A stretch of DNA of 64,000 nt. Source: Bryopsis sp. KO-2023. Lineage: Eukaryota > Chlorophyta > Ulvophyceae > Bryopsidales > Bryopsidaceae. Where the stretch lies: positions 6,138,001-6,202,000 of the forward strand of contig BSYQ01000003.1 in the NCBI GenBank assembly GCA_030272585.1. The letters run 5' to 3'. The notes below the pieces were generated by a model. It made no database searches, was not told the origin of the DNA, and saw only the letters and a list, made by a program, of their open reading frames with translations. Numbering within the stretch: the first letter of the stretch is position 1; each line of letters starts with the position of its first letter. Positions 1-64,000 of the stretch are shown in pieces. A program made the translations under genes and the position numbers.

Positions 1-524
1 ATACAAATAAAAGATACAATATATAGATGTGTACACACATATCGATGCAGACACATATAAAACAAATTGACTGTCAAAATTTTTTGTGGGTTATCATTCG
101 TTTGTTTGTCTTTGAATCTTCATGGTTCAATTTATTGTCGTGGCTGGGAAGGGGAAAGAATGAAAACAACTGGTAAAGTCACTTCTTTCTTGGCCTCCCC
201 CAAAAAGATCGTTATTTTACTAACGAAGTGACAGAATGGTCTTCGCAACAACACATATCTCGCAGCAACATATATCTGAACATTTTTTCACACGCAAATG
301 TCCTCTTTGTTTTCTCCCAAAATGTAGATCAATCTGCACCCAATATTTTTTGAGTAGAAAAAACCTGGGGTGACGTTTTTGCTATTTCAAAAAAGCAAAC
401 AAAAAGAATTGTTGAGTGAACGTCATATTCTCAATACGCTACGTCGGAAAATAGTGCATCCAATAAACAATCAGGAAAGCCTTTCATATCGAAACACTGC
501 CGCAAAGAGCTATCAGACACTCAC
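1..524. other. Intronic/unassigned sequence at left edge
   Basis: AT-rich sequence without a convincing exon. It most likely belongs to the intron following the third COX5b exon. I see no zinc-site codons, RNA gene or transposon termini here. Confidence 0.4.
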
Positions 525-962
525 CATTCCTCCTCGAAAATGTCCACGCCCTTGGATTGTCCTTCAAGTTCAATCCTAGCACACCAAAACCAGAAAATCA
601 ACACCCTTCTCAGAAGCGCAATTTACCGAGAATGGGAGGGGGAGGACAATCCGTTGCACACCTACTTTTCAAGTCCGGTTGCGTGTTCGATATCGGCCGA
701 CGTCAACTCGGATTTCGCAGGAGTTCCTCCAGATAGGTTACGGAATTGGCTTCCGAAGAGTCCACGATATCTCTGAAAAAACAAGAAGTTCCTCCTTATC
801 CAAACGTAATCTCCTTCCATCCCCCCTCTCGCTCGCAAGCAAACGATCCGCCGAGTCGACAGGACGCGAAAAAGAGAGTACCTGAAACACGGAGCCCTCA
901 TCGGCGGCAAGAGTTTTCGCCACCTGGGCGGTGGAACGCAGAAGCGAGGTGAGCTTGGACAT
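525..962 (-). CDS. COX5B: Cytochrome c oxidase subunit 5b, N-terminal exons (partial)
   Basis: Subunit Vb/5b is a nuclear-encoded, zinc-binding peripheral subunit of respiratory complex IV. Three exons fit in phase on the minus strand: 962-882 (ATG to a CAG|GTACTC donor), 772-666 and 575-525. The product starts with a basic, hydroxyl-rich leader typical of a mitochondrial presequence (MSKLTSLLRSTAQVAKTLA). It then reads DIEHATGLEKIELEG, matching the family block ATG[L/H]E(K/R)xELE that precedes the core. The last exon ends at a TG|GTGAGT donor. The zinc-binding CPxC part is not seen in 1-524, so the remaining exons should lie off the left edge. The ATG faces the coiled-coil gene at 1365, leaving about 400 bp of shared upstream DNA. 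The family call rests on the presequence plus this one block. Confidence 0.72.
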
Positions 963-1364
963 TCTGGCCAACCTGTAAACCCTTTTCCTGTGGTTTTGAA
1001 GCGGAGCTGAAATCGCACCATTTGCGTGTAACACGATATTCGTACGAACCAACGGCAATTGAGAAAATGTTGCAAAATGGAGGACTCAATGACAGAATCT
1101 CATAAAAAGCCAGTCGATGCCAAGAAACCTCCAAGAAACAACCACATCGTCAACTTGACATAAGCCCTTAACGGTTTTTTGGTTTGCACCACAAAATCAA
1201 CGTGGGAGGTGGAATCGTGCTTACGTAGTTCAAAAAAGCATCATCCACTGGTGTGTTGGCCCAGAAAGGTTTTCTGTTTTTTTGTTGTCTCAACACAGTG
1301 ACTTTTTGAAATTTTTGGGGGAGGCTGCTGGGACCCCCAGCTCAGAAAGAGAATCTAATCCACC

Positions 1365-2653
1365 ATGCCCAGTGATGCTCTCCCAAAAGACCGTGTGACG
1401 AACGAACAAAATGTTCACAAGCTCCACACCACATCGAGAAACATTGCCAGCAACGTGGATCAATTGAAGAAAAGTCTGTTGGAGTTGGAAGCAGGTGCGA
1501 CAATGATGCAGGATGCAGCCCCCCCCCAAAAAAAAAACAACAAAAAAAACACAGAAAACACACAGAAAAAGAAAAAGAAAAACCCAGCCAGTGCCATCCA
1601 CAAGCGCACTGGGGATGTGTGTGATAGATCAGTTTGATTTCTTGTAGTGGTTAGGGGAAATGAAGTGAAATGCCCCACTGTTTCAGAAATGGTGCTCATG
1701 TGTTGCAGAGATAAAGATCGATGAGGATGGACAGAAGGAGTACGAAACATTTCTGCATGACCTGAATAAGAAGAAAAAAGCCCTGGAAAAGGAAGTCACC
1801 CAGGACAAGGAATGGATCGTAAGTTTCATGTATAAATCTGACAGAAAACAGCAAGGCATCTATGTGGACCTGAATTTGACTGTTAGATTTGGAAGAAAAC
1901 CTTTGCAAGATTCTAACCGCAAAATTTCCCTGATCATCCTTTCAAACGGAAAACAGAAAAAAACCATAAAATTTGTGTTGAATTTTAATTTGGGGGGGGG
2001 GGACGATTTTCAGGAGGCCTTCGAGAAAGAGCAAGAATCTGGAGGTTTCGAGCAACAGTACAAGGTGTTGCTGGAGCAGATCCAAAACATCTACGAGACT
2101 GCCAAAGAGTTCCACTCCAAGGCAAGCAAACACACTATCAAAGAGAAGGCTGCATCACCTCTCTTTTTTTGTGGTTCTATACGCGTTCTGCAAAACTTGT
2201 TTGTATGTCCCTGAATGAAATGGTTGTGCTTAAATCGACCAAGTTTCGAGAGGTCATTCTGGAAAATGTGTGGATAATTGTAGCTCTGTTTTGGAATTGG
2301 TCACTGAAAGCGGGGGAAAGATTCCATCAATTGAAAACACACATGCAAGGGTTTCTTTCCTGGGACCACTCCATTTTCCTTCAAAAGGATCTCTGTATTA
2401 TTGCTCAACATAAAGGTCAACCTTTTTTTTCTTTTCTCTTTTTTTTGGGGGGGGGGGGAGGAGTACTGTTGTTGAATCCAACAGAATAAGAATGAGTTGT
2501 GGAACGATTCTTTAATGCTTGAGTGTGACATCCTCAATCATATTTCCTTTTCTTTTGCAGGGTATCGAAATGTTGATACAGGAGTTCGACTACCACATTG
2601 CATACAAGCGATGGAACGACACATTCACAGCCGTTCCTTTCAAACCCAAGTAG
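1365..2653 (+). CDS. Small conserved-looking coiled-coil protein, 4 exons, 146 aa
   Basis: Exons 1365-1494, 1709-1818, 2014-2121 and 2561-2653 join in phase to a 146-residue, heptad-rich, highly charged protein. It ends in the aromatic/basic tail YKRWNDTFTAVPFKPK. The third intron starts with GC instead of GT (CCAAG|GCAAGC ... TTTTGCAG); the GC donor is required because the phase-0 codons on both sides are open and intron read-through meets stops. Introns 1, 2 and 3 contain homopolymer tracts (C9A10 at 1519-1537, G11 at 1992-2002, T8G12 at 2439-2458). I do not recognise the family. The size and coiled-coil make-up resemble small ciliary or trafficking-complex subunits, but that is only an impression. 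It is transcribed away from COX5b. Confidence 0.68.
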
Positions 2654-2846
2654 CTTTGGAGTGTCGACCAGGGGGAGTTCACCCAGGGGACAAAACTGAA
2701 CGTTTTTGACAGATTGAAACCACCAATTCAATAACAGACTGAACATGACAAAGTTTGGGATCCGCTCGATTCTATTACAACAACATCGTCCCAGACCACC
2801 TACATATTTCCCCTAAAAGAAAAGAAAATGTGTACACCTACCCGCA

Positions 2847-5389
2847 TCACTTCCCAAACGATTTCGAGATTTTGTCTTCACAAAACTCCAACAGCTTTTG
2901 ATTGGTTGCCCACAATCTCTGCATGCCCAATCGCGTCTCGCCTAGCTCCTTATCAACATCCAGACCTCCCCCCCCACTGATAATGCCCACTGACGGCGTT
3001 CCAAACAGGGCTGGCTCCTTTGATGATGAATCCACCAGCAACCCACATCTTGCTGCAATGCCTGTGTACTCCACGCTTCCATCGATCGACACTGGGCAGC
3101 CATCCCAAGGGTTCAGGTCTCCTCTTGGGGGCCCACCTGCACAACAAGAAAGTCACCCAGATAGATACCTCAGCTGGGAAAAAGGACACAATAAACAAAC
3201 AACAAGTCAAAACAAATTTGCTCCAACGATGTGAAATCTTTTTCCAGCGGGCACACATACTGGTATATTTGTTGAGCCCCAGAATTCCTCGCTTGAGTTG
3301 ATTGTTCTTTCTGCCTCCTCTTTGACCGATGGCTTGCATGGGTGGGTCTTGGATAACCATCATGGCAGTGACTGGGAAACGACTGGGGAAATCCAAAACT
3401 TTGACACACTGTCTCGTTTGCATATCCCACACTCTGACCGTTCCATCCTCCGAAGCTGGTAACACAATTCGAACATTGAGGTCTTTTTTTTTCAACAGAA
3501 ATGCAGGGAAATTGGGAAATGGATGAACTGTTGCAAAATGGAAATGCTGTGAGTTTTTGACCACACCTGAAGCAAGTCGAGAACCATCCCCAGAAAAAGC
3601 CAAACATGTTATGGATCTTGAGTGTCCAGTGAAGCACCTCCACGGCTTTCCATCCTGGCCTGTTTTATCACAACCAAGCGTCGCATTTTTTACATCCAGG
3701 CTCATCCACAGTGAGTTGAAGGGAAAGGTTTACCGATCATATTGTTCCGAAACCCGGCACTGTGTTTTTCTGGTTTTTTTTTCCCTCCATAGACGCTTTC
3801 TGCTATGACTAACTCCTCTCGATTTTGGGAGTGAAGACTGCATTGAACGGTATTTTGAAATGTCAAGATTGAGTGCCCATGGTTTGGCTGCACCGAAGCG
3901 GTTATTCCAGCTGTTATTCCAAATACGAATACTTTCTGACAATTAGAAAAAAAAAGCAAATAAATACTCTAAATACAAATACTTTCTAAAAAAGTATTTG
4001 CTGTATTTGCCAATTATCATGGCCTCACCTGGCACTCCAACCAACGAAACTTCGAAAAGGATTCCGTTCTTAGACCCAGCATAAACGGAGTGCTCGCCTT
4101 GATCCATCGAAACGCAGACGATAGGTGCTGGGAAAGAAATCGACCTCAGCAGAGTTCCGGTGCCAGCTTGCCATACTTTACAAGAACAATCCATGGAGGA
4201 GGAAATCACGATCGCATTAGCCCCTCCAAATCCACAATGGATGCTTGTCACCGGCAGAGTGTGGTCTGACCTTTACCCAAAAAAACAGCAATGAGCAACC
4301 CACTCAGTCGTGATAGTTTCCCAAGAAGTCCTTTTTTCACTTTCCGGTAACCTTATTTTATTTATCTGGGGGGAAATGGAGCAAGAATATGAAACCAAAA
4401 TGCCTATTTTTGAACAGATTTTGCATTCGATTTCAGATTTTTCCAGGTAAAAAAACGAACAAAGAAATACACACACACACACACACACACAACATACCAA
4501 GAATGCAATGGAGTTGGGTTGCCCACCGGAGTTCTCCCTCTGTGACAGTTTTCCAAGACTGTGGCCAACGACCATACATTCACGATGGCATCTTCGCCCC
4601 CGGTCAACAACACAGATCCTCCATCCAATAGGGCAAGGGCGGTGACCGCTTTGTAATGGCCAGGCCAAGTTCTCAAAAGACAGGAGGTTGCGATTTCCCA
4701 CACATAAACAGCTCCGGATTGGCCCCCTCCGATGAAATACGCACCATCCCCAGTCGCTGTGATCACATTCACTTTTTCGGGCAGAAACGATTCTTGTGAG
4801 GGGGAGGCCTGGCAGTAACCCAAAACAACAAAATTAGTTCAATTCATTTAAATTATTTGTTAATATTTTTTTCCTTATTTTCTTTTTTTTGGGGGGGGGG
4901 GCGCACAGATATACCACATGGATCCTTGGAGTAAAATACCCCATCACATTACCAAAGAATTGGAGATGCCCAAGAGTTTGATGTACTGGGATGTTCTGGA
5001 TTCCATCGAAATTATTCATCTTAATACATCCAGAAATAGTTCAAGTTTAACCTACCTTTTCCCACGACCAAAAGCGTATCAAGTTTTTCCCTTTCTGAGC
5101 AGCGGCGACGTAGTCCGACCCCACTCGACACAGCCCATTTCTCCCAGAAGCGTTGTTCTTTAAATTCGTCAGAGGTGCCCCGCTGTCCAAGTCCCTGTTC
5201 ACGTCGAACGCAGAACTCAATATCTGCTTTAGAAATATTTCCCGTGCAATTGAACGGACGAACGACAAAGCGAATAATCAGGAAATATGAACACGTTGCA
5301 AGAGAGAATCTCCGCCCGTGTGTTTACCAAACTGTCAAGCTGCTGCCGCTGGAAGACGACGCCACCAAGACCTCCCGTTGAAGCGACAT
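2847..5389 (-). CDS. IPI3/WDR18/RID3-like WD40 protein of the Rix1 complex
   Basis: The family is the WD40 subunit of the Rix1/PELP1-TEX10-WDR18 complex, needed for pre-60S ribosome maturation in the nucleus; the plant homologue is RID3. Exons: 5389-5328 (MSLQREVLVASSS), 5194-5056, 4808-4498, 4270-4029, about 3700-3567, 3455-3261 and 3136-2847. Diagnostic blocks are FWSWEK, FIGGGQSGAVYVWE, HYKAVTALALL, SDHTLPVTSIHCGFGG (close to WDR18 HTLPITDLHCGFGG), ISSSMDCSCKVW, YAGSKNGILFEVSL, FTGHSRSITCLAFSGDG, ASEDGTVRVWDMQTRQCV and a C-terminal helix (MQRLWATNQKLLEFCEDKI). All junctions keep phase except that between 4029 and the exon starting near 3700. There the phase-1 end has no matching AG acceptor, so a small extra exon or an indel is likely. 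A (CA)n microsatellite lies at 4470-4490 in an intron. Confidence 0.85.
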
Positions 5390-5520
5390 CGAGCAAAGAT
5401 CGCCGCCAGTATTCGCATGCCAGAAATTGGAAACACCTCCCTTTGAAATAAAGCGCGCCACGCAAGTTCTGCTGGAAAAAAATGGTGTCATCTTACAGTC
5501 AATAAAATGTACATGCACTC

Positions 5521-5528
5521 GTAATCAG
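5521..5528. repeat. Target site duplication GTAATCAG, left copy
   Basis: Identical to 6366-6373 across the 837-bp hAT element. Confidence 0.85.
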
Positions 5529-6365
5529 CAGGCCACTTTATTTGAGGACACTGTCCTCATTGTCCTCATTCTGGTATTTGAGGACACATTGTGAGGCTTA
5601 TTTGAGGACTGGGTGAGGACAATGAGTAAGAACAGCACAAGAATGAAAAAAAAAACAAGCAGATGTGTCTCTGGACGCAAGGAGACTAACCCCGCACACT
5701 TTCACAGCAGTGCGAAAGGAGAGGGCCCTCTCAAAATACCCCTCGTGCTGGCTGTAACGCTTGCTATCACGTGAAAACTCATCGCGATAATACCCTGGCA
5801 ACCCAAAAGCGCCCTTGCCTTTTACAAGACGAGAAAAGCTCGGGGCAAACTGCACAAGAAATTCGAGAAAAGCTCTAACACGTCGCCTTGGGACACGCAA
5901 CTATACTCCGTTGCACTTCCAAGGTGGTGACGTTTTTCCTGGACAATCGTCAGTCGACAAAGTATCCACCTAAATCTGAGCCTCAAAAAAGACAACAAAC
6001 AGCCAACTCCACCAGCACCTAATATCAAGGTCGTTTTGGCGATCGTTGTTCCCTGACGTTCAACCCCGAACGTCGGGGACGTGGAAACGCACATGAGTCG
6101 GACTCACTTGTTTCAACGCACGATATGTACAGAAAAAGCTGTTGGGACCATCGAAATGAAATGGGCAGTCGCGAAATGAGGCGAAACACCTTTCCTTTCC
6201 TTTCTGGTGCTCAGAGATAGCAACGATGCGAGTGGGCAGGGTCGGCTTCTCGAAAAACGGCTGTGTTTGTCTGCGGCTGACTGGATTTAACTTTGTGAAA
6301 TGAGGACAGGTTGAAGACCTTAAATGAGGACAATGTCCTCACGTGTCCTCAAATAAAGTGGCCTG
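5529..6365. mobile_element. Non-autonomous hAT element (MITE-like), 837 bp, with 8-bp TSD
   Basis: The two ends are inverted copies of CAGGCCACTTTATTTGAGGA followed by CAC, a perfect 23-bp match. They are directly flanked by the same 8 bp, GTAATCAG, at 5521-5528 and 6366-6373. An 8-bp duplication and CAGG-type termini are the signature of hAT elements. Just inside each end the motif (TG)AGGACA/TGTCCTCA recurs several times in both orientations, as expected for subterminal transposase-binding repeats. No transposase or credible ORF lies inside, so it needs a transposase in trans. It sits immediately upstream of the IPI3-like gene. Confidence 0.85.
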
Positions 6366-6373
6366 GTAATCAG
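6366..6373. repeat. Target site duplication GTAATCAG, right copy
   Basis: Identical to 5521-5528 across the 837-bp hAT element. Confidence 0.85.
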
Positions 6374-6380
6374 ACCGCAG

Positions 6381-6824
6381 CAGGCCTGTTCAGATTGAAC
6401 GAACGAACGCGCAAAACCGCCCACGTGCGGCGACACGTCGGAAATTTTACGTGTTTTCGAACGAACGCGCAAACGAATCTGCATCCCGTTCGTTCGTGTT
6501 TTTTGAACGAACGAACGCGCAAATCTTACGTAATTTGGAACGAACGTGCAAACTCGCAGCGAAACCAAAACAGGGCCCCGTCGCGCCGCCGCAGACGTTC
6601 GTCGCGTCTGAAAGAGCGTCAAGCGGCGGCAAGACCCATCCCGCGCGACCAGCGCGAACTTTCGAGTTGACTCACTTGCTCGTTAATCACGAAAATGATC
6701 GCACAGCACCAAAATTAGCGTCATCACCCGTTCGTTCGTGCGGTGTCGTTATTCGATCTGAACACGAACGCGCGTTCGTTCGTTCGTTAGTAAGCGCGCG
6801 TTCGTTCAATCTGAACAGCCCCTA
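6381..6824. mobile_element. Second inverted-repeat element rich in CGAACGAACG, about 444 bp
   Basis: The left end reads CAGGCCTGTTCAGATTGAAC and the right end, reverse-complemented, TAGGGGCTGTTCAGATTGAA. The shared core CTGTTCAGATTGAACGAACG is therefore inverted at both ends. The inside is filled with GAACGAACG(CGC) and its complement CGTTCGTTC, at least seven clusters, giving strong self-complementarity. The termini resemble hAT MITEs, but I find no matching 8-bp flanks, so the exact borders or family are unsure. It starts 7 bp after the previous element's target duplication. Confidence 0.6.
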
Positions 6825-7128
6825 AGAGCTTGGTGGCTTTTTTCTGTCAGGGTCACACGGCTCAGAATCCAGGTTTGGAATGGGAGGAGACAAAGAACGC
6901 GATTTTTTTTTTTGACGACTTGGGGGTGCGATGGAAGAATCAGCAATGGTCCAAAATGGAGCTTTTCCTTGCATTCAACCAAAAGTTCGATAAACAGCAA
7001 ATTTAAACAAAGACCCAAAATTAAACAGGGCCGAAGGTGTACAGCCACAGTGATCTACCCAAGTGTAAAAATATTCCAGATCCCAGATAAAAAGAGTCCA
7101 GATTCCAGATTTAACCAAAAGCCTACAA
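6825..7128. other. Intergenic spacer
   Basis: About 300 bp between the inverted-repeat element and the stop codon of the TAF1C-like gene. Nothing beyond ordinary AT-rich sequence is seen. Confidence 0.5.
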
Positions 7129-10100
7129 CTAAGACAATGCCAAGCCTGCCCATTTCTGTTTCCAAACTTCCCTCATTTCTTCAAGGTTCGACTGCTCTGC
7201 ATCCCCAGCCTCGGCATCCCCCCAGGGTTGCACGAATTTACTTTCTTCAAATTCTATAATGGGCTCACCACCCGACCCTTCAAACCAAACCTCGTTGAAC
7301 CTGCTTGCCCAGCCTTCACTCTCATTGTCCCACTTCAACAGCTCCTTCGACTTTTTCCGATCAAGCAGAATATCAGGGGGCGGCATGAACCTGGTCCAAC
7401 GGCTGGTCACGTTTTTTCTCAACTTTTTTGATTTCCCGGCTTCTGATTTCAGCTCTTCTCTGATCAGCCCTTCGTGGCATAAATGCACACCGCCCAGGTT
7501 TCTTTGACCCATGACATCGACTAGAAACGGGGGCAATTTTCGACAGCGAGTCAAGGGCGTTTCCTCCATTGACGCCAACCCACCCTCCTCCTCCCCCTCT
7601 CCAGAATCCCAATTCGATTCACCGTCTCTTGTTTCGGTGGAATTGGTAGAGCACCTCCTCTCTGACACCACACAGGAGAATTAAGAAGATTATATGTATG
7701 ATCACATATATATTGACTGGCCCGTAGTTAAACACCTTCAAGTCAGTCAATGAGGATATCTTAACGTCTCACCAGTCAGGGCTATAACATGCTGTCTCCT
7801 ATCGGTAAGTACAGATATCGCCCCCCCCACAAATCTATCGACTGCACACTCAAGTTCTTCCGGGTTGTTTTCAAGACGTAATTCCGATTCCCGCTTCTAA
7901 CTACCTACTCTTGGTCCTGCTGCTCCCCTTGGACTCCGCACCATACACTGCCAAAGCTCGCCTCAGTTGCAACTCCCACACACTCAATCCTCCAGCCGCC
8001 CCACCAACCTCCTTCAAAAGGTCCTTCTCCAAACCCCACTCCCAAACCTCCCCCTTTTCCTGGAAGTTTTTCACCATTTTCTGCCTCAGCTCCATATACA
8101 CATTGAAGTAATTCAGCACCAGTTGACTGTTTCCATTGCATTCCATGCCCCTTCGCCTCCCAAGATAAAGAGGTACACTCATGAGCAACTTCTCCAGTGA
8201 CGTTTCCTTTCTCGTAAGCCAGGGGATGAACCGATTTCGAAAGGTGCCCTCCCACCAACCCGAGCTTCGAAGATCACCGTTCGCCACGTTCACTTCCCTC
8301 ACTCTACCCAATTCCGTTTCAGCTATTTCTATTTTGGTGAGGTGGGATTCATGGCTCCGCAGTTCATCCTCACGAGCTTGGGTAATTCGCTTCCGTGCAA
8401 AGCAATACCCTCCTTCTCCTCCTCCCGATTCATCTGCTCCATCCACACGAACCAAAAAGGAATTCTCCCCCAGCTCGTCACTTCGCCTTTCACACGTATC
8501 CACAACCAGATCTCCGACTAAATTCTGCCTGATCAAAATTCCATCAACCCTCCCTTCCACTGATTTCCCATCGAATGGGATGAAACACATCCCCAGCACA
8601 TCAGCAGAATGTTTGATGAAACCTTTCCACTCCGCAGCTTCCGAATCCAGCACTCGATGAGTCACCCCCTCTTTGGCTTGATATTCATGATCCAACCTGG
8701 CAATCAATCGCCCCATGTCCAGACACGAAATCGAATCGAAATCGTTCATCGACTTGAGGCTTCGGCATAGAAAGGAGGGTCCATCCAGGGTTCGCAGAGT
8801 TTGCTCGTGTCTGACTGGGATGCCATTGTCAGCCTCCTCGATCCTTCGAATTTTCACCAAGTTTCCAGACTCACTCACCAAAGCTTTCCTCTTTTTTCCT
8901 GTCAATTCACTGCCTGCTTCAGGGATCAATACGATTTTTCCATCACCCACCATGAAAGGACATTGCACGAACTCCCCCGACACCATGCTACCCACAACCA
9001 CCGTCCCCTGCAACAAATTCTCCATCCCCCCCTCTCCTCCACCACCATTCTTCGGCTCAGGCTGACTGTGCATCCCATCAAACTGACTGAACTGCGTCTC
9101 CATTTTCGGAATCCCCATCTCATCATGAAAGTCGCCATAATTCGAACCCGCTGGCCAATCGCCGGCATCACCAATAGACTCATTTTGACTCAGCACCAGC
9201 CCACTGCCTTGGCTCCCCCACTGACCATATCCCTCCCCTGAATCAAATCCTGCAGTCATGTTTTCTCCCCCCCTTTCGGGCCCCCCTTCACAGTCTCCAT
9301 CATCTGACTCCCCCCCATCAACAATCGGAGACAGCAGGAAATCCACGTGACTTGGGACACCAATTGCGCTGGGTAGTTTCCAGGATAAGAGGGGGGAGCT
9401 CATACAGCGTAAATCATACACCAATGCCCTTTTTGTCGTTATGGCTGACATGAGATGGCTGCATTCGCATATCGAGGCTGGGTTGGATAGCCCGTTGCAA
9501 AGTCCAATGACAGGTTCGTCCAATCCAAACCCAGCGATGTCATGCAGCTGCTTGTCTAAAAATCGTAAGGAAAAAAAGACATCTATTTGCTGTACCTTTT
9601 GAAAGTTTATTGCTGGTGGTGGTGGCAAAAATTCTGAATCTCTAGAATGGATTGCACCCATCCACGCAAATATTGCATACTTGAGCATCAAAGTTGCAAT
9701 GACAAATAGACCAGGAGATGCTACACACCATTCTCAAATTCAACCCCCCCCACTAAATCCTCCCTCACCTGCTCGAAGATCAATGTATTTGATCTGGCTT
9801 CCGGCACCACAGTAGATTTGCCTCGGTGTCAAACCGTATGTGCACACAGTCTTGCATTTTCCTCTAAAAGATCGTCCAAAATTGTAAATCGTTTCCGAAG
9901 CCAGATTGTAAATGGGCAAACCCTCCTCCAGCCCCCCCAATCTGTCCAAATCCAACACCCTGATCGATCCATCATCCAAACCCAGCAGACTCTCTGGATA
10001 GGAATACGGGTTGAAACAAACGTCCGTTACGGAAGCTTCTGCTGGTGTGGTTCGACCATGCATCGAGAGTTTCCAATCACCATCGGTGAAAGCCACAGAT

Positions 10101-11460
10101 AGAATCGAAACGGATTGTCTCGACCTGGCTGCGATAAATCGAGCATCACTGAGCAGCTCCTCCCCCATCTCTGGAGTGCTCACTGCGACTTGCAGGATTT
10201 CTGACGCCCCACATTCGACGGTGTCGACGGCTTCTATGTGTGTCTGTGCAAACAGCCTCGAATGAGCCCACACACAGAAATCAGCCACAGCAACAGCAGC
10301 AAGAAACAACAAATCGTGAAGCTATGTCTATAGAGGGCAACCTACATCGCTCCAGTCAGGCAGACCATCGTCATCACACGAAGCTTCTACCTTTGACAAA
10401 GCTATCTTGTGCCCTTCACAAAACCGAAATCAAACACTAATTCAGTTCGATGCTTTCAGCAATTTTCAACACGTTCATCGAGTGCGTCAGACATGCATGA
10501 GTGCCTCATGCATGTCTGACGCTTCCTTTCATTTCCAATTTTGGGTTCAACGTGGGGCAAACCCCAAACCCCTCCGTTGCAACTTCAACTTGGACAGCAA
10601 CCATGCACCTTCCGACAGAAACTCGATGCATGATCTTACCTACTCCACCAACAGTATGCACTGCCAAAATCCTCTCGCTCGTTTCTTGCCACGCTTGAAT
10701 TTGGTTCCCGATGAGATGACCCCTTCGACTTTTTGCCTGATCTTTGATACCTTGTGCAGATTCCTGGATCAGGGGCTTCAAAATTTCCAACCTAGGAATG
10801 GAATTCAGCTCCTCCGCCATCAGCAGAGGGGCAGGACATATCCCAACTTCGATCTTATTCAAGCTCCTGTAGCATTCGCTCCACCCGGTCAAATCCCCAC
10901 CACAGAGCAAACTTCCTTGTCCCACGAAATGTGCTGCATGTCCACAGTTTTCAGAACGGCTGAGATTCAAAAAAAATTCCAGGTCCTGCCACAGCCATTG
11001 CTTGATTTGCCTCCTCTCATCCCGGTAAGATGTTTATTTTCAGTCACTCTATTCAACCCACCAGGCCTCCCAACTGGCTTTCTTCTTGGGGACGTCCAGA
11101 GCACCACCACACAGGTGCAAGTTTCGCAGCTCCTCGATTTCGTAAACAGCTGCTGGATTTTTTCCGGTTTTCCAGTGATATTTTTCCACCCAAGGTCTCC
11201 TGCACCTCTCCAAATAAAACTCACCATCCCCCGAAAGAGACGTCCCCCACAAAGTCCCCACTTTCCCGCAACCGTGTTCACCCTCGTCGTGTAAATCAGG
11301 CTTCCACATTGCGGCGCCACCCAAATCAAAATCGCACCACCAAAAACGGAAACACACGCCCTCGACCCAATCGTGATATGTTACCTCCCTCTTTCTGGGG
11401 TGAAGCGAAATGCATGGATTGGGAAATGGGAGTGTAAAAATCCTGCACACGACAGAACAT
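7129..11460 (-). CDS. TAF1C-like (TBP-associated factor, RNA polymerase I subunit C)
   Basis: TAF1C belongs to the SL1/TIF-IB selectivity factor that recruits RNA polymerase I to the rDNA promoter in the nucleolus. The 3' half is firm: exons ending at 9769 (from about 10265), 9555-7909 and 7661-7129 join in phase. Segments recall the TAF1C beta-propeller: VTDVCFNPYSYPESLLGLDDG, GLTPRQIYCGAGSQIKYIDL, then ALVYDLRCMSSPLLSWKLP. After this comes an acidic, Gly/Ser-rich linker, a helical segment and a C-terminal helix ending EVWKQKWAGLALS. Open, protein-like stretches at about 11420-11050 and 11029-10635 on the same strand should be the N-terminal exons, but I could not fix their start or all junctions. 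The gene is divergent from the MTR4-like gene, ATGs within a few hundred bp. Similarity is at motif level, so another propeller protein cannot be excluded. Confidence 0.55.
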
Positions 11461-11685
11461 TTGATTGGGCCACAAAGCAAAAAAAGAAAACATGAAGGGA
11501 AATCGGTTAAACCTCAAACGTAATTTTGTGTGTTTTCGTTTCATTTCAACGATTCGAACGACATTAATGTGATCGGCGGGAGGTTTCTGTAAAGCGAGAC
11601 ACCTGCAGAACTTTGCAGTCTGGGTGGCTCGTTTAGAGACGAAGCTCTCCCGAGCCTCTTTTTGATCTATATCCGGGAGCTTGAA

Positions 11686-14622
11686 ATGAGCATGCCCAAC
11701 AAGCCCAAAACCAAGCGGCGCAAGTCGGTCAAGCCGTCTTGGAATCGCAAAGTGGTCGTCCCCCCAAGCTACGATAGCACCAAGCACGACCCAGCGAGGT
11801 ATGGAACCGTGCACGAGCCCGCATTCAATGGCCACCCTGCGCGACACTTTCAACCCAACGTGGGAAGCTACCAGAGAGTTGCCTGCTCATGTTTGGAGAG
11901 GAAGGAGTCTCTGATTTTCGGGGCGCGATCTTCTGCGGCTCGGTATTTGGTGGAGGAGTATACGCTGGCGATGGCTTGTAGGGATGTTCAGAAGGTGGTG
12001 TTTGTCTGTGCGGATCCACGGTTGAGCAGCAGGAAATACAAGTTGCTTAAGTCGTCGTGTCCTGCTGGGTCGTCGGTTGGTTTGCTTACGGAGGAGACCT
12101 CGGTCGATCTGGGGAACGCGACGTCAATAGTAACCACCGTGCACACGCTCAGGAGGCTGTCTTACAAAAAGGCCGCTGTGTTGCGGGATGTGGCTTGGTT
12201 GGTGTTCGACGAGGTGCTATGCTTGGGCTGGGAGGAGTCGTCGAGCTGGTCGATTCTGGAGGAAAGCCTGTTGGTTCTGGATAAGAGCGTCAGGTGCCTA
12301 TTTCTGACGTACCCTTTGCCGAACATGTTTGAATTCGCGGAATGGCTGGTTTCGCTTCTGGACCAACCTTGCCATATGATCGAAACTGATCATAGGCCTG
12401 CTCCCTTGAAGCATTTTGGCTATCCTATGGGTGGGGATGGTTTGTTTTTGTTGAAGGATGAAGTGGGTGGTTTCAAAGAGGATAGATTCGGGCAAATGGT
12501 GACTCAAGTGAAAGCCAATGCCAGAGCTGAAGAGCTGATCGGGTTTGGTGGGGTTGGGAGGAATGACGTGGAATCGACCGCTTTCGTCGACAAAGATGGC
12601 AAGGATCTCCACTCTCATGTGGCGGAAATCCTTTTCGTGTTTGAAAGCAATAAATTCCTGCCTTGTGCGGTTTGTTTCGCCAGCTCCAAGTTGTGTGAGC
12701 AGAGTGCTATGATTCTGGCGGAGAAATATGACTTCAACAGCCAGCCTCATGAAAAATTGCAGGTGGGGAACCTGTTCAATCGAGCCATCCAGTGTTTGGA
12801 TGAGGGTGACAGAAATCTGGCGGCTTTGCACAACATCCTCCCGTTTCTGAGAAAGGGCATCGGAACATATCACTCTGGCATGCTGCCAGTGATCAAGGAA
12901 ATCATGGAGTTAATGATCGAAGAGAATTTCATCAAGGTGCTGTGTGCGACGGAGGATTATTCCGTGGTGCCGAGGCTGCCCATGAGGTCCGTGGTTTTGA
13001 CATCGATTTTCAAGTTTGATGGAAAATCGCGGCGGCTGCTCAGTTCCAGCGAATACATTAGAATGAGTTCCTTGGCGGGTAGGACTCAGGATTCCAGGGG
13101 GTTTGTCATTTGCATGATCAGCGAGCATATCGACTGCTCAGATTGCGAGAATTTGATGATGGGGGGTTTGGAGCCTGTTTCAGGGGCGCTCTCGCCCACC
13201 GACTACACGACGTTGAATTTGCTTCGAAAACCTGGGGTGACGCCCAGCACTTTATCAAACATATTCACGAAATCGCTGGCTGATTTCCAGCATCGGAAGA
13301 GAGCCCTGGAATTGCAGGCACAAGCCAGAAAGCTGATGGTGCAATTGGGGGGCGCAGTGGGCGAGAGGGAAGTCAGAACTCTGTTGGATTACAAGGACCT
13401 GGTGGAAAGAATGGCGGGATTGAAGGAAATGACATGGTCTCGTGCTTTGCAGCCAGAAAACAGTTTGGCGTTCCTCAGGCCTGGGCGGTTGGTTAGAGTG
13501 CCTCGGGGCTGGGGTGTGCTTCTGTCGGTCGTCAGAAGATACGATGTGATGTTTGATTCAGAAAACCCATACTTAGCACACGTTCTGTTCAAGGGTGCGT
13601 ATGAATCCAGCTCGAATGCCATGTGCTGCATCGAAACCAAGTCTGTCCCAGTTGCGAACATAAGTGGCATCAGCAGTTTGCTTTTGACTTTGCCGGAGGA
13701 TTTGGGTCCACTCAAAGCTCAAATGCAGGTCGTTAAAATGCTGAAGAATTTGGAGCTGACCTACCCTGATGGATTCCCTCAGCTAGACATCGTCCAAGAT
13801 ATGGGCTTGGTTGATTCGCAAGTAATATCGGCTTTGACCGAAATGGAGAAGCTCTGCATGGAAATCCATGCGCACCCTGTTCACGAAAAATTGAAGGACC
13901 AAAGCCAGGCTTGCTACATGTTGACCAAGGCAGAAAAACTGATCGAAGCTGAGGGTCTCAAAAAGGAAGCTGCTGATATTCCAGCAACAAAGCTGTCGGA
14001 AAGGGTCGATGTTCACTTGGGAGTGCTGCGAGCGCTGAAATACATCAACGAAGAGGGAGAACTGCTGAAGAAGGGTGTTGCAGCGTGTGAAGTCGAATCG
14101 GTGGATTGCTTACTGTGTGTGGAAGCCCTCACGGCAGGGGTGTTCGATGGATTGGACAAGCATTGCTTAGCCGCTGTTGCATGTGATTTCTTAGGGGTAG
14201 ATCCCAATGCGGAAGTCCTTAGGGGCAGCATTAACAGGGAGGCGCCGATATCGTCCGCTCTGAACAAAGTGAGGCAAGTGGCGGAGAATATCACAGATGT
14301 GAAGAGCGCTCATGGCCAGTTTGTGGACAGGATGAATTACTTGGGACGGTTCGAGAGCAATTTTGTGGATTTGATGTTTGCTTGGTCCAAGGGTGCCAGC
14401 TTCAGGGAAATGTGCAACATGACGAGAGCTTCGGAAGGGGATGTGGTGAACCTCGGCCGGAGGTTGCTCAGATTGCTGCAAGAGCTGGTGTCTTGTGCCA
14501 GGATTCTGGGTTTCGAAAAAATAGCCACAAGTTTGGAGGATTGTATACAAAATTTTGCCCATGGAATGATGGTTGCTTTGCCCCTGTCTCTGAACCCAGA
14601 AACAATGGTTTTGGATCCTTGA
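11686..14622 (+). CDS. MTR4/Ski2-like protein with degenerate helicase motifs (probable pseudo-helicase), intronless
   Basis: MTR4 is the DExH RNA helicase that feeds RNA to the nuclear exosome. This 978-residue ORF starts at ATG 11686 (an in-frame TTG upstream is ignored) and follows MTR4 almost end to end. Matches include FAEWL..QPCH.I.TD.RP.PL.H, GIGTYHSGMLPVIKE, KFDGK..R..SS.EYI.MS, FLRPGRLVRV..GWGV, a C-terminal helical block (VACEVESVDCLL) and the terminal FVDLMFAWSKGASFREMCNMT. The catalytic motifs are ruined: motif I SAGKT reads GARSSAARY (79-87), motif II DEIH reads DEVL (175-178), motif III SAT reads TYP (208-210) and motif VI QMSGRAGRRG reads RMSSLAGRTQ (459-468). So ATP binding and hydrolysis should be lost while the fold is kept. 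No intron interrupts it, unlike its neighbours, which suggests a retrocopy. The long intact frame argues against a dead pseudogene. Confidence 0.88.
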   Translation: MSMPNKPKTKRRKSVKPSWNRKVVVPPSYDSTKHDPARYGTVHEPAFNGHPARHFQPNVGSYQRVACSCLERKESLIFGARSSAARYLVEEYTLAMACRDVQKVVFVCADPRLSSRKYKLLKSSCPAGSSVGLLTEETSVDLGNATSIVTTVHTLRRLSYKKAAVLRDVAWLVFDEVLCLGWEESSSWSILEESLLVLDKSVRCLFLTYPLPNMFEFAEWLVSLLDQPCHMIETDHRPAPLKHFGYPMGGDGLFLLKDEVGGFKEDRFGQMVTQVKANARAEELIGFGGVGRNDVESTAFVDKDGKDLHSHVAEILFVFESNKFLPCAVCFASSKLCEQSAMILAEKYDFNSQPHEKLQVGNLFNRAIQCLDEGDRNLAALHNILPFLRKGIGTYHSGMLPVIKEIMELMIEENFIKVLCATEDYSVVPRLPMRSVVLTSIFKFDGKSRRLLSSSEYIRMSSLAGRTQDSRGFVICMISEHIDCSDCENLMMGGLEPVSGALSPTDYTTLNLLRKPGVTPSTLSNIFTKSLADFQHRKRALELQAQARKLMVQLGGAVGEREVRTLLDYKDLVERMAGLKEMTWSRALQPENSLAFLRPGRLVRVPRGWGVLLSVVRRYDVMFDSENPYLAHVLFKGAYESSSNAMCCIETKSVPVANISGISSLLLTLPEDLGPLKAQMQVVKMLKNLELTYPDGFPQLDIVQDMGLVDSQVISALTEMEKLCMEIHAHPVHEKLKDQSQACYMLTKAEKLIEAEGLKKEAADIPATKLSERVDVHLGVLRALKYINEEGELLKKGVAACEVESVDCLLCVEALTAGVFDGLDKHCLAAVACDFLGVDPNAEVLRGSINREAPISSALNKVRQVAENITDVKSAHGQFVDRMNYLGRFESNFVDLMFAWSKGASFREMCNMTRASEGDVVNLGRRLLRLLQELVSCARILGFEKIATSLEDCIQNFAHGMMVALPLSLNPETMVLDP

Positions 14623-16233
14623 AATCTGGGTGGGAGTTTAGTTTGGTAGCTTACACAAATATAGATGAGAGAAGGGGGGGGAGTGTGTATACGGTTAGAT
14701 CAGGGCAGGAATGAAAAAGAGCTTCTTTCGAGGGGACCTGTGGAATCAAGACAACTACAATGGTACTGAAAAGTTGACCAACAGTGGTCACGAACACAAC
14801 AAAAATGTTTTTGCACTTGCTCTGGGTAGAAGGCATTGGCGTTACACTGTCATGCTTCCCTGCGAGCCCCGAAGCCGGAGCATTGGAAAAGAAAATCATA
14901 TTGTTAAGGTTTACAATCCAAAAGAGACCATAACAACTTAGTTTCTCTTGCTTTTAACCTTCCTCCAGTTGTGCCTTGTTTTTTACTGTGATGAAAAGTA
15001 CACAGACAACCAGCATTCCTCTTACTAACCCACTGGAGAACCGATCAACTGGCCCTATTCGACAATCATAAACAAAAATATTCATGGGGGCCTCGGTTAG
15101 AGCTGCCCAACCAATGGCGACAAGAATCCATGATAAGTTTGTTTTGGTTTTGATCAGTTTCACGTGTCGCCTTTATTTCCAGGTGTGTTCTGGAAAGCAA
15201 GAGAATGAGACTTTCTTTTTCATTCTGAATTTTAAATGCTTGGTTGGCATACTCCAGGTCGGTTAAAAATGGAGTGACAATGAGTGTGCCTGTTGATATG
15301 TTGGTCTTGTGACTGATATTGTCTCCAAGAAAAAGAAAATCGACAGACTCTACATTTGTTGGAAGCACCAGGGGTCGAAACAAAATCAGAGCAGTGACAG
15401 CCTGGGGTGTGTGTGCAAAACAACTGAATCATACCAGTCCCAGTTTTGTAAATGATGGAAAGAATCCTTCTCCTTTGTACAGTTCGTTTTTAACCAAGAG
15501 ATTTTTCCCAAGTCAACAGCAATACATTCATTCTTACACCAAACTCTACTAGAATAACAAAAGAACTGTGATGCCCTTCATTTTTGTCCTTCACAATGGC
15601 TCCCTCCCCCATAAGAAAAGATAAACCAAGGGAGATGAGCTTAACCGTTGAAATCCATGACTGCGACAGCAAGGGAACAGTGTGCAAATTACCAGGGCCC
15701 CAAATCTCCCATGCAAACCTCCAGTGTCTCTTCCCAACACCAGCGTGCCCAACCAATTTGGCTTCCAGCCCAAATGCCAGCACACTGCGTCAAACCAGAA
15801 TGCCCTTAATCTACGTCCACTGTCCAATTTCACCTGTTCTATCACAATCTCAGCAGTGCCTGCCTCTCTCCAGAACGTCACAGCCCAGCAAAGCTGTTGA
15901 TTCTACATGACCGACCCAGGACACCCATTCTCAATCCCGTCCTTCAAAGTTGATTTCCGTGAACTCGCGCGCGTACCAATACAAGGCGATTCCTTTCGTG
16001 TGTAATCATGATTTGATTTGATTCCTTTCAAAGAAAGTTCACATGACGAAACCGCGTGTAACTTCATTTGTGTATTGGACTGTAGTAAGCCCCCTGCAAA
16101 CGCACACGTATCATGTACTAAAAAAGAAAGTCTGAGCATATCACTGTCACCCATCCATACTTTCCACAGACTTCTCTCAATCACCGCGCACAGCACCTCC
16201 GTTTTCGCTCCGACGGAGTGTGCACCTAACAGA
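14623..16233. other. Region without a gene I can assign
   Basis: Both strands have only short open stretches. On the minus strand between about 15880 and 14954 several hydrophobic segments occur in shifting frames (for example LVRGMLVVCVLFITVKN near 15000). This could be a decayed or intron-rich membrane-protein gene, but I could not join them in phase. The stretch also holds the upstream region of the transporter gene at 16234. Confidence 0.3.
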
Positions 16234-19103
16234 ATGGGCTGGCTTTCAAAACTGTATCACCATCCTACGACACCTGCCATCCATGTTTTGTTCGTTGTAT
16301 TTTCCTTGCTTTATTCTGGGATGAACGGTGAGCACGAACTCAGCAACTATTTTCTGCTGCACAAAATCGAGAATTGAAGGCCCACAGAATCCCTTGCTGC
16401 AGTTCCTGTGGCGTTTTTGATAAGAGAGTGTCTATGAAGATTGGGCATTCAAACGATTGCAGTAGACTGACACTGCGTGGTAATGAGAGCGTGGTTCATG
16501 CTCGTTCAAGAATCGATTGGGACTCCGTTCGAAACTTTGAACCTATTCCAGTAGAGATCTTGTTGGACGCATAGTTAATAAGTGGAGGTGATGGATTGTT
16601 CAATTGAATGGGATGATATCTCCATGACTGACGTTGTGAAAGTCTTTTTCAGTGTTGGCAAAGCCTGCATTGGAGCATGTGCCTCCTTATGTGTTTGCCG
16701 TATTTCGAGTACTCATTGGGCTGCCGTTCATGTACCTCATCTCTCTCAAGGTACAGAGCGAGGATGATGGAAATTTTTGCTTGATTGATGATTGATTGGC
16801 CCACAGAAATGGTTTTTTGAGTTATTGAACCATAAACTTGTTGGATCAGAGGTGTGCGATAAATGATGTGTGTGCGTGAGAAGTGGTTGGCGTGCTGCCT
16901 CAATCTTGAGATCAAATGGAATTCGGCTGGCAAATAGGCAAAACATTAGCAAGGCTGATAGACAAACGAAAAAAGCCTCTTTTCTGGATGATGCGCTGCT
17001 AGCACAACATCCACCATTCGGTGTTGCAAGCTGAAAAAAAATGTGGGGGTCTTAGAATGGGTATTGGTTGGCAGGAGAAAAGAGTGGACCTGACTTGGGG
17101 GGATAGTAGGCGACTGGTCATGATTGGAATCGCTGGAGTTGGAATTCCGCAATCAGTGATTTTTGCAGCGAACAAGCTGGTGGGTGCCGGGATTGTGGGC
17201 ATGATGATTCCCCTTGCCACGATTTTTACGGTGGTGATGTCAGGGATCCTCGGCATGGAACGTATTACCCCACTGAAGGTATGACGATGCTCCAATGCAT
17301 GCTGTTTGTCTTAAAATGTGGCCAGCAACTCCGGCTCCTCCACCTCCAAGCACTCCAGCTCCTCCACGATCAGCCACTTCGACGCCTCCCCATGGTCACC
17401 ATTGTCGAGGCCAAGTTTTGCTTGCACCCACCTGGAGTTCAAAGCAATTTCCAATGTGATGTTCATTTGGAGGAGAGGATTGGGCGGTGGCTGGTATGTT
17501 GTATATATATAGATATAGATAGATTTGTGTCCTCTGTGATTTTTAATGTTGTTCTAGGGCATCGGAGTATTACTGGCTGTTGCTGGCTCTGTCGCCATTG
17601 CTTGGGTCACGGAGAAGGATTTCCATGCTGATACGTTCTGGGGGGTGGCTTTGATGTTTCTTCAAGCAGGCGGCTGGTCTGTATATCTGGTACGTATACA
17701 CCCAGAATATCCATCCCTGCATTATGTCATAATTTTATTTTCCAGGGAGATCTGTGACCTGGGCCAGCGACACCGTAGTTTTGTTTATAGAACCTGGAGC
17801 TGGATGGATTACAGGATGCAGCCATAGGGTCTACTCAGTTCTATTTTTTGTCACCATGTAGATATTGATGAGCAGATTTTTGAAGTCGAAACCAATCCCC
17901 ATGTATGCTTACTTTCGAGCATCAGTCTGGGGCATGATTTTCATGTTGCCTCTTGGTGCCCTGCAAATTTCTGATGTGAAATGGAGCGAAGTACCTTACT
18001 GGGCTTGGCTGGTGGATGTATATTGTGGAGTTTGCGTTTCTTCTGGGGCCCATGTGTTGATGTCTTGGCTGGTGCGTTGATGTGAAAAAAATGAAGTTTT
18101 CCATGGAGATTTTTTTTTTCAGCCAGGGACTTTCAGTCTTTTTTCATTCAAATGGATGGCATGAAGGATGGAAGCCTGAAAGAAAAAAAAAGAGGCAAAG
18201 TTGGGGGCAACGGTGGTTTGAATTTAGCTTTTTTGCATTCCTTTTGATTCCTTTTGGGCCCATCGCCCCCCCCCCCCCCCCCTCTGCTAGCAAATCTTCC
18301 ATCATATAGATATATAGATAGATCATCAAATATAAATCAATCCTCAAATATTCTAGAATTAAAAAAAATAATAATAGTAAATCTTACTTATGTCTGGGGG
18401 AAATTGATGAACTCATTTTGCTTCATTTTGTCCTGACAGATCAAGCATTGTTCAGCCTTGTTGCCAGCAATGTATACTTCCGTTCAGCCATTGACCACAG
18501 TGATTTTGGCTTCGATATTTCTGGGTGAAAGATTCAGCGTCTGGCTTATTGTTTGCATGTTCAGCATTCTTGCAGGGTTGATATTAGTCATCATTGGCAA
18601 AGCTAACGAACAGAAACAGGTAACGCCCAAGTCGGTTGAAAGCTTGTCGCAATTTGATAAGTATGATTTTAAAATCCTGTCGTCAAAACTTCACATACGG
18701 AAAGATATCCGGAAAAATGAGAGCGCATGGGAAGTGATTCCAGTTGGTGGCAGAGTGCTCTCCCCCCCCCAAAAAAAAAACATAAAATAAAATAAATGAA
18801 GTCAGAAATGCAAATGGAGTGGTTTTTGTTATCACAGAAATCTAGGATTTGTGAATTTAGTGCAGAACATCTGAAAAAGAACACATCAAATTGTCTTTTA
18901 CTTCGATCACCCCAGCAAATCGCCAGAACTGGCCAAGTTGTTCATTGCCTTCATCCTGGCACTTTCTGTTTTTTTAGGCACGCATTGCCGCCGAAGCTGC
19001 AAAGGAGGATGGCAGTGCAAAAGAGCCGTTAATACCTGCCCACACACCCACATCAAATGCTGATGAAGGCATTGACCAGAGAAAGTCAGACGATGCTGTC
19101 TAG
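16234..19103 (+). CDS. EamA/DMT-family transporter (WAT1-like drug/metabolite transporter), 7 exons
   Basis: The DMT superfamily comprises ten-helix carriers of small metabolites; substrate cannot be read from sequence. Seven exons join perfectly in phase to 347 residues: 16234-16327, 16653-16750, 17075-17278, 17558-17689, 17862-18071, 18440-18619 and 18978-19103. The product starts with a first helix (HVLFVVFSLLYSGMN), then VLAKPALEHVPPYVFAVFR, the conserved EamA entry. The second repeat ends with YTSVQPLTTVILASIFLGER, the classic second EamA signature, followed by the last helix and a charged tail. Length fits the family (about 350-400). Intron 6 carries a C9A10 tract at 18762-18780. Membrane (plasma membrane or vacuole) is inferred from relatives. 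Confidence 0.9.
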
Positions 19104-22100
19104 AATAAGAGGTCGTCGTTGTTATTATTTATTGAGCACATCAAACCAATTTTTTTGACGGTTGCAGGTTGTGGAAACGGGGTGATGGTGAGAAAAAGGG
19201 AGAAGTGGTGAATGGGAAGTGTGATCCTCATCATCAGAACTGTTTTGATAAGATGAGTCACGGGGTAGAGGATTGGGATAGGAAACAATACACAGAAGAA
19301 GAGCATACTTGTCAGCAATTTCTGCTTGTAACACCAAGTTTCCTCTGTGTGGTGGTGGGAGGGGGGAGTTCGGATTGGGTGAATACCAAGGACCCTGCTC
19401 ACCTCCTCCGGTTTTCTTTTTGTGGCAGTCGTGATTTGTGACCGAGTTGTCCAGCCAAATCCAAGGAACAAAGTATCAAGAAATCGATCAGGTTCATTTT
19501 AAAGCTTTGATGATTGTAATAAATCGGTGCTGCACAGGTGCATGCTGGTGGGAATCAGCATTCCCAACCCCCCACAGATGCATCCTGGGGTTTCAGGATG
19601 CAATCATTGTCACACAAACAGTTGTTTTTCTTGAGGGCAGAATCATCCGCATTTTTCCGTGAGGGAAGATCATTTGGACATCTATTTGCTCTGCTCAAAC
19701 TGAAAGTGCATTCAATCATCCTGCACAAGACCAGGAGACATTGTCAAAAAGTTTTCTGGCAGCATATGAGCAGGGAAAGGATATTCTTGCACTGGATAAA
19801 ACAATTATGCAGGGAATGGAGGGTTTTTTCCTTTTTTTGCTGAATAGAGGATTGACTGTGGGGGAACAGAGCCAGGAAGTTGTCTGTCTTTCAAAATTCA
19901 AAGGGAAGCAAAAACTGAACCTATCAAGTCTTTTAGGGTTGGCTTGACGATGGAGCTGGATCTACTTTGTTTTGTCCACCTTTATATAGAGAAGACTAGT
20001 TGCAGGATTAAACCACTAGACTCATCAGATTTACCTTCCGATTCAATTTTTTTCTGTACTGAACCCAAATTCTGGGGAGCTTTCAAAATATGTGCAGACT
20101 ACATATATTTCCCCCTCCCACCACCTTCCAATGACAATTGCATAACTTCGTTTCTTTTTTTCTTTTTTTTCTTTTTCATGCTAAAAGAACTAAACCTCGA
20201 TAAAAAGACACCCCGCTTGGTTGTGTAGAAGATCCTCGTTAAGGACCTGATTTTTGAAAGCAGCTGCAAAAATAATCAACTTGCACTTCCCCAAATCCTC
20301 CCCCCAAATCTTGGTAAGTTCAGGCATATCAGTCATATATTCATCCATCCCCCCCCCCCTATCTACACCACTAATTCTCAGCCTGCGTTTCAGCACTGTT
20401 CAGACAGATGATGCTGTTTCCCCCCCCCCCTCCTTATGCTTTGCCCTTCCATATTCGATCAACAGCAAGAGCGACTCGGTTCTCTTTTTCTTTGTGCATT
20501 AACTCAAGCAGATTATATCTATTTGCTTTTTTTTGGGGGGGAAAGGGAGGACGGATAGAGCATTCATCCACAGTGTTTTCCCAACCATAAGGCTTTCTTC
20601 CTAAATTCTTTTTTTTTCCATTATGCTTCCCGATTCAAGCCAGCAGAAATACAAAGGATGTGTAAAAAAGCTTACCAGACACAGAATTAGGGTAGTGTTC
20701 CTCCTCTCAATTTTTTTTTTCAGTTTTTTTTCCCGTCCTCGGTCTCTTTTTTTTCTGTAGTAAAAGAGACAGGTAGATAGACAGTTTTCTTTTTTCCCCC
20801 CTTTTTTTTGTTCCTTCGATCAAACGTTGAATGCACAGGTCACAAATCGAAAATCTACTCAATTTAATATATGTCCCAGTCACATAAATCATGCAAGTTT
20901 TCCTTTTTGTGTGAATTTTTTCTTTTCTTTTCTTGATCTTTTTTTCTTTTTTTTTGTTGCTTCCCTCCCTTGCACACAAAAAAAAAAATCTACGAAGATG
21001 GAATAGCTCCCATCAATTTCTTTTTCTTTCTTTCCATTTCTTATGAAACTGTTCTCCCCAAAAAAATTCCACAACTTATCCTCGACCCTTTTTTCCGCCT
21101 TTAAAAAGGGGAATCGGAAATGGAATAGGGGAGGGAGGGAAGCCCGGGGGGGGGGGGGGGGGGGTCAAGGGAGAGGATTTTGAAAAAGTTCTGTTTTTCT
21201 CGCAAACTTGAATCGACCTCCTCCCTTTTCTTGTCACTCCTATTCCCGAATCATACATATTAGAGAAACCAGGAAAAAAAAATGCCACCTTTTAATTCAG
21301 CATACAAATGAAATGTCTTGTGCAAGTCCATGTTCCTTCCGAAATGCGTTTTTTTTTAGGTTTTTTTTTTTTTTTCAAGCTCTTTTCTTTTTTTCAAAGT
21401 TTTCTTTTTACTCTTTTTTTTTTTTATATAGTTTTTTAGTATTTTTTGCGACGCACCCCCCACCCCCCCCCCGGCTTTCCAACAGCCGGTTCTAGTATTG
21501 TCATCTTCTTTCCCCCCTCCGTTCTTCAATAAGAACTTTCCCTTTTTTTCCATCTGTAGACAGGTTTGAATTTCTGCCATTTTCTGCCATCCCAATTTTT
21601 GAAAGCCACCGTTTTCCTTCATTAAATGACACTCCCACACGACCCCTCACCCTGCACTCTATCCTCTATTTCTTGTCTGTTTTTTTCCCTCGAAAAAGGC
21701 ACACCCAACACATTAACACTCTTTTTTCCTCCCGTTTTTCATTTTGTTCCCATCAAATTAAAAATGCATCCGTGTACGTGTGTGTATTTTCAAAAAAAGG
21801 ACATAAATTCTTTTTGAAAATTTGACCCTTTGACTACAGGGCTCTTCACTCTCTGTCTCTCTCACAAACCACAAACAAAAAAAAAGAGCAAACATATCCC
21901 TTTTTTTTTTTTTTTAATTTCTTCCCCCTCCCATATGCATTAAAAAAAAAGCTGATTTTATATTTCCATCTCCTCTAACCATGATGTATATATATATATG
22001 TAATTTTTTTGTAGATATATATATTATATTTTTTCCCCCTTTCCCCATCTTTCCTTTTTTTTTGTCATAACCCATTGAAGTTAAGAAAAAAAAAACAGGA

Positions 22101-24469
22101 AACGCAACAAATTATAAACAAAAAGAAAAGACTAACACAAGTATCACTTTTTTTTTTCCTCCTTTTTTTTAAATTTCTTTTCTTTTTTTTCCCATTTTCT
22201 ATTTTGGCAAGAAATCTTGAAACTTTCTTTGTTTTGTTTTTGATTTGAGAAAAAAATACATATATATATATTTTTATATATATTTATATAGTACGGAACA
22301 TGCCGATATAATTCTAAAAACAACCCGATATATATTTTCAGTCCATATTTTTTTTCTTCCCCCTTTTCACCATGTAAAGGAGACATAATGGCATTTCGGG
22401 AAGGCTACGAATATACACATTTTTTTTTTTTGGTACAAAAAGAAAAGTCTATCTGGAACACACACATGTATGTATATGAAAATATATATATTCTCTCTTC
22501 TTTTTTTGGGGGGGAGGGGGGGGGGGGAGTCTTAGAAGACGCACAAAAAAACATAAAGAGAGAGATATCGTGTCTGAATAACCTTTGATTCAAATCTGGG
22601 GAAAAAATATGGAATATCATCTTAACTTGACTCTGCATTACGAATAATTCCTTATACTCTCTCTCTCCCTCTCCTTTTTTCCTTTTTTCCTTTTTTTTCC
22701 TTTTTCCTCAAATCTTCAATCTTCTTTCCCTGTCACTAAAAGCATCCCCCTTTTCGGGCAAGATCGTTTTCAAACTTGTCTGTTTGCTTTCACTCTGTTT
22801 CAATTGTCATCCACAAACCCATTCTTTCTCTTGAAATCCATTAAAACCAGCGAATATATTTATATGTATATATATATATGCATCCGAAAAAAAAAGAAAA
22901 GAAAGACAATTTTTTTTTCTTGCTTATCTCAGTGTGTTCTTTTTTTGATTTTTTGATTTTCCCCTTGGGAATTCCACCCCTACTCGGAACGCCCCTCCCC
23001 CCCCTCTCTGCTTATCAATGGCAAACAGCCATTTTTTTTTCCTGTTTTTTCCTTTTCACCCTTCTCCTCTCCCCACAAACCTACAAATATCCATATATAC
23101 ACATATATTTTGTTTCCTTTGATATATATATATTGTTTTCTTTTCCCACAAACTGAAAACCCCTTTCGGCCCAAATATATACAGTGTAACCCACAATGAG
23201 GGTCTCCCCTGAGCTCCCCCATTCCTTGTCTATTATATTCAGAAAATAAAAAGGGAAAGAAAACAAACACCTCAAAAAACAGAGAGAAATTTGTTCACTT
23301 CTTTCTTCCCCCGCTCCTTTTTGTTTTCTTTTTTTTTTGAAAAACTTCAACTACACAACCATCATCAATTTTAAGAAAAAAAAAAAGAGAGAATATTTCC
23401 CTCACTGTTTCCCCCCCTCTCTTCGTTGAAATCTGTTCTCTCTAGTATTGTCCCCACAGACAAAAAAAAAGAAACCTCCAGACAAAGGATGATGTGAAAT
23501 TCCTGATTACATGGAACTGCTCAGCCAAGGCCCCTCAAAAAAAGTCAAGGGAAGAGGAAATATCCCCCTTCCGCAACAATGTTGTATTCTTAGGTGGAAT
23601 TCTTTGAAAAAAAACAAAAACAGAGGAGCCTTTGACGATCTATGTGCATTTCCATGTCAGGAATTATTTTACGGTGGAAAATTCTCCCCCCTTTTTTTTG
23701 AAAAGAAGAAAAAAAAGCCCCATTTCTCTCCCCGGCCGATTTTTTTTTTCCCTTGGCGATATGTAGATGTAATAAATCTCAAGAAAGGAGAACCACAAAA
23801 AAAAAAAAAAAAAAGCGGAACAAAAAAAAAGAGATCTCAATATTCTTTTTTTTGAAGGCAAAAAGAAAAGAAGAAAATAAAACTGGCCACTAATATAAGC
23901 ACAAACAAATAGTAGTAAACACGATGGAAAGGGACTCTGAATCCAACCCCGATCTAACCCCCCGTTTCTCATGTATAGATATATAGAAATATATTTTTTT
24001 TTTGGAAACACATTTAGCATATCTACGAACCTTTTCCCCCTAACCCTCAAAAATCATGCTGAACAGACCAGTCAGCCCCCATTTTTTTTTTCTCTCTCTC
24101 TCTTCCTCTCTCTTCTCTTTTCTTTTTTCAGTTTATATTGATTATGCTGTGTTAGATTAGATATATACAAGGATGTCATATATATATATTTCGAGATAGA
24201 TAGCAGGCTTGCATTAAGAAACATAGCAAATAAAACCCCCATCATCCCCTCAGAATCTTTCCCTGCCCCCACACAAAGTCATTCAAAAGAGAGGTTTGAT
24301 CGAGCTCACACCCATTTAACCCTCGAGTGGAAATCAAACCAATTCACCCAAAACCCCTTAAGAAATATGCCCTCTTTCTTTATAAGAATCTTTTTTCTGG
24401 TGCTGTAACCCCCCAGATTTCTCACAGCCCCCAATGTCACGACATCCCCATTCATTTTTCATCCTGATA
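19104..24469. other. 5.4-kb pyrimidine-rich gene desert
   Basis: No coding exon, RNA gene or transposon terminus recognised. From about 20130 the plus strand is strongly T/C-rich with dozens of T8-T16 runs, C-runs, (TA)n tracts (for example 21989-22000 and 22259-22290) and a G19 run at 21146-21164. The skew means the minus strand is purine-rich. As the minus-strand RRM gene stops at 24470, part of this may be its 3' UTR or terminator region, but this is inference. Confidence 0.55.
21146..21164 (+). repeat. G19 homopolymer
   Basis: An uninterrupted run of about 19 G preceded by AGCCC in the pyrimidine-rich desert; G-quadruplex-prone and a likely length-polymorphic site. Confidence 0.8.
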
Positions 24470-27400
24470 CTACCCCCACAACCCATTTGTAGTTTCCAGG
24501 GGGGTCTGCCCAACCAGCATCGCACCCGAACTCATCCCCCGGCCAATAGGAGCCGACACAGGTCCGCTTGCATAAACATCCGGTGGCATCGAACTTCCAA
24601 ACTGGCCCAAGCTGCCCGTCATTGCCTGAGGTGCATCCGCGAAATTTGTCTGACTCGGGGACATCATGCTGTCTTGCATCCCTGCAGGCACCTCGCTCGT
24701 CATTCGAGCATGACCTGCTCGCATGGATGCCGTGCTGCCCGCGCTGAAATCTGTGGGGAACTCTGGCATGCTTGGAGTGTGGTGATGCCTCCTTGTCATG
24801 TACAGCCTGGAGCGATCGATAGGTGGCAGCGGGGAAAGGTGGTCTCCATACATCTCGGGCTGCTGTTGAGAGTACATCCCTAGCTTGCTTCCATCCTGCA
24901 TGAATTCACCACCTTGTCAATAATATTCTGGACTGTTTCACAAATCTCCTTCTCAAGATTGGATTATGCAGAAAGTGCCAGATTTCCGTCTGAAAGAGAA
25001 ATTTTATCAATACAGAGTTCAATGTGCATGTCAGGTTGGTCAAACCAAGTTTACGCGAGCTTACCCCGAAGGAGTTCCGGTACATCGGCTGAGATCCAGC
25101 TGCCCATGGATTTGACCTGTCATAATCTCCAGGCGATTTGCCGAACTCCGCTGAAGAGCGAGGAACGTCTCCTGGCGACTTGCTGAAATCTGCAGGGGAT
25201 CTTCCGAGGGTGGCGGCTGAGAGCGTCCTCGTGAGTCTGCCGATGGAGTCTGCTTCTCGGACGGTCTGGTGGATGAGGGGTGATAGCATGTCACCTCCTA
25301 CCTGCTGGCCCTCCTCTACCATTTGCTGCCTATCATCAGCCCACAGAGCTTCTTTGTCACCCTTTGCCATCCGCTTATACCTGATATCAAGCCCACAGCG
25401 CATGTCATATCTGGTACTAGATCAAATCAGCAAGCGTTCCACCCTTGATTCGAGAAATCACGACGACGGCGGTGTAGGTAAGGGGTTTGAGTGAGGTCAC
25501 ACCTAGATGCCAACTGGCTGTCATAGTGGATGTTGTTGGGATTCAAGCGGTTGGACAGGTTCAGAATGGGGGCTTCATCCATCTGGAACGCTCCGTCGTC
25601 CGGAGCTGGCATGCCATCCTCAAATCGAGCCCCTTGCCACTGTGAGTGTCCCATCCCAGGACTGGCCATGCCTGGCGCACCCATACCTGGTGGACCCATG
25701 CCTGGACTCGGCATACCTGAGCCGTTCATCGCAGGGCTTGGCATTCCACCATTCATTGCTGGACTGGGCATGCCTCCGTTCATACCAGGACTGGGCATTC
25801 CTGGACTGGGCATGCCAGGGCCATTCATTCCAGGGCTAGGCATGCCAGACATACCGACTCCAGGACTCGGCATACCAGACATGCTCATCCCAGGACTCGG
25901 CATGTTTGGACCCATTCCATGGAGCCCACGCCTATCTTGACCTGAAACCAGACCAGCCGAACGAACCATCAGACAGGGATCAGCATCCAAACAGTCAGCG
26001 TCAGCATCTTGCGTAAAGAGCACACACCAGGGGAATCTTCCAATCGAAATCCTCTCCTGTTATTCACCCTGAACCAGGCTGGAGGGCCAGAGCCTTCCCT
26101 CTGAAATCTGACCACCAGGGGCTTCGTCCCCGATATAGCAGAAACCACTTCGGCATCCAAGGCTTCCTTGGCACGGGCTGCATGTGTCGCCTGCTGGAAA
26201 TTCACAAATGCAAAAGTCTTGCCAGGGAAAATTCTCACGCTCTCCACAGGACCGTATCGACTGAACAAACTGAACAAGACAGTTTTGCTCGGACGAAGGG
26301 ATATGTTTCCCAGCCAAAGATGCCGTGAGGGCTTGCCCTCCGGAAGCTGCATTTCCTCATTGCTGGCTTGCTCTATCTCATAGATTGAGATTTCTTCTTC
26401 GACCTCCTCCCATGTGGGATTGTAGTCGGGGCGACCTTTTCGCATCCGGATCCGTTCCATCATTTGCATGTGCGACTTTGTGCATCCCATGGTGGGTGAA
26501 TCCCAGGATTGGAATGATGGTGCACTCCTTGATGGGCTCAAACTCGGTACTGCACACAATGTATCAACATCCATATATTAGTTTCCATTTGGAGAAAGTA
26601 ATGGGGTGAACAACCCCCCAGTGAAATCTTGCATTTTTATGAAATCCAGTGTTTTATTCTGGTGGAGCAAGAGGGCATAGACTGGGGGCCTGTGGAAAAA
26701 AAAAGGTGTACCTTGCTCTTCAGTTGGATGCACTCCAGGCATCAAATCCCCGACTCTTCCCAGGGCTTTCCGATTGGGTCTGAATTTTATCACAAGCTTC
26801 CTGTTGGCCGTCAGCGCCGGGATCTCCTTCATGTCGAGCTCTCTGGCTGCCCTCTGAGCATCCTCACAGTTAACAAAATTCACGAAAGCATACATTCGTC
26901 CGGGGAACGTGACCACATCCTCCACTGACCCATACTCTTCGAAAATCGACTTCAAGATGGATCGAGGCAATCTGGTGTTCAGATTGCCCAACCACAGGTG
27001 TTTGCTGGGTACCTTGGAGTCTTCAGTTTCCAAAAATGAATCAGGCAAGAGGCCCGGGGACATGCCTTCCCAAGGACCACCCACACCACCGGGGGAAGCC
27101 AAACGAGGGTCAGCCCCACGCATCAATGTTTTGGGCACCCACACCTGGACATGCACAGATTAGGTTGAATCTGCGGTGACATGTCATTAGAAATGCAATG
27201 GCTGTGTATACCAACATGCATACCTGTGGTGAACGGGATGGCGTTCCAAACTGTTGCATTGATGATTGCCTCAAGAACGATCCAGGTCCTCCAGGGCTCT
27301 CTCCTCCCATTGGTGACATCGGCCTGTCCCAGACGTCGTACCCTTCTCCTCCCCAGCTTGCCCCTGTGAATGCTGCCGACCTGTACCTCGGTGGATTCGA

Positions 27401-28848
27401 AAGCGTCGGCATCAGGTTACGAATAGGGCGATCCGGGGTGGTCAGATCACCAAGAGGGAATGATGTGGGTGGTGGGCCATTGGCTACCATCGGATCGCTC
27501 TTCTCAGTACCATTTTCGATGAGCCCAGTGATTTCACTGGACAGCCAATGCATCAGAATTTGGTGATCATCCTCTTCCCCCTCTTGTGGTGCACCTGTTT
27601 CTCCCCCGTTCTCCATCCCAGGCCCCTGTGCCTGACTCATACCATTCAGCATCCATCCAGGAGGCCCATCGGGCTGGGGCTGGGAACCAATCTTCGGATC
27701 ATGCGCCCCCTCAATCATGGAGGGGTTGGGTAAGTTATACCCTGGGTGAACTTGCATCCCGGAAGAGAGAGGTTCGCCACCATTCCCCAGCCGATCTGGA
27801 TACGAGGCCCACGGAGGTACATCCATCGCTTCCATCACAGGGCCAGCCATCATGGCTTCATGCTGCGCTGCAAGATCAAGAGGGGGACCATCTTGAACAG
27901 GGTTGAACTCCCAAGGTCTGGCACAGGGGTCCTGCATCCTGGGTGGATCTTGATCAGGGTGCCAAGACTCACGTACCCGATGGTCTGCGACTTCTCCTGA
28001 TTGATGGTCCACGTATACCGATTGCCAAGAATTCGCAGGGGGAGGAGGTTTGTGCATTACATCCATCCCTGCCATGCTCTCATCAGGCATGGGCCCATGC
28101 CAGCTCTGAGAAATCCCATTAAATTCAGTTTCGCTGTGTATGTGATTTTGCTGCATGTGCTGCATTGGGGGAGGGGATGTACCTGAAATCTGTGCAGGGG
28201 GCACGAGACCCAGGATAGTGTCGAGATCTCCGGATCGGTTCGGGGGCGACGGGGTTTGCATATTTTCGAGATCTGCATCCACGGCAGGGGAGGCCATGGA
28301 TGCCGCCATCGCTGCCAATGTCGACGACATTTGTGCATGAAGATCATGAGATTGATTACCCTGTGCAGACAAAAAAAAGCCAACGCTTTTTAAGATTCAT
28401 TTTGAATCTTGGTGTGAACTGGCCCCAACGGGGCTACTCAAAATTACTTTCCATCGCTTTTTTTGTAACTTTTTTTAGTACTTTTAAAAAGGTCATTTAA
28501 AAAGAAAATTAGATTCAGTAGTTTATTTAAAAGAAAAAGGTCAAAAGGATATACCTGCAGTGATGTCGCCATGGGTTGACTCTCGATGGTGCATCCGTTT
28601 GGCTGAGAAGATTGATCCATGCCGTGTTGAGGTGACTGTGGTGGGGTTGAGACATTGATCGCATGTGCACCAGGAGCAAGGTTGCTGCTGTGATTGTCGA
28701 GATGATGATGCACATGGTGTTGGGGACTGGACGATGATGGCATTTGGGGGGCAGCCTGGGTCCCAACGTCCGACGGAGTTTTCCTCGCCAAGTGTTGGAG
28801 CTGCGAAAGCATCTGCTGGTGGTTGTATCTGCCATGCTCTCCTTGTAC
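24470..28848 (-). CDS. Two-RRM (SPEN/FPA-like) RNA-binding protein part; possibly the 3' half of a larger gene
   Basis: Seven exons join in phase: 28848-28555, 28360-27224, 27144-26712, 26549-26028, 25941-25503, 25410-25065 and 24895-24470, about 1198 residues. Order: a Gln/Ser/Pro/Met-rich region; RRM1 (KHLWLGNLNTRLPRSIL ... RMYAFVNF) in the third exon; RRM2 (RHLWLGNISLRPSKTVL ... TFAFVNFQ) in the fourth; then a Met-Pro-Ser-Gly repeat (GMPSPGM units, about 25860-25670); then a moderately charged end. The paired LWLGN/RxYAFVNF RRMs resemble plant FPA and SPEN-type proteins, which act in RNA 3'-end processing; no SPOC domain is visible. The first exon opens at an acceptor (CTCAG|GTACAAGG) with no in-frame ATG between the preceding stop and that acceptor. 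Translation must start at the internal ATG 28812 or upstream. The upstream coiled-coil exon ends in the same phase 0. Confidence 0.85.
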
Positions 28849-29244
28849 CTGAGATGCGGCCTTATCCGAATGATGTCAATGCAGGTGATGATGCCTTGCC
28901 ACAGCTTCTGGGTTACAAACTATGAATTCTTGAAAAAATCGCAAAAACTTTAATTGGATTTAGTTTCTATGCTTCCATGTACCAGAACACAACTTGTAAT
29001 TTATGGCATATTGTAATTATTAATAATCCAATATAAATTGGCGCAGAGAGGTGGATATGGACATTGGAATGAAACAGTGCTTTTACTTCCGAGTCATTTA
29101 CACGAACGAACGGGCTGCACTTGGCCTTGTGTAAAATAATTTCAATTTCAATTTAATAAAATATAATTCTAATACAAACAATCGCACACGAAGGCATGGC
29201 ACAGATTGATGGAAGCGGATGACTAAGATGTAAATCCAGCACAC

Positions 29245-32200
29245 CTGTTTTTCTTGCTGCTGTCTGATTCTGTCATCCTCCAGACTGGCCTGTTGGGCCT
29301 CTTGTAACATCAGTTTTTCCTGTTCTTCGATCTGGCGCCTGCGCTCCTCCAGGGCCTTTTCGTACTGCTCATCTAATTGGCGCTTTATCTTTTCTGCTTC
29401 TTCTCTGCGTTTCTTATCTTCTTCGTCTCTCTCTTTGGTTGTATCTATTTCTTCAGTACTTATCATCTTCTTATCTGTCCCATCTGCTCAGCAAAAAAAA
29501 TAAAAACTTAGTTCACCTTAATAGATAAGAAAAAATGACAAAACAAAGGGGGAAAATAACATATCTTATTTTTAATTTTCCCCTAGTGAATCTGGAAAAT
29601 AATTTGAAAAAGTACGTCGTAGAAGAAAAATGAGAAACGGGAAAAAAAAAAGAGGAAGACAACTTGCATCCCTGTTACCTGTGCATTGTGCAGTTCGTTT
29701 CTTTTTTGGTTTCTTTCCGGGGCCGTTTGGATTTTTCTGTTGTTTGGAGTCCTCCATGGCTAGTTCTTTGAGGAGTGCGATCTGGGCGGCGTCCGCTGCG
29801 GCTTCTGTGGCTTTTTCGAGGACCGAAACACATTCAGGATTTTTGCTGGCTCTGGCGAGGTGGAGGGCATTCAAGCCACATTTTGTTCTTTTCAAGAAAT
29901 CGATGCCATCCCCTGCTGCGCTGATAAACATTTCTAGACACTCCGATAACCCGCTCTGTGCCAGCCTGCAAAACACCACACACACACACTTTTTATTAAA
30001 AAATCATAACAAAAACAAAATCACGTCCCTTGCCTGAGCTGAGTCGCTGATTTGTTTCACCAGCAATAGAAAAATGGTAGAAAAATTTACACTACATGAA
30101 ATAAAATCTCCAGCCTGGTTCTTTTTCCATTGCGATCGGTACTATTTGTTGTGGCGGCTTGTTCTGAATTTTTCCCTCATGCACCTGTGGAGAATCATCA
30201 GGCCATCGTGGTCCGTGGAGTTGATACTGTCACCTCCACAGCACTGCAAGCAAACTGCCGAGCCCTCCACGGCAAGGAGAACATCCCGACCCTGAAAACA
30301 GAATCAATACTACATTTGCTCAGGAAGAAAAGCCACTTTTGCCCTGAATAACTCGACAACTTGATTTGGTTTGCAGGACACAGAAATCTATCCCCATGCA
30401 CTTCACAGCAAAAAAAAAAAAGATAAATCACACACACTATTAATGTACATCACTAACTATTATCGAGAGTGAGAAAAAAATGCTGTCTTTTATATATTTT
30501 GTGTGGAAGGCACTCCATACCTTGCAAGGCTCATGCAGAAAACAACAATGGCAAGCATATCTGCAGCAGCTGACTTCTACCACCGGCTCCTCCAAATTCA
30601 AAGACTTGAAATCGAAGTTGAACTTTTCGCCGCCTTCCTCAATGAATCGTGCAATGTATGCTATGGCGGCATGAATGTCTAAAATGTGCTGACTAAGCAA
30701 TTTCGGGGCAACGTGTTTGTCCTGAGAATCCATTTCCACCGGCGGTTCCAGCAGTTTAAATATAACTCCCATACCAAAGCACTGGAACATAGAAAAAAAC
30801 AGAAAGAAAGGTTTTCAAAAATCAGGCAAGGCGGCACACAAGCGTCAGACATGCTCGATCGACATTTTTTCACAATCGATTTTTTTGGTTGTTTCATGCG
30901 ATTTAAAATTGCCGACCCTGACAAGATGGATTGTGAAATAATGTCTTGTGTTTTGGAATTTTTAGATCTGCAATGAGAAAAACTAAAAAGAATTTGACCT
31001 ATCTGCAGTGTTTTTTGCTACAAAAGCGGAGCTGGGCAATACAACCCACCTGTCCTGCTTTAACAAAAACATAACAAAAAAACTACTGATTATGTCTGCT
31101 TTTCCTCTTTCAACACCCTTTCCGAAATGCCACGAACCTCGACACAAAAGATATCCTTGCTGGTGGTCTCTCTCCATCGGAGTGCATTACGCATGGACTT
31201 CATGATCGATTCTATTGCCCTCGGAAGAGGGATATCCACCGCAAGGCACTTCGGATTGCTCAACAAGGAGTACAATGTGCGCAAAGCAACAGCCTAAGAA
31301 ACCACATTTCGCCTCAATTTCGTTTCCAATTTTTTTTTTCCAATTTGCTCACCGCCGAATAATAATGCCAGGAAAAAAAGCTCAGAAAATTCAGTGAATT
31401 CGTATCCGTGCCATGCAGGTTGATGAAACCCTGTTGATAATTTTCAATTTAAGGTCCGATAATGAAAACTTGTTTCTTTCAGAAGGAACTTCTTGAGAAG
31501 GGGTGCCAGTTAGAAAAACGATCTCTTTGTATCCACTGAAATTCACCCACCATTTTTTGACCAATTCACGGAAAAATACAGGTTTTTGTAGTCCACCCCA
31601 CCATTCTTCGACTATTTCAAGTAAAAAAAAACAGATTTCTGCAAGGAGGAAGTAGCAAACACACCTGCATGCGAGTGTCCTGGGCACTGAGGAAAACCTG
31701 ATGATAAACAATTGACACAGCGAAAGAAAGTGCCGACATCCCCTCCAAGTTTGAGCTCAGTCCACCCTTGCAACCCCCATCATCACCACCAACAACCGCA
31801 ATGAAATCGAGACAATGTTTTACAAGCGGGTCATCCTAGGAAAAAAACAAACCACCACAGAAGGTTTATGCATGAGCAAACATTGTATGTGTCTTGTTTT
31901 TTTCTTTAATGTTCTGTTTTTTATTTTCTCTTGTTGAAGCAGCACAGCCACGCAGTTGAACAAGCCATGGAATCTTCCGACCAAAAGTTTCACAAGCAAA
32001 ATATTAACATTAAAACAAAACACACATATCAACAGAAACAACACTCATCCACGTTCACCATTCAGCTTTTCGTCGAAAAAAAAACCACAAAATCCTCGTA
32101 CAGGCTTTTGCAGTTAATTGTGCATCAGCAATTAAAAACAAAACATCGTTACACACACCTTGAGCTGGCAGGATTGCATCATGTCTACGATCATGTGGAG

Positions 32201-34847
32201 GGCTTGGCCCTGCATGATCGGCCACACTTGCCATAAACCCGCCATCCAAGTGTCCTGTTGTTGATGATTGTAAGGGTGCAACGCATTGCTTGCAATCCTG
32301 GTCAGCGACCAGACAGCTGCCCTTGCCACCTCAATGAATCTACCAAAAAACAAAACAGAAAAAAAAAATCCTTCAGAAGAAAAAAAAACCCAAAAATGCA
32401 CCTCACAACACATGTGGATTTTATGATATGTTGTCGGAAAAACGAAACAGCCACCAGAAATTTGAAAAAAATAAAAATGCAAAGTATACAAATGAGGAAC
32501 GGCGATATTGATCAAAAGCTTCCAACCAGGCCTCTGATAGCATTGTTTAATCCGATTTTTCCTTTTTTGAAGATTTTTTTTCGCTTTTTCCTTGAATTCA
32601 TACTTCTCTTGCATCTGCAGCCTGGCCACATTCGTGACGGTGGCCACACACTCTATTATTTCTTGATCCGAGGCATCGGGCCTGCAAGCCAACTCGGCAA
32701 GCACCATGCACCCATGCTCCTGAACAGTCAGCTCATTCCCATCATCCTCTATACCTGCCAACCACATCACCCAATTCAGTAAAAAAAAAAATCAAAAACT
32801 GAAAAAAAAATAATCAAAAACATTGCCTCAACACAACCATACATCAAGAAACCCCCCTGCCGGTTTTTTGCCCCCCCAAAAAAGAACGCGCAAAAAAAAA
32901 CCCTGGAGCTTCCAAGGGGATGATTTTGTCGCCCACCCTGATAGAACTGCATGTGTGTGCATGAAAGGGTGTGTGAATTGCGAAAAGAAAACCTTCCACA
33001 CCGCACACTCACAAGTCCTGACAGCCCGCAGTCCCTGGTTTGCTGCGAGAATCGCAACGTTTCCTTTGTTCATCAGGCACAAGAAATGAAGTGCCTGAAG
33101 GCCATCGGCGATCGCCCTCCTTGCGACTTTGGAGGCCTGTGCTTCTGGAGTGTTTTTGGACGCGATTTCTTGCAGCCGGAGGATTGTCGAAATGAGGACT
33201 TCCACCGATTCCTTGCTGCCCAGCATGTCTTGAGTGGCTCTGTCAGTGCAACCACAATGAAATAAAAACATCAACATGGAAATACTGTAACTGCATTGCT
33301 TGCAGTTGTTTATTATCTTCCTTTCTCTTTCCCAGACTTCCCCCTCCCCCCCTTTTTATTCACCTCCCAAAAACTAGAACAAAAATTCTTTCTTGCAAGG
33401 AAAAAAATTAAAGCACATTGCTTGGAGGGACAAGTCTTCTGAAGAAATACAAAAGCATAACCAAAACACACAAGAAAAATATGTAAACATGCAGGGAGTC
33501 CAAAATGCGTCCAATCTTTGCCTTAACGAACAACACATTGCTTTCTGTTGATGGAGCCCAGAGATGACTAAAAACAAAACACACACATTAAAACTAAAAA
33601 CACACTGCCCTTTTGACTGACAAAGGGGATGCCCACATGCATGAGTGGCTTTTTTTCTGACTGACGAATGGGGAGTCCATGGACACCATGACGATCGAAT
33701 TTGAAATCCCGCAACAAAAATATCTCGTCAACGCGGTCGACATTTTTCGTCAGAAAGACACAAGTGAAAATAAATATTCAGAAGAAAAAACCCCACACAA
33801 ACAAAAACGGCCACGTTGAAAAAGCGTCGCTGGGGCAATACCTGTCATAATAGCTTCGGCAAGTCAGGCACCCACTGAAACTCAACACTGCTCGAACGGC
33901 CGCGGAAAGCAGAGTCAGATCCTGTGGCGCTTGGCGGAGAATCCCAATTACTGCGTCGGGTGCGCCCTCTTGACTCATACCCTGTCGAGCGGGCATAGGA
34001 AGATGAGACTCGCGCCAGCACGGGGTCGAGAACACAATCGAATACAGGCAGGGAATCGACCACCAACGACAAAACAACCCTCACCTCCCAATCTCCTTCC
34101 AGACAAGTTTTACAGTTTTGGCCGAGGACCTCGAGCAACTGACAGGCTCTGGACTTGACCTGTACAACCACCCCACATCGCTGTCAAGACGGAATGACGT
34201 CGCGGATCGCTGCCGAACAGACTGTAGTGATCGCATCGACAGCGCTCAAGAAAAAAGTTGAAAGTCCTATCGGAACGCTTGAGCAGTGCCCGTTTGAGAC
34301 GGGAAGAACGTCAACACTTCGGGAACGCGTCGCTGGGGTTGGGCGTCACAGCCCAACCGGTAGTCATGGACTCGCTGCAAATAATCGTCAATCCCACGAC
34401 GAGAATACCCCTCGTCCCACCCCACCAACCGTCAAAGGCCAGAATCCCGGTCGGAAAGGGTGCGTCACGGATACCCACCTCTGGACAAGGATTCGACCGC
34501 AAGACATCCGCAGCACTGCTCCACAACCTCTTCAATACTTCGGCGGACCATGACTTCCGCGATTGTTCCGACAGTTGCTGCCTGAGCAACTGCAACAGAG
34601 TGCACGTTCGCGGGTCGTCGCCAGCAGCGCTGGCCTCCTCTAACGACTGAAGCGTGACTTCCTTTCCGTCCGCAGGGGCTGGCTCCCCGGCCGACTCTCC
34701 GTTCCCAGATCCCCCCCAAACTTGTTTCGTTCCAGCGCTCCCATTGGGCACAGTCGCACAACTCTGGCCCCCTTTCGTCCCCCCTTGCGCCGTGGTGATG
34801 TCTTGATGTTTATGCTTTTCGGGACAGGTGGTGCTGGACTCGGTCAT
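29245..34847 (-). CDS. Armadillo/HEAT-like plus ankyrin-like repeat protein with coiled coil; possibly the 5' half of the RRM gene
   Basis: ATG 34847 opens a Gly/Ser/Thr-rich leader then LQSLEEASAAGDD; junctions before 34159 are not certain. From there eleven exons keep phase: 34159-34085, 33981-33842, 33239-33013, 32754-32604, 32339-32159, 31835-31665, 31293-31138, 30781-30521, 30291-30185, 29965-29679 and 29483-29245 (665 residues). Early exons look like armadillo/HEAT helices (DAVIGILRQAPQDLTLLSAA, GLQALHFLCLMNKGNVAILA, HGCMVLAELA). Exon 29965-29679 has an ankyrin-like unit (TKCGLNALHLARASKNPECV) followed by a Lys-rich stretch. The last listed exon is a long charged coiled coil ending RIRQQQEKQ at a CAG|GTGTGC donor. 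No stop codon or poly(A)-like end closes the gene before the RRM exons. Armadillo and ankyrin units are protein-interaction scaffolds; cell role unknown. Confidence 0.72.
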
Positions 34848-36366
34848 GCTCGCGCCCCGCTCCCAGACCTGACCGGAGGGTGGTGTAAATAAGGTTTCAA
34901 CAGCTTGAGAGAAGACCAAGGTGCGACGGGGTGGGAAAGAAACCGAGCTGACTGCCACTGGTGACGATTAGTCCAACGAAGTCTGACGCGGGGGAGGAGT
35001 TTTGGTGTGCCTTATCGCCCGGCGCGATTGAACCCGACTGATGGGCTTCCTTTCCCTGCAACACCTTCCTGCGCTGAAACGATCCGTCGATTTTTCGCCG
35101 CTCCCTGTGCGTCATGGGTCGGTCAGCGCGTTGGAATCCAGTTTATTATTCACATCGTCGCATGCAAGCCCCAGCCGGAAAAAAAGCGCCGCACCACCAC
35201 GAAAATCAATCACTGCATGCGGCGAATATCGTCATATTCTGACGATTTTCGCATCACAGCTTCTGATTCTGCTCAGTAACTGATTGATGAGACGACGTTT
35301 TGATGGTGTTACACTTGTTGAGTTGTGGGTGTGCGCGATTTTCTCTTCCCAGGTGAGGCCCCCCCTCTCCCGCTCGTTCGTTTGTTGATCTTACGGGAGG
35401 CCGAGGATGGCTGCTTTTCGTGGCGGTGGTTGCTCGGCAGATTACGCATCACGCACAACAGAATGCATGGAAATCCGGCGACCGCAAAGACCGTTTCGTG
35501 GTCGTAATATTTCCCAGGGATGCTTAATTGGGTTAGTAGTCCTGTGGCGACGGTGGAGATTCAGTCACTGTCTATGAGTCGTTCGCATTGAGGGGAGATT
35601 GCAGGCGGAAGTCCAAGTTCTTGCGCGCTCCAACCATTCGACTGGAGGGCGTGATTCCGTAAATCGACAGCCTAACGTTGACCGACCGATTAAAACCGAC
35701 ACTGGCCTGCCTGAAGGAGCACAACTTTGACCTAGACATCGACATGGGTCGGCCCAGCTTCTTTTCGCGATCGTTCGGTTTCAGGAGCTTGTGCTGACAG
35801 ACTGCATTCTCTCTTTCCCACTGAATCTGTGAGTGGGCGGTATGAGTTGAAACTGCGTAGTCGTGAGAGGATTATGCACCGTAGAGGCGGCCCCCCAATT
35901 TCCCTTCTCATCCACCCAATCCTATCCTCCTGCTGCCTGATTTTTTTCCTGTCTCGTTGTTTGTTTTGCTCTTTTTTTCTCTTGGGGGGCCGTACAACCT
36001 AAACTTTTATTTTTCGTTCGAAGGAAAAGATTGATTCAGGGAGAGTTGATCAAAATTGTTGCAATTGACAGGATGGATCTTGAAGGATGGACGAGCTGAA
36101 TCCTCATTTTATCTTTCTTCTCACACAATGTGGTTCAAGTTGGTTTGTTGGTTTGTTTTCATGACGAAGAAGGAATATCGATTGCTTCAACTTGGTGCAG
36201 AACTGCCTGCGCAACAGGTGTGCAGATCCACACACACACACAACAACAACAACATTGAATAACTGATTGGATTGACTGACTGGTCAGATATCACTTCTCA
36301 TTTTTCAACATGCACATGCACATACACATGTTCAGCAGCAAATGGAGAAGACACTATAAAACTTGG
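34848..36366. other. Intergenic region
   Basis: No supported gene. Short plus-strand ORFs around 35000-35500 have no recognisable content or splice partners. The part next to 34847 should hold the promoter of the armadillo/ankyrin gene. Confidence 0.4.
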
Positions 36367-36368
36367 TA

Positions 36369-36806
36369 CTGTAATACGCTAATCTTTTCGCGCTACCTTA
36401 TTTTCGCGCGCGGACCAAAGCACGAAAATAAGGTAGGCGAAAAAAAAGCAGGCGCGAAAATAAAGCAGGCAAAAATAAAGCAGGCGCGAAATTAGAGTAG
36501 GAAAATTGTGGTGGCAAGCGAGTGTGGTGAGCCGTTCGTTTGGTGGTCTTCAGGCGTGATTGTAGAGCAGTCTCAACCGCAAACGCGCTAGCACAGCCCA
36601 GTCGAGGGGCGAATTCAAAACACAGCCACAGATATGTTTCCACACTCTGACTTTGAGAGTGTTCTTTCTGACGCCATGCATTTCTTTCGCGCCTGCTTTA
36701 GTTTCGCGCTACCTTATTTTCGCGTGCGGACCAAAGCGCGAAAATAAGGCAGGCGAAAATAAAGACTAGCGATCCTAAAGCAATGTGAAAGATTTACGTA
36801 TTACAG
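36369..36806. mobile_element. Tc1/mariner-type MITE, 438 bp, TA target duplication
   Basis: Left end CTGTAATACGCTAATCTTT and right end (reverse complement) CTGTAATACGTAAATCTTT are near-perfect inverted repeats. Each is flanked by TA (36367-36368 and 36807-36808), the target duplication of Tc1/mariner-like elements. Inside each end is a further hairpin: CTACCTTATTTTCG paired with CGAAAATAAGGTAGG around 36393-36438, and a nearly identical unit at 36711-36755. A short array of GCGCGAAAATAAAGCAGG units lies at about 36440-36495. No coding capacity. Confidence 0.7.
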
Positions 36807-37070
36807 TATATCTTTTACAGACACAACAAGCAAAAACAATCCCTGGACCGAAAGCTTAAAAAAGACACAAAAAGATACACATTTTGACCCAGCTTTGCCA
36901 TTGTCAGGACTAAACACCTTGAAAAAATTGAGTTTTTCGAAACAAACGAAAACCATTCATGATGGTTTTTCCCCAATTCATTGCCCTTTTCAAACAAAAC
37001 ACTATATTACATCATTTTTTTCGTACATCCCGAACTCGTTGCATCACAACTGCATCTAAATCCATTATCG

Positions 37071-37691
37071 TTATGAGAAAACCGTGGTGAAGGCGTGTTT
37101 CAGAGCGCAATTCTTGTAGAAATCCCGTGACCACCCCGACAGCTTCGCCATTCGATTCCACTCTTCAGAGTTGGACGGCAGCGCACCGTATCCCTTGAAA
37201 CTGCCGTCCGGCTTCAACTCCACCTCCTTAACAGGCACCGGCTGGGGGCCCCCCAAACCCCCCACGAGCCCAAAACCTTGAGCATTCGCCACAGGCGTGT
37301 ACAGCATGTCGTTTTTTCCGGCAGCATTGCCGTTCGCAGTTCCTAGAAGAGCAGCAGGGGTGAAAGTCTCGTCCAACTCCAGCCCAGCCCTCTTCTCTTC
37401 CATCTCTCGGATGCGATTTTCGTTGATGCTGCGCTGATTGTTTCGCTTGTACTCCGCTATCTGGGCTTCCGTGGCCGCCAGGTCTTCTCCCTCTGTCAGT
37501 CGAAATATGACGTCTTCCCGCTCCTCCAAATAGTCGTCATATTCCCTTTTCGTCTCAAACTCGTCTTCTCGTTTGTTGTAAACGCTGAGAACTCGAGCCC
37601 TAGCCAACAGCTCCTTTTTCAACGCCTCCATTACCCGAAAGAAATAAGACAACAGCAAGAAGCCTGCTAAAAGCAAGAGAACATCCTCCAT
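37071..37691 (-). CDS. MAT1-like protein lacking the RING finger, with hydrophobic N-terminus
   Basis: MAT1 is the assembly factor of the CDK7-cyclin H kinase (CAK) in TFIIH; it normally starts with a C3HC4 RING followed by a MAT1 helical domain. This 206-residue single-exon ORF matches the post-RING domain (VLSVYNKREDEF, REYDDYLEEREDVIF, then a long charged helix) and the plant-type C-terminus (AKLSGWSRDFYKNCALKHAF). The RING is absent. Instead residues 4-18 are VLLLLAGFLLLSYFF, which would form a membrane or signal-anchor helix. Upstream there are only 158 bp before the ATG of the divergent LYR gene and no Cys-rich exon is visible. Either the copy is 5'-truncated and has captured a new start, or a RING exon is missing from the assembly. 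Confidence 0.78.
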   Translation of the reverse strand: MEDVLLLLAGFLLLSYFFRVMEALKKELLARARVLSVYNKREDEFETKREYDDYLEEREDVIFRLTEGEDLAATEAQIAEYKRNNQRSINENRIREMEEKRAGLELDETFTPAALLGTANGNAAGKNDMLYTPVANAQGFGLVGGLGGPQPVPVKEVELKPDGSFKGYGALPSNSEEWNRMAKLSGWSRDFYKNCALKHAFTTVFS

Positions 37692-37849
37692 TTCGTTCTT
37701 GGCACCTGAGGGTGACGGCTTCCGTACGACGTTATTCAGCGATGAATGGACTCATCCCCAATTTGCCAGTTTGAGGAGAGTTTCAAGTTTCTGGCTCCCC
37801 TGATATCCCTGAGCGGAAAGTTGCGACTGGGGAGAAGGAGACGGCGCAG

Positions 37850-39094
37850 ATGTCGGTGGCCGACTTTACCATCACAAAGGTGAAGGCCAGTTCTTCGCGC
37901 CCAAGTATCGTTGTTATGCCGTCGGTTTTCGAGACCCTGACGTCATGGCGACCTCGTTTCCTGCAGTTATACAGGGACTGCCTTCGTACGGCTCTCCATC
38001 TGGGAACCAAGGTGAGGTGTTCACGATAATTTTGAGTTCGTTTTTGATTGGTTTCTTTTTTTTTTTATAGAAGTTGGTTTCGTCTTTCCCAAACTTAACT
38101 TTTACCTTTTCTTTTCAGTTTTATTTTATTTTATTTTATTTTGTTTTTTCTTTTTTTTTTTGGGGGGGGGGGGGGGGGGGGCGTTGTGCAAGATTGAAAC
38201 TGTCAGCTAGGTTGTGGAGAATTCATTTGCGGAGTTTCACTGTGGAGGGGGGTGATAGGATGCCTCACATAGTGCACTGGATCTGATTTGTGTTTTATTC
38301 CAGGAAGGTAACACCAAAGCTTTGGTTGCCTCTGTGAGACGATCCTTCCGGAAGCATGATGGTGAAACCGACCCCCAAAAGGTCAGTGAAGGCCAACAGG
38401 AAATTTCCAGAAATAAAACTCCAAAGTTTTGGGTGACACCATGAAATCAATCTTTTATTTTATTTATTTATTTATTTATTTATTTTGGGTGGGGGAGGGA
38501 GGGCAAGAGGCTCGTAAGAGATTCTCAATATGTTTTTGCGTTCAATAAATGAGACGTCTTGTGTTTCTTGTGTTTTGTAGATCGAGAAACTGAAGGAATC
38601 GTGAGTGTTTGGCTGCCGTGTGTCTGATATCAAAAAGCAAACAAGAGCCAAAGAACAGATTCATTGTTCCGATGCAGGGCTGTACGAGGTCTCACCAATT
38701 ATTTGTTTCTTGAAGCTCAAAAAATGGCCAGGGTAGGGTGCATGCCATCGGGTCGCTGGAGTTGGATTTTTTGACGGAACATTTTTTTTAATGGAATGGA
38801 AACTTATGTGTGCGTTTCAAAGGCTAGGTCGCAACATCATTCAGTGATTTGTCGTGTTTTGCTCATCGATTAGCCCCATGTGGCAGCTTCCCACAATTCA
38901 TGATGTGAACTGCTAAAATAGTATTTTCTTTCGACAGCTGTATTTTGGGATGCGGACAGGAAAATAATCGCTGGTGCATTTTTTTTTTTCCGGTTCAGGC
39001 TCATGGAGGGAAACCGCAGAATATCCATGAGGATATTCCACAAGGTCAACAAGCTGATGGAGTGAATGGAGTTCCTGATGAAAGCCATAAGTGA
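37850..39094 (+). CDS. LYR-motif (Complex1_LYR) protein, 5 exons
   Basis: LYR proteins are small mitochondrial factors that bind acyl carrier protein and help assemble respiratory complexes or Fe-S proteins. Exons 37850-38011, 38304-38381, 38581-38600, 38678-38732 and 38999-39094 join in phase to 136 residues. Visible signature: FLQLYRDCLRTALHLG (the L-Y-R tripeptide), then VRRSFRKHDGETDPQKIEKLKE with the downstream Phe, then GLTNYLFLEAQKMAR and a polar tail. Exon 3 is only 20 nt and is needed to keep the frame. Intron 1 carries an extreme T11G20 tract (38151-38181) and intron 2 a TTTA repeat. The exact LYRM class is not determined. Divergent from the MAT1-like gene. Confidence 0.82.
38151..38181 (+). 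repeat. Compound T11G20 homopolymer in an intron
   Basis: Eleven T directly followed by twenty G within intron 1 of the LYR gene; the longest member of the TnGn/CnAn tracts scattered through introns of this window. Confidence 0.85.
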
Positions 39095-39739
39095 CAAATC
39101 CCTTCCAAAGCCCACTGGACGGACGAATCATACCCTGCAGTGAATGATCAGCCGGGAGTCTTGCCCAGATTGCCTGTGGATGCCAGTGAATTGCAGAGCA
39201 TGAACGCTGCTTAATGTGGGCTGTAGTGATGATAGATTCCCTGGGGATGTTGAAAGTTGTGGTGCTGGTAGGGCTGTATTCCAAGGGCTGGGACTCCATG
39301 GAGAATGGGAAGGGGGGCAGTTTAAGTCTGACAGACAAGGTGTTGAAACTGTTGTGCTGCTTGTCAGCCACTGTAATTTTTGGTGAACAGTCGTATTTTG
39401 TTTCCACCCTGTTGAAATCCAGAAAGCCAAAAAGTGGGAGGTGTTGATATCTGAAGTTCGTTGCATCATGGTTGGTGGGGCTCGGCTGACAGATCATGTC
39501 ATTCCGGTATTCATCCCTATCTGAAACCAAGAAACCATTCTGCAAATCCATTATGATCCGATTTGCTTCATCAAATGGCAATGCTTATGAACCTGTTTCG
39601 ACGACCAAGTGCAATGATTCACAAAAACATGAGCTGCCGACATGGACATACTCCCCCATATGACCCGGCACAACTAATCCGGGACCAATATATATATATA
39701 TGTATATATATAACCACAAAAGCAGTCACTTGATTCAAT
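39095..39739. other. Intergenic region between convergent LYR and F-box genes
   Basis: About 640 bp with no supported exon. It holds the 3' ends of two convergent genes. A (TA)n-like stretch lies at 39692-39712. Confidence 0.5.
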
Positions 39740-40993
39740 TTATAATTCGTCTTCATCCAAGGATCCGTCTTCATCCAAGGATCCGTCTTCATCCCAAGGC
39801 ATCCAATCATCATATTCGTGGTTGGCCTCAAATGCGTCTATTTCATCGTATTCCCAGTCAACGTCATTCCACTCACTGAAATCTGGGGATAAAATCGTCG
39901 ACTCAAAAAGTGTGACAAATCCACCCGCCAGACCCTCCCCCAACATCCTTACAACAAAGAGCGGGCCATCAGCATATTCATCCTGGTAGCCAGAATCGAG
40001 ATAAAAAATCATAGGCGGTCCATTCTCGTACATGAAGTCACCGAGACGTTTGCCAGCCTTTTCATTATCTCTGAGGTGTGCATAGGGTATATTTGCGGAC
40101 GAAGGCGTTGAAGTTTTCTGGCAAAATTTGAATCCGGAAATGGGGACAATCGACCCCATAGTTTCACCAGGCAAATTTTTGGTATCCAGATTATACACTA
40201 CTTCCACATCTGGTGAGACCCCCATTTCGCGAAGGAATGAGGGTCGCTCTAGTCCCCTCTTGGGGTCCCATGAAATGAGAATTGGGTAGACGTCAGTGTC
40301 GATATCTTGATCCAGCCAGGGCCGCCCACCCTCCCACGCATCAGTTGTGTCCACTTTTTCAACAAAATGAAGAAGTTTGAGCGCTTGATGCAAGGCATCG
40401 TTGCTGCTTATGTATTGAGTCAGATCCTTTTTCTGCGATCGACACAAACTCTATTTTTACTTCGTAACCTTTTGTTTTGTTTTTAGGTGCCTCATCGTGG
40501 CCCAAAATTTGTGCAGCCACTCGTTCAATTTTTTGTATTCTTCATTTTTGCAAGCAAAACATCTTCAGTTACGGAAACACACAAAAATTTTAACGATTTG
40601 TTTTTCCACTTGTTTGCGAGATGGGTGGCTCACCGGCGTCGTGTAAAACCCTGCTTTTGTCTGCACAGGATACGGACAAAATATAGGCTTTGGTATTCCC
40701 TCAACGTGAGTGGTAATATACTCCAAATGCAGCCATTTCCACCCCATTCCTTGCTCGGGGGGCGTCTCGACGACTTCTGTCAAGTCCAAGCAAGAGCGAA
40801 ACAGGAGTGGGCACACCCGTTTGTGGGAGATGGCTTCATTCCAGGTCTTACAGACCGTCCTGAAAACGCAGTATGTTTTGGGATCCCCCTTCACGGCGAC
40901 AAGGGCGATCTCGAGGAGAAGCGGCTCGGGGAGCATCAACCAGTTCGCCCTTGCCTCTGCGATCGGCTCGGCCTCCTTTCTCCGTTTCGACAT
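39740..40993 (-). CDS. F-box protein, 2 exons, 350 aa
   Basis: F-box proteins recruit substrates to SCF (SKP1-cullin) ubiquitin ligases. Exons 40993-40634 and 40432-39740 join in phase 0. The N-terminus carries an F-box-like helix set, LPEPLLLEIALVAVKGD ... FRTVCKTWNEAI, at residues about 21-53. The rest does not show Kelch or LRR units; it is a compact domain (WDPKRGLERPSFLREMG, FYLDSGYQDEYADGPLFVVR) I cannot name. The acidic C-terminus includes a tandem repeat: three copies of an 18-nt unit (about 39745-39795) giving DEDGSLDEDGSLDEDEL, likely recently expanded. Confidence 0.75.
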
Positions 40994-42084
40994 TCTTAGT
41001 GGGAATGGACCCTGTGGAACGACTGTGGCGACATTAAGGATGTGTTTGCGTTATGCAGTTGGGAGATTTAGTACAACGAGCGTTACGGAAATCGCCTCTT
41101 GGTTTTCGCTTTTCTTGAATTCCGTTCATCTCTTGCGGTTGATTCCACTTCTTTTCGCAAGGGTTGAAAACACGTTTTCTATTTGTTGAATTGGGAGGTC
41201 AACAAAAAAAACAAAAGTTTCTACTTCACTTCATAACAGCATGGTGCAGTCAGACTTCAGCCCTCCACCGAATGGCTGTTCACACACGCACGCATATCGG
41301 CTTGTAAAAATTTCACAGCACAAATTCGCAACCACCATATGAAAACGAATCTTCAAAAAAAAAAAAAAATTGCAAATTCACCAAAAAAGAATCTAGAAAC
41401 AAGAATACAAACATCGAGCTGCCCAAAACTTTTCCTGGAACATACTTTTTCCTTTCCTTCATCCTCCCAATTCCAGCCCCCACCCCGGTGACGTACACAC
41501 CAAAAATTTCGGCAGCTCGACCTCAATATTTTCCCATATATTCGACCCCCTCCAAAACCTTTCAACATGACCCAAGAACTTGTGAATATTTTTTTTTTCT
41601 TGCTGTCTGCACCCTCTTTGTGGTTGAACATTTTTTTCTGTTCGACATAAGGAATTGTCCCAAGTAAAATGCCATTTTTCTGTCATCCCATACCCTCAAT
41701 TTTCGAAAGGCCTCCCTTTTCATACTAGTTTCTTGAGAAATTTTGGGGTTGAAAAAAAAAAGCAAAAACAGACCATCACAGGGTATCTTTTAAGAGAAAA
41801 AAACTCTCTCTCTCTCTCTCATTGTGTGCATTAACAATAAATTTTCAAAAAATCATCTTTTTTTTTTTGGCCGGGAAATGAACCACAAGACACTCCTTCC
41901 GTAGCAGCTCTTCTATCCTCCTGTTCAATTCCCTTCAAATATAAAAATTCCAGACTTAATTGTCCCTACACAAAAATCAGGCACCCATCCAATCCATCAA
42001 AATGCCCACCATTGGACCTCCATCGAGGCAAGCGGCTAAAGACATACCAGACGCCAATAAGTTGTTTCCCCCCCCCCCCCCTGT
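40994..42084. other. Intergenic region
   Basis: AT-rich, no exon supported. A (CT)n run lies at 41804-41820 and a C14 run at 42068-42081, just after the dynamin stop codon. Confidence 0.45.
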
Positions 42085-45000
42085 TCAAAGCAATTCTTGC
42101 TCATGCAATCTATAGCTGCTGAGCCCCGGCACAGGTTGAGAATGCCTGCGGGTTTTCGTCTTGACTTTGACCCCAATGATTCCTCGAAGCTTCTGGCGAG
42201 CTGTTCGCATGCTCTCAAGCTTCTGGACAATGTCGTGCCTAACCCCACATTCGACCAATATCAATTAGTAATAATTTAAATATTATTTATCTTTTGCATC
42301 TTTCCGTTTGTTCTTTTTCACACATAATTTTTTCGTGGGTTGAAAAATTTTGTGAGCAAAGATTCCATCCAAAAACACAGGAACAGAAACGATAAAAATG
42401 CACATGAGCGAAGAAAAAAAACAATGTGGCGCTGACCTCATTTGGATTTTCTGGGAATCGTGCATCAGATTGAAAAGTTCGACTCGCCCGTCCGTGAGCT
42501 TCTCAAGCAAGAACTTCTCCAATCCAAATTCCCGGCTGCTCACCTTGAAACCATAACACCCATGAGGCAAACGCCAATCGAATGATAATCCAAAAAAAAG
42601 GGAGAATTTCCACCGTCGAGTTCAAATTAGTCAGATATCCTTGCAGCTCCGATTAGACATTGTGGAGGAATTAACGATCAGAGTAGTGACCATATGATTT
42701 TACATAAAGGAGAATCAACCAGCAAAAAGCAGCAAAATGACTTTGGATTAAAAATCTCACCTTGGTAACAAGGCATCTTCGCACTTGTTTCGGGATTTCC
42801 TCCGTCAAAACGACACGCACGGTGGATGCATAGGCCGCCAAAGAAAACATCATTTCCAAGCAACCCTTCCCAAACTGATCCCCATGCGAAACTGCGACTT
42901 GCTGGTAAAACCAAGCGGCCTCAGAACGCTCCTGTAATCACGGTGGGGAAAAAAAAAAAAAAATGAGCTGCCGAGGAAAGCAGTAAAAAAGCCAAATATG
43001 AAAAACCAAAAGGATTCTCCTGTTTTTTCTTGAACGAAAAATGTTCATGTACTATCCCCCAAAACAAATACAAAAATAATAAATAAAATAATAACAATAA
43101 TACGTAAACATGAAATGATTTTGTTGTTACTGACAAACTTACATGGAATATTTTGGCAAAGCATTTTGGGGTTTGTGGAATCTTTGGGTCAGATTTCCCC
43201 CCTTGCGAAGCTTGATGCCCCACAATCGCATGGAACGCGTCCATGATTTCCATGTAGGACGGAGTGAAAGTTATGAACTCCGATTGAGCCTCCACTGCTT
43301 CCCCCACCAAAAATTTTGCTGACTCATATTGTGCAGTCAAAAACTCCGATGCCTGGACACGCATAAAAACGAAAGCAAAACGTCACATCTTTTTCACCGA
43401 TTTCAAAAATAGCGGGCGGTTTGGAGCAGCAGCAGTGCTTGAAAACCCTAATTTTATGGAAAACACACAAATCCACGCACGCCCAGACTCCAAAAATGGA
43501 AATAAGATGCCAATCGGAATGTACCTGCTCGCAAAACAAGCTGACAAGCTTTGGAAACCTTGTTTTCAGATGCCGAACTATGAGCTTATGGACGACTTCT
43601 TCGATATACCCCATAACATCCTGCACCAAATGCTCGGCAGGTTCCCTGAGCCGCTGCAGAATGCCTGAAAGAAAGGGGCAGGGAAATGGCGATTAAATCA
43701 GTGAAAACCAAATTTCTCGTTCCGTTGGCCATATTATTCACTATTGGGTGGTGTTGAAAGAAAAAAACCAATGCTGCTTCGTGTTCACATCAATTGAATA
43801 CCCCCCCCCCCAAAAAAAAAAAAAAAAAAAAAAAAGAAAGAAAGAAAAATGAAATTTTAACCTGTCTTTTTAGAGGATATAAAACAGCAGTTTCCATTTA
43901 GGGAAGCACTCACGAGTTTTGAAGATCTGCCCATATACAGGATGGGGGAGAAAGTTTGGAAGATGGGCGCCTCGAAATCGTTCGCTCAAAGTCTTGATTT
44001 CAGCATATAGCTCTGGATTTAACAAGCCCGTGGTTGCACGTTCCACCTATATAAACCCACTGCAACTTTCCTTTCACACATCAAAAACTCGCCAAATCGA
44101 AGCTCAAACAAGATTGCTCTTTTCAAAGAAAGCTGAAAGCATCACGGCACCTGTCCACTGTGCAAATGAGCGACATGGAGCAAGTTTGAGGCTTTTTTTT
44201 TTTCGTCCTTTTTTGTTTGTTTTTTTTTGTGCAGTTTTTTTTATTTATTTTTAATCAGAACAGGGTTCTGTTTCTCACTTACCTCCTGCACAAAATCCTC
44301 AAACATGGCAAAAGTTTCTGCCGGGATGTCCAGGGTGGTGTCGGGCTCCAGATTCTGACAAGATGCCAGAGTGCCAAAAGCATCGCAAATGTCACGAACG
44401 CATTCGTGAGTTCTGGCAGTGGCGTGGTGTTCCGATTCCACCAGGTCCTCTATTTCGAGCAAGCTGCTCTCCATGTCTGCGATCCTTTCATCTAGCTAAG
44501 CGACCCCAGCGAACATACGAACGAAGAAAATCATCGATTGAGAAAAAACAAGAAACATATTGAGTGAAAAAAAGAATGCTCACATGAGCAAGTAAGAAAG
44601 GGAAGCATCCCACCAATGAAAAAATGATTGAAACAATTAAGACAACAAATTATGGTTCGAAAAATAGACACACACAAATACACACTGATGAAGAATCAAT
44701 ACCCAGTTTGTGGATTTTTTTCAGAACTACAGAACAGGTCCAAAAAAAGGTGTTAGATTTTTCTTTTTAAATATCAATTGTGACGTGTGGGTGTGGGTTT
44801 AGATGTAATTATACCCAGAAGAGAGGGGGATCGGATATACATACCTGTTTTACGATTCTTGGCAACTGCTCAATCAGCCGTTCTTTTTGAATATCGACCA
44901 GTTTATCCACCAAAGTGCTGATTCCCCGACAATGAGGTTGAACGTCCCTCAGCTCTGGATCCGTTTCAAACAGCAGTTCCTCCCTCATCCGGACGTCTTG

Positions 45001-46075
45001 CAGGCTTATTCCCTCCTCCAACTCTTTCTGCGTTCGACATCGAACCTGGGCCAAACCAAAAAATAAAAATAAAATAAAACATGTTTCTTCTTTTCATCGA
45101 ATTAAATCGAGAGAGAAAAAAAAGTATGGATTAGAAAAGAAATTAAGCAAAAAGTAGAAAGAATTGGAACAGCAGACACTCACGGCCACGAAACCCAGCT
45201 TCAATTTGACGTCAGTGTCGTCCAAACCCTCCAATCTCCTCCTCATGCCTCTCGAAAATTGATCTGCTTTAGTCACCACCCCCAGCGTCCTCAATCCTAA
45301 TGGATCCACGTTGGAGGCCAGCTTCAGTGCGGCGCTCGTCACGAATTCGTTGTTGGCAGGTACGGCGCAAAGAATGACTTTGGAGTCTCCGTTGATATAT
45401 TTCTGAATCATCTCCATGGTCAGCTCTTCGATATTGTCTGGTTGGCCCCGGAGAGGCATCCTGGCAATTCCTTCACACCAAATGAAAAAAACAATAAGAT
45501 CATTTCCCCACCCACAATTGAAAAAAAAACAGACAATTATTTTCTCTCCCCTATGAAGCTTTGACAACCCATATTAAAGCCACGGTTGAGCGGTTGTGAA
45601 ATGAGCTGGGGGGTCGATGCTCACCCGGCAGATCAATCAGAGTCAAATCCTGATAGGTCGGCCCCGTCATTCTCAGCACGATCGGCAAATCCTTGATGTT
45701 CAACTCCATGCCAGCGATTCGCTTCGTGGCCAGCAGAATTTCATTCTTGACCTCCTCCACCATGATGTGCTTCGAAACCCTGGGTGCATCCAGGTCAGTT
45801 TGATACTCGATCTGAGCAGAAACCTCCGTTCCGTTTCTCAACTGCAGCTCCAAGGGGACCCTCGTACAGATGCCTTCGCCCCTGGGGAGAGTGACTCCAG
45901 ACAAAATTTCCAGCAAGGAGCTTTTCCCGCTGGATTGATCCCCGACGACCACTATGGCAGGCAGCATTTGGGCGATGTCTGGCATGTTTTTTACGAAAGG
46001 CCGAACGAAATCGATGGCATCCAGGGCCGGACGAATTCGAACATCAGAGGCAATAGCTTTGCCCAATTCTCCCAT
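42085..46075 (-). CDS. Dynamin-related GTPase (plant DRP4/Mx-like), 10 exons, 688 aa
   Basis: Large GTPases that polymerise on membranes. Ten exons join fully in phase: 46075-45625, 45470-45184, 45045-44845, 44495-44283, 44046-43914, 43664-43525, 43352-43143, 42931-42761, 42543-42437 and 42238-42085. The first exon has G1 GDQSSGKS, G2 region ICTRVP and G3 DLPG (split by intron 1); exon 2 has G4 TKAD. The middle/stalk region follows without PH or proline-rich domain, and the end resembles a GTPase effector helix (DIVQKLESMRTARQKLRG). The start MGELGKAIAS...RPALDAIDFVR resembles plant DRP4 and animal Mx rather than DRP1/3/5. Length suits DRP4/Mx (650-700). All catalytic motifs appear intact. 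An intron holds a C11A24 tract (43801-43835). Confidence 0.92.
43801..43835 (+). repeat. Compound C11A24 homopolymer in a dynamin intron
   Basis: Eleven C followed by about 24 A, i.e. TnGn on the transcribed (minus) strand, inside the intron between dynamin exons 5 and 6. Confidence 0.85.
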
Positions 46076-47424
46076 CGCTGTCGTCTACATAAAAGGAAAG
46101 GATTCTTTCTTCTGCTGAAATATCTGACTTTCAAAGAAATTTAAGTCTTTGCTTCTTTCTTTTTGGGTGGGGGAAGCTATTTTTAGCACTGATTCTGATT
46201 CTTGGTTGTTTCTGCCAACCACACCTGAGATTGAGAACCCACAGATGGCCCTGGTGGTGAGTAGTTTGGAGCACCTTGGCCAAAAGTTCTCCCCGAATCT
46301 AAGAATGCCTACAACAAGAAATGACGACCACCAATCAAATTACAGACAACCTACTACAGCCAATCAACATACAACAATGCCAAGGAAAAGGCTGACTAAT
46401 TCAAATCCTCAGGGAGCCCTCAGGAGTTGAGCAACGATGTCACCTTGAATTTTTTTCAGAAATCAAGATGATTTGTTCCAATGATCATTCTAAAGATAAA
46501 GTGGTGCTTGGAATGAACAGATCGGCTGGTGATCGCAAAACGAGGCAGGTCAAATGCCGCGTGTTGCAAGAGTCAATCTGCTCAAGACGTCGTTTTTGCC
46601 CGTGGGCAGACACTCGATCACGTAAACGTTATCGCGTTCGAATCCGAGAAAATTCGACGAAGCTCAACGCATGTTGCCCACCCTCGAATCCTGCCAGTCG
46701 TGCGAGTTCCTGGAGACGCTCCCTGGGCTGACAGGTCCGCCATTGGGTTCAAAAGTATGGCGTCCCTTGAAACGATCGCTCTGCGAAACGGACTGCAAGC
46801 TGTGACTGACCAGCCCCAACCTGGCCTCGGCAGCGGGGGCCCGGTCGCTGTGGTAGAGCCTTTCCATTCACCTACGCTTCTCGCGCTCTGAAAAGAACAC
46901 GGAGACTAGGACTCGAAACCCTTGCAGTAAATAGTGGAAAGGAAATCAAGGTTATCGTTGACTTTCAAGAATGGACGACAGAAACGAATGGGGAGCGACC
47001 TTCGCCGTCCTAACCTACACGCAGAGATCTGGACTCCAGAGCGGTCGGGTTTTAAAAAGTATGGAGGCGAAAACACGAAACTAAGCCGGACGTCAGACGA
47101 TCTGTCCAAACTCGTCGACGTTTTCAAAAGCTCCGCGGCGAAAACAGGGGTGCCCCGTGTGAAAACGAGTGGATAGGGACCGGAATCAACGCCCGCCCTC
47201 GCTCCGCAAAAAGCGTCAGTGGCTGATGTTCAGTCCGATTGATGTCACTTCCAATTCCCTTCATCAACGTAACTCACTCAAAGCAAATCAGCAAGGATAT
47301 TGCTTGTGATCGGATTTTTTTTTTCTCGGTTTGGTCAGACGTCAGCATTTCCTCACTCATTCCAACCTTCCCAGCCAAAGCAGGTGAATGTGCTGTCCTT
47401 GATTCCAGGTTCCACTTTCTGGCA
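46076..47424. other. Intergenic region between divergent dynamin and methyltransferase genes
   Basis: ORFs of up to 120 codons at 46468-46891 and 46934-47176 have no recognisable domain or splice partner. The first exon or 5' UTR of the methyltransferase gene may begin here. No transposon termini seen. Confidence 0.4.
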
Positions 47425-49536
47425 ATGGACGTCGTTTTGCAGACTTCGAACCAGCCTCTGGCCCACCGAATCGTGTTGTACTTCAACGATAAGTCACTGA
47501 ACGTATTTCCGAGGGAGGGATGCGGCGACGAGGTTCGTTTGCTGAGTTTGCTTGAATCTTTTCGTTTCGGTGGTCAATTCTCTAGCACCTGTTGAAGTTT
47601 CGAGACAGAGGATCGATGCGTTTTAGGCCGTCGAGCTCGGTCCCTTCACGAACAAGGTAGGCCCTGCGTTGGCGCTAATTCGCAACGTCACCCTGCCCCA
47701 GGAGACCTTCGTGGAGTGGTTGAGAGGCTCGTTCCTGTTTCGGTACGTCGACCGCTTGTATTGGTTGGATCCGGACGCGCCTCCCGTGACGACTCCAGAA
47801 CAAGTGGCGGCGGCGGTCGTCCGCGAGGTTACAAATGGCGCAACGTTGCGCGTGAGTTGCGCCCCACGCAAGCTCGAGAGACTAATCGCAGTATGCTCAC
47901 TATTTTTTTTTTTTTGGGCCCCAAGCTCCTGTGAATGTCACGTGAAAAAATTGATTCAGGTGCAAATGCTGGAGCAATCAACCATCTTCCTTGGACAAAC
48001 CCACCTAAGCCACATGTAAGCATTACTGATCATGCAGGATGTTCTTCAGTTCCAAATAATTGTTTGTTTTTGAAGGATGCCCTCCCTTTGGACATCCAGT
48101 TGGAGCCTCGGGAAAACAGCCATGTGTTGTCAGTGGTGCAAGTGGATATGGACCGGTTGAGATACAGCTTGACTCCACAAAACTTGAACTACAGGCAAAG
48201 CACTCACAAAGCTGGGAGGCTTGCTGACAGTTGCTCAACGGTTAGATCGACCATGCAATCCTGGTTGTCATCAGCGATGGTGACAACAGGTAAATTAGAT
48301 TCCACCATGAAAAAAAAAAAAATCTTCCAAGGCTATTCATTGTTGTTTCGCCATGTGTTTGGTGGAGTGGTTGAAATTCGAACCATGTTCAGCAGTAGTA
48401 GTTAAGAAATCAAAATTGAGATGGCCCCTGAACGGCTGCGTGATGGAATCGCTGACACAGAAGCAACCCATGTGAACGATTTGGAATTTTTTGTTGTAGT
48501 GGTTGATCAAAAATGTGAGGAAAAACAATGCAAAATGTCATGCTGTTTGCAGGCGGTGTATAAGCTTCAGGAAGCTCTGCATGTTGTTGGGATATCCACA
48601 ACAGAAATTGGAACGGCGATCGATTTGGGGGCAGCCCCAGGGGCCTGGACCTCTTACCTAGCCAAACAGGCCAGGTGAACACAAACTTCCTTTAAAAAAA
48701 TACCTTTTTTCTGTTTTGAAAGAATAGTTACATGCCTAGACCAAAAAATAAGAAAAATTCCAAGAGAATAAACTAGAAATAGAGAAACAGCCAATCAATT
48801 ACTGTCACTGAAGAGGTACGTAGGCTGATGGAGACTTGGATTCTGAGTTGCTTGAAACGAAAATGAAAACTAGTAAGAGTGGCTTTGTGTTGTTCACAGG
48901 CAGGTTATTTCGGTGGATCCAGCGGAGTTGAGCCAGGATGTGACAGCACTATCCAATGTGGTCCACATCAAAACCAAGGCTGAAGATGCTGTTGAGAAAA
49001 TTCAACAGCTTGCCATGGATGATTCAGGGGCCGATCTCGTCGTTTGCGACATGAACCAGCATCCCTTTCAAGCTGTTGACACCATCAAGTAAGTTGGAAG
49101 ATAATTTGCATAATTTGTAAAAAAATGACTAATATTGTATACGAAGAGAGTATAGCTGACAAAACATTCACGAGGGTTGTATGCTGGTGGAAAAAATGGC
49201 AGCAAAATGGCAGTAATACATATGTAGTCAGCTTTTTTTCTTTAGGTTCTTGAATCGATTTCTTCTTAGTTTACCTATGTATATGATATTATCTGTATAA
49301 ATATAATTTTCCCCTCTTTCTTTTCATATGGTAGGTGCATCCTTCCAGTGTTGAAGCGAGGTGGGTGGGTGGTTTGGACGCTCAAGTTTTTCGGCGTCGG
49401 CCGAGATCGGGATGCCAAGCTCCACAGTGTGCAAGAAAAACTGATGGCTAGCGTAGGAGGAGTGAAATTCGTCTGGTTGATGGCAAACACACTATCCGAA
49501 AGAACTTTGGTTGGGAGGAAGGAGGGTTTGGACTGA
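47425..49536 (+). CDS. FtsJ-type (RlmM/RrmJ-like) SAM-dependent RNA methyltransferase
   Basis: The family transfers a methyl group from SAM to a ribose 2'-OH of RNA. The C-terminal catalytic domain is clear over three exons: 48553-48674 with motif I AIDLGAAPGAWTSYLA, 48901-49089 with SVDPAEL and the catalytic-type Asp in DLVVCDMNQHP, and 49335-49536 with VLKRGGWVVWTLKFFG, the FtsJ strand carrying the conserved Lys. Upstream exons 47627-47890 (NKVGPALALIRNVTLP) and about 48079-48250 (SVVQVDMDRLRYSL) form an N-terminal RNA-binding-like part. The start is taken as ATG 47425 (MDVVLQTSNQPLAHRI, exon to 47532). The junctions between 47890 and 48079 are not settled because competing donors and frames exist. 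rRNA as substrate is inference. Confidence 0.8.
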
Positions 49537-50358
49537 GGGAATCCAATGCATTTCATTTTCTTTAGAAAGTCAACAGAGACTGGTCAAGTCGATAGAAAGC
49601 AGTGTGGGGGGTTCTTGGAGCTTGGTCTAGGGACGAACACAAGCTGTACGAGGCAAAGCGATGAACTGGCGTAAAAAAATTGAAGGACCCTGATATGTTG
49701 CGGGGCAAGTGTTTGATTTCATCATTTAGGGCTTTTATTCCACAAAAAAGCCAACAAAAAAGAAAACATTCAGGGCAAAAATGTGCTTCTGGGGGATGTC
49801 GATCTGTAGTATTCCTTGCTCATTTTCTGGAAACCTCTATTTTTGACCCAAAATGTTGAAAAAACACACATGTTGATTGAAAAAGACGATCAGAAAAGGA
49901 TGGAAAACAAGACAGGAAAAAAGAAGAAAGAAAAAACATTTTTTGCTTTATCCACTCCTTCGGTTAGAGGCCATCCACGTGCGGACAGCACTTCCTGCCC
50001 CAGCCAGGCATTTTCTTCCATTAATCCAGCAGAGGGGGGAAGTCAATTGCTCTGACCACACACTAAGCCATCAAGTCAGGAACATACCAATCGCCAACAG
50101 TTGTTTCTTCCAGGACAGGACCAGAAACAGCAAAAGCAAAAGCAAACAGTACAAATTCAAACCCATTGTTGGGCTGTAGATTCCGATGGGCTGAGGAGAG
50201 ACAGTCAGTTTGGGAGATGTGGTACATTGAGATGTAAATGCAACTGTTTAGTCATGGTTCAGGGTCAGAGGAATCGGGAAGGATAAGGTGGTGGCTGTGA
50301 GAGAAAAACTGACTCTTGTAAAAAGTTTGGTAGCAACTTTGTGTCACGAGGGTCTTAC
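49537..50358. other. Region before the first LTR element, should contain its 5' LTR
   Basis: Non-coding. If 50360-50372 is the primer binding site, the LTR ends ...TCTTACA at 50359. I cannot delimit it because its 3' partner is absent from the window. Confidence 0.35.
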
Positions 50359-50359
50359 A

Positions 50360-50372
50360 TGGTTTCGGAGCC
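50360..50372 (+). other. Primer binding site candidate, element 1
   Basis: TGGTTTCGGAGCC, identical to 53701-53713 in the second element. It begins with TGG as needed to pair with a tRNA CCA end and directly follows an ACA terminus. It resembles the plant initiator-Met PBS TGGTATCAGAGC but differs at two or three bases, so the primer tRNA is uncertain. Confidence 0.55.
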
Positions 50373-50469
50373 AGGTTGCCACTGGGCGACCGCTCTTTTT
50401 GTGCTCTGCACACTTTTATCTTTCGAACCAGCGAAAGCAATATGGCCGTTCGGATCTGGGACAACGCCG

Positions 50470-51273
50470 ATGGCCGGAGAAACAAAAGAACTGTTGGAGG
50501 CGTATCGTGAACTCGCGCGCACGAACCTACAGTACCGACAGAACGAAAGAGTCTGGCAACAAGAGAAAGTGACCTGGGAACGTGAGCGGAGGCGTCTTAT
50601 CAATGCGCTCAAGGCAGCGCAAGGCGGAGTCGGAGATCTCACGACGGAGGAGTACGTCGAAGACACGAAAGCGGAGATGGAAACTGAGAGTGTTACGACG
50701 GCGACTTCCAGTGATAAAGAGGAGACAGTGGGCGGAGGTGAAGTGGGAGATCTGAGTTTTGAGGATGACGGCGGACGCGAAAAGGGAACTGACTCAGACT
50801 CCAACGACTTCGACGGAACGCCGCCGGCGACTGGACAGACCCAGGAGGTGTCCAGCGTCGGCGGAGGTGACTTTGGTGGAGGTATGGCCACGGGGACTTT
50901 ACTCGCCTTCGTGGCCGGAGTGGCGTGGACGTGTTGGAGTCGGTGGACAGGGCGTCGTCTCAGACCTGCGAGTCGGAGGAGGGGCGCGGGGGTTAGAACC
51001 CAGTTGCCGTCTTTTGCGAAATACGCTTCGAGTTTAAAGTCATGGAACAGTCGAATTCAAGAGAGGGTGATGAGGGACCTCGAAACAACGGTTGAGGACA
51101 TCCCTGCCCGCATCCGTTTATCGGGGTCGATGTTCGATCAGGGGACTGAATTCGGGGGTATAATGCTCGACTCGCTAAAAGCGAAGATTGACCAATATAC
51201 GGGTTCGAAGCCGTTACCCCCCGACGGCGAGTCAGAAATCGGTGGACTGCTGATCCACCTCGAGGACCTTTAG
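50470..51273 (+). CDS. Retrotransposon ORF1 (gag position) with coiled coil and a membrane-like segment
   Basis: The ORF in the gag position; ATG 50470 (MAGETKELLEAYRELA) is preferred because the earlier in-frame ATG at 50359 overlaps the primer site. It has an N-terminal charged coiled coil (about residues 3-45), an acidic Ser/Thr-rich linker, then ATGTLLAFVAGVAWTCW, hydrophobic enough to span a membrane, and a basic Arg-rich stretch (RRLRPASRRRGAG). No CCHC zinc knuckle or recognisable capsid domain. The frame ends at TAG 51271-51273, where the pol frame is already open. Confidence 0.65.
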   Translation: MAGETKELLEAYRELARTNLQYRQNERVWQQEKVTWERERRRLINALKAAQGGVGDLTTEEYVEDTKAEMETESVTTATSSDKEETVGGGEVGDLSFEDDGGREKGTDSDSNDFDGTPPATGQTQEVSSVGGGDFGGGMATGTLLAFVAGVAWTCWSRWTGRRLRPASRRRGAGVRTQLPSFAKYASSLKSWNSRIQERVMRDLETTVEDIPARIRLSGSMFDQGTEFGGIMLDSLKAKIDQYTGSKPLPPDGESEIGGLLIHLEDL

Positions 51274-51280
51274 GGAAGAG
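51262..51280 (+). promoter_or_regulatory. Candidate +1 programmed frameshift site (CTT-TAG)
   Basis: ORF1 ends GAG GAC CTT TAG GGA. The pol frame is +1 relative to ORF1 and stays open from before this stop through the protease-RT region, with no ATG near its start. A slippery CTT codon followed by a slowly decoded stop is the known layout of +1 shift sites (compare CTT-AGG in yeast Ty1 and CTT-AGT in EST3). Skipping one T gives CTT (T) AGG GAA GAG and continues into pol. Confidence 0.5.
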
Positions 51281-53563
51281 TGCTACAAAAAGCGTGCAAA
51301 CGAGGCGAAAAAGAAAGGCCCCCCAGGAATTTATCGACATGCACAGGCGCATGCGATTACCGCCGACAGAGTGGATTCGTTTGGGATCCCTGTGGCTGCT
51401 GATTTCGAAAATATCTCTTTGGCGAACCCCGATGTACAGGAACCGTACTCGCTGCAGTGTGCCGCGATCGTCGACACTGGTATAGGCAAAAAGCAACTTT
51501 TTGCTCGGGTTCACATTCGCGATAGGGCAGAAAACGTTTTGATCGACCCTGGTAGCGAGATCAATCTCATTCCAGTCTCTTACTGTAAACGGCGGGGTTT
51601 GGCGATCAAAGAGCTGGCTGCGCCCATTTCAGTCGCTGGGTTCAATTCTGCGAAGGAGGCACTGTTGGGATCGGTTGTTCTCACGGTCCATTTGGGATCA
51701 GTTTCGAAAGACGTCACGTTCTATTTGGCTGACGCAAATAAACGAATTATTCTTGGCTTGCCCGCCCTGAATGCTTTTGATGTTAATGTCGACTGTGGTG
51801 TTGGACAGCTCCGCCTGCCGGGGGGCCACTTCGTGAGATGCCATGCAGTCGAGCTGGAGGAGGCAGTGGGTCGCGCGACCGTTCGCTTTAAAAAGAGTGA
51901 GGGCACGGTGAGCAGAATGCGAGCCCGACATGGACGATGGGAAGTTCCCCTTGGAAAACCGCTTGTTTTAGGCCCTGGTGAAACCAAGTCGGCGATTCTG
52001 CCTTTTACTGCCGAAGGGTCAGGGATTATGGGTGTCATTCCCATTTGTCAGATCCCAAAAATATTTGCCTCTCCTAGTCTGGGATCGAAGGGGCAACTAA
52101 AAATCCAGTTTTTTAATTCTGGATCAGAGAGTAAAATGCTCTCACAGAAAATGACTCCAGTTGGAATTCTGGTTGATCCCAACTGTCGGATTGAATGGGA
52201 TGTCGATGGTTTTGCTACAGAATCGTCACCCTTGCTTGGGAAGTTCAGCTCGTCAGAGGTGGTGAAGGAAGGATCAGTGGCTCACAATCAGGCTGGGATT
52301 GGGGGAGCCACCTCCTCGATTAACCGAGCGGAGTTTTCAGAGGGAAGCGGGAAATTCAAGGAGCATTTGGGGTTGAAAAAAAAGGAGATAAACAACAGAT
52401 TGGAAACGATTTCAGAGGACTTTTGTTGGCCTCAATCAGAGGGGACTGATGTTGGGAAGGATGTAGAGGACAGAAATGGGTGTAACAAACACATTCATTC
52501 AGTGGTGGATCCGTCTCCAGCTCAGTCTCCAACAGCACACAAACCGACACGACCTTCAGCCAAAATGGCCTACTGGTTGGGACTTTTCCCGACTTTGTTT
52601 TCGATCGCAGAAAGTTTCGGAAACACCGATTACTTGAAATCGATTCAGGTCTGTCACAGGGAGATAGCGTGGAAGGTTGATGTGGATAAGATACCACTAA
52701 TGAACTCGGGAAAGGTCTACAACGTTGGGGATGTGAAAGAATCTGAGATGCGACGCTTTGTTGACGACCTGAGTAATGCCGGAGTCGTCGAGCCAATGCA
52801 TCCATCAGAAAAGGGTTTTTTTAGCCCCGTTATGTTTCTTAGGAAGCCTGACGGGGTGCGCGTTCGAAAGGTGGTGGATTTCAGGTTGCTAAATGCGTAC
52901 TCCGAGGTGTGGCGTACCCCATTTCGGGGGGTAATACCGACTTTACGGCGAATCCCAAAAACGTGGGATCGGTTTACGATATTAGACCTAACCCATGGAT
53001 TCTATCACGTGCCGGTCTGTGAACGGTTACAGCCTCTCTTTGGCTTTGAGGTGCTCGGGAAAAGGTACAAATATCGAACTTTGCCTCAGGGGTGGTCCAG
53101 TTCGGCGGCGATGTTCCACTCGCGAATGGAGTCCAGTCTCGCCGACACCCCAGGGATCCCCTACGTCGACGACATCATAGTCGGTGGGGATGGTCAAGAG
53201 GACCATGATTCGAATTTGAAGGTAGTTCTGGCGAGACTGGAGTCGATGGGGATGCATCTGAACGCAGAAAAAATTCAACTGTCCGAAAAAAGAGTAACTT
53301 TCCTCGGTTATGACGTTTCGAAAGGACGGATTGGGTTGGGGTCGTATATCGAGAAACAGAAACACCAGTTGCCTGAGGGAGTCAATATGCGAGAGATCCG
53401 AAAGATATTAGGAATTTTTAATGTCTGTAGGATCACCTGTCCCGGGCTGGCTGAGCTGGTACGGCCGCTGCAGGAGATCATGAACCAGAAAATTCCCACA
53501 GAGTTGGGGAAGCTTCAACAAATTGATACGTTGTCGCACTCATTTTGCAGTACGAGTGTGTAG
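51272..53563 (+). CDS. Retrotransposon pol fragment: aspartic protease and reverse transcriptase
   Basis: Entered by frameshift or stop bypass rather than by an own ATG. A retropepsin-like domain comes first: VLIDPGSEINLIPVSYC (DPGS in place of the usual DTGA/DSGA) then RIILGLPALNAFDV with the ILG flap-side motif. A long linker leads to the RT: FFSPVMFLRKPDG, RKVVDFRLLN, FTILDLTHGFYHVPV, YRTLPQGWSSSAAMF, IPYVDDIIVGGDG (YVDD catalytic box) and FLGYDVSKGRIG. The order Pro-RT and the RT motifs fit the Ty3-like/gypsy group. The frame ends at 53563 with about 13 non-homologous residues after the break. Confidence 0.88.
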   Translation, partial: REECYKKRANEAKKKGPPGIYRHAQAHAITADRVDSFGIPVAADFENISLANPDVQEPYSLQCAAIVDTGIGKKQLFARVHIRDRAENVLIDPGSEINLIPVSYCKRRGLAIKELAAPISVAGFNSAKEALLGSVVLTVHLGSVSKDVTFYLADANKRIILGLPALNAFDVNVDCGVGQLRLPGGHFVRCHAVELEEAVGRATVRFKKSEGTVSRMRARHGRWEVPLGKPLVLGPGETKSAILPFTAEGSGIMGVIPICQIPKIFASPSLGSKGQLKIQFFNSGSESKMLSQKMTPVGILVDPNCRIEWDVDGFATESSPLLGKFSSSEVVKEGSVAHNQAGIGGATSSINRAEFSEGSGKFKEHLGLKKKEINNRLETISEDFCWPQSEGTDVGKDVEDRNGCNKHIHSVVDPSPAQSPTAHKPTRPSAKMAYWLGLFPTLFSIAESFGNTDYLKSIQVCHREIAWKVDVDKIPLMNSGKVYNVGDVKESEMRRFVDDLSNAGVVEPMHPSEKGFFSPVMFLRKPDGVRVRKVVDFRLLNAYSEVWRTPFRGVIPTLRRIPKTWDRFTILDLTHGFYHVPVCERLQPLFGFEVLGKRYKYRTLPQGWSSSAAMFHSRMESSLADTPGIPYVDDIIVGGDGQEDHDSNLKVVLARLESMGMHLNAEKIQLSEKRVTFLGYDVSKGRIGLGSYIEKQKHQLPEGVNMREIRKILGIFNVCRITCPGLAELVRPLQEIMNQKIPTELGKLQQIDTLSHSFCSTSV

Positions 53564-53698
53564 TACGGGTTAGTACGGGTTCTAGGGGGTTAAGTTCAGA
53601 GAGAACACCTTGTAAAATTAATTTCTCTGGTTTGTGAAAGTGTGTGACCCCAGTCTCAACTTCAGCAACGACTCACTAAAACCTACAGGGACCTAACA
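53531..53698 (+). repeat. Putative LTR (or LTR 3' part) of the second retrotransposon
   Basis: Non-coding sequence between the breakpoint of element 1 and the second primer site. It ends CCTAACA just before AC + TGGTTTCGGAGCC. A start near TGTAGTACGGGTTAGTACGG (about 53558) is possible. The matching 3' LTR would be outside the window, so borders are not proven. Confidence 0.35.
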
Positions 53699-53700
53699 AC

Positions 53701-53713
53701 TGGTTTCGGAGCC
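53701..53713 (+). other. Primer binding site candidate, element 2
   Basis: TGGTTTCGGAGCC, the same 13 bases as in element 1, two bases after an ACA terminus. Confidence 0.55.
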
Positions 53714-54199
53714 GAAGCACCCTACCTGCAAGTCGAGTCTACTTAGTGAAGAGATCGACAGGAGATTTTGCAGTCGAGGTGCAAAAGATCAGGGTCGGCT
53801 AGGTCGAAGAAGGTTTCCCCTCGTGTCTGGAACCTACTTCGTGTTGCTGCGCACCAACCAAACGCTGGACGAAAGAGAACGCACGTTGCTGCGCTCGATC
53901 ATCCCTCCCAAGATCACAGGATCTATAGATCCTTGGACGCTACGACCACAGCACGGCGTAGTAGTACTTCCGTTTGTCGGAGAGTTGTCGACACTGAACG
54001 CGGTTACCGCAGAGCGGACAAAACGAGTCTGCCAGCGGACGTTTCTGCGGACGAATACGTTTCCGCCGGAAATTACGTACCAGAAACCGCTGCCAGAAAC
54101 CGCTGACAAAGAGTGACCAATTAGTCACGTGGATTATCCGCCAACGGAATCCACCAAACGGACACGTGATTCTACCGCCGACGAATCAAGACATCCACC

Positions 54200-54375
54200 A
54201 TGAGCGGAAACGACGAGCAGCTATACCTGGAATACGGTATCGAAGACAATCAGCAAGAGCGCGACGCCCCAGATGGCCCGCCGCTATATCCGCTGATCGT
54301 CGCCCAGGAATTACCTGCTGTCGGACTGCCAATACAGGCAGAAATGGACCGGCCATTACAGGCATACGGTATCCC
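54200..54375 (+). pseudogene. gag of the second retrotransposon, 5' part (disrupted)
   Basis: Starts at ATG 54200 (MSGNDEQLYLEYGIED) and runs in frame to GGT ATC CCC, where the hAT transposon is inserted. The duplicated target at 60801 carries the same codons in the frame of the downstream gag, which shows that both parts were one ORF before insertion. Acidic, proline-rich N-terminus with no named domain. Confidence 0.7.
54368..54375 (+). repeat. Target site duplication GGTATCCC, left copy
   Basis: Same 8 bp at 60801-60808, directly flanking the 6.4-kb hAT element. An extra shared C makes a 9-bp reading possible, but 8 bp gives identical termini at both ends. Confidence 0.85.
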
Positions 54376-54384
54376 CATACTATG

Positions 54385-54670
54385 GATCCGATCACGATCA
54401 GATCGGTCTCCGATCAACCGGGAGACCGATCATGATCGTGATCGGCCGATCACCGATCTGATCGGTCACCCAACCTGATCGGCAGTTTTTGATCGGCCTG
54501 ATCGTGATCGGCCGATCAAAAACTGCCGATCAGGTGCCGACAGGGTGCGACGCTTGATCGAGATCGTGATCGGGATCGGCGCGATCGACTATAATCGGCG
54601 TGCGCCGATCATGATCGGCGCAACACCGATCATGATCGGTGGGTCGTCTACGTCAAGAATCGATCATTGA
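54385..54670. repeat. Left subterminal GATCGG-rich repeat region with perfect hairpin
   Basis: Densely packed GATCGG/CCGATC units, most overlapping (T)GATCGTGATCGG. It contains a perfect hairpin at 54474-54534: 25-bp arms starting CCTGATCGGCAGTTTTTGAT with an 11-nt loop. Similar units fill 60310-60690 at the other end. Likely binding sites for the hAT transposase or its partner. Confidence 0.75.
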
Positions 54671-54772
54671 TCGCGGGTGAGATGCAGGTGAGTCACGCGG
54701 GCACATCGCATGTTCGGTTGCTGTTAATCTGGTGAGCGTTTAACTCCACGTCTTATCAGCGCCCCGTTCGAA

Positions 54773-55010
54773 ATGGGCCGGCATGGAAAAAGAAAAGCGC
54801 TCGTCACCCCTGCGAGGTCGGGGCAACGCCCACACACGTCCCAGAGGAGACCAGTTCCGACCGGATCTGGAAGCGGGGGGTTGGAACCTCGTCGCCAGGG
54901 CAGCGTTCCATCCGTGGGGCCGCAGGGGTCGGGGCAAGCATCTGACCTGACCAACAGTGCGTTACTCCCTGATCTGTTCCGCCTTGTTGTACTCTTATGG
55001 TTTTGTGGGG
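54773..55010 (+). CDS. Probable first exon of the hAT transposase gene
   Basis: ATG 54773 opens a basic, Gly/Ser/Arg-rich frame (MGRHGKRKALVTPARSGQ) that stays open past a GT-rich donor area near 55010-55050. The main transposase frame begins after an acceptor-like CCCTGCCCTGCAG at 55102-55114 and has no ATG at its start, so an upstream exon is needed. I could not settle which donor restores the phase. Confidence 0.4.
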
Positions 55011-55114
55011 GGGTGAGGTGTTCCCTTGTTGGATTGTGTGAGGTGCTTGTGCTTTCTCCAGTTGTTCTGGTTCTGCTTTTATGAGGTGTTTGTCCTGTCC
55101 TGCCCTGCCCTGCA

Positions 55115-57451
55115 GTGAACAGAAATGGAAAGGAAGCTGATCTGCTGGAACTGGGTGCAAGCCCTCCTGTGATTCCTGTTCGGAGAAGTAACACATGGGT
55201 TGACAAGATGTATGTCAGCAGTCCAGAAGGCAAGATCCTGGTGTATAAGGATGATCGGGGCAGAAAGGTGGTGTCGTGCAGAATCTGTCATGAACAATTG
55301 TCATGGGTGAAGGGAGGCAGGATCCCCCTTTTGAATCATGCGGCCAAACACGGTATCCGGATCAGTTCCGAAATGGAAATCGCTGTCGCGGAAGGCTTTG
55401 AGGGCTGCCATTTGAAAAGGCAAAAGGATCAGGACATGAAAACAGGCACACAAGGGGGTCGGATCAGTTCTTTTGGGACCCAGAAAACACTCCCGTTTGT
55501 GTCTAAATGGGGACCTACTACCCGGGAGTTCCAGTCGTACCGGCACAAGGTTATGTGCTATCTGGTCAGCGTCGGGGCCCCCTTCAGGACAGTGGAAGAT
55601 CAGCACTTCCGAGACATGTGCACTCAACTGAACGCATCTGCTCCGCCTCTATCAGCGAAATCCATGTCTCACCAGGTCGGTTTGTCCTCCAACAGGCTTA
55701 AAAAAAAGATGAAGGATATGGATCTGAGCAGATTCCGACCATGCTTTGTTGCTGATGGTTGGTCTCAGCAGCCCAAGCATTGGTTCGCGATGGGGGCTGT
55801 CTACATACACCGGGACCCGGAACAGGATCTGTTCGAACTCAAGCGGATCAGTCTCGGGACCTGGGAAATGGAGGGTACCGCAACTGCTGTGGACATTTGC
55901 ACACAAATGAACGAGATCAGGGAGGACTTTGATCTGACCGGATATCAGGCCAGCATCGTTACCGATCACGAGTCCAGAATGGGGGCAGCATGTGAAATGA
56001 ACTACAGTTACGATTGGCACGGGTGCGGGACACACAGAATAAATTTGGGGGTAAAGAAGGGTCTGAAAAATGCCCCCCAAAGCGTGAACGACCTTGTGGC
56101 CAAAGTACACGATCTGTGCAGAACAGTGATGGGTGCATCCACTCATTGGGAAAAGCTGAAACAGATTCAGATCGATCGAGCCAAAAGAAAAGAAGCTGAT
56201 CTGGAACGGCAACAAGCGGAGGCTGATCCCCAAGAGTTAATTTATGTGGTCCGGTCCTCGACAGCCACGGGTGCCTCTGGGATTGGCAACGGTGGGCTTG
56301 GTGAGAGCCCCGGTCCATCTCAAGTTGATGAGGATGAACTTCTGGAGGATGCACAAGAGGAATCTAATCAAAACGACCATCAGAGCCAGGAACAGGACGA
56401 CCCCACATCACAGGAAATATATTCAAGTGATGAAGAAGCATGTCCCGATGATGGAGACGACGTGGAGGAGGCAGAAGACTGCCCAGGACCTGTCCGCAGA
56501 TCTGACAAGGTTCTCAGACTCACCTTGGCGGTGGAGACTAGGTGGAACAGCATCTGGTACATGTTGCATCGATTGTTGATTTTGAAACCCGATCTGATCC
56601 AGCTCTTTCCCCTCCTTCCCCCCCAATACAATATCAACCCCCAAGAATGGAAAGTGCTGCTGGAACTGTACCTGGTTCTGAGGCCATACAAGGAAGCAAC
56701 CAAGGTACTGGAGGCAGAAAAGAAGGTGACGGGGAGTGCCGTCCTGATGCTCATGGCTCGGATCAGCGCTGCGGTAGATGCCATGAACATCGAGGAACCG
56801 GATGTGATAGACTTCAGAGATGTGCTCCGCACAGTCATGGACCATGAATTTGACGATCCCGCATGGCTCCTGGCCGTCGGGTGCATGCAGCATCTGGATC
56901 CGACCAAACTATCACTCGAAGACGCTGAGGTGAATCGGTATTTGTGGGGCACCCCAGGGCGCTTTCCTTGCTTGAGGAAGCAATTCAGCAGACCTGATCT
57001 GTGGGTTTCAGATGTGCTGCAAGAGTGCGTGACTCTGCTGAAGGAGATCCGGGAGCGATCAGATTACAGAGGTGTTGACAATCCGGGGGAAGGCAGAGAG
57101 GGAAAAAAAAAGAAAAAGGAAAATCTCGAACGGGACTGGCTCAGTGTGTGCCCTCCTCCATCCGCTACGGGCGGTTCTTATTCTGATGAGTGGGAGCGAT
57201 ATTGTGGGGTCAGGAGGGTTATTCAGAGCACTTCATCTGTTCTGGACTGGTGGAGGGTACACCAGGCGGCATACCCAACAGTTTCGATCCTGGCTGCCGA
57301 GTATCTCTGCATCCCAGCCTCCAGCGCCTCGGTTGAGCGGATGTTCAGTGTCAATGGCCACCAGCTGAACAAGCGCAGGAGGGCGATGGAGGAGAGCAAG
57401 GTCAACCAACTGACCGTGCTCCGGGACAATCTGCATCTGTTCAGGGCATGA
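55115..57451 (+). CDS. hAT-family transposase, main exon
   Basis: Cut-and-paste transposase. After a short start a BED-type zinc finger is visible (CRICHEQLS ... LLNHAAKHG, residues about 55-80). The RNase H-like core follows with the expected residues: first Asp in FVADGWSQQPKHWFAMG, second Asp in IVTDHESRMG with the hAT C/H motif WHGCGTHRINL, and the final Glu in the dimerisation region SSASVERMFSVNGHQLNKRR. The insertion domain between them holds an acidic low-complexity stretch (EDAQEESNQNDHQ). The end AAYPTVSILAAEYLCIPASS is the canonical hAT C-terminal domain. About 778 residues, no stop or frameshift. The first codon shown is GTG after a CAG acceptor, so the true start is in an upstream exon. 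Confidence 0.93.
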   Translation: MNRNGKEADLLELGASPPVIPVRRSNTWVDKMYVSSPEGKILVYKDDRGRKVVSCRICHEQLSWVKGGRIPLLNHAAKHGIRISSEMEIAVAEGFEGCHLKRQKDQDMKTGTQGGRISSFGTQKTLPFVSKWGPTTREFQSYRHKVMCYLVSVGAPFRTVEDQHFRDMCTQLNASAPPLSAKSMSHQVGLSSNRLKKKMKDMDLSRFRPCFVADGWSQQPKHWFAMGAVYIHRDPEQDLFELKRISLGTWEMEGTATAVDICTQMNEIREDFDLTGYQASIVTDHESRMGAACEMNYSYDWHGCGTHRINLGVKKGLKNAPQSVNDLVAKVHDLCRTVMGASTHWEKLKQIQIDRAKRKEADLERQQAEADPQELIYVVRSSTATGASGIGNGGLGESPGPSQVDEDELLEDAQEESNQNDHQSQEQDDPTSQEIYSSDEEACPDDGDDVEEAEDCPGPVRRSDKVLRLTLAVETRWNSIWYMLHRLLILKPDLIQLFPLLPPQYNINPQEWKVLLELYLVLRPYKEATKVLEAEKKVTGSAVLMLMARISAAVDAMNIEEPDVIDFRDVLRTVMDHEFDDPAWLLAVGCMQHLDPTKLSLEDAEVNRYLWGTPGRFPCLRKQFSRPDLWVSDVLQECVTLLKEIRERSDYRGVDNPGEGREGKKKKKENLERDWLSVCPPPSATGGSYSDEWERYCGVRRVIQSTSSVLDWWRVHQAAYPTVSILAAEYLCIPASSASVERMFSVNGHQLNKRRRAMEESKVNQLTVLRDNLHLFRA

Positions 57452-57674
57452 CCTGAACTGCTTCTGTTTGATTGTGTGGGACAATCTGTATTCTGATTCA
57501 GAACCCTCCTGTTACGGAGGAACTCTCCTTTTTTTGGTTTGGGGTGCCGGGTATGTTCTCTGTTTGGGGTGCTGGGTATGGATCAGACAATCTGCATCTT
57601 GACCTGGTGTGATTTGCCCCGAGTTCTGTTTGTTTTGGTATGGGTATGTAATCCAAACTCTTTTGAATGCTTGG

Positions 57675-58345
57675 TAAAAAGTTTCAGAGGTTTCCACAGA
57701 TTCCAGCACTGATTCCGCCCACACAAATAACCCTCTGTTTATGGTTCATGGTTCATTACATGACTCAAACAAAACAAAAAGTTTCAGAGGTTCCACAGAT
57801 TCCAACACTGATTCAGCCCACACAAATAACCCTCTGTTTATGGTTCATGGTTCATTACATGACTCAAACAAAACAAAAAGTTTCAGAGGTTCCACAGATT
57901 CCAACACTGATTCCGCCCACACAAATAACCCTCTGTTTATGGTTCATGGTTCATTACATGACTCAAACAAAACAAAAAGTTTCAGAGGTTCCACAGATTC
58001 CAACACTGATTCCGCCCACACAAATAACCCTCTGTTTATGGTTCATGGTTCATTACATGACTCAAACAAAACAAAAAGTTTCAGAGGTTCCACAGATTCC
58101 AACACTGATTCAGCCCACACAAATAACCCTCTGTTTATGGTTCATGGTTCATTACATGACTCAAACAAAACAAAAAGTTTCAGAGGTTCCACAGATTCCA
58201 ACACTGATTCAGCCCACACAAATAACCCTCTGTTTATGGTTCATGGTTCATTACATGACTCAAACAAAACAAAAAGTTTCAGAGGTTCCACAGATTCCAA
58301 CACTGATTCAGCCCACACAAATAACCCTCTGTTTATGGTTCATGG
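57675..58345 (+). repeat. 99-bp tandem repeat, about 6.7 copies
   Basis: Unit starts AAAGTTTCAGAGGTTCCACA and includes CTCTGTTTATGGTTCATGGT. Copies start at about 57681, 57780, 57880 and 57979 and continue to 58345 with very few differences (CAGCCC/CCGCCC variants; first copy one base longer). Because 99 is divisible by three, long artefactual ORFs run through it. It lies between the converging 3' ends of the two hAT genes. Confidence 0.9.
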
Positions 58346-58476
58346 TTCAAGGTTCATTACGTGAATCAAAAAACAGATAACATATACCAGACTGGTTCAT
58401 GGTTCATTACGTGAATCAAAAAACAGATAACAGATAACAGATCACCCTCTGTTTATGGTGACTCAAAACAGTTTCT

Positions 58477-60202
58477 TTAATTTGGCTCCTCCTCCTCCAC
58501 CAACCTCCCATCCGGTCCAACCCTGACCCGATACACACGTGTGCGGTCTTCAGGGATAGGTGCAAAGTCGACCGAGCCAATATCCAGGTCCCTCATCACA
58601 TTTCGGTCCTCCAAACGGGTCTGATGGTGGAAGAGGCCTTCACGGACTCTGTGGAGAGCGTAACAGTTCTGCAGGTATACGTTTTGCACGAACTGATTCA
58701 GATGGGGCATGGAGGCGAAGGTTATCGGGAATTGGATGGTGAAGTCGGGGAAGAAGGCATACTCCGTCTGCATGTTGGCTCTCTCTCGCTGGGCAGTTCT
58801 GCGCTGTTCCCTGGTCCGTTCAGACATGATCCTTCGCAAGGGGGCTTGCCTGCGCAGAGGGTACCCCTCAGTGTCTTCGATGCAGGGTTGTCCATCAAAG
58901 TCCATTGGCCACCTGTCCATCAATGGGGGTCTGGGGTTTGCCTGCCTCGGACCACCATAACCACCATAACCACCCTGGCCACCATGACCACCCTGGCCAC
59001 CCTGGCCACCCTGACCACCCTGGCCACCCTGGCCACCCTGACCTGCTCGGTTCCTGTTCCTGCCGCCTCCCCCGAATTCCCATCCACCAACATTCCCCCT
59101 TCCACCAGCTCCAGCAGCTCTGAACATGTTTGGGGGTGGCCCTCTTCCACCACCTTCAGCAGCTCTGAACACGTTGGGGGGTGGCCCTCTTCCACCACCT
59201 TCAGCGGCTCTGAACAGATTGGGGGGTGGCCCTCTTCCACCAGCTCCAGCAGGTCTGAACATGTTTGGGGGTGGCCCTCTTCCACCACCTTCAGCAGCTC
59301 TGAACAGATTGGGGGGTGGCCCTCTTCCACCAGGGTGAAGCACAGGTTCAGGTTCATAAACAGACTCCTCGTCCGTCATACTCCACGGGTTTTCCGGCAG
59401 CTGCTCAGAGGGTCCCTCAGGTTCAGGTTCAGATTCAGGTTCAGGTTCAGGTTCATCTGCGGTTGGAAGTGTAGCTTCAGGCAAAATCTCTTGTGCAGGA
59501 TCAGGTGCTGGAAGACTTGCAGCTTCGATGCTCCAGTCGAACGTTCTGCTCAGATCTAGATCAACCTCGTGCATGGTTGCAACCTCCTCTCTGAGCTGGT
59601 CCAGATGAGGCAATAGCTGGCGATCACGAAGGAGTTCTGCAAAAGACAGAATGTGAATGTGAGGGCAGAGAGAAAAACAACCTACTTTGAACCTGATGCT
59701 GGACTGCTCACCTGTAGGCACCATGTAGGGGTATTCCATGTCCCCCAGGTTGGTGCTCCCCTTCCTGGTCAGTCCTGGAGGTGTCACCTGAATGGAATCG
59801 AGTATGGGGTCGATGCGCCTTTCAGGGGGGTTGCCCGCTCGGTACGCTCGCAGGAAGAGTTCGTCTTCGCTTCCCGCAGCGCTGTCCAGGGCGGATGCAG
59901 CTTTCCAGAACAGAGCCTAGGAAGACAAGTATCATTAACCCTAAGTCAAAACAGAGCCTAGGAAGACAAGTAACATTGACCCTAAGTCAAAACATTCGAA
60001 ATAGAAACAGTGCAGCAGATAGCAGGCAGCATACACTTACATTTTCCAGACCAAAATACGTGTTAAGCGACGTCAAATGCCGGAACACCACCTCGGCGGC
60101 ATCCCGATCTACCACCGTCCCGGGCTGGAACAGGTCTGTTCGGTTTTGGAGCCTGTTCCGGAGCCTCACGACATACTGCCGTGCTTTGAGTTCCACGTAC
60201 AT
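58477..60202 (-). CDS. hAT-borne second gene: three-exon Gly/Pro-repeat protein of unknown function
   Basis: Exons 60202-60041 (ATG, MYVELKARQYVVRLRNRL), 59916-59712 and 59636-58477 join in phase to 508 residues. The N-terminal third is helical and charged. An acidic (EPEPESEPEPE) linker follows, then five tandem units of about 17 residues of the type GGGRGPPPNLFRAAE, a Gly-Gln tract (GGQGGQGGQ), and a conserved-looking C-terminal domain (YAFFPDFTIQFPITFASMPH, LNQFVQNVYLQNCYALHRV). No family recognised. Its position inside a complete hAT element, convergent with the transposase, points to an accessory protein in transposition or to captured cargo. The acceptor of exon 2 lies in a 41-bp direct duplication (59910-59993) that creates a second, upstream copy of the same acceptor. 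Confidence 0.75.
59910..59993 (+). repeat. 41-bp direct duplication covering a splice acceptor
   Basis: Two copies of ACAGAGCCTAGGAAGACAAG followed by TATCATTAACCC or TAACATTGACCC. On the minus strand each copy contains the CTAG|GCTCTGTT acceptor used by exon 2 of the Gly/Pro-repeat gene. Confidence 0.8.
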
Positions 60203-60309
60203 CGCAACCGATCAGCACTGCAGGCGAGACAACAACAAGATACCACGATACAAAGGCGCACGGTGCGGTGAAGTCGAACAGGGAGCGAAGTCGATATATT
60301 CGGGACAGT

Positions 60310-60690
60310 ACGGCAGAACTGACTAACTTTGGATTTGATCGGAAGTGATGATCGGTGCAAAAGTCGGTTTTTGATTTCTTGGACCGATCATAATCGGAAC
60401 TTGAAACCAAATCCCGATCAACCGACCATGATCGGAGCTGATCGGATCAACGGCCGATTAATCGGCGTTTCACCGATCTTGATCGGCCGATCAGGCGTTT
60501 GCATGTCGCGACGCTTGATCGTGATCGGGATCGTGATCGGAGCAACCGATTAGATCGATAATCGGAAGCCCGATCCCGATTACGATCAAGCTTTAATCGG
60601 CCGACCACGATCATCGATCAGGTTTTAATCGGCCGATCACGATCACGATCATCGATCATGATCGGTAAAAAAAAAAAAAAAAAAGACCGA
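60310..60690. repeat. Right subterminal GATCGG-rich repeat region
   Basis: Same GATCGG/CCGATC vocabulary as 54385-54670, e.g. CGATCACGATCACGATCATC near 60635, ending with an A18 tract at about 60666-60683. It forms the right counterpart of the left hAT end. Confidence 0.75.
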
Positions 60691-60800
60691 TCATTTTCAG
60701 AATCATGTGGAACGAGATCGTGTCAGGTCAGATCAATGAAACGACCTGTCCTGACATCGAAAATGGACGGCCGATCATTTCCGATCACGTCCATAGTATG

Positions 60801-60808
60801 GGTATCCC
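60801..60808 (+). repeat. Target site duplication GGTATCCC, right copy
   Basis: Matches 54368-54375. The gag frame resumes here with GGT ATC CCC (Gly-Ile-Pro). Confidence 0.85.
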
Positions 60809-63599
60809 CGCGCACCCGGACATGGTGGAGGAAGCAGGCGATGAGGAAGCGGACATTGGCCCGGAGTTTGATGAGGAGATGGAGGAAGAGCCGGGAGTCT
60901 TCATCAATCAACAAACGCAGCACCTGCAACAGAGCCAAGTGAACGTGCATAACCAGACCTTGCACGTGCACAATGACGGCCTGCGGGAGCGCGATCTCCA
61001 TGAATCGCAAGAGCGGTTATACAGCCAATTGTCCGATGAGGCTGCCCAGCGGACAGCCCAGGTCGCCGAGCACCTTGATAGTCGGATGGAGGGAGCTTGT
61101 TCAAGCATGGCTTCCCAAGTACATGATGTGTTGGACTCTACTCTACAGTCCCGCCATCACCAGATCGAAGGACAGCTCAGTGAAAGGTTGGATGAGCGGA
61201 TACAAGATCTGGATGCTGCAGCCAAGGGGAGGCTCAGCCAAATGGAAGCTGGCTTGGCGAATATCCGTGATGTCGCCCAGAAAGAGGTGGACGAAGCCAA
61301 AGAGGCTCAGCGGATATTGGCCGAACAAGTAGCGGACACGGATGAGCAAAGAAGGAAACTCGAAGAAGAGTTTGACCGGCAACATGCCGACGCCCTTTGG
61401 GGGTTGGATACGGTTCAACAAGAACTGAGAGAGACCCAAGCACTAGTGGACGCGGGTCAGAGTAAACAGTTCAAAGAACTCATTCGTGTTAAGCATGATC
61501 TCGAAGCGACTAAAGATAGAGCGGAAAGTTTTCAAACACAGCATCATGCGGAAGTAGCCTATTTGTTAAAGGAGGCAGCGGCTGCGAAAGAAGCGGCGGC
61601 TAGATTACAAATGGAAATGGAGGAGTTGAAACGAAGTCAGAGTCGGTCTTCAAGGAGAAGCAGATCGAGAAGCTCAACAAGGAGCAGAGAGCCGCGGGAA
61701 ATGTTACAAGAAATGCTACAAGATCCGGAAACAGCGCAAGAGCTAAAGAAGGTGTTTGAGGATGTAGCGGACACAAAGTTCACGTCGAACTTTGAGTTTT
61801 GGCGGAAGAAAGATGCTGCAGCAGTTGCCACACAAATGGCATCCGCTGCTCAACAAACACCTCTTGTGGCTGCTATGGCGGGAGCGGGAACCAGAACGGT
61901 GGCACAACCACCAAGGTTGTCCGAAGTACAAGTTTCATTTGGTCAACCTCCCCAAACCTCATCCGGCTTTGCCCCGGATTCAGTAGGTTTCCCGCCAATA
62001 CCACCAGTATTCCCGCGGGCAAATAGACCGATTACCCGACCTGCATCACCCCCAGTCATTATTCCTGGAGTGGGGCGAGGCAGTGCAATCAGCGGACAGG
62101 GAAATGTACCTAGGCCGATCGTGAGGCCTAGCGCTGTGTTTGGACAAACACCAAATACAAGACCACCAGCGGTATTACAGCAAGTACAACCGCCACAGCG
62201 TACGCAGGCTTCTCCCGTGGTACAAACTGTTCCGCTGACAACTCCAACAACCACGTCACCCGAGCCACCTAGAACATTACCCATGCCACCACCAGTTTCT
62301 CAGCCAGTGTTATCACATCCATCAATGATTTCACCACCCGGCTATTATGCCATGGGAGCATCATACATTCGGCCTTCTATCTTAGGTCACTCCGTGAATG
62401 TATACGGAGCTCCATCATCCGGAAACCCCTATGTTGGATGGGGATCCTATCCGCGTATTCCTCAACGCGCAGGCGGAGGAGGCGGAGGAGGCGGAGGTGG
62501 AGATGATGATGGTTCCGGTGATGGAAGTGGCGGAGGCCCATCGGACAGAAGTGGCCGTGGGTCTGCACCTGGACCACATATTGGTGGAGGAAGAGAAGGA
62601 CCATCTAGGAACCCAGGAGGCGGTCCTGGAGATGGTGGTGGTGGAGGTGGCGGAGGAGGCGGACCTCCTGGTCCCCCAGGCGGGGGCCCTGATTTTATGG
62701 GCTATGCACGTCCAGAAAATCGTTTGCTTCACATTCCAAATGCGGTCAAATTCCCGATGCCGAAACCGTATACTGGCGCTGGCGATCGCTGGATTCGGGA
62801 TTGGCAGGCAGAACTCACCAACTTCTGTAAAGTTTATGATTTGGATGAGTCTGTTTGGCTTAAAGTATTCCGCACAAATCTCTCTGGTTCAGCCGCCACA
62901 TGGCGGAATATGCAAGAGATGCGGATTCGGGAAGGAGTTCGTCCGATGTTCCAGGACTGGATACAACTTGTGGAAGAGTTAGCTATTGCTTTCGAACCAA
63001 CAAGAATGTCCGATGTTTCGCGTAGGAAGCTGCGGAAACTTCAACAAACGGGGACTGTTCGTTCCTACATTAACGCATTTCGGGATCTCATACTCAGAAT
63101 TCCGAATATGACGGAGGAGGAGCAGTACTTGACGTTTGTTGACGGATTACGGCCCCAGATCCGACATCAAGTTGTTACAATGGTGACAGAAGGAGTGGAA
63201 GCGGCGATAGTCACTGCCGAAAGAATCGATTCGTTGGGTGGCCAATCTCAAAACAACCGCGGACGTGGTCGCGGACGAGGGCGATGGAACTGGAATTGGA
63301 AAAACAAGCCCAAAGCTGATCAGAACCAGCAAATGCAAGGTCAGCAACCGCAACCACCACCTCCACCCCAAGATCAAAATCAGCAAATGGGAGGAGGCAA
63401 CAGAGGTGGCGGCGGCCGTGGCCGCGGAAGAGGCGGAAGACGAGGTGGCGGACGAAATCGAGGTGGTGGCGGAAGGCAGCAACAAGGCGGAGCTAGAGGC
63501 GGAGGCGCATGTTACATCTGCGGTGAAGTGGGTCATGGCTTTGGAAAATGTCCTAAAGGCCCAACTTTTCAAAAATGGCTAAAAGATCACGCCGCATAG
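60801..63599 (+). pseudogene. gag of the second retrotransposon, main 3' part with CCHC zinc knuckle
   Basis: Separated from its start by the hAT insertion. The frame reads an acidic stretch (EEAGDEEADIGPEFDEEMEE), a long coiled coil (about 60900-61630), an RS-rich patch (SRSSRRSRSRSSTRS), a Pro/Gly-rich linker, then a Ty3-type gag/capsid domain (PKPYTGAGDRWIRDWQ, GSAATWRNM, SYINAFRDLILRIPNM, YLTFVDGLRPQIRHQV). It ends with Arg-Gly-Gly repeats and one zinc knuckle, CYICGEVGHGFGKC (C-x2-C-x4-H-x4-C). The frame upstream of 60801 back to about 60705 is part of the hAT end and is open only by chance. No internal stop, so apart from the insertion the gene looks intact. Confidence 0.88.
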
Positions 63600-64000
63600 A
63601 GGAGACTTCACTCCATGCGGCCAGAAGAAAAAGAGCCAGACGCCGAAGATATAGACATCGCAGACGTCAGAAGCTCCGGGAGTCACGAGCAAGAGAACGA
63701 GAGGGGAATAAAAAGACCGAGAAAGAGTCAAAAAGAAATCCCGCCCAGAGGGCTGAAAATCCGCTGATGAGTACAAAACTTGGTGACAAAGAGCGGATGG
63801 ATGATTCAAGTACGGTCATCCTAAGCACTTCCGGCAGAGAGTTGGCGGAAAGTGTTGGTTCAGTACATGAAGACTCTGGAAGTTCCTCCGGAGATAGCAA
63901 CCTGGAATCTGTCCCGCCTTGTGGAGAGAAACAGGCTTCGGAAGGAAGTGTAAAAAGTTTAGACCGGACCAGCCCAAGGGTTCCGTCTGACGCCGATGCA
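63575..64000 (+). CDS. Second retrotransposon ORF (probable pol start), runs off the right edge
   Basis: ATG 63575 in the context CAAAAATGG starts a frame overlapping the last 25 nt of gag (-1 relative to it) and staying open for all 142 codons to the window end. The first 40 residues are extremely basic (RRKRARRRRYRHRRRQK), then Ser/Glu-rich (SVHEDSGSSSGDSN). No protease or RT motif is reached yet. No classical X-XXY-YYZ slippery heptamer is seen before the gag stop, so stop-restart at this ATG is the simpler reading. Confidence 0.6.
   Translation, partial: MAKRSRRIEETSLHAARRKRARRRRYRHRRRQKLRESRAREREGNKKTEKESKRNPAQRAENPLMSTKLGDKERMDDSSTVILSTSGRELAESVGSVHEDSGSSSGDSNLESVPPCGEKQASEGSVKSLDRTSPRVPSDADA

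Follow-up and report, generated by a model that had tools for sequence, protein, structure and literature searches.

ANKHD1/ANKRD17 (MASK) proteins carry long ankyrin arrays together with a KH domain, and SART3 carries HAT repeats and is not known to have ankyrin repeats. A further group, the SPEN proteins, has RRMs at the N-terminus and a SPOC domain at the C-terminus (PMC5596367). The window analysed here, a 64,000-nucleotide stretch of Bryopsis sp. KO-2023 DNA on contig C3 of a 91-Mb, 28-contig genome, contains a locus that can be set beside all three. Positions 24470-34847 probably hold, with a likelihood of about three in four, one 19-exon gene on the minus strand, which would encode an RNA-binding scaffold of approximately 1976 residues made up of a helical region, ankyrin repeats, a coil, a linker, two RRMs and a tail.

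An earlier note on this DNA had described the product as SPEN/FPA-like. A Pfam search of the second part (1188 residues), with E allowed up to 1, reported no SPOC domain (PF07744), and the sole SPOC match in the genome is on another contig (C1:1376657-1377094; open frame, Pfam E 1.2e-15), so the assignment to this family was dropped. The RRMs are also not N-terminal as in SPEN and FPA proteins: if the two parts form one gene, their cores start at residues 1314 and 1486 of 1976, and even in a stand-alone RRM gene they would lie about 500 residues in. FPA and AtSpen2 (At4g12640) resemble the predicted protein in having RRMs within one protein, of which AtSpen2 also has two (PMC5596367), but the predicted protein gave no SPOC match and its RRMs come two thirds of the way along, behind a helical/ankyrin part. 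The SPOC locus on contig C1 has features of its own. Upstream of the SPOC match and on the same strand (C1:1376400-1382400, 237-4175) is a stretch that looks RRM-like by eye and weakly matches RRM2 in BLASTP (E 0.008) but matches no Pfam family. An API5-like helical trace under cut-off also lies upstream; from these matches, the locus may encode a SPEN protein carrying a helical domain at its N-terminus.

MASK is a large protein that likewise combines ankyrin repeats with an RNA-binding module, but it has long arrays and KH where the predicted protein has few ankyrin repeats and two RRMs. The likeness to SART3 lies in N-terminal helical repeats and a charged/basic stretch followed by two RRMs; SART3 differs in having HAT repeats and no known ankyrin repeats. 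No HAT family match was reported here by Pfam at E up to 1 or 10, in searches whose filters drop weak matches. Among the titles and abstract openings consulted, none described armadillo (ARM) or ankyrin repeats with an RRM in a single protein.

The gene model was rebuilt manually by three-frame reading, with splice sites placed by eye on the three minus-strand frames, and extends from an ATG at 34847 to a TAG that ends at 24470. Each of the 18 introns has GT-AG ends, and the spliced coding sequence, 5931 nt with the stop, contains no internal stops. The splice-consistent frame is thus open through 1976 codons. Of the eleven upstream and seven downstream exons previously counted, the seven stand, but the upstream part actually has 12.

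Exons 1 to 3 (34479-34847, 34085-34159 and 33842-33981, minus strand, as are all that follow) precede a helical region in exons 4, 5 and 6 (33013-33239, 32604-32754 and 32159-32339). A GC- and CpG-rich stretch surrounds the gene start at window positions 34085-35600, and introns 1 and 2 (GC 0.57 and 0.56) are GC-richer than all 16 later introns (0.30-0.52). The first module had been proposed to be armadillo-like. Ahead of the ankyrin repeats there is a trace of HEAT (E 0.047) and one of Arm (E 0.19, overlapping exon 6), each a single partial repeat well under cut-off. A PDB sequence search of this region at E up to 10 returned no ARM/HEAT chain and gave two chains of FtsZ, both with E above 1. 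Since the traces are under cut-off and the PDB sequence search gave no helical-repeat match, the armadillo assignment is unproven. Exons 7, 8 and 9 (31665-31835, 31138-31293 and 30521-30781) lead to the ankyrin repeats, which begin in exon 10 (30185-30291) and continue in exon 11 (29679-29965). Here the earlier proposal finds support: Pfam Ank_2 falls slightly under its cut-off (E 1.1e-5, 26.3 bits against 27.3), as does Ank_4 (22.5 bits against 22.7), and PDB ankyrins are matched down to E 2.3e-8. Exon 11 also encodes the basic stretch KKPKKKR at residue 697, which we take to resemble nuclear-localisation signals, and exon 12 (29245-29483) a charged, coiled-coil-like segment (residues 715-788, 70% E/K/R/D/Q). 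When the first part was searched against the genome, 12 of 13 matches were its own exons and the remaining one was weak (E 0.006); on this search, the predicted first part is without a credible second copy in the genome.

Beyond intron 12, exons 13 (28555-28848) and 14 (27224-28360) encode a predicted disordered linker. The two RRMs proposed earlier, in exons 15 (RRM1, 26712-27144) and 16 (RRM2, 26028-26549), are supported; Pfam PF00076 matches two stretches at E 9.6e-20, and an RRM is also found in the genome scan. RRM1 and RRM2 are 44% identical over 77 residues, and the pair is therefore likely to be an internal duplication. Exon 17 (25503-25941), with degenerate MPSPGM-type repeats, exon 18 (25065-25380) and exon 19 (24470-24895), with the stop codon, complete the chain. 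Residues 789-1310 and 1546-1976, on either side of the RRMs, consist of 57-58% P/G/S/Q/M/H/N, and the second of these stretches is a predicted disordered tail that includes the MPSPGM-type repeats.

The model joins exon 12 to exon 13, but do the two parts belong to one gene? The boundaries at 29245 and 28848 and their phase 0 were given correctly in the earlier note, although the phase agreement says little, as phase 0 is shared by 10 of the 18 introns. With a leave-one-out matrix, the intron 12 donor (CAG|GTGTGC) scores 10.7 bits and ranks second of 18, and its score is reached by only 4 of the gene's 598 GT sites. The acceptor at 28848 ranks 13th of 18, with 52 of 651 AG sites in the gene as good, and is the top acceptor among the 34 AGs between 29240 and 28556. 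The claim that no stop closes the first part applies to the spliced reading, in which the frame is open; left unspliced, the first part meets a stop after 48 codons. With held-out codon statistics and the stop omitted, this read-through tail has a coding score of -22.0 nats. It lies below every one of the 41 held-out coding windows, whose minimum is -4.7 and median 12.5, with 4 of them scoring 0 or less, and falls inside the range of 60 intron windows, which runs from -29.9 to 7.0 around a median of -13.1. The 12 codons of exon 13 that precede its first in-frame ATG (28812) score +4.1 and are coding-like. The stretch 29244-28849 behaves as an intron.

A rival reading, judged unlikely, divides the locus into two neighbouring minus-strand genes: an ankyrin/helical/coiled-coil gene would end within 29244-28849, and an RRM gene would start within exon 13 or close to it. 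Some differences between the parts point this way, as introns measure 103-602 nt in the upstream part against 79-194 nt in the downstream part and the upstream exons are shorter. GC3 was also considered as a sign of two genes and was rejected, as it does not differ between the two parts (0.57 upstream, 0.55 downstream). The unremarkable acceptor of intron 12 and two TGTAA words in the gap also fit two genes. TGTAA is a poly(A) signal in green algae; its count of two in the gap against none in the 601 nt past the stop at 24470 is too small to decide, as were the TATA and poly(A) words scanned. Against two genes stand the non-coding character of the read-through tail and the need to accommodate a 3′ end, a promoter and a 5′ leader within roughly 430 nt. 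Nor does the gap supply a first exon for the RRM part: the frames opened by its five ATGs are 2 to 14 codons long, a phase-0 donor follows just one of them, with a score of 1.5 where the weakest donor that the gene uses reaches 1.9, and the scan for an ATG with a donor found nothing usable in 29244-28849. It had been noted earlier that the second part lacks an ATG before its acceptor, and this is correct, with none in frame between the preceding in-frame stop and 28848, but exon 13 itself holds the in-frame ATG at 28812, which a separate RRM gene could use. The context of this ATG is poor, with C at -3, and an out-of-frame ATG in good context lies 23 nt ahead of it at 28835.

The composition around 28812 was compared with control gene starts. 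From 67 loci, 19 were taken whose match begins at profile position 1-4, and five without an in-frame ATG (L028, L030, L063, L075 and L081) were dropped; for L027 and L033 the ATG was shifted by hand to the next one upstream. The resulting 14 controls are all conserved housekeeping-type genes of the same genome. On two of four measures 28812 falls below all 14, namely GC of the upstream 400 nt (0.38 against 0.41-0.55) and CpG o/e over +/-200 nt (0.54 against 0.68-1.40), which argues against a separate gene start. It resembles the 15 internal exons of the gene (median GC 0.44, CpG o/e 0.62). At the 34847 start the corresponding values are 0.56 and 0.84, with an upstream CpG o/e of 1.16. The other two measures place 28812 inside the control-start range (upstream CpG o/e 0.69 within 0.44-1.64; GC over +/-200 nt 0.48 within 0.46-0.57), and control starts and internal exons overlap on all four, so the composition test is treated as supporting only. 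A different rival keeps one gene with several products, in which a full-length form would be accompanied by a short ankyrin/coiled-coil form polyadenylated within intron 12 and possibly by an RRM-only form from an internal start. The position of both TGTAA words within intron 12, and the pairing of a very strong donor with a weak-to-average acceptor, are consistent with this, but a five-base word is common by chance and the intronic tail is not coding-like; this reading is judged improbable. A single predicted gene across intron 12, as first suggested in the earlier note, is the favoured and highly probable reading, given the donor, the coding statistics and a gap that offers the RRM part no first exon of its own, with composition as weaker support.

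Other features of the window and genome were recorded. In the window, a 981-codon open frame at 11677-14619 (+) with MTR4 beta-barrel and DSHCT domains is of the Mtr4/Ski2 RNA helicase type, and exons of a dynamin-family GTPase lie at 45178-46078 (-). At 55094-57448 (+) a long open frame includes a hAT dimerisation domain and is a probable DNA transposase, and reverse transcriptase and retrotransposon gag matches at 53078-53395 and 60705-63539 (+) mark retroelement parts. The genome contains 107 light-harvesting matches (PF00504, counted per exon) and is therefore that of a photosynthetic eukaryote. Arf-family GTPase matches occur at about 13 places in contig C2, 6.75-8.46 Mb, many with internal stops, which suggests a local expansion. 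A search for GRAS, run without a positive control, gave no match.

If the single-gene model is correct, what would such a protein do? Its domain types, together with the presumed likeness of KKPKKKR to nuclear-localisation signals, indicate that it is most likely a nuclear RNA-binding scaffold. The basic stretch would allow the protein to enter the nucleus, where the RRM pair could bind RNA while the helical/ankyrin part docks partner proteins. Self-pairing could occur through the coil, and the disordered parts may favour the assembly of RNP complexes. The overall role would be that of an RNA-binding scaffold in RNA processing.

The locus is also a useful test case for the splitting of gene models, as automatic annotation could cut it at intron 12. 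The predicted protein is probably a fusion of ordinary modules into an unusual, new arrangement. More tentatively, and with rather less than even likelihood, it could represent an undescribed class of RNA-binding scaffold that joins a platform of helical and ankyrin repeats to a duplicated pair of RRMs, lacks SPOC and may be conserved more widely among algae. If it is indeed one protein, it would combine widespread eukaryotic modules in a new way and would couple RNA binding to a platform for protein docking in a protein that is not of the SPEN family.
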